This document shows, in pieces, positions 1 to 24,861 of a stretch of DNA of 24,861 bases. The stretch comes from a virus. The notes under the pieces were generated by a model that ran no database searches, was not told where the DNA came from, and saw nothing but the letters and a program-made list of their open reading frames with translations. The DNA lies in IMG/VR virus record IMGVR_UViG_3300005939_000434, positions 1 through 24,861 of that record; one strand, given 5' to 3'. Position numbers and translations under genes: made by a program. Positions within the stretch are counted from its first letter, which is position 1. Each line of letters starts with the position of its first letter.

Positions 1-1
1 G

Positions 2-703
2 GTGCCTGACGATCCTATCACGAAGGTTGGGGACTTGTGGTTGATGGGAGAGCATAGATGTTTATGTGGTGATGCTACGAAGCGAGAGGATGTTGAACTG
101 TTGATGGGTGGGGTGAAGGCGGATGTTTGCTTGACAGATCCGCCGTATGGAATCGGAGACACGAAAAGCGACAAGAATAATTATAGCGGATATGATGACA
201 GCAAAGTGAACCTTGAAAAGTTAATTGGTGCGTTTTTACCATTGGCACAAGAAGTTGCGCCGGTTGTTGTCTTGACGCCTGGAAATGGAAATCATCGTCT
301 ATATCCAAATCCAACATGGACTATGGCTTGGTTTACGCCCGCGGGTGTAGGGAGTGGCCCTTGGGGGTTTTGTTGTTGGCAGCCGATCCTTTGCTATGGG
401 AAAGATCCCAAATTAGCAAAAGCGAAGGGCCGCCACCCTGATGCCATTGTTCACACAGAGACCGCGGGTGATTTTGGACACCCATGTGCAAAGCCAATTA
501 ACTTTTGGGGATGGCTTATGGATCGTGTCAGTGAGTCTGGCGGATTGATTTATGACCCATTTGCAGGATCAGGAACCACATTGATTGCCGCCGAACAGAC
601 AGGGCGTACTGCGCATCTTTGCGAGATTGACCCTCACTATTGCGATGTTATAAAAACCAGGTATGAAGATTTTACTGGCAACAAAGCGGAGCTAAGCAAA
701 TGA
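2..703 (+). CDS. DNA methyltransferase, beta-type, C-terminal part (5' end outside window)
   Basis: This is an adenine-N6 or cytosine-N4 DNA methyltransferase that transfers a methyl group from S-adenosylmethionine to DNA. Motif IV DPPYG is at residues 46-50 and the SAM-binding motif I FAGSGTT at 187-193. This order (IV before I) is the beta arrangement. The opening GDLWxxGEHRxLCGDAT is, from family knowledge, the linker seen in fusions of an N-terminal ParB/Srx-like nuclease domain to a methyltransferase. The GTG at base 2 is therefore probably internal and the true start lies upstream of the window. The gene overlaps the small terminase start by 4 nt (ATGA). Such enzymes next to terminase genes usually protect phage DNA from host restriction. 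The methyltransferase call is firm; the ParB fusion is inferred. Confidence 0.9.
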   Translation: MPDDPITKVGDLWLMGEHRCLCGDATKREDVELLMGGVKADVCLTDPPYGIGDTKSDKNNYSGYDDSKVNLEKLIGAFLPLAQEVAPVVVLTPGNGNHRLYPNPTWTMAWFTPAGVGSGPWGFCCWQPILCYGKDPKLAKAKGRHPDAIVHTETAGDFGHPCAKPINFWGWLMDRVSESGGLIYDPFAGSGTTLIAAEQTGRTAHLCEIDPHYCDVIKTRYEDFTGNKAELSK

Positions 704-1161
704 AACCAGGACCAAGACCACAACCAAGCAAGGTAATTGACCTGAAGGGTGGCCGAAAGCATACCCACCGGGAAGGGAATAAGAATGAGCCGACCCCGGA
801 AGCCAAAGCTCCACCTATGCCGAAGGACTTAGACGCGGTGGCACAGACTGAATGGAAGCGTATGGCACCGATCCTTGAACGCTTGGGGGTGCTGACTGAG
901 ATAGATCACGGGATGTTTGAAGCGATGTGTATTTCTTATGCTGAATGGATTAAGTACACCAAAATGGCTCAGAAAAGTCCTATTGTCAAGGCACCTAAAA
1001 CCGGGTACATCCAGGTATCGCCATTTGTGACCTTGGCCGATAAGAGCCTTAAATCTTACATGAAAATAGCGGTTGAGTTTGGTTTAACGCCAAGCTCTCG
1101 AAGTAGAATAAGTGCAAACCCAACAAAGGGAAAGTCTGATAATCCCTGGGAGAATCTATAA
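700..1161 (+). CDS. terS: Terminase small subunit, P27 family
   Basis: This is the small terminase subunit, which recognises phage DNA and loads it onto the packaging motor. At 153 aa it has the P27-family (Terminase_4) layout: a basic, Pro-rich N-terminus (KPGPRPQPSKVIDLKGGR), then helical segments beginning PxPKDLDAxAQxEWKRMAPIL and LxxIDxGxFEAMCxSYAEW. The C-terminus is Ser/Arg-rich and ends with NPWENL, as many P27 proteins do (NPWxxL). The start overlaps the methyltransferase stop as ATGA, so translation is probably coupled. The large terminase follows after one tiny gene, which supports the assignment. Confidence 0.92.
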   Translation: MKPGPRPQPSKVIDLKGGRKHTHREGNKNEPTPEAKAPPMPKDLDAVAQTEWKRMAPILERLGVLTEIDHGMFEAMCISYAEWIKYTKMAQKSPIVKAPKTGYIQVSPFVTLADKSLKSYMKIAVEFGLTPSSRSRISANPTKGKSDNPWENL

Positions 1162-1178
1162 TAAGGGGAGGTGAAGGT

Positions 1179-1304
1179 ATGGGAGCAAAGGACGGCAAGG
1201 GGCCTCAAGGATCGGGGCCGAAGGATGGACACGGCGGCGGTAAAGGCAGAAAGCCGAACAAGGCCGCAGGCAAGAAGAAGGGCGGCAAGAAGGGTAATTG
1301 TTAA
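1179..1304 (+). CDS. Small Gly/Lys-rich basic protein, 41 aa
   Basis: This short open frame starts at ATG 1179 behind a strong SD (GGGGAGGTG, 1165-1173) and ends at TAA 1302-1304. It fills the gap between the terminase subunits. About two thirds of its residues are Gly or Lys, beginning MGAKDGKGPQGSGPKD and ending in alternating KKK and GG. It has no hydrophobic core, so it is probably disordered and likely to bind nucleic acid or another polyanion. Similar GPxGxGP-rich peptides are annotated as hypothetical in other phages. Function is unknown. The SD and fit between neighbours support a real gene. Confidence 0.65.
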   Translation: MGAKDGKGPQGSGPKDGHGGGKGRKPNKAAGKKKGGKKGNC

Positions 1305-1322
1305 GCCATTGAAGGGGAGAGA

Positions 1323-2987
1323 ATGGCACACGTTGCAAAAGCGAATAAGTATGCTCGTGATGTTGTCAGCGGCAAGGTCGATGCTTGCAAATGGGTGAAG
1401 TTAGCCTGCCAAAGACAGCTTGACGACCTGAAACGATGGAACAAGAAGTCGGACCCGTACTACTTTGACAAAACCAAAGCGGAGCGGGTCTGTAAGTTCA
1501 TTGAAAATTTACCCCACACGAAGGGCAAGTGGGCGGGAACTAATCAAACGCTTGAGCCGTGGCAATGCTTTTTTCTGACAACCTCTTTTGGTTGGATGCG
1601 TACCAAAGATGATACACGGCGATTCAGGGAAATCTATCTGGAAGTGCCTCGAAAGAACGGAAAGTCAATAGTTGCAGCGGATGTTGGGCTGTATCTCTTC
1701 ACTGAAGGCGAGCTTGGTGCTGAGATATACGCCGGTGCTACAAGTGAGAAGCAGGCATGGGAGGTATTCAGGCCAGCACACTTAATGGCTAAGAAGGCCA
1801 AGGGATTTACAGAACATTATGGAATTGACGTAAACGCCTCAAATATTCATTGCCTTGCTACTGCCTCACGCTTCGAGCCTTTGATTGGCAACCCCGGAGA
1901 TGGTGCAAGTCCTCACGGTGCATTGGTTGATGAATACCACGAACACCCGGACTCACGATTGTATGACACCATGATTACAGGCATGGGAAGCAGGGAACAA
2001 CCTATGATGGTCGTTACTACCACGGCTGGGAGTGACACAAGCGGCCCCTGCTATGACAAACGGCATCAGGTTTGCCGAATCCTTGATAAGATCGAGGGGT
2101 TTGAGAATGATGAGGTCTTTGGGGTTATCTATACGATTGACGACGGGGACGCATGGGATGATTTTAAAGTCTGGAAAAAGGCAAACCCTAACTTCGGGAT
2201 TTCAGTCTTTGAGGACTACCTGAAGTCCAGGCACAAAGAAGCTATACAGCGGGCCTCCCGGCAGAACATAATCCGGTGTAAGCACCTAAATCAGTGGATG
2301 AATGCCGGAGAGGCTTTCTTTGATCCCCTAAAATGGGCGAAGTGCGCTGACACTACTCTCGACGTCGAGGACTTCAAAGGCAAAAAATGTTGGGTGGGGA
2401 TTGACCTCGCAAGCAAGATCGACATTGCGGCAAAGATTAAATTGTTCCTTGAGGATAATATTTATTATGTGTTCTGCGATTTCTATTTACCCGAGGATGC
2501 CACGGAGGGTGAGGACAAGGTTCACTATCAGGGGTGGGTACATGAGGGTTACATCACAACTACAATGGGTTCAATGATTGATTTTGACATCATAGAAGAG
2601 GATTTGGAAGAGGATGCAAGAAATTACAATATATTGGAAGTGGCTCACGATCCGTGGAATGCCGCACAGTTTGTCGGACATATGCAGGCAAAGAAAATCC
2701 CAATGATAGAGGTCAGTCAAACTGTCAACCAGATGTCTGACCCGCTGAAGGAACTTGAGGCGCTTATCCTTGAGGATAGGATTAGGCACGATGGCAACCC
2801 GGTTATGGCTTGGATGATGAGCAACGTAATTGCGAAAATTGATAAAAAGGACAATGTTTTTCCGTTCAAATCTCGACCTTCTCAAAAAATTGACGGGCCT
2901 GTTGGCCTGATTATGGCCCTTAGTCGTGCAACACGGCATAAGGACAAGACAAGTAAGTATGAGTCCGAAGGGTTGGTAGCGGTTTGA
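1323..2987 (+). CDS. terL: Terminase large subunit
   Basis: This is the packaging motor ATPase and headful or site nuclease, 554 aa. The Walker A-like motif VPRKNGKS lies around residues 108-115 and the Walker B acidic pair, in ALVDEYHEH, is D203/E204. The coupling segment VVTTTAG follows near 231. The C-terminal RNase H-like nuclease begins with WVGIDLASK, where D361 is a likely metal ligand. The pattern matches the HK97/YmfN-like Terminase_1 family and the length is normal. An SD (GGGGAGAGA) precedes ATG 1323. The TGA stop (2985-2987) overlaps the TTG start of the sugar oxidoreductase at 2984, so the glycan cassette is coupled directly to terL. Confidence 0.97.
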   Translation: MAHVAKANKYARDVVSGKVDACKWVKLACQRQLDDLKRWNKKSDPYYFDKTKAERVCKFIENLPHTKGKWAGTNQTLEPWQCFFLTTSFGWMRTKDDTRRFREIYLEVPRKNGKSIVAADVGLYLFTEGELGAEIYAGATSEKQAWEVFRPAHLMAKKAKGFTEHYGIDVNASNIHCLATASRFEPLIGNPGDGASPHGALVDEYHEHPDSRLYDTMITGMGSREQPMMVVTTTAGSDTSGPCYDKRHQVCRILDKIEGFENDEVFGVIYTIDDGDAWDDFKVWKKANPNFGISVFEDYLKSRHKEAIQRASRQNIIRCKHLNQWMNAGEAFFDPLKWAKCADTTLDVEDFKGKKCWVGIDLASKIDIAAKIKLFLEDNIYYVFCDFYLPEDATEGEDKVHYQGWVHEGYITTTMGSMIDFDIIEEDLEEDARNYNILEVAHDPWNAAQFVGHMQAKKIPMIEVSQTVNQMSDPLKELEALILEDRIRHDGNPVMAWMMSNVIAKIDKKDNVFPFKSRPSQKIDGPVGLIMALSRATRHKDKTSKYESEGLVAV

Positions 2988-3835
2988 AAATCTTAATAAT
3001 CGGCCTTGGCTCAATGGGGCGTAGGTACGTTGATATCTTGAACCATTATGACCATGATCTTTATGCCTTGCGGTCTGGGATAAGTTATGAGGATGCACCT
3101 GAAGGGGTTGAAAGCATAATGCACTATTCAGATATTGGTGTGACTCCTGATATCGCTTTTATCACAAACCCTTCGCACCTTCACATCAAAACGGCCATCG
3201 AATGCGCGAAACGAGGCATTAATCTGTTCATTGAGAAACCGATTGACGTTTCAAGCCGAGATTTAGGAAAGCTGATAGAGATTGTCAAAGAGAAGAAATT
3301 GGCGGCTTACGTGGCTTATCCTTTCCGTTTTCACAGTGGACTTTATGAACTTAGGCGAACCGCTGTTATCCGGGATGCCGAAATAGTATGCAAAACAGAT
3401 TACCGAAAATGGCAACCATATAAAGTTGGAACACATAAACGCAAACATGACGGAGTGCTTTTGGAATTATCACATGAAATCGACATAGCACAATGGTTTT
3501 TTGGCAGAGTTGAGGGTATAAAAGGGTATTTCGGGGATACGACTGCTGATCTGATGCTTGATTGCCTATTTGCTGATCACGACATCAGGGTTAGACTGGA
3601 TTTAGAGAGCGATGTTGAAGAACGTTACATGATGCTTGACGGTCAGGTTTTTCCCTACCAGGCAACTGATGGAATGTATGAGCTTCAGGTCAACTATTAC
3701 CTTGACAATTTCGTGAAGCCTTTAACCTTGATAAATACTCTTGAGAGTGCGGCTGATATGTTTTACCGGTTGATACAGTTTAGGGATGCAGGGAGAGAAG
3801 ATGCCGAACACGTTAGTCACGATATGCGCCCGTAA
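2984..3835 (+). CDS. Gfo/Idh/MocA-family sugar oxidoreductase
   Basis: This is a predicted NAD(P)-dependent oxidoreductase acting on a sugar or sugar nucleotide. The Rossmann motif GLGSMG is at residues 7-12 and the family EKP motif, with the catalytic or cofactor Lys, is at 84-86. A C-terminal alpha/beta domain carries HExDIAQWFFG near residue 165. At 283 aa it is shorter than usual (about 320-350). Translation starts at TTG 2984, overlapping the terL stop. It overlaps the next gene, a CMP-sugar synthetase, by 35 nt. Gfo/Idh enzymes of this kind often lie beside NeuA-like and PtmA-like genes in flagellin-glycan clusters. The exact substrate cannot be told from sequence. Confidence 0.88.
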   Translation: MKILIIGLGSMGRRYVDILNHYDHDLYALRSGISYEDAPEGVESIMHYSDIGVTPDIAFITNPSHLHIKTAIECAKRGINLFIEKPIDVSSRDLGKLIEIVKEKKLAAYVAYPFRFHSGLYELRRTAVIRDAEIVCKTDYRKWQPYKVGTHKRKHDGVLLELSHEIDIAQWFFGRVEGIKGYFGDTTADLMLDCLFADHDIRVRLDLESDVEERYMMLDGQVFPYQATDGMYELQVNYYLDNFVKPLTLINTLESAADMFYRLIQFRDAGREDAEHVSHDMRP

Positions 3836-4580
3836 AGGTTCAAAAGGTCTACCGGGTAAGAATACTAAGCCATTACACGGCAAACCCCTGATAATGTGGA
3901 CCATTGAGCAGTCCCAGGCGTGGAATAAGCTCAGATCAGACATAGAACCGGATTGGGAAAAGGATTACTCACAACCAAACGGTGATATCTGCGTGTCCAC
4001 CGATTCAAGTGAAGTTGTCAGTCTTGTTTCAGGGTTAGGGATGGATATTATTGAACGTCCAGGTAGGCTGGCTGAAGACAACACGGCTAAACTGGATGTG
4101 ATACGCCACGCTCTTAACATTATGCAACGCCGGAAACAGAAGAAATACGAGATGGTTATTGACCTGGACGTTACAAACCCTATGCGAACACCCGAAATGA
4201 TACGGGAAGCGGTATGGGAATTTCAGGAAAAAGACGCAGGAGTCCTTGTTTCTGCTACAAAAGCAAGGAAAAACCCATATTTCAACCAAATTCAGGAGAA
4301 TTACGGCTTTTATAAGCTCGTAGGTGGTGGCCATACTGGGAACCTGGCAAGTAGGCAGGAAGCGCCGCAAGTCTGGGATCTAAATGCGGCAATTACGATA
4401 TTTAGCCATTTGTTCCTTGAAACTTTTGAGTATGCGAAAACCCCAACTGCAACGCCACAGCTTGCTATGTATGAGATGCCTGAGTGGAGCGCATTTGATA
4501 TAGATTCTGAACAAGATTTCCAGATCGTAGAGCTTCTCATGTGCTTGGATTTGGGGAGGGGAATGAATGAGCAGATATGA
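3801..4580 (+). CDS. CMP-nonulosonate synthetase (acylneuraminate cytidylyltransferase family)
   Basis: This enzyme would couple CTP to a nonulosonic acid (sialic, legionaminic or similar) to give the CMP-sugar donor. The nucleotide-binding signature ARKGSKGLPGKN is at residues 10-21, followed by CVSTDS and VIDLDVTNPMRTPEMI, which corresponds to the LQPTSPLR region of NeuA/LegF/PseF. The 259-aa length is close to that of single-domain family members. I chose ATG 3801 because GGGAGAGAAG (3791-3800) lies immediately before it; an in-frame ATG at 3786 has no SD. It overlaps the acyltransferase by 14 nt. It is the last activation step of the pathway encoded around it. Confidence 0.92.
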   Translation: MPNTLVTICARKGSKGLPGKNTKPLHGKPLIMWTIEQSQAWNKLRSDIEPDWEKDYSQPNGDICVSTDSSEVVSLVSGLGMDIIERPGRLAEDNTAKLDVIRHALNIMQRRKQKKYEMVIDLDVTNPMRTPEMIREAVWEFQEKDAGVLVSATKARKNPYFNQIQENYGFYKLVGGGHTGNLASRQEAPQVWDLNAAITIFSHLFLETFEYAKTPTATPQLAMYEMPEWSAFDIDSEQDFQIVELLMCLDLGRGMNEQI

Positions 4581-5103
4581 CGAAGTGCTATATGAGCAGA
4601 CAAACAGGTTTGATAACTGGCAATACCCTGAAATCATAGAAGGCCAGGACACGAAGTACGGTTGGCGTGTATCTCATGTCCACAAGTTTATAATGGGTGA
4701 ACGGGTCGATATCGGATACGGATGCTATATTATGGCCGGGGAAGGGGTGTCAATCGGGAATGATGTCCAGTTGGGGAGCCATTGTAGCGTTTATAGTGTC
4801 AACACTATTGATGATACACGGGGGCCAGTGGTTATAAAAAAGGGAGCGAAAATAGGTGCAAAATCTACTATAATGCCGGGGGTTACGATTGGGGAAGGCG
4901 CAACAGTGGGGGCACATAGCGTTGTGAAAACAGATGTGCCGGATGGGGAAACATGGTTTGGTGTTCCGGCAAAGAGACATGAAAAGTGGGGGAGATATTA
5001 TGTTCACGGGGAAGACTGTAATAGTTGCCGGGGGGTGTGGGTTGATAGGCACAGAGATAGTCGATCAATTCCTGATATTAAATGCAGAGGTCAAAAGCCT
5101 TGA
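4567..5103 (+). CDS. Hexapeptide-repeat (left-handed beta-helix) acyltransferase
   Basis: This is a predicted O- or N-acetyltransferase of the trimeric left-handed beta-helix family. Repeats of the [IV]G-x4 type run from about residue 48 to 125 (VDIGYG, VSIGND, AKIGAK, VTIGEG, ATVGAH), followed by the usual end motif GVPAK at 132-136. In this cassette it best fits the 4-N-acetylation step (LegH/PglD-like role), but the substrate is not provable and O-acetylation is possible. SD GGGAGGGG precedes ATG 4567. The last 35 or so residues are atypical and overlap the SDR gene by 104 nt in another frame, so the C-terminal tail may be an accident of a lost stop codon. Confidence 0.85.
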   Translation: MSRYDEVLYEQTNRFDNWQYPEIIEGQDTKYGWRVSHVHKFIMGERVDIGYGCYIMAGEGVSIGNDVQLGSHCSVYSVNTIDDTRGPVVIKKGAKIGAKSTIMPGVTIGEGATVGAHSVVKTDVPDGETWFGVPAKRHEKWGRYYVHGEDCNSCRGVWVDRHRDSRSIPDIKCRGQKP

Positions 5104-5644
5104 TTCTAACCCAAAGGCGGATCTTCAGGTTGATCTTGTAGACGGTGAATATTTAAAGCTCTTTGACATACCGGATATATTCGTTAATGCGGCATATCCG
5201 AAACGTCACGTAAAACATTTTGGAATATTCCTTGATGCGAGTGTAATCATTGCAAGTCGCATGGCAAACCGTGGACATGGTGTGATTGTCAATCTTGCAT
5301 CCATTTACGGGGTTATAGGCGGCAAGCCTGATATGTATACTGATACCGATGTTAAATACCCACCCATTGGTTACTCAGCGGCCAAGGGTGCGATAATAGC
5401 CCTAACAAGGGCGTTGGCCTGCAAGTATGGGCGGTATGGTGTCAGGGTTAATTGTGTGTCACCTGGGGGGGTCTATGATGGTCAGGATGAGGTGTTTGTT
5501 GACAGGTATTGTGAGAGAGTGCCACTGGGAACAATGGCAACGGCTGAGGATGTGGCAAATGCCGTGATTTTCCTATCGAGTGATAAGGCGGGTTATATAA
5601 CAGGCTGTAACCTTTTAGTGGACGGTGGGATTACGATACAATAA
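5000..5644 (+). CDS. Short-chain dehydrogenase/reductase, PtmA-like
   Basis: This is an NAD(P)-dependent SDR of 214 aa. The dinucleotide motif GGCGLIG is at residues 11-17. The catalytic residues are Ser101 (NLASIYG), Tyr125 and Lys129 (YSAAK). NCVSPGG and LVDGG complete the fold. The segment FVNAAYPK followed by NLASIYGVIGGKP resembles, from memory, flagellin-modification oxidoreductase PtmA, which sits in legionaminic acid loci. At 214 aa it is shorter than typical SDRs (about 250), mainly between residues 35 and 75. I chose ATG 5000 because a GGGGGAG SD lies 5-10 nt upstream; the frame is open from 4934. It overlaps the tail of the acyltransferase gene. Confidence 0.87.
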   Translation: MFTGKTVIVAGGCGLIGTEIVDQFLILNAEVKSLDSNPKADLQVDLVDGEYLKLFDIPDIFVNAAYPKRHVKHFGIFLDASVIIASRMANRGHGVIVNLASIYGVIGGKPDMYTDTDVKYPPIGYSAAKGAIIALTRALACKYGRYGVRVNCVSPGGVYDGQDEVFVDRYCERVPLGTMATAEDVANAVIFLSSDKAGYITGCNLLVDGGITIQ

Positions 5645-5674
5645 AAGACCTATTTGGGTAAGGTGGGGATTGAA

Positions 5675-6043
5675 ATGCGTGAAAGAAGAAAATGCGTGGT
5701 AGAGGCTAATCAGTTTTATCAAGAGGGCTTTTTCATTGGGTATTCAAAAAAAGATGGTAAAATGTTTGCCATTGTGGAAACTAACAATGAGATATCGCAC
5801 TTTAATATAGGGTCCATTTACAGTATTAGGTTTACTGAAGAAAGGGATCATCAAATGTCTGATAAAACAAAAGTTTTGCGTATTATCGAAGCATTATCAG
5901 AACTTAATGCTGGGGACTTAGATGCTTTAAGTGTTGCTGAGTTAGCTCAATTTTACTATTGGATTTCTAAATGGCAAGGATCTGTTTTTCTCAAGTCGGT
6001 TGGTAGGTTAGGGGTACGCATAGAGGGAGCGGATGGAAATTAA
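5675..6043 (+). CDS. Hypothetical protein, 122 aa
   Basis: I do not recognise this protein. It starts at ATG 5675 behind AAGGTGGGG (5660-5668). The N-terminal half looks like a small beta-rich domain (EGFFIGYSKKDGKMFAIV). The C-terminal half, from about residue 62, is helical and Leu/Ala-rich (VLRIIEALSELNAGDLDALS, then ELAQFYYWISKW). It lies between the SDR and the NeuC-like gene with 6 nt to the latter. It reads as more AT-rich than the flanking enzymes. No catalytic motif or membrane segment is visible. An accessory phage gene inserted among the sugar genes is the simplest reading. Confidence 0.6.
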   Translation: MRERRKCVVEANQFYQEGFFIGYSKKDGKMFAIVETNNEISHFNIGSIYSIRFTEERDHQMSDKTKVLRIIEALSELNAGDLDALSVAELAQFYYWISKWQGSVFLKSVGRLGVRIEGADGN

Positions 6044-6049
6044 AATGCA

Positions 6050-7159
6050 ATGAGAATAGCATTAGTGACAGGCAGCCGGGCTGATTGGGGTTTATTATAC
6101 CCACTGGCTAAACACATATGGCAGAGTGATGATACCCTGCAACTATTGGTAACTGGCAGTCACCTATCTCCGACCCACGGTTATACGGTTGATCAGATAA
6201 GCATCCCGGTGTCGGGTGAGATTGAGTGCGTGCTATCGGCTGACACCAAAACGGGCGTATGTAAGGGGGTGTCACTTGCTGTATCTGGCTTCAGTGACGC
6301 ATTCGATGCGTTAGAACCGGATTGTGTGATTGTGTTGGGTGACAGGTGGGAGATATTAGCGGCCTCGATTGCGGCGCATATCCACAGGATTCCTATTTCC
6401 CATTTACACGGAGGTGAAATTACAGCAGGCGCAACGGATGAGGCGTGGCGCCATAGCATTACGAAGATGTCAAGCCTGCATTTCACGGCAACCGAGACAT
6501 ACCGAAACCGGGTTATCCAGTTAGGGGAGCATCCAGACACAGTGTTTAATGTGGGTGCTTTGGGTACACAGGGATTGATTTGTCGGGATAAGCAACCAAA
6601 CAACGGAAAGGTAGTTGTTCTTTATCATCCAGAGACGTTACACCCAAATTCTATCACAGATTTTTGGAACATTATCGAAGTTCTAAAGGAATTAGACCTT
6701 AAACCTACCCTTATAATGTCAAACGCTGATAATGGTGGCCACAATATCAATAGGATAATTGAACAACAGGGGTACGGGAATCTTTGGGAAGTGTTCACTT
6801 CAAAACATAGGGATGATTTTCTTTCCCTGTTAATGGGTTCTGACGCCATTATCGGAAACTCAAGCGCGGGTATTATCGAAGCCCCAGCCTTGGGAGTGCC
6901 GACAATCAACGTTGGTAATCGGCAAAAGGGGCGCGAGATGGCAAGCTCTATCCTGAACGTAGAAACTGCTACGATTGATAACATTAAAGACGCTTTTGGT
7001 ATACTTTATTCTGACCTGTTTCAAGATGGATTATTCAACATCTATGCGCCATATGGTAAAGGCGAGAACGTGGCGGGAAAGATTTTTGACATTATCAAGA
7101 AAGAGATAGGGAATATTAATCTTATGAAAGGATTTTATGATGTGTCATTTACCGCATGA
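6050..7159 (+). CDS. UDP-sugar hydrolysing 2-epimerase, NeuC/LegG type
   Basis: This enzyme would hydrolyse and 2-epimerise a UDP-HexNAc (UDP-GlcNAc or UDP-diNAc-bacillosamine) to release the ManNAc-type sugar used by NeuB-family synthases. Diagnostic motifs are TGSRADWGLLYP (residues 7-18), VVLGDRWEIL near 98, HLHGGEITAGATDEAWRHSI near 119, and the C-terminal GNSSAGIIEAPALGVPTINV. These match the hydrolysing NeuC/NnaA branch rather than the unrelated PseG. The 369-aa length is normal. It follows the 122-aa gene by 6 nt and overlaps the start of a small Cys-rich frame. NeuC acting on UDP-GlcNAc and LegG acting on the diacetamido sugar cannot be separated by eye, but the dehydratase and aminotransferase nearby favour LegG. 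Confidence 0.93.
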   Translation: MRIALVTGSRADWGLLYPLAKHIWQSDDTLQLLVTGSHLSPTHGYTVDQISIPVSGEIECVLSADTKTGVCKGVSLAVSGFSDAFDALEPDCVIVLGDRWEILAASIAAHIHRIPISHLHGGEITAGATDEAWRHSITKMSSLHFTATETYRNRVIQLGEHPDTVFNVGALGTQGLICRDKQPNNGKVVVLYHPETLHPNSITDFWNIIEVLKELDLKPTLIMSNADNGGHNINRIIEQQGYGNLWEVFTSKHRDDFLSLLMGSDAIIGNSSAGIIEAPALGVPTINVGNRQKGREMASSILNVETATIDNIKDAFGILYSDLFQDGLFNIYAPYGKGENVAGKIFDIIKKEIGNINLMKGFYDVSFTA

Positions 7160-7352
7160 GGGAGATAGTCCATTTTCACATATACCAGGATGCCAAGGCG
7201 GGAGCGGTGCTTTTGAAAAGCGTAAATTGAAGCTCTGTTGGACTTGTTCAAACTATACTCACCATGAGCATAGATGGAAATGGACAGCGTGGATATGTGG
7301 GCGAACCCAATTATTCTTATTAAAAATTATGGGTATTAGAATTGCATCTTGA
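7140..7352 (+). CDS. Small Cys/His/Trp-rich protein, putative zinc-binding
   Basis: This 70-aa open frame starts at ATG 7140 (an adjacent in-frame ATG lies at 7137) behind AAAGGA (7126-7131). It overlaps the NeuC-like gene by 20 nt and the TTG start of the aminotransferase by 11 nt. It carries Cys-x-His near the start, PGCQGG, CWTCSNYTHHEH and a later single Cys, which suggests zinc binding. Trp residues cluster in RWKWTAWIC. I do not recognise a family. The tight fit between two firm genes and the spaced Cys residues favour a real small phage gene, but the SD is modest. Confidence 0.5.
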   Translation: MCHLPHEGDSPFSHIPGCQGGSGAFEKRKLKLCWTCSNYTHHEHRWKWTAWICGRTQLFLLKIMGIRIAS

Positions 7353-8412
7353 TTTTGGAAATATAGGGATAGACGAAGTACATCTTGTCGATAAGGCGCT
7401 ATGCGATGGTATGGTCTCTACTGCAACGCCACAGGTTACAGAATTTGAACAGAAGATTGCTGGCTATCTTAATATGCCTGATGCTGTGGCGACCAATTCA
7501 GGAACCGCAGCTTTACACCTTGCTCTTTTAGTCTGTGGGGTAGGTCCAGGAGATGAGGTTATACTTCCGGCGCTGACTTTTATTGCGACTGCAAACGCTG
7601 TTTGTCATACTGGAGCCAAGCCTGTCTTTGTTGATGTTGACCGGGATACCTGGAACATAGACCCTGACTTGGTTACACAGGCAATAACGGACAAGACAAA
7701 GGCCATAATCCCAGTTCACTTATATGGAAACCCTTGTGATATGGGGGCCTTATATGAGGCAACAAAGGGGACACAAATAAGCATCATTGAGGACGCTGCG
7801 GAAAGCCTGGGTGCGACTTATCAGGGGATGCAAACCGGGACTATTGGCGATGTTGGGTGCTTCTCATTCAATGGCAATAAGACCATGACAACAGGCGGGG
7901 GCGGGTTATTAGTTAGCAATGACCCTGAGAAGATATTGAAGGCTCGATGTTTGTCAATGCAGGGAAGAAATAAACACGGAATACAGGTTGATGTCGGCTA
8001 CAATTACAAAATGACAGGGCTTGCAGCTTCGTTAGGGTTGGCACAGTTTGATAGATTGCAGGAGTTTCTTGTTAAAAAAGAAGTGTTTCATCTTTATTAT
8101 ACCACTATCTTACAAGTTACCAATAAAGACATTAAGTTTCAGATACCGACAGCCTACTCTATATCTTCATGGTGGTACACGGCCTGTGCATTCAAAGAAG
8201 AAGCTGAGACAATACAAAACAAGCTCTCAGCATTAGCTATTCCAACAAGGCGCGTCTTTAAACCAATACCCTATGAGTTACCCTACTATGACGGTAACAG
8301 CTATCCTGATGCCGATTACATATACAGGCACGGCCTTTGCTTACCAAGTTCAACTTTGAACACGATTGAAGATATTGACAAAGTATGTGAAGCGATAAAG
8401 GGGGTATTATGA
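7342..8412 (+). CDS. PLP-dependent sugar aminotransferase, DegT/LegC type
   Basis: This enzyme would transaminate a 4-keto-6-deoxy-HexNAc nucleotide at C4, the second step toward diamino nonulosonic acids. NSGTAALHLAL (residues 52-62), the GDEVILP block and the EDAAESLGA block (150-158) form the PLP pocket. The Schiff-base Lys is K180 in SFNGNKTMTTGGGG. That SFNGNK-TTGGGG form is, from memory, typical of LegC rather than PseC (SFHxxKxITTGEGG). Length is 356 aa. Translation starts at TTG 7342; no better in-frame start is evident. It ends in an ATGA overlap with a tiny membrane protein gene. A PglE-like enzyme is the main alternative. Confidence 0.92.
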   Translation: MHLDFGNIGIDEVHLVDKALCDGMVSTATPQVTEFEQKIAGYLNMPDAVATNSGTAALHLALLVCGVGPGDEVILPALTFIATANAVCHTGAKPVFVDVDRDTWNIDPDLVTQAITDKTKAIIPVHLYGNPCDMGALYEATKGTQISIIEDAAESLGATYQGMQTGTIGDVGCFSFNGNKTMTTGGGGLLVSNDPEKILKARCLSMQGRNKHGIQVDVGYNYKMTGLAASLGLAQFDRLQEFLVKKEVFHLYYTTILQVTNKDIKFQIPTAYSISSWWYTACAFKEEAETIQNKLSALAIPTRRVFKPIPYELPYYDGNSYPDADYIYRHGLCLPSSTLNTIEDIDKVCEAIKGVL

Positions 8413-8576
8413 GGAAGTTCCCAAATGTTCATTTGCATTTCAAGGATAAAACACTGTCCTTTGAACCGGCTGATAACGTTTTTGCATTTATTAACTGTTC
8501 ATTTATATTCATGGTTGGGTATTTGATTTTGTTGCCGTCTATATTATGTGGAAAGGTTACAAAGAATGAAGGATAA
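8409..8576 (+). CDS. Small membrane protein, 55 aa
   Basis: This short frame starts at ATG 8409, overlapping the aminotransferase stop as ATGA, and ends at TAA 8574-8576, 11 nt before the next gene. It has a polar N-terminus (MRKFPNVHLHFKDK), then one hydrophobic helix at about residues 24-47 (FAFINCSFIFMVGYLILLPS) and a short basic C-terminus. That predicts a single-pass inner-membrane protein. I do not recognise a family. Coupling to a glycan gene leaves open a role at the membrane, but this is not shown. Confidence 0.6.
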   Translation: MRKFPNVHLHFKDKTLSFEPADNVFAFINCSFIFMVGYLILLPSILCGKVTKNEG

Positions 8577-8587
8577 CAGGGGGAGAT

Positions 8588-8917
8588 ATGAGAGAGGGTT
8601 GGAACTTTATTTTAAGGCATGATAGAGATTTTGATACGGTCAATTTATGGATGATACACCAGGAGCGTAATGGGCCGAGAACCATAGTTGAGCCAATAAA
8701 TTTGACGCTTAGAAAAGAGTGGGGAGAAGCAGAAATAGCACCTGAACCAACGATTAAGTTTTGCGGTGATATTGCCAATGATTTTCTGAAAGCCTTCGCC
8801 GACGGTCTTGTTGCAGCCGGATTTAGGCCAGATGAATTGAAAGCGTCCGACAAAGAAGTTGTAGCAATAAATGACCACTTGCAAGATATGCGGACTTTGG
8901 TTTTCAAGAAGGATTAA
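8588..8917 (+). CDS. Hypothetical protein, 109 aa
   Basis: I do not recognise this protein. It starts at ATG 8588 with a clear SD (GGGGGA, 8579-8584). The N-terminal part reads as beta strands (WNFILRHD, TVNLWMIHQER, PRTIVEPINLTL) and the C-terminal part as a helix (GDIANDFLKAFADGLVAAGF). The frequent acidic and basic residues suggest a soluble cytoplasmic protein. It ends one base before the TTG start of the dehydratase. Compact phage-type proteins of this shape often have no known function. Confidence 0.68.
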   Translation: MREGWNFILRHDRDFDTVNLWMIHQERNGPRTIVEPINLTLRKEWGEAEIAPEPTIKFCGDIANDFLKAFADGLVAAGFRPDELKASDKEVVAINDHLQDMRTLVFKKD

Positions 8918-8918
8918 T

Positions 8919-9842
8919 TTGAAAAATAAAACCATCCTGATAACCGGCGGCACTGGAAGCCTCGGACAGGAACTAACCAGACAGATACTAAAACAAGGCC
9001 CTAAAAAGGTTATTGTTTATAGCCGGGGTGAGTTAGCGCAGGTTGAGATGTCCCGGAAGTTCTCCGACAAACGGGTAAGGTTCTTTATTGGGGATGTCAG
9101 GGATTTAGGCAGGTTAAAAAGAGCTTTTGAAGGTGTTGACTTGGTGATCTTTGCATCCGCGCTAAAACATGTAGATATCTGTGCTTTCAATCCGATTGAA
9201 GCCATTAAAACAAACATAATAGGAGCGCAGAACACCATTGATGCGGCAATAGATTGTAATGTCAAAAAGGTCATTGCTATTAGCTCGGACAAAGCGGCGA
9301 ATCCGATAAACCTCTACGGTGCAACAAAGCTATGCGCCGACAAGCTCTTTATAGCCTCGAATGCCTATTCGGGAAAGCATGGTTGTCAATTTTCTGTTGT
9401 AAGGTTCGGTAATTTTGAAAATTCTAACGGTTCGGTGATTCCATACTGGAAAAGGCTAATAAAAGAGGGTGCGAAAACCCTTCCCATGACCGACCCAGAC
9501 ATGACACGGTTTTTTATTAAGTTAGAGGACGCTGCGAAATTCACATTGAAGGCTCTTAACGAGGCGAAGGCCGGGGAAACGTGGTGTCCTAAAATGCAGA
9601 CGTATTCTTTATTGGAGTTAGCCAGATCAATAAGTTACGATATTGGGATTGAATACACGGGAAAACGGCCAGGAGAAAAGAAGCATGAAGACATGATCGT
9701 AAAAGACGATGCCGATAGGACATTTGCGTTTCCAGATCATTATGTGGTGTTGCCTGAGTTTGCCTGGATGCAATCGGAAGTCCCAGAGGATGGTTTGAAA
9801 GTTCCTGAACGGTTTGAATATAGGTCGGGGGGGGGGGATTAA
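8919..9842 (+). CDS. UDP-GlcNAc 4,6-dehydratase, PseB-like
   Basis: This is an extended-SDR dehydratase that would convert UDP-GlcNAc to a UDP-4-keto-6-deoxy sugar, the entry step to bacillosamine, pseudaminic or legionaminic acid. The NAD motif GGTGSLG is at residues 10-16. The catalytic set is D124/K125 (SSDKAANP) and Y133 with K137 (YGATK). RPGEKKHEDMI and the ending VPExFEYxSG match soluble PseB. I chose TTG 8919 because AGAAGGA lies just upstream and the protein then begins at the Rossmann fold; an open frame from ATG 8871 adds residues that overlap the previous gene. The 307-aa length is slightly short. The last codons contain an 11-nt G tract. Confidence 0.93.
   Translation: MKNKTILITGGTGSLGQELTRQILKQGPKKVIVYSRGELAQVEMSRKFSDKRVRFFIGDVRDLGRLKRAFEGVDLVIFASALKHVDICAFNPIEAIKTNIIGAQNTIDAAIDCNVKKVIAISSDKAANPINLYGATKLCADKLFIASNAYSGKHGCQFSVVRFGNFENSNGSVIPYWKRLIKEGAKTLPMTDPDMTRFFIKLEDAAKFTLKALNEAKAGETWCPKMQTYSLLELARSISYDIGIEYTGKRPGEKKHEDMIVKDDADRTFAFPDHYVVLPEFAWMQSEVPEDGLKVPERFEYRSGGGD
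9827..9837 (+). repeat. Homopolymeric G tract (11 G)
   Basis: Eleven consecutive G residues encode the Gly-Gly-Gly near the dehydratase C-terminus and lie 5 nt before the TTG start of the next gene, where an SD is expected. Tracts of this length are known slippage sites in phase-variable glycan genes of Campylobacter and Helicobacter. A one-base change would alter the dehydratase C-terminus and the spacing to TTG 9843. An assembly or homopolymer sequencing error is also possible. Confidence 0.9.
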
Positions 9843-10067
9843 TTGACAGAAAAACGAACCATAATTTGTGATGGTTGTCATTGTGAATGTGAACCTAAAC
9901 AACTCGATCCATCTATTCCTGAAATGACATACCCATACCATGTGTCGCGGCATGTTATGGACGTAGACGATGGTAATGAATGGGATTTTAGTCGTACTGA
10001 AGAATGGGATTTCTGTTCATTTGGTTGTTTAGTTAAAGGTTTAAGTTTAAATGGGGTGACTGATTGA
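9843..10067 (+). CDS. Small Cys-rich putative zinc-binding protein, 74 aa
   Basis: Translation starts at TTG 9843, directly after the dehydratase stop and 5 nt after a G11 tract that could act as SD. The protein has CDGCHCEC near residues 9-16 and CSFGC at about 58-62. This paired CxxC...CxxGC layout suggests a treble-clef or zinc-ribbon site. The middle is acidic (MDVDDGNEWDFSRTEEWDF). It overlaps the NeuB-like gene by 4 nt. I do not recognise the family. Small phage zinc proteins of this kind may bind nucleic acid or protein. Confidence 0.6.
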   Translation: MTEKRTIICDGCHCECEPKQLDPSIPEMTYPYHVSRHVMDVDDGNEWDFSRTEEWDFCSFGCLVKGLSLNGVTD

Positions 10068-10837
10068 CGGTTAAGATTGTTGCTGAAGCGGGTATCAACT
10101 GTTCATCGTCATTATCAACTGCTAAACGTATGGCAGACATTGCGATTGAGTGCGGGGCAGATGCAGTCAAATTTCAGACATTCAGCAAAGACCGATTTCC
10201 GGCCATTGAGCATTTACGGATGCCGTGGAAAAAGCAGAAACGTCTCTTTTGGTATTGCAATGAGCAAGGCATTAAATGGTTCTCAACTCCATTTGATTTC
10301 TCAGCCATAAACTTTCTAATCCAGATGGATATGAAGACCTGGAAAGTGCCAAGCGGTTTGATAACCAATACCGGATACCTGAAGCGAATAGCGGTTTGCC
10401 GGGGTAAGAAGATCCTTTCAACTGGGATGTCTAACCTGGATGAGGTCAATGTTGCGATTGGGTACTTGGGTAGGTCGAGTTTAACGCTTTTACATTGTAC
10501 GAGTTTATATCCAACGCCATACGATCAGGTTAATTTATCGGCTATGTTTTCATTGCGTGAACAGTTTGGTTTGCCGGTGGGTTTAAGTGATCACAGTCAA
10601 GGCATTGAGGTTCCGATTGCGGCGGCGGCAATGGGTGCGGAAATAATAGAAAAGCATTTTACGTTTGATAGAAATGCAACCGGGCCAGACCATGCCGCGT
10701 CCATAGAACCGCACGAATTAAAACAGATGGTAAGGTCAATCAGGAACGTAGAACAGGCGATAGGGGATGGTGTGAAGAAGTGTAGCAAGGGAGAAAGAGG
10801 GATGGTGAAGGAAATTAGAACGAGGATGAATAACTAA
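10064..10837 (+). CDS. Nonulosonic acid synthase, NeuB/LegI-like TIM barrel lacking SAF domain
   Basis: This enzyme would condense phosphoenolpyruvate with a 6-carbon HexNAc sugar to form a nine-carbon nonulosonic acid. Motifs include AEAGIN (residues 7-12), GADAVKFQTF (31-40), STPFD, KVPSG, STGMS, the metal-site His residues H177 (GLSDHSQG) and H198 (EKHFT), and GPDHAAS. The 257-aa length is well below the usual 340-350. It ends just after the barrel, where the antifreeze-like SAF domain normally starts, and the region between KFQTF and STPFD is also short. It starts at TTG 10064 behind GGGGTGA. Its stop overlaps the next ATG (TAATG). Confidence 0.92.
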   Translation: MTVKIVAEAGINCSSSLSTAKRMADIAIECGADAVKFQTFSKDRFPAIEHLRMPWKKQKRLFWYCNEQGIKWFSTPFDFSAINFLIQMDMKTWKVPSGLITNTGYLKRIAVCRGKKILSTGMSNLDEVNVAIGYLGRSSLTLLHCTSLYPTPYDQVNLSAMFSLREQFGLPVGLSDHSQGIEVPIAAAAMGAEIIEKHFTFDRNATGPDHAASIEPHELKQMVRSIRNVEQAIGDGVKKCSKGERGMVKEIRTRMNN

Positions 10838-11163
10838 TGAGCTATTGGACTGGTAACTCGGGTTTGCTGGTTGAGTACATCCAGCAAAGCGAGACTCACA
10901 AATCATCAACTTGTGCTCGAATTGGCCCTGTTGCTTTCGCTGGGTTGTCGGTACGAACTAACGGAACAGATGATTTGCATTTTACTGTATATGATTCGAC
11001 ATCTGATTCAGGAGTTAAACTTTTACCCGGTGATTTCATTGTTCCAGGGAGCGCGAATTTGTGGGCATTTTCATTAAATCCAAATTTGATGGGTTGGAAC
11101 GGAATATATATAAAAATGTCTGGCGATGGTGGCGAGTTTCAGCTACTGTATAACAAAGGATAA
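10837..11163 (+). CDS. Probable virion-associated protein, 108 aa
   Basis: The start codon shares a base with the NeuB-like stop (TAATG at 10835-10839). The protein is rich in Gly, Ser, Thr and Asn, and predicted beta-strand segments (DLHFTVYDS, LWAFSLNP, GIYIKMSG, FQLLYNKG) give it the look of a small beta-sandwich head or tail accessory protein. No enzyme motif or membrane segment is visible. The next three genes have similar composition, so this begins a block of probable structural genes inside the glycan cassette. The family is not recognised. Confidence 0.6.
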   Translation: MSYWTGNSGLLVEYIQQSETHKSSTCARIGPVAFAGLSVRTNGTDDLHFTVYDSTSDSGVKLLPGDFIVPGSANLWAFSLNPNLMGWNGIYIKMSGDGGEFQLLYNKG

Positions 11164-11166
11164 CAA

Positions 11167-11364
11167 ATGGCAGGCGTAATAAGTGATTCACAAGGGTTAG
11201 GCGGTGACTCTATAGTAACGCCGAGTGGTTCAAAAAAGTTAGAGATATCTGATGCTAACGCCATATCTCTTCTGGAGGGAATATTAACTACCCTTAAAAA
11301 GATTGAATACCATCTTTATTTGGGAACAGATACGGAACTTAAAGACCAGGATGTAGGAGGATAA
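11167..11364 (+). CDS. Small phage protein, 65 aa
   Basis: This small protein follows its neighbour by 3 nt. Its N-terminus is flexible and Gly/Ser-rich (MAGVISDSQGLGGDS) and its C-terminus is helical (ISLLEGILTTLKKIEYHLYLGTD). Such short helical proteins just before phage structural genes are common, but I cannot assign a function. AGGAGG (11354-11360 region) inside its 3' end serves as the SD of the next gene. Confidence 0.6.
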   Translation: MAGVISDSQGLGGDSIVTPSGSKKLEISDANAISLLEGILTTLKKIEYHLYLGTDTELKDQDVGG

Positions 11365-11365
11365 A

Positions 11366-11920
11366 ATGCCGACACTAAATGACGCAAACGGAACGCCGGT
11401 AAGCGTAGACGATGAAAACATGGTAAAAACATTGGCTGTTACAGAGTCATTAGAGGGTCACTCAAATAGACGGCATGGATCTGCTTACACGTGGCAGTTT
11501 TCAAATGACCCTGCCGCCGCTGATGACTGTATCTTTTACATAAAGAACAATGATGACTTACCCCTTATCCTTGAAGGGATAGACCTTTTTATCACTGACG
11601 ACTGTGATGTTTACCTCAAGCTTGGTGGGACAGGCACAACCGCCGCTGGAACAACAGTAACCGGAACAAACATGAACGCTGGAAGTGGTAACGATGCTGA
11701 TGTTACTTGTCTCCACGCTGAGGATATCGAAGCTGGTGGGACATTTTCAGGCGCGGTTGAGTGTTGCCGTTTTATTTATGAGTCCGGGACATTAGTTGAC
11801 ACTCACCACATGAACTTCCCAATGGATATAATAATCCCAAAAAATCAGGTGTTTTCTCTTTGGGTTGATACTATTTCAATCGTTGTAAAAGGAACTCTGT
11901 ACGGATTTTTCCATGATTAA
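11366..11920 (+). CDS. Probable virion structural protein, 184 aa
   Basis: This is a Thr/Gly/Asp-rich beta protein starting at ATG 11366 behind TAGGAGG. Visible features are a conserved-looking TWQFSNDP near residue 44, a run of acidic strands (IDLFITDDCDVYLKL), and a Thr/Gly-rich loop (GGTGTTAAGTTVTGTN). The C-terminus is strand-rich (QVFSLWVDTISIVVKGT). The composition fits a head decoration or tail-associated beta-sandwich protein. It overlaps the start of the 435-aa gene by 8 nt. The family is not recognised. Confidence 0.62.
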   Translation: MPTLNDANGTPVSVDDENMVKTLAVTESLEGHSNRRHGSAYTWQFSNDPAAADDCIFYIKNNDDLPLILEGIDLFITDDCDVYLKLGGTGTTAAGTTVTGTNMNAGSGNDADVTCLHAEDIEAGGTFSGAVECCRFIYESGTLVDTHHMNFPMDIIIPKNQVFSLWVDTISIVVKGTLYGFFHD

Positions 11921-13220
11921 ACACATCCTCGCAGATAAAGTCGGTATCCCGGTTGAGATCAATTCTGACCCAGGAGAGGACACAGGGTTGGTCGTGGCTA
12001 CACGTCCTCATAAGACCTTTGACACTAAGACAGTGTTCTTCATAAACCCCACCTATGGCCGTGAGATGGCCCAGAACGGCGCATACGGCGATGTTGTCTG
12101 GATGGTACATGATGGCACAGACACGACCGAAGCGGACAGCGGTAATTGTGACGGGATTGGAGTTGACACGAACAAGCTGAAGGACAGCTTGCAGAACTTC
12201 ACCGATACGGTTGTGGCTGGAATGACGGTTCATAATACCACCGATGGGACGTATACATGGGTTACAGCGGTTGATAATGATACCACTCTGACCTTATTAG
12301 ATGACATTATGGATGATGGTGAGGATTACATCATATCGCCTACGTGGACATTCAGCGAGCCTACTGGCACAAAATGGATTGAAAATAACACTGAGCAATT
12401 CCACAACGGGACAAAGAGCTTGAAATGTGATAACCCCGTAATTGGTGACATCCTACAACTCTTGAACGTTAATGGTGAAGGGATTACACTGGCTCACTGT
12501 ACTGCCATAACGATGTGGATTTATGTTGATAAGGACTGGGCAGCGGGGGATTCATTTTCTCTGTACGGCCATAACGCCGGAGCGCTGATAGGAAATAAGG
12601 TCTATCTTGAGGATTATTTCGATTATGATAATTATGATACATGGCATCTTATCTCCATACCATTGGCAGACATGGGATTGACTGTTCAAACACTGGATGC
12701 ACTCAGGATTGAAAACGAGGCACGGGAAGGCGGTAAAAGCCCCAAGTTTTGGATAGATGAACTTAGATTAAGAGTATCAGGAACCCCGATTGATTATGAA
12801 GTTATTCCAGACAAAGGCACATGGTTTCACATTAAGTCTTTTCAAACCACTTTCGTAGATGCTGTTACGGCAGACAATGCCGATTCAACCATGATGAATT
12901 TGTCCTATGACAAGATACTGGATATGACCCCAACAACGGGATATATTTACAGAAGGTATTGTGAAGGCAACACAGACCCGGTTTTTGAAGTACGCATTAC
13001 CAATCTGATGGACTTGTTATCGTTGCCTTATTCGAGTATCACAAACGCAATATCAGACGGGACCAACACTCTAATAACCATAACCAACGAGTACCCTGCG
13101 GGGGTGGCATTTGTCCTGAAGGCAGAGGATCTTGACAAGATAGTCTACACCGTTGAAGATGATTTCAGCCAGTTATTATTTTTCAGAATCAGTGTCCAAG
13201 GATATGTAGAACATAGGTAA
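11913..13220 (+). CDS. Probable virion protein with carbohydrate-binding-like domain, 435 aa
   Basis: This large beta-rich protein has three visible parts. Residues about 1-145 include FTDTVVAGMTVHNTTDGTYTW and end in a Thr/Asp-rich strand segment of a type common in phage neck and fibre proteins. Residues about 145-290 look like a jelly-roll carbohydrate-binding module: HNGTKSLKC, MWIYVDKDW, YDTWHLISIPL, LDALRIEN and FWIDELRL follow the strand order seen in many CBM-like folds. Residues 290-435 are a further beta domain ending FRISVQGY. It likely belongs to the virion and may bind a glycan. ATG 11913 overlaps the previous gene. Confidence 0.62.
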   Translation: MIKHILADKVGIPVEINSDPGEDTGLVVATRPHKTFDTKTVFFINPTYGREMAQNGAYGDVVWMVHDGTDTTEADSGNCDGIGVDTNKLKDSLQNFTDTVVAGMTVHNTTDGTYTWVTAVDNDTTLTLLDDIMDDGEDYIISPTWTFSEPTGTKWIENNTEQFHNGTKSLKCDNPVIGDILQLLNVNGEGITLAHCTAITMWIYVDKDWAAGDSFSLYGHNAGALIGNKVYLEDYFDYDNYDTWHLISIPLADMGLTVQTLDALRIENEAREGGKSPKFWIDELRLRVSGTPIDYEVIPDKGTWFHIKSFQTTFVDAVTADNADSTMMNLSYDKILDMTPTTGYIYRRYCEGNTDPVFEVRITNLMDLLSLPYSSITNAISDGTNTLITITNEYPAGVAFVLKAEDLDKIVYTVEDDFSQLLFFRISVQGYVEHR

Positions 13221-13238
13221 AGAATGGGAGGGGAAAAA

Positions 13239-13457
13239 ATGCAAAGAGTAAAATGTGGTAAGTGTAAATGCTGGAACCAGAAACACATGATTTATGAGCA
13301 AGTGCCGGGCGAGAAGGACAAGGATGTTGGTATCTGTGAGCGCCATGCGCCAAGTCAGCACTTCTTGAACCAAATGGCTATGGGTGGGCAACCGTTAAAG
13401 ATGTTTCCCGGTACACGGAAGGATGAGGGGTGCTGGGAGGGGGTACCAAAGAAATGA
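13239..13457 (+). CDS. Small zinc-ribbon-like phage protein, 72 aa
   Basis: I chose ATG 13239 because GGGAGGGG lies 5-12 nt upstream; an in-frame ATG at 13224 lacks an SD. The protein starts VKCGKCKCWNQ, then has GICERHAP near residue 36 and DEGCWEG near the end, a CxxCxCW...C...C arrangement typical of small phage zinc proteins of unknown role. It overlaps a 26-aa membrane peptide as ATGA. It forms the right edge of the structural block, before the amidotransferase. Confidence 0.7.
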   Translation: MQRVKCGKCKCWNQKHMIYEQVPGEKDKDVGICERHAPSQHFLNQMAMGGQPLKMFPGTRKDEGCWEGVPKK

Positions 13458-13534
13458 ATGACTTTATGGCAGGGTATATTCTCGGTATGATGGTTTCTAT
13501 TTCTTTGGTAGCTATTATAACAATGATTACATAA
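13454..13534 (+). CDS. Tiny single-helix membrane peptide, 26 aa
   Basis: ATG 13454 overlaps the previous stop (ATGA) and the frame ends at TAA 13532-13534. After MNDFM the rest is one hydrophobic helix (GYILGMMVSISLVAIITMIT). It is probably translated by coupling. It is too short for family assignment, and chance cannot be excluded, but the overlap and clean helix support it. Confidence 0.45.
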   Translation: MNDFMAGYILGMMVSISLVAIITMIT

Positions 13535-13537
13535 GCA

Positions 13538-13547
13538 GGGGGGGGGG
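13538..13547 (+). repeat. Homopolymeric G tract (10 G) in the ribosome-binding site
   Basis: Ten consecutive G residues preceded by A and followed by T lie directly before ATG 13549 of the amidotransferase. The 5' AGG-GG part can act as SD, so tract length sets the SD-to-start spacing. Slippage would change translation rate without changing the protein. A sequencing homopolymer error is the alternative. Confidence 0.9.
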
Positions 13548-13548
13548 T

Positions 13549-14640
13549 ATGAAACGATGTATCACTTGTCTCAATACAGAGACGCGGCCACGCGTAGAGT
13601 TTAATAAAGCCGGGGTGTGTAATGGTTGTCAGCACACAGAAAAGAAGGCCAAGATTGACTGGGAGAAACGCTGGCAGGATCTTGAAAAGCTCTGTGACAA
13701 ATTCAGGAACAAGAACCGGTGGGATGTCATTGTCCCGGTATCGGGTGGCAAAGACAGTTCATTCGTAGCTTGGAAATTAAAGTACGATTTAGGGATGAAC
13801 CCGCTTTGCGTGACTTTCTCACCTCCCATGCAGACGGAGATAGGCCGTATTAACCTTGAGAACTTCCGCAACAGTGGGTTTGATTTGATTGAGATCCGGC
13901 CAAACCCTGAAGTTTACCGTCGGTTGTGTAAGAAGATGTTCATTGAGCAGGCAAGATCGAAGTTTCCTTTTGTGATTGGGATAGGAACGTCAGTGTCAAG
14001 GGTTGCCTTGAACTTTGGAATACCGTTCATCATGTGGGGAGAAAACGGCGAGGAAGAATATGGCGGAAAAACGACTTCCCAGGACTTCATGACCTATGAG
14101 TTTATGACTAAGTTTTATCACGAGGGCAACGATCTTTCAAAATGGACTGATGAGTTCACCGAGGCGGAACTGCAATGGTGGATGTTACCTCCTAAGAAGG
14201 ACATTGAAGCTCTCTCTGTTACATGGTATAGCAAGTGGGCGCCGTGGGATGACCAACTTCACAGGGATGTTGCGATTGAGAAATGCGGTCTAAAAGGGAC
14301 AGCATCACAGACCGGGACATTCACAACTCATTCTCAAATTGATGATATGATGCAAGACCTCCTGATGTATGAGTGCTTCGTCAAGTTCGGGTTTGGTAGG
14401 GCAACGGCTGACTGCAACCTTGCTATAAAAGCGGGTCGAATGACAAGGGATACCGGGATTGAGATTGTGAAGGAACAAGACGGCGAGTTCCCTCTGCAAT
14501 ATCTGTATGAATACCTTGAGTATTTCCAGATGGAAGAGTGGGAGTTCTGGGAAGTGCTTCATAGCCACGCGAACCTTGATATTTTGCAGCAAGTTGATGA
14601 TCCGGCGAGGCCGTATATACTGAGAGACCCGGTTATATAA
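13549..14640 (+). CDS. N-acetyl sugar amidotransferase, PseA/WbpG-like (PP-loop)
   Basis: This enzyme would convert an acetamido group on a sugar into an acetamidino group using ATP and an ammonia donor. In Campylobacter PseA does this for pseudaminic acid, and Legionella legionaminic acid carries such a group. The N-terminus has two CxxC pairs (C4/C7 and C24/C27) of a zinc ribbon, then IDWEKRW and the ATP-binding PP-loop SGGKDS at residues 65-70. GENGEEEYGG follows near residue 164. The 363-aa length fits the family. No HisH/HisF-type glutaminase partner is visible in the window. Its stop overlaps the sulfotransferase start (TAATG). Confidence 0.92.
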   Translation: MKRCITCLNTETRPRVEFNKAGVCNGCQHTEKKAKIDWEKRWQDLEKLCDKFRNKNRWDVIVPVSGGKDSSFVAWKLKYDLGMNPLCVTFSPPMQTEIGRINLENFRNSGFDLIEIRPNPEVYRRLCKKMFIEQARSKFPFVIGIGTSVSRVALNFGIPFIMWGENGEEEYGGKTTSQDFMTYEFMTKFYHEGNDLSKWTDEFTEAELQWWMLPPKKDIEALSVTWYSKWAPWDDQLHRDVAIEKCGLKGTASQTGTFTTHSQIDDMMQDLLMYECFVKFGFGRATADCNLAIKAGRMTRDTGIEIVKEQDGEFPLQYLYEYLEYFQMEEWEFWEVLHSHANLDILQQVDDPARPYILRDPVI

Positions 14641-15455
14641 TGGACTACAAAAAAGCCTTAACTGATAAAGTCATTCTAATTACCGGCGCCGGACGGTCAG
14701 GCACGACCATCCTTGGCAAGATTATAGGGTCGATGGAACCGGCTTATTATCTATTTGAACCAAGCATCTTTAAGTTTATTATGCGGGATGCTGAATGGCT
14801 TCGGGCCATAGTATTTGAAGATTATTGGCTATTGCAGGTGCAGGGTCGTAACCTAAACATAAATGAAAAAGATGATTCGTATTTCGGCAATTATAGGACA
14901 GATTGGGTGCATCCGTTGGGCAGGAATGATGACATTAGAGAGTGCCTACAATCAAAACTTGTAATCAAACTAACAGAGTTTCAAAACAGGATTGCGTGGG
15001 CCGGGCATTTATTTCCCGGAGTGAAGGTCATCCATATTTATCGCAACGGGAATGACGTAGTTGATTCTATGCTAAAGCGCGGATGGTACACAGACGAATA
15101 CATGGAAACCGGGTGTCTTGACCACTGTTATGAAGGTGTGCCTTATTTCGTATATGGGCAAGCGGCAAGGGAGTTTCAAGGATATAATCAGATTACTCGG
15201 TGCGCTTGTGTGTGGCGATGTTCAACGGAGGCTGGCCTAAAGGAGAATGATGTGGTTGATATACGGTATGAAGATTTGGCACATACAGATTTTAATATTC
15301 TGGCTGGTCGGTTGGGTCTTGGAATTACAGATTTAACCGTGAAGCATATAAGATCAATCAAAGAACCACGAAAGCACAAACCAATAATAGACCAAATACA
15401 GGAACCGGAAAAGGGTCGTTTTATGGCTCTTATGGGACGGTTAGAATATGTTTAA
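14640..15455 (+). CDS. PAPS-dependent sulfotransferase
   Basis: This is a predicted sulfotransferase that moves sulfate from 3'-phosphoadenosine-5'-phosphosulfate to a sugar or other hydroxyl. The 5'-phosphosulfate loop GAGRSGTT is at residues 16-23. The 3'-phosphate site is VKVIHIYRNGNDVVDSML near residues 128-145, with Arg and a Ser in the expected places. DIRYEDLA near residue 206 is the usual late family motif. Length (271 aa) is normal. The start overlaps the amidotransferase stop, so the two are probably made together. The acceptor is unknown; sulfation of the phage-made glycan is an inference. Confidence 0.9.
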   Translation: MDYKKALTDKVILITGAGRSGTTILGKIIGSMEPAYYLFEPSIFKFIMRDAEWLRAIVFEDYWLLQVQGRNLNINEKDDSYFGNYRTDWVHPLGRNDDIRECLQSKLVIKLTEFQNRIAWAGHLFPGVKVIHIYRNGNDVVDSMLKRGWYTDEYMETGCLDHCYEGVPYFVYGQAAREFQGYNQITRCACVWRCSTEAGLKENDVVDIRYEDLAHTDFNILAGRLGLGITDLTVKHIRSIKEPRKHKPIIDQIQEPEKGRFMALMGRLEYV

Positions 15456-15597
15456 GAAGATACTTCCTGATCTATTCGCGGTATTGGGATTAGCAGGAGT
15501 TGGATATGGTCTGTATCACATAAATCAATACATTGCATTTATAGTAGTAGGGGGAGTGCTGTTCTTGCTCGGTTTAGCCGGGAGTTTAAAAAACTAA
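15448..15597 (+). CDS. Small two-helix membrane protein, 49 aa
   Basis: ATG 15448 lies within the sulfotransferase end (8-nt overlap) and TAA 15595-15597 abuts the portal ATG 15598. After a basic start (MFKKILPD) there are two hydrophobic helices, about residues 9-23 and 28-46, separated by HINQY, then a basic tail. Tiny two-helix proteins beside portal genes occur in many siphophages with no known role. The GTAGGGGGAG at 15547-15557 lies within the gene and is too far upstream of the portal ATG to be its SD. Confidence 0.65.
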   Translation: MFKKILPDLFAVLGLAGVGYGLYHINQYIAFIVVGGVLFLLGLAGSLKN

Positions 15598-17637
15598 ATG
15601 GGTATTCTATCGGAGTTATTAGAGCGGCGAAGTGACTTACAAATACCAACAGAATCCAGGCCGTTTTTAGGCCTATTAGGGTTCAATCAGCAAAGCAAGA
15701 CAGGGTTACAAATAGATGCAGATACGGCTCTTGATGCGAGTGCTGTTTGGTCTGCTGTAACTCAACTATCTCAGGCGGTTGGCTCTTTACCATTGCATCT
15801 ATACAAACGCTTTCAACCGAGAGGTAAGGAACGATTCCATAATCACCAGTGTTATAATTTATTGCACTTGCAGCCAAACCCTGAAATGACATCCCTCGTT
15901 TACAGGGAAGCTATGATGGGTCAGGTATTATTGTATGGGTCGTGCTTTTCTGAAATACAACGTGATTCAGGAGATAATGTCCAGGCACTGTGGCCTTTGC
16001 TGTCGGCTAACATGGAATTAAGGCGTTCAAATGGTACGCTTTCTTATCGGTATCAATTACCAAACGGCGATCACAAGACATTCCGCAGAGAGCAGGTCTT
16101 TAAAGTAACAGGCTTCTCAGCAAACGGGTTGCTCGGTTATCAGCCATATCGTAAAATGACTGAACCGATTGGCCTGTCATTAGCACTTGAGGAATACGCT
16201 TCAAGGTTCTTTGGTAATGGAGGCACTCCACCTGCTGCCTTAGAGCATCCAGAATCGCTGTCAGTAGAAGCGCAGGATAGACTAAGGGAAAACTGGAACA
16301 AGACCTATGGTGGCCTATCTAACGCCCACAGGATAGCTATTCTTGAAGAAGGCATGAAGCTCAATGTTTTTGGGGTAACACCAGAGGCTGCACAGGCGAT
16401 TGAGTCACGAAAGTTTATGATTGATGAGGTGGCGCGGATATTTAATATGCCGCCCCATATGCTAAAGAGTCTTGAGAGATCAACTTACTCGAACATAGAA
16501 GAGCAGGCGCTTGAGTTTGTCAAATATACCTTGCGCCCCTGGTTGGTCAGATTTGAACAGGAATACAACACACAACTACTAAAACCCGTACAACAGAATA
16601 AGCTATTCTTCGAGCACCTGATTGATGGACTTCTGAGGGGTGATTCAGCCGCACGACATGAGGCATATACGAAAGGCAGGAATTGGGGATACTATTCAGC
16701 TAACGATGTAAGGGAAATGGAAAACCTGAACCCCGTGGACGGTGGGGATCTTTACATGGTTCCGCTTAACATGGTTCCCGCAGACCAGATTGAAAACCCG
16801 CTTGAACCTGAGAAGATACCTGTTGAGGATCTGGAGGCAGAGGCAGAAGAGGAAGTGGTTGACGAAGTTAAGGCGTATTGGGAAAGGACACAGGAATATG
16901 AAGGCGTAACTATACGCAAGATTGACAAGGCCGCATTAAACGGGATTGACAGGGTTGTAAATAGCCACAAGAAGCTCTTGACAGATGCCGCACAAAGGAT
17001 TGTCAACAAAGAGGTGGCTGCGGCAAGGAAGGCAATTGGCAAAGGTGTTAGTGCCTTCAAGGAATGGATGCCGGGATTTTACAAGACCATGCCTGAGTAT
17101 ATCCGCAAGAATTGGAAACCCGTGCAAATGGCATTGATGAAAAGTGTATCAGACGAAGCCATGCGGATTGTAGGCGACACTCCCCTTGATGATATGCCAG
17201 CGGATTTAGAGAAGTGGGCTGATGAATACCTGGACAGCTTTGTTAAAAGGTATATTGATTCTTCGGTTGGTCAGTTCAAATGGATACTTGAAAACACGCC
17301 TGCTAAACGTGCCGAGGTTACGGATGAAGAGGCCTTCGCAATCCTTCTACGATTAGATGAAATGCAAGAAAAGCGACCCTTGAAAATATCCGCTGATGAG
17401 TCAGTCAGAGAGAGTAACGCGGTAGCAAGAGAAACTTACGCATCTATGGGTGTAACCAAGCTCCAATGGGTGACCAGGGGTTCTAATAGTTGCGAGGTGT
17501 GCAAAAGCCTTGATGGTAAGGTAGTAGGCATTGAGAGCCATTTTATAGATGCAGGTGACAAGTTATTCCTCCCCGATGCCGGGGGCAAGCCTTTGACAAG
17601 GGGGCCGAAGTTTCATCCACCTATCCATTTAGCGTGA
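15598..17637 (+). CDS. Portal protein with C-terminal MuF-like head morphogenesis domain
   Basis: This is a HK97-type portal (residues about 1-405), the ring through which DNA enters the head. Evidence includes SAVWSAVTQLSQAVGSLPLHLYKR near residue 48, PEMTSLVYREAMMGQVLLYG, FGVTPEAAQAIESRKF and FNMPPHMLK. A long helical MuF/SPP1-gp7-like domain follows (about 430-679) with C632/C635 (CEVCKSLDGK) and HPPIH at 673-677. Families with this domain normally end HPPxHxxCxC. Here a TGA (17635-17637) stands where the first Cys should be, and the next codons restore x-Cys in the same frame. At 679 aa it is a portal-MuF fusion, interrupted before the zincin segment. Confidence 0.93.
   Translation: MGILSELLERRSDLQIPTESRPFLGLLGFNQQSKTGLQIDADTALDASAVWSAVTQLSQAVGSLPLHLYKRFQPRGKERFHNHQCYNLLHLQPNPEMTSLVYREAMMGQVLLYGSCFSEIQRDSGDNVQALWPLLSANMELRRSNGTLSYRYQLPNGDHKTFRREQVFKVTGFSANGLLGYQPYRKMTEPIGLSLALEEYASRFFGNGGTPPAALEHPESLSVEAQDRLRENWNKTYGGLSNAHRIAILEEGMKLNVFGVTPEAAQAIESRKFMIDEVARIFNMPPHMLKSLERSTYSNIEEQALEFVKYTLRPWLVRFEQEYNTQLLKPVQQNKLFFEHLIDGLLRGDSAARHEAYTKGRNWGYYSANDVREMENLNPVDGGDLYMVPLNMVPADQIENPLEPEKIPVEDLEAEAEEEVVDEVKAYWERTQEYEGVTIRKIDKAALNGIDRVVNSHKKLLTDAAQRIVNKEVAAARKAIGKGVSAFKEWMPGFYKTMPEYIRKNWKPVQMALMKSVSDEAMRIVGDTPLDDMPADLEKWADEYLDSFVKRYIDSSVGQFKWILENTPAKRAEVTDEEAFAILLRLDEMQEKRPLKISADESVRESNAVARETYASMGVTKLQWVTRGSNSCEVCKSLDGKVVGIESHFIDAGDKLFLPDAGGKPLTRGPKFHPPIHLA
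17635..17637 (+). other. In-frame TGA at a conserved Cys position of the MuF motif
   Basis: The frame reads HPPIHLA, TGA, then Thr-Cys-Gly-Ile. The family pattern HPPxHxxCxC places a Cys exactly at the TGA. One base change from TGC or TGT gives TGA. The frame stays open for 696 more bases through a metallopeptidase-like domain. Nonsense mutation, readthrough, selenocysteine insertion and sequencing error all fit what can be seen. Confidence 0.75.
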
Positions 17638-17649
17638 ACGTGTGGAATC

Positions 17650-17666
17650 ATCCCGGTGTCCGGGAT
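17650..17666 (+). promoter_or_regulatory. Perfect 7-bp hairpin after the in-frame TGA
   Basis: ATCCCGG (17650-17656) pairs with CCGGGAT (17660-17666) around the loop TGT. It begins 12 nt after the TGA, and the loop is 19-21 nt downstream of it. This spacing and a G in the apical loop are compatible with a bacterial SECIS element or a readthrough stimulator. No T-run follows, so it is not an intrinsic terminator. It could also mask the GTG at 17656. Confidence 0.6.
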
Positions 17667-18333
17667 GGGGGGGATGGGTGTTGATACCTTTGTCAAGGCT
17701 AAAACGATTAAGGACGCTGAGAAGTGGGCGCTTGAAAACGGGTTGGCAGATAAAGTTAACTACAAAAAAACATCCGTTGAAGTTGCAAACGAAATAAACA
17801 GGGTATTGTCTGAAAATTTAAAACAACATAACATTAAACTTGACAACATAATTCCACTTAATTCAAGAACAAAAGAAAACAAAACAAACTTCTTCATAGT
17901 TAAAACTACAAAAAATATTGAGGCTACTAAAATAAGACAAGATTTTAATTATTCGACTAAAAATGCAAAAGATATGGAAGCTGTTAATGAAACACTTAAG
18001 AAACTGGATTCATCTGGACTAATGAAAAACGTAACGCTTGAAGATGCTTTGACACATGAATCAGGTCATGTGATAGATGGTGCTATTAATGTGAGGAAGT
18101 GGGACACTCTCTCTGATGATATGCAAGTAGCATTAGAGAAAAAATGGATGGATTTGGATGGAGATATAGAGCTTGGTGGATCGAGGTATAAAAGATCAAT
18201 GAATGAAAAAGCTGGTGAATATTGGGATGTTCAAAAAACTGAAGAATTTGCAGAATTATATCGACTGTTTAAAGCAGGTAAACTTCCAAAAGATATAGAA
18301 TATGTTGCTGACATATTTGGTGAATTATTATGA
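17656..18333 (+). CDS. Zincin-like metallopeptidase domain protein (in frame with portal-MuF)
   Basis: This open segment is in the same frame as the portal-MuF gene and is separated from it only by TGA 17635-17637. A zinc-peptidase motif HESGH lies at residues 134-138 counted from GTG 17656. The later KTEEFAELYRLF can supply the third ligand. From family knowledge, MuF proteins of phages often carry C-terminal effector or toxin domains, including zincins. Independent starts (GTG 17656, ATG 17665, ATG 17674) have weak SDs, so it may need readthrough or reinitiation. The DNA from about 17750 to 18330 is visibly A-rich compared with the portal, suggesting a separately acquired domain. Its stop overlaps the next ATG. 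Confidence 0.72.
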   Translation: MSGMGGMGVDTFVKAKTIKDAEKWALENGLADKVNYKKTSVEVANEINRVLSENLKQHNIKLDNIIPLNSRTKENKTNFFIVKTTKNIEATKIRQDFNYSTKNAKDMEAVNETLKKLDSSGLMKNVTLEDALTHESGHVIDGAINVRKWDTLSDDMQVALEKKWMDLDGDIELGGSRYKRSMNEKAGEYWDVQKTEEFAELYRLFKAGKLPKDIEYVADIFGELL

Positions 18334-18494
18334 TGCCCGTGCAATGTGCTTCATGTATTTTTTATTCTGGTGGCCGTAAATGCGAAGCCTACCCAAAAGG
18401 TATTCCTGATAAGATTTTAATAGGTGAAGTTGACCACACGGAACCATACAAGGGCGATCATGGTATTCAATTTGAACTCATAGAAGACAACTAA
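18330..18494 (+). CDS. Small CxxC phage protein of the MuF-adjacent family, 54 aa
   Basis: ATG 18330 overlaps the zincin stop (ATGA; a second ATG follows at 18333). CASC (residues 6-9) and a later Cys near residue 18 precede AYPKGIPDKILIGEVDHTEP and GDHGIQFELI. From memory, this AxPxGIPxxIxxGxxDHxxPxxGDxGIxFE pattern is common in short phage proteins found next to MuF or minor head genes. The function is unknown. Its constant position after effector-bearing MuF genes makes a partner or immunity role worth testing, but that is inference. Confidence 0.78.
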   Translation: MMPVQCASCIFYSGGRKCEAYPKGIPDKILIGEVDHTEPYKGDHGIQFELIEDN

Positions 18495-18497
18495 TAA

Positions 18498-18644
18498 ATG
18501 AAACTAAAAGAAATCAGATGCAAGAAATGTGGTGGCCTGTTATTCAAAGGCGAAGTCAAATCAGTAGAAATCAAATGCCGGAAGTGCGGGTATATCCAGA
18601 GGGTGTATGAAAGGGCAGTTGCAAGGGGGTATGAGCATGGGTAA
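18498..18644 (+). CDS. Com-like zinc-finger protein, 48 aa
   Basis: The 48-aa protein MKLKEIRCKKCGGLLFKGEV... has C8/C11 and C27/C30, each as CxKCG. This is the layout of the Mu Com family, where Com is a zinc-dependent RNA-binding activator of mom translation. Com-like proteins recur beside head genes of many prophages, with no mom nearby. ATG 18498 is 3 nt after the previous stop. The 3' end overlaps the DUF551-like gene by 8 nt. Confidence 0.8.
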   Translation: MKLKEIRCKKCGGLLFKGEVKSVEIKCRKCGYIQRVYERAVARGYEHG

Positions 18645-18840
18645 ATGGATTAGCGTTGAGAGTGAACTGCCGAAGAAGGAAGGCTTGTATTTAATTTATG
18701 CTCCAAGTGCTGATCCTGAAAGTCCATTGCTTATGACTGCATGGTATTATCCTGATAATAAATCACATATATGGGGGTTAGTAAAATGTTGGGCTAATGC
18801 TGTTACACATTGGATGCCATTACCATTACCACCCGAATAA
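18637..18840 (+). CDS. DUF551-like protein, 67 aa
   Basis: The start GKWISVESELPKKEGLYLIYAP and the end THWMPLPLPPE are the two hallmarks of DUF551, a small phage and prophage domain with no known function. Between them lie a strand (MTAWYYP) and Trp-rich residues. I chose ATG 18637 because AAGGGGG (18623-18629) is 7 nt upstream; in-frame ATGs at 18607 and 18631 are less well placed. DUF551 genes are more often found among early phage genes, so a place inside the head module is unusual. An intrinsic terminator follows. Confidence 0.85.
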   Translation: MGKWISVESELPKKEGLYLIYAPSADPESPLLMTAWYYPDNKSHIWGLVKCWANAVTHWMPLPLPPE

Positions 18841-18900
18841 TCTAACCCGACACCGGGACAATTAAGAGCCCTTCAAGGGTCAAAGTAAATAGAGCTTTTC

Positions 18901-18945
18901 AAAAGCCTGATCGAGTCGCTAAGCGTCTTGGTTAGGCTTTTTTTT
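18901..18945 (+). terminator. Rho-independent terminator
   Basis: AAAAGCCT (18901-18908) pairs with AGGCTTTT (18934-18941) and is followed by a T-run to 18945, a standard intrinsic terminator with a 25-nt loop. Just upstream, GCTTT (18894-18898) can pair instead with AAAGC (18902-18906), and CCCTT/AAGGG forms another small hairpin near 18871-18881. The alternative pairing could act as an anti-terminator. It separates the MuF-Com-DUF551 genes from the protease and capsid genes. Confidence 0.75.
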
Positions 18946-18972
18946 ATGAATCAACAACCAAGGAGATAAACA

Positions 18973-19779
18973 ATGGATAACCTGGAAACAAGAGTTTTTT
19001 CAAGTGCTGAGTTGAGAATGACCAAAGGTGATGACGGTGTTCCGAGATTTGAGGGATACGCCGCGCGGTTCAATAAGTGGTCTGAGGATTTAGGGGGGTT
19101 CCGCGAGAAGATTGCACCGAAGGCATTTGCGAAGGCAATCAAAACAAGCGACACAAGGGCGTTATTCAACCACGATTCCAACTATGTGCTTGGCAGAACG
19201 AGTGCTAAAACTCTTGACTTGAGAGAAGACAGTAAGGGTTTGAAGTTCAGTGTCATACCACCAGATACTCAATGGGCGAGAGACTTGGGAGTTAGCATGG
19301 AGCGTGGGGATGTCAATCAATGTTCCTTTGGTTTCACACTTGGGATGGATGAATGGAATGAGGGTAAGGATGGTGTAACCAGGACAATTAGGGAAGTTAA
19401 GAATCTCGCCGACATATCGGTTGTAACTTATCCGGCTTACCCAGATACAGAGGTTGCTCTACGATCCCTTGACGAAATGAAAACCGAAGTCGAAAAACGA
19501 GATGAGTCTATGCAAGCGATGGTAACAGAGATTGAGGAAACCATCGTAACGTATATGTCTGAAGTATTAGACGAAGATCAACAAACAAGGTTTGCGGCCA
19601 TGTGTAAAGCGATGGTTGACAAGCATATCCCCGGTGAGCCTATGCAAGCCGAGGATGAACTGGAAGCCGAGGTTGAGAGCAGGGAGGAGAAACCCGATAA
19701 CGAACTTGAGCCAATGCAAGAGGACGTTGATATTACACCTGAAGACCGTCAGAAGTTTTGGGCGGTAGAAGGAGAATAA
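18973..19779 (+). CDS. Prohead (capsid maturation) protease, HK97 family
   Basis: This is the serine protease (family S78-like) that trims scaffold from immature capsids. Visible motifs are FEGYAARFNKWSEDLGGFREKI near residue 26, the catalytic His H67 in FNHD, and the catalytic Ser S118 in NQCSFGF, followed by ISVVTYPAYPDTEVALRS. Residues about 165-268 are acidic and helical and may act as scaffold or delta-like segment. ATG 18973 has AAGGAGATAA upstream. It directly precedes the major capsid gene, the usual HK97 order. Confidence 0.96.
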   Translation: MDNLETRVFSSAELRMTKGDDGVPRFEGYAARFNKWSEDLGGFREKIAPKAFAKAIKTSDTRALFNHDSNYVLGRTSAKTLDLREDSKGLKFSVIPPDTQWARDLGVSMERGDVNQCSFGFTLGMDEWNEGKDGVTRTIREVKNLADISVVTYPAYPDTEVALRSLDEMKTEVEKRDESMQAMVTEIEETIVTYMSEVLDEDQQTRFAAMCKAMVDKHIPGEPMQAEDELEAEVESREEKPDNELEPMQEDVDITPEDRQKFWAVEGE

Positions 19780-19780
19780 G

Positions 19781-21094
19781 ATGACTATAACAAAGATGCG
19801 TGAAGAGATTGACGCATTGAACAAAGAACTAAACGGAAAGATGGTTGCCGTTCAGGGCGAGAACCGCAGACCAGATGCGGAAGAAAGGGCATGGGCTAAT
19901 AAAAAGCTCGATGCGATTCACGACCTGGAGGATAACATTAACTTTCAGGAGAGGATGGATAGGACAGAGGAAAGGCTGAACAAGCCGCAGTCCGAACCGA
20001 CCAAACCTGAACCAAACCATGCTATTCCCCAGGCCGAGCAGGAAAAGGCTGATAGGTTTATGACCTTTGGGGAGCAGTTGACCGCAGTTATTCAGGCGGG
20101 TTCTCCGGGTGGGATGGTAGACCAGAGACTCAGTACTCGTGCTATTACGGGTATGGGTGAGACCGTTGCCAGTGATGGTGGCTTTCTCGTTCAGAGTGAC
20201 TTTGCCGCTGGGATAATCAAGAACGTATGGGACACGGGCGCAGTTGCAAGCCGTGTGAATAGAATCGGTATCGGCCCTGGAAAGAATGGGATGAAGTTCA
20301 ACGGTATTGATGAAACCAGCCGGGTGAACGGAAGTAGGGCTGGTGGTATTCAGATGTATTGGCTGAACGAGGCCGGAACCAAGACCGCATCTAAACCGAA
20401 GTTCAGGCAGATCGATCTCCAGCTCAAAAAGCTGATTGGTCTTTGCTATGCCACTGATGAACTTTTAGAAGATGCAAATGCCCTTGAAGCTGAGATCACA
20501 TCAGCTTTCAGGGATGAGATGAACTTTAAGCTCAGCGATGCTTTTATTAATGGTACGGGCGCAGGAATGCCGCTTGGTGTGATGCCATCGGGTTCATTGA
20601 TTACCGTTGCCAAGGAAGCTGGCCAGTCGGCCACAACCATTAACTTCGAGAATGTGACCAAGATGTGGTCAAGGCAGTTTGCCGATAGTTGGCCTAATGC
20701 TGTCTGGTTTATTAACCAAGACTGTATACCGCAGCTTCAGAAGTTAGCCGTTCCTGTAGGTACTGGCGGAGCGCCGGTTTATGTACCTCCGGGTGGTGCG
20801 ACCGCAAGTCCTTATAGCTCATTATTTGGCAGGCCCGTAATTCCGATTGAGCAGGCTCAGACATTGGGTACAAAGGGTGATATTTTGCTCGCCGATTTCA
20901 TGCGCGGGTATAAGGCGATTGATAAAGCCGGAATGAAGCAGGACGTTTCCATTCATGTAAGATATGTCTATGACGAATCAGTATTTAGGTTCGTTTACCG
21001 GGTTGATGGACAGCCCGTGTTGGCAAAGGCAGTCACGCCTTTTAAAGGCACTAACACGCTTGGGCATTTCGTTGCCTTGGCCTCAAGAGCATAA
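19781..21094 (+). CDS. Major capsid protein, HK97 fold
   Basis: This is the main shell protein, 437 aa. The N-terminal 100 or so residues are helical and charged (delta or scaffold region with coiled-coil character, MREEIDALNKELNG then IHDLEDNINFQERM). Then the HK97 core begins at RAITGMGETVASDGGFLVQSDF, with RVNRIGIGPGKNGMKF, KLIGLCYATDELLEDANALE, GTGAGMPLGVMPSG and DILLADFMRGYKAIDKAG. It starts 1 nt after the protease stop with SD GGAGAA. Cleavage near residue 100 by the upstream protease is expected but not provable here. Confidence 0.97.
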   Translation: MTITKMREEIDALNKELNGKMVAVQGENRRPDAEERAWANKKLDAIHDLEDNINFQERMDRTEERLNKPQSEPTKPEPNHAIPQAEQEKADRFMTFGEQLTAVIQAGSPGGMVDQRLSTRAITGMGETVASDGGFLVQSDFAAGIIKNVWDTGAVASRVNRIGIGPGKNGMKFNGIDETSRVNGSRAGGIQMYWLNEAGTKTASKPKFRQIDLQLKKLIGLCYATDELLEDANALEAEITSAFRDEMNFKLSDAFINGTGAGMPLGVMPSGSLITVAKEAGQSATTINFENVTKMWSRQFADSWPNAVWFINQDCIPQLQKLAVPVGTGGAPVYVPPGGATASPYSSLFGRPVIPIEQAQTLGTKGDILLADFMRGYKAIDKAGMKQDVSIHVRYVYDESVFRFVYRVDGQPVLAKAVTPFKGTNTLGHFVALASRA

Positions 21095-21109
21095 GGGGGT
21101 GACATAGAT

Positions 21110-21592
21110 ATGTTTGATTTACCTAATGATCTGAAGATTATTTCGGGAACAAGAGCTGGAACTACTGGCAATACCGCCTCCACAGGAGACTGGGTGAACT
21201 GTGAGAATTTCCACTATCTGTATGCCATTGTAGATGTTGCACGGCCTACAGCCTCGACAGCAGTTTTTGAGTGGTATTCCGGTTCAGCTTATGCTGGTAC
21301 TGGTTCAAGTAACTTGAGTACTGGTTGTCGATGGTGGCTTAATAATGGAGTTGCATTCGACAGGCTTACCCTTCAGACCACGGCAGGAAGTTCTTTTTCC
21401 ATAGCTTCTGCTACTGGACTGTTGCAGATGGTGAGTAGGCTTGATTGTGCGGCTTTGCCTACATCTCATCCTTATGCAGCTATTGCCGTTGAAGACATGG
21501 GTTCGGCTAACGATTTCGTGAACATCGTATACATCGGAATCCCCAGGTACAAAGGCGTTGGTTCATTTTTAGCTACCACGAGCTCCACGTAG
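21110..21592 (+). CDS. Probable head or virion protein, 160 aa
   Basis: The first gene after the capsid gene. The protein is Gly/Ser/Thr/Ala-rich with many predicted strands: NFHYLYAIVDVARP, AVFEWYSGSAY, GCRWWLNNG and FVNIVYIGIPRY. It ends in a Thr/Ser tail. AAGGGGGTGA precedes ATG 21110. Position and composition fit a decoration or head-completion protein, but I do not recognise the family. A head-tail adaptor is less likely given the beta and Ser/Thr content. Confidence 0.62.
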   Translation: MFDLPNDLKIISGTRAGTTGNTASTGDWVNCENFHYLYAIVDVARPTASTAVFEWYSGSAYAGTGSSNLSTGCRWWLNNGVAFDRLTLQTTAGSSFSIASATGLLQMVSRLDCAALPTSHPYAAIAVEDMGSANDFVNIVYIGIPRYKGVGSFLATTSST

Positions 21593-21720
21593 GTCGTGAC
21601 CGTTTAACCTTTAACCGCATCCCCCTTAACCGGGGGGTGCAAACTTCTGTTAGACCGGGGGGGCTGACATACAAGACCCAAGCCACCTTAACGGGTGTGT
21701 GCTGACGGAGGTAAATCAGT
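21593..21720. promoter_or_regulatory. GC-rich intergenic leader with hairpin and G runs
   Basis: No gene is visible in these 128 bases. A stem forms between CATCCCCC (21618-21625) and GGGGGGTG (21632-21639) with a six-base loop and one G-T pair; no T-run follows. A second G7 run lies at 21657-21663. The 3' end holds the SD GGAGGT (21709-21714) for the first paralogue. It may be a structured leader, an RNA processing site or a Rho-sensitive spacer. Confidence 0.45.
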
Positions 21721-22326
21721 ATGGGACAGACAAAAGCAAGATGGAGAAACAACATGCTTCAGTTTTATGGCGATGCCATGTATACGGCTGTTGCTTCTCA
21801 AAGCACAAATGTAAGAGTAACCGGGGTCGGGGTTGATACTCCGACGGTTGCGGTTGCGTGTCCGATATATGCGGATACGTTATCGACTGCCGGGAACATG
21901 CACTTTCACGCCAAGATAGCTGGTGTGTGTGCATCCTCAACAGCTTCGGTAATCGCTTCACTGAGATATGGTACGACTACTATTTTGACCTGTACCGTTC
22001 CATCGAGTGGGCATAAACATGTGGCTTCAAATCTTCCTTATAACTTCGATTTCTACGGACGATTCGCAGTTGCTTCCAGTTCCGGGCTTCTCACTTCGGT
22101 GGGCGTTGGAATGATGGGAAGAACAACAAGATACACGGAATGCGTAGGTACAACCGGATCAACGGCTGGTGGAACCAAGTTTGCATCAACCAAAATCAAT
22201 AACGTAGGTAACTCAACGTTAGGTTTGAATGTCGTCATTAGCCTGGTATCTACTCAGACAGGCGGTGCCGGTACTGCATCAGGTTTTACTAACAGCGTTG
22301 GCTACATTGAGCTATTCAGTGGATAA
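21721..22326 (+). CDS. Tandem paralogue 1, Ser/Thr-rich probable virion protein, 201 aa
   Basis: This is the first of three related proteins in a row. Shared features are KxRWxNxxLxFxxAxM at the N-terminus, TTNV-like SxxTNV near residue 28, ACPIYADTLSTAGNMHFHAKIAGVC, SLRYGTTTIL, PYNFDFYGRFAVASSSG, the TTGSTxG box, TLGLN and STQTGGAGT, ending GYIELFSG. The many Ser and Thr residues and beta pattern suggest a head fibre, decoration or tail protein. GGAGGTAAAT is its SD. The paralogues keep length and motif order but have diverged across most positions. Confidence 0.68.
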   Translation: MGQTKARWRNNMLQFYGDAMYTAVASQSTNVRVTGVGVDTPTVAVACPIYADTLSTAGNMHFHAKIAGVCASSTASVIASLRYGTTTILTCTVPSSGHKHVASNLPYNFDFYGRFAVASSSGLLTSVGVGMMGRTTRYTECVGTTGSTAGGTKFASTKINNVGNSTLGLNVVISLVSTQTGGAGTASGFTNSVGYIELFSG

Positions 22327-22335
22327 GGAGAAACA

Positions 22336-22956
22336 ATGGCAAACACAAGAGCTAAATGGATAAACGATAAGTTGAGGTTCGACAGGGCTCCGATGTTTAC
22401 ATCCGCTGCGTGTGCTACGACAAACGTGAGGAATATAACATCAGATGTAGATACTGAAACCCTTATAGTTGCGTGCCCGATGCCGATAAAGTCTTTCTCG
22501 ACTACACGGGATATGTGTTTTAGAGCAAAGATAGGTGGGGTATGTGCAACTTCATCTCAACACATGATTGCATCGTTACGGTGGGGATCAACTGCAATCT
22601 TAACGGCAATAACTTCAACAGCGGCGGCTACAGGTGGTGGAAAACACCAGGCATACGATGTACCTTATACGTTTGACTTTACTGGACGTATAGGGAACGC
22701 CTCAAGTTCTGGTCATATAGCCGCGACCTGTATAAGCGTAATCGGGAACACTTCCAGAAGGCAAAACATCTGGAGTACAACCGGTTCAACGGATGGGGCT
22801 GGTGTAAAGATGTCGACCAGTGATCTTAACTTGGAATCAGGCACGACATTGGGATTGAATATTACCTTAAAAATGTCGTCTACTCAGACCGGCGCAGCCG
22901 GAACTACAGCAATGTGGACTAACACCATTGGCTACATTGAACTGTTTAGCGGATAG
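22336..22956 (+). CDS. Tandem paralogue 2, Ser/Thr-rich probable virion protein, 206 aa
   Basis: This is the closest match to paralogue 1. It has the same opening (TRAKWINDKLRFDRAPMF), ACPMPIKSFSTTRDMCFRAKIGGVC, SLRWGSTAIL, PYTFDFTGRIGNASSSG, the STTGSTDG box, TTLGLN and SSTQTGAAGT, and an almost identical ending GYIELFSG. A short Ala/Gly/Thr insertion lies near residue 95. It starts 9 nt after paralogue 1 behind AAGGAGAAAC. Confidence 0.68.
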   Translation: MANTRAKWINDKLRFDRAPMFTSAACATTNVRNITSDVDTETLIVACPMPIKSFSTTRDMCFRAKIGGVCATSSQHMIASLRWGSTAILTAITSTAAATGGGKHQAYDVPYTFDFTGRIGNASSSGHIAATCISVIGNTSRRQNIWSTTGSTDGAGVKMSTSDLNLESGTTLGLNITLKMSSTQTGAAGTTAMWTNTIGYIELFSG

Positions 22957-22965
22957 GAGGAAAAT

Positions 22966-23577
22966 ATGGGAACGAAAACACGATGGAGGAATGGAAAGCT
23001 GCAGTTTCGTAAAGCACCCATGTTTTCTGCTGTAGAAGCCAACACGACAAATGTTGTGATGGCGGGTGCGGGTGCTGATATAGTCACTACTGAAAAGACT
23101 TTGGTTGAAGGGCCAATATATGGCGGGACGTTATCAGCCGAAGGGATTATGCACTTCAAGGCGGTGTGTGGAGGTATTCTATCATCGTCAGAGGGTGCAG
23201 TTACCTTTAACCTTAACTGGGGGTCAACTGTAGTCACGGCTTTAAGTCTTTCGACTGCTGCACCTAAAGAGGCTTACAAGCCTTTTCATGTTGAGTTTGA
23301 CGGGCGCATTTCTGGGGTCCATACAAGCTCTGGTCAGATTGCAGCGGTTGGCAATGCTTGGGCAGGATTCACGACTACTCTTACTGCTTGTCGTGCGTCT
23401 ACAGGGTCAACGGGGGCAGATGCTAACAATAAGATGGCAAGCTCTAACCTTGCATTGACCGTTGATTCAACTGTTGGGTTGAGCATTTCAGCCGACTTTG
23501 CTTCTACTGGTGGTGGTGGTGCTGGAACAACTAATCTATTGTATGCCACTTATGGCTACATTCACTGGTACAGTTAA
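22966..23577 (+). CDS. Tandem paralogue 3, Ser/Thr-rich probable virion protein, 203 aa
   Basis: This is the most divergent copy. It keeps TRWRNGKLQFRKAPMF, NTTNVV, GPIYGGTLSAEGIMHFKAVCGG, NWGSTVVTAL, FHVEFDGRI, HTSSGQIAAV, the STGSTGA box and STVGLSI, but ends GYIHWYS rather than GYIELFSG. It starts 9 nt after paralogue 2 behind AGGAGGAAA. The divergence suggests separate roles or binding targets rather than simple dosage. Confidence 0.68.
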   Translation: MGTKTRWRNGKLQFRKAPMFSAVEANTTNVVMAGAGADIVTTEKTLVEGPIYGGTLSAEGIMHFKAVCGGILSSSEGAVTFNLNWGSTVVTALSLSTAAPKEAYKPFHVEFDGRISGVHTSSGQIAAVGNAWAGFTTTLTACRASTGSTGADANNKMASSNLALTVDSTVGLSISADFASTGGGGAGTTNLLYATYGYIHWYS

Positions 23578-23586
23578 GGAGGGGAT

Positions 23587-24003
23587 ATGGACACATATTT
23601 AGAGAAGGTGACTTTTGCGGTAACTGCAAGCTCAAGTAAGGCATGGGCTACAGCTACCAGCACAAAGGCATTTAGTGGATATATCCATGCTCTATACCTT
23701 TCTCCTGATGGTACTAATCCCTTGAAATCTGCAAGCTCATCTTATTTTCAACTAAGGGCTGGGACTACGATAGCAAGGACGTTGAGTAGATCCTCAAGTG
23801 GAGTCAATGGAACAAGATACTGGTATCCAACTCATACCAGGCATTATAGCACAGATGGGACAGCATTTGGGCTTGATGGTATGAGGGTTCCAGTTGTAAG
23901 GGAAAAGATAACCCTTGTTAAGATTGCAGGGGCTACAAGCGCTGGAGGTGGATCATCTGAAGGGATGGGCCTTACCGTATTTCTTGAAGGCGTCCATCCA
24001 TAA
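23587..24003 (+). CDS. Ser/Thr-rich probable virion protein, 138 aa
   Basis: The protein follows the paralogues by 9 nt with SD AAGGAGGGG. It opens with VTFAVTASSSKAWATATSTK, has RAGTTIARTLSRSSSG in the middle and ends GLTVFLEGVHP. It is shorter than the paralogues and lacks their boxes, so it is not a fourth copy, though its composition is similar. The many Ser/Thr pairs make it a candidate O-glycan acceptor. The family is not recognised. Confidence 0.6.
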   Translation: MDTYLEKVTFAVTASSSKAWATATSTKAFSGYIHALYLSPDGTNPLKSASSSYFQLRAGTTIARTLSRSSSGVNGTRYWYPTHTRHYSTDGTAFGLDGMRVPVVREKITLVKIAGATSAGGGSSEGMGLTVFLEGVHP

Positions 24004-24024
24004 ACATTTTAACAGGGGGAAACA

Positions 24025-24846
24025 ATGACTAAAAAAGCGGAGAAGAAAGCACCAAAAGTATTAGGACCAATGTTAGGGACAGACCAGCTTGTTGAAGGTG
24101 GCTTACCGAGGACTAAAAAGAAAGTTGCGATTGTCGGGTTTGCGCCTTCTTCAATGTTGGATGCCAGGACGGTGTTTGATGATCCTGACATGGAAGTGTG
24201 GGGATTGAATCAGCTATACCTACCCTTTCCACTTATGGCTGAACGTGCTGACAGGTGGTTCCAGATACACCATACGCATGATTACGATGCAGCGGTAAGG
24301 GATCATAAGCACGGGGATTGGTTAGGCGAGTGGTCAAAGCAGACCGGCAAGCCAATTTATATGCAACACAACATGCCGGACATACCATCGAGTATCGCGT
24401 ATCCTGTGGATTACATCTGCGGGAAGTACGGACGGTATTTCACGAACAGCATTTCGTGGATGATTATTACCGCGATTGAGGACGGTTTTGAGGAAATGTT
24501 CATCTATGGAGTAGATATGGCACAAGATTCAGAATATGAATCTCAACGTCCTTCTTGTGAGTACTTCATAGGTTTGGCACGTGGCATGGGTATCAAGGTG
24601 TATGTGCCCGACAAGAGCGATCTATTGAAGACCTTATGGTTGTATCCCTTTGAGCCTGAAAGTCCTATGTGGGTCAAATGCGAGTCCAGGCGCAAGGAAT
24701 TACAGCAAAGAGCAAATGAGATGGGAGCTAACGAACAAGCCTTACGGGATAACCGCAATCAGGTGGTTGGAGCGATTGAAAACATGAATTACGTACAAAA
24801 GGCGTGGGGGAACACGCGAAGGGATGCCGGGTTAATTAAGGGTTAA
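24025..24846 (+). CDS. GT42/DUF115-like protein, candidate CMP-sugar transferase, C-terminal coiled coil
   Basis: This 273-aa protein has a Rossmann-like order seen, from memory, in Campylobacter Cst-II sialyltransferase and in DUF115/Maf proteins. GFAPSS (38-43) is in the place of GNGPSL. VWGLNQLY (58-65) matches VFRCNQFY. YFTNSISWMIITAIEDGFEE (from 138) with IYGVDMAQ (160-167) matches the TSGVYMCAVAIALGYKE and LSGIDFYQ region, and GIKVYVPDKSDLL (189-201) matches IKLYCLCPNSLL. Residues about 215-262 form a likely coiled coil. Proteins of this type are frequent in phages without known function. A nonulosonate transferase is an attractive inference here, not a proof. SD AGGGGGAAA precedes ATG 24025. 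Confidence 0.6.
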   Translation: MTKKAEKKAPKVLGPMLGTDQLVEGGLPRTKKKVAIVGFAPSSMLDARTVFDDPDMEVWGLNQLYLPFPLMAERADRWFQIHHTHDYDAAVRDHKHGDWLGEWSKQTGKPIYMQHNMPDIPSSIAYPVDYICGKYGRYFTNSISWMIITAIEDGFEEMFIYGVDMAQDSEYESQRPSCEYFIGLARGMGIKVYVPDKSDLLKTLWLYPFEPESPMWVKCESRRKELQQRANEMGANEQALRDNRNQVVGAIENMNYVQKAWGNTRRDAGLIKG

Positions 24847-24861
24847 ATTATCGTGCTGGCC

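Follow-up and report, generated by a model that had tools for sequence, protein, structure and literature searches.

A predicted nonulosonic acid pathway in the packaging and head genes of a phage, with a candidate GT42/Maf-like transferase

Phage-encoded glycosyltransferases glycosylate virions, for instance in mycobacteriophages, using ordinary nucleotide sugars. The GT42 enzymes of known function, CstII and Cst-I, act on cell-surface glycans. Maf proteins attach nonulosonates to flagellin (PMC13317340). In Acinetobacter, the prophage genes epaA and epaB, which encode a CMP-transferase domain and an adh_short_C2 SDR, alter the capsular nonulosonate, with 8-epipseudaminic acid as the sugar concerned (PMC12053666), and the spike protein VP4 of HRPV-1 carries 5-N-formyl-legionaminic acid made by the host (PMC6137143). 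In the open-licence literature, epaA/epaB and related prophage work was all that was found on phage nonulosonate pathways, which argues only weakly for novelty.

The sequence analyzed here is IMGVR_UViG_3300005939_000434, positions 1-24,861; this whole stretch of 24,861 nucleotides is referred to as the window, and all coordinates are window-based. Positions 2984-10837 encode nonulosonic acid enzymes in one operon located between the terL and portal genes. The features are as follows:

1323-2987, + strand: terminase large subunit (PF03354/PF20441), upstream border
2984-3835, + strand: Gfo/Idh/MocA oxidoreductase (PF01408, E 5e-11); same place in L230 and L286, with a counterpart in the Elusimicrobia Leg cluster L092
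3801-4580, + strand: CMP-nonulosonate synthetase, NeuA/LegF/PseF class (PF02348, E 9e-15; PDB 6ifd, E 1e-26), with the motif ARKGSKGLPGKN
4567-5103, + strand: hexapeptide N-acyltransferase, LegH/NeuD class (PF00132; TIGR03570, 69.8 bits, below cut-off); its solved relatives are hexapeptide acetyltransferases
5000-5644, + strand: SDR oxidoreductase, adh_short_C2, PtmA/AciE/EpaB class (PF13561, E 1e-25; NF050062 PtmA, 90.7 bits, below cut-off), from an inferred start codon at about 5000
6050-7159, + strand: hydrolysing UDP-sugar 2-epimerase, LegG/NeuC (TIGR03568, 345.5 bits, cut-off 235.9)
7342-8412, + strand: LegC-family PLP aminotransferase (TIGR04181, 317 bits, cut-off 420; PseC, 233 bits)
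8919-9842, + strand: UDP-GlcNAc 4,6-dehydratase, PseB/FlaA1 type (TIGR03589, 400.5 bits, cut-off 407.75)
10064-10837, + strand: compact NeuB/LegI synthase without SAF domain (PF03102, E 4e-80)
11167-13220, + strand: three virion-type proteins, h65, h184 and h435, inside the cassette (tblastn to L155; weak Phage_cement match, E 0.06)
13549-14640, + strand: N-acetyl-sugar amidotransferase, WbuX/PseA/LegA class (TIGR03573, 316.6 bits, cut-off 203.2)
14640-15455, + strand: sulfotransferase (PF13469, E 1e-7); same pre-portal place in L230, L231, L154 and L250
15598-17637, + strand: portal (PF04860, E 6e-100), downstream border
19781-21094, + strand: major capsid protein (PF05065, E 3e-44)
21721-23577, + strand: three paralogous small Ser/Thr-rich proteins between the capsid gene and the transferase, candidate acceptors
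24025-24846, + strand: predicted CMP-nonulosonate transferase, GT42/Maf-like (from predicted fold and NeuB association)

An earlier note on this DNA had the sugar genes begin at the terL stop codon, and indeed the Gfo/Idh gene, the first of the operon, overlaps terL by 4 bp. Most adjacent genes of the operon overlap or are at most about 10 bp apart, the exceptions being 91-142 bp. The note also placed the enzymes before the portal gene; they lie upstream of it but are not adjacent to it. The portal starts at 15598, and the terL-portal gap therefore holds more than sugar-synthesis genes, namely small ORFs, the virion-type proteins, the amidotransferase and the sulfotransferase. Poly-G tracts of 10-11 occur twice near genes of the cassette; tracts of at least 8 are not in excess of chance.

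Profile and solved-structure searches bore out, at the coordinates listed above, all the enzyme classes that the earlier note had named. As to the catalytic residues, whose loss that note had considered, motifs are retained across the named enzymes and no key catalytic motif is missing. In the NeuB-class synthase, the barrel motifs EAG, KFQ, STPFD, KxPSG, HCxSxYP, SDH and EKHF are all present. This protein of 257 aa lacks the C-terminal SAF/antifreeze domain and scores 307.6 bits against TIGR03569 (cut-off 399.65); SAF-less forms are also found in L230, L231 and L154 (237-270 aa) and in L006. As the CMP-nonulosonate synthetase motifs are likewise intact, both enzymes that mark CMP-nonulosonate biosynthesis are encoded.

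The best solved relative of the dehydratase is FlaA1 (2gn4; 312 bits, E 6e-92), in which the segment DKAANPINLYGATK is identical, and its PseB score compares with 58 bits for the LegB model TIGR04180, so that it does not qualify as a LegB-type retaining dehydratase. The aminotransferase, in contrast, is closer to the LegC model than to PseC, the PseC structure 2fn6 scoring only 92 bits, and in a LegC tree the phage copies form a clade (97/97) that is sister to the LegC proteins of Leg clusters. For the 2-epimerase, the nearest solved structure is the diNAcBac 2-epimerase 5zlr (238 bits, versus 123 for 4zht). Both a LegC-type aminotransferase and a LegG/NeuC hydrolysing 2-epimerase are present, as in Leg pathways, although the LegC model, while the best, stays below its cut-off; the NeuC and WbuX models were the only ones to pass curated NCBIfam cut-offs. 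A plain Pse pathway was rejected because neither a PseC- nor a PseG-class enzyme was found in the operon: no family match there named a PseG, and the epimerase slot is occupied by NeuC/LegG. A HisF/HisH partner dedicated to the amidotransferase is absent from the window.

These comparisons support the view that the enzyme set covers all classes required for a CMP-diacylamido-nonulosonate, within a phage packaging/head operon. The complete pathway proposed in the earlier note thus holds as a set of classes, but parts of the system had been missed (the amidotransferase, the sulfotransferase and the GT42/Maf-like protein); the genes for amidino- and sulfo-modification are part of the module. The pathway type also has to be qualified. 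Since a PseB-type inverting dehydratase is combined with Leg-type downstream enzymes, the product is not simply Pse, nor is it certain to be simply Leg. Dehydratase and aminotransferase belong to different stereochemical branches, so that flux along the route cannot be taken for granted, and a PseB-type first enzyme would leave both legionaminic and 8-epi-legionaminic acid compatible.

Downstream of the capsid gene, 24025-24846 encodes an unannotated protein of 273 aa. It has no Pfam match, and thus none to the curated GT42 family PF06002, to which 9 of its 54 relatives show weak matches (best E 0.0045), and no PHROGs family covers this transferase family. Its AF2 model has a pLDDT of 85.6; an earlier model computed with only three sequences had a low pLDDT of 48 and was discarded. 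GT42 ranks first by sequence profile, by Foldseek (13 of 13 top matches) and by VIA-align structure comparison, the latter giving Cst-I a Z of 12.0 (rmsd 3.5 over 167 residues) and CstII a Z of 11.5. The central fold of Maf 5mu5 reaches Z 10.1, and 273 aa leave no space for the remaining domains of that 632-residue chain. When aligned to CstII, the GxxPS, Asn62 and GVD segments match up; no residue of the protein was identified as the catalytic general-base His of GT42. The family has a conserved motif of its own, GVDM...EY..QRPS.EY...G.A.G, and a long C-terminal helix. NeuB was found in 29 of 50 transferase-bearing contigs and in none of 50 TerL-matched controls (Fisher p 1e-11), with the same counts for the CMP-synthetase, and in 12 of 19 transferase clusters at 50% identity. 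The other 21 contigs show no NeuB, and many of them are fragments. From the modelled fold, the protein is likely a CMP-nonulosonate transferase of GT42/Maf-like type.

In all 26 loci in which a capsid gene was recognized, the transferase gene is located 0.5-3.6 kb downstream of it on the same strand, and this position makes attachment to the virion more likely. The paralogues at 21721-23577, which share 37-46% identity and contain 22-26% Ser+Thr, are candidate acceptors. In L155, tblastn detected relatives of h65, h184 and h435 at 7748-9870, directly preceding a transferase gene at 9902, and these proteins are therefore possible acceptors as well.

The module is not restricted to the window. 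The IMG/VR contigs L230 (40 kb), L231 (91 kb) and L286 (115 kb) contain nine or all ten of its genes in identical order; L250 and L154 have partial sets, and L233-L235 show the simple arrangement terL-cmpT-neuB-portal. Because the same order recurs in independent phage contigs, the module is not a chance assembly of genes, and the phages probably make the sugar themselves, coating particles or host with it. Module proteins are 28-57% identical across phages (the amidotransferase 57% and 47% in L230/L231), the portals of the window, L230 and L231 are 39-45% identical, and no module ORF is interrupted in three divergent phages. Trees place LegC and NeuC from phages in clades next to bacterial Leg clusters; this and the identities point to an ancient common ancestry of the module among phages. 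For the amidotransferase, the phage collection held no matching record; in IMG/VR, an alignment search found 12 loci and a single-protein scan none. The phage-collection record FPLJ01000048, which contains neuA/B/C, was rejected as it is a Moritella capsule contig and not a phage.

We consider it somewhat probable (about 0.57) that the window encodes a self-contained viral system, in which a legionaminic-type, probably amidino, CMP-nonulosonate is made and then put on virion proteins. Judging from the enzyme classes, the PseB-type enzyme would dehydrate UDP-GlcNAc, LegC would add an amino group at C4, the hexapeptide enzyme would N-acylate the aminosugar, LegG/NeuC would hydrolyse it and invert C2, the compact NeuB would condense the product with PEP, and the NeuA/LegF-class enzyme would activate it with CTP. 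Tailoring by the SDR, the Gfo/Idh enzyme and the amidotransferase would then give a legionaminic-type CMP-5,7-diamido nonulosonate, probably with an acetamidino group, which the sulfotransferase may sulfate. The GT42/Maf-like protein would move it onto virion proteins, most likely the neighbouring small ones, and the gene order suggests that this is timed to head assembly, late in infection. The benefit could lie in the charge or masking of the particle, in binding to receptors or in evading host defences. A more tentative proposal, to which we give slightly less than even odds, is that this is an undescribed and widespread phage system with its own donor (amidino, perhaps sulfated, of 8-epi-legionaminic type) and a new family of capsid-adjacent GT42/Maf-like transferases attaching it to the virion.

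The same pathway and transferase could instead serve the host surface (LPS, capsule or flagellin), masking receptors, excluding rival phages or preventing released virions from sticking to debris. The nearest solved folds, CstII and Cst-I, are those of enzymes for cell-surface glycans, and the SDR of the window belongs to the same Pfam family as that of epaA/epaB, which act on the capsule (PMC12053666). Nevertheless, this is the less probable acceptor, at roughly one chance in a few: the transferase is within the head gene block at every locus with a capsid match and the synthesis genes sit between terL and portal, an arrangement that implies expression at a late stage, with the host near lysis. 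Moreover, no gene for a flippase, a polymerase or O-antigen was recognized within the window, and the phage encodes the whole synthesis of the sugar rather than a mere alteration of a host one. It is improbable that the CMP-sugar is made for host transferases and that 24025-24846 is another protein, such as an MptE-like kinase; the model lies near MptE/HPPK 8sd5 (Z 10.4) and thiamine pyrophosphokinase (Z 10.3), close behind GT42, but GT42 comes first by all three methods and the association with NeuB and the CMP-synthetase is strong.

That the genes are decaying, or serve a different nucleotide sugar and no nonulosonate, could be argued from the mixed PseB/LegC origin and the SAF-less NeuB. 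We regard this as very unlikely, because nonulosonates are the products of NeuB-class synthases, the barrel motifs are preserved, and SAF-less forms are seen in four other loci in addition to the open ORFs of the divergent phages. The earlier note had allowed for a misassembly joining a host glycan locus to a phage contig. Window base 18468 is the starting point of each of two overlapping contigs that come from other samples, and the left part is therefore without a second near-identical copy in IMG/VR. However, the module lies between or beside the same phage genes, next to terL/portal, in the independent contigs L230, L231, L250 and L154, and the window itself has the 4-bp terL overlap, uniform strand and even composition; a chimera was therefore rejected as barely conceivable.

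In known cases, phages alter a host-made nonulosonate or borrow that of the host, whereas this phage lineage holds a whole route and a candidate transferase, conserved over very divergent contigs and with simpler terL-cmpT-neuB-portal relatives in other phages. Our results suggest what a so far unannotated family of phage proteins does, name capsid-adjacent candidate acceptors, make compact SAF-less NeuB enzymes available for study, and suggest that bacterial viruses may commonly carry a sialic-acid-like coat.

With bacterial Leg clusters (Campylobacter LegB/C/H/G/I/F plus PtmA; L092-L094 of Elusimicrobia/Omnitrophota, which have the same enzyme set plus HisF/HisH/WbuX), the phage module shares LegC, the acyltransferase, LegG, LegI/NeuB, the LegF-class synthetase, the PtmA-like SDR, Gfo/Idh and the WbuX amidotransferase. 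It differs in its terL-portal operon, a PseB-type dehydratase replacing LegB, the SAF-less NeuB and an extra sulfotransferase, and LegX/PtmE, HisF and HisH are absent from the window. The predicted transferase shares its modelled fold with GT42 (CstII, Cst-I) and Maf enzymes and is expected to use CMP-nonulosonates as they do, but has no curated family match, its own motif and long C-terminal helix, and a place in a phage head gene block. HRPV-1 resembles the predicted system in having a legionaminic-type sugar on a virion protein; there, host enzymes make the sugar, and the virus is an archaeal pleomorphic one. As in mycobacteriophage-type glycosylation, a phage enzyme would sugar-coat virion proteins, but here the donor would be made by phage genes. 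Finally, in epaA/epaB as in the window, a phage encodes enzymes of the CMP-transferase class and an SDR whose substrate is a nonulosonate; epaA/epaB only modify a host-made sugar and affect the capsule, whereas the window encodes synthesis from UDP-GlcNAc together with a putative transferase.

The IMG/VR record coincides with the window, a linear fragment of 24,861 bp in which all recognisable genes are carried on the + strand. Their order is DNA methylase, terS, terL, sugar cassette, portal, protease and capsid, followed by small virion-type proteins and a 273-aa protein that lacks annotation; neighbouring genes abut or overlap over most of the terL-to-portal stretch. The methylase gene (N6/N4 type, 2-703) is truncated by the contig start. 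An ORF behind the portal gene (17656-18333) contains an HESGH zincin-like motif and weakly matches a DNA-ejection pilot protein family; its product is possibly a peptidase or effector linked to the portal. Contigs L088 and L089, from other samples and 100% identical to the window, both begin at base 18468, and therefore the population may vary just upstream of this position. Runs of 11 Gs at 9827-9837 (3' end of pseB) and 10 Gs at 13538-13547 (just before the amidotransferase start) are possible slippage sites, their count not being above chance.

The earlier note had named the enzyme classes of a nonulosonic acid pathway, and Pfam and NCBIfam matches, motifs and comparison with solved structures revealed all of them; its inventory, however, overlooked a sulfotransferase and a WbuX-family amidotransferase (above the curated cut-off), both encoded upstream of the portal gene. 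NeuC also exceeds its curated cut-off (345 vs 236 bits); LegC, PseB, NeuB and the CMP-synthetase give clear Pfam matches, yet stay below the curated NCBIfam cut-offs. Among solved structures, FlaA1 is identical to PseB throughout the segment that contains the catalytic Asp-Lys...Tyr, the aminotransferase is distant from PseC (92 bits), and the epimerase is considered LegG-like because its nearest relative is diacetylbacillosamine 2-epimerase. Motifs are retained in the CMP-synthetase and NeuB. The SAF domain, which in known NeuB enzymes extends into the partner's active site, is absent from the NeuB of the window.

The 40-kb contig L230 (also met as L238 and L260) has the identical order terL, Gfo/Idh, CMP-synthetase, acyltransferase, SDR, NeuC, LegC, PseB, NeuB, amidotransferase, sulfotransferase, portal. 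The 91-kb contig L231 (also L240 and L252) matches it from the CMP-synthetase onward, L286 (115 kb) contains the ten enzymes, and L250 and L154 have parts of the module immediately upstream of portal. Module proteins of the window, L230 and L231 are 28-57% identical, and their portals 39-45%. In trees, phage LegC proteins form a clade (97/97) that is sister to LegC of bacterial Leg clusters; phage NeuC proteins branch in the same way (91/99), and support is weaker for the amidotransferase (83/90). The conservation of the module reflects old shared inheritance and is not an artefact.

Among other viral contigs, L257, L258 and L267 encode LegX, LegB, LegC, LegG, NeuB, HisF, an amidotransferase and a GT42-like protein, Leg pathways fuller than that of the window, and the large contigs L002, L003 and L004 (68-156 kb) have Pse-type sets (PseB, PseC-like, NeuB, CMP-synthetase). 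In a different phage, L006, genes for a CMP-synthetase, a HAD-like protein and a SAF-less NeuB (2717-4498) lie between terL-like and portal-like genes, which suggests a phosphatase-type route. Within the cassette of L231 (reverse complement, 6137-7216) an ORF resembles RtcB-like RNA ligase, a call based on the start of its sequence. FPLJ01000048.1 (L151), filed in a phage collection, was rejected as a Moritella bacterial capsule contig.

The 273-aa protein (24025-24846), a predicted CMP-nonulosonate transferase, has no match in Pfam or PHROGs. Searching IMG/VR yielded 157 relatives, and when a 54-member profile was run against the PDB, GT42 enzymes ranked at the top (E 0.003). Its AF2 model (pLDDT 85.6) matches Cst-I (Z 12.0), CstII (11.5), Pasteurella sialyltransferase (11.3), MptE (10.4) and Maf (10.1). 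NeuB was present in 29 of 50 contigs of this family vs none of 50 controls chosen by TerL similarity, as was the CMP-synthetase (p 1e-11, inflated by related contigs); at 50% identity, 12 of 19 clusters hold NeuB. Conversely, IMG/VR loci retrieved via NeuB alone had a CMP-synthetase within 10 kb in 56/80 cases and the transferase in 17/80; the 12/15 obtained for whole contigs is not a fair rate, these being chosen for rich gene sets.

Wherever a capsid gene was recognised (26 loci), the transferase gene lies 0.5-3.6 kb downstream of it, and in all nine contigs that combine NeuB with a portal of HK97 type, NeuB is upstream of portal on the same strand. The genes of three virion-type proteins, h65, h184 and h435, lie within the cassette in the window and immediately upstream of the transferase gene in contig L155. 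The main rival to a virion acceptor is that the sugar coats the host surface; the location adjoining the capsid gene, in the packaging/head operon, favours the virion.

As to the product, a skeleton of legionaminic type is suggested by the downstream enzymes together with the hydrolase that inverts C2. PseB inverts C5, and on stereochemical grounds the 8-epimer would result if LegC uses that sugar; PseB can also yield a re-epimerised keto sugar (PMC13317340), from which LegC would lead to the plain legionaminic type. In Acinetobacter, 8-epimer formation is tied to adh_short_C2 SDRs of the AciE/EpaB kind (PMC5595891, PMC12053666), and by analogy the window SDR could therefore matter too. From the amidotransferase, an acetamidino group is predicted; its relatives are accompanied by HisF and HisH, both missing from the window and present in phage contig L232, where amidotransferase, HisH and HisF lie together (17-2677) upstream of terL, close to NeuB and CMP-synthetase.

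The bacterial clusters that carry the closest LegC, those of Elusimicrobia and Omnitrophota, jointly contain LegB, LegC, LegX, LegH, LegI, LegG, PtmA, Gfo/Idh, LegF and WbuX with HisF and HisH (names assigned by similarity). Therefore, the phage set corresponds to a Leg-type cluster, but its dehydratase is of the PseB type.
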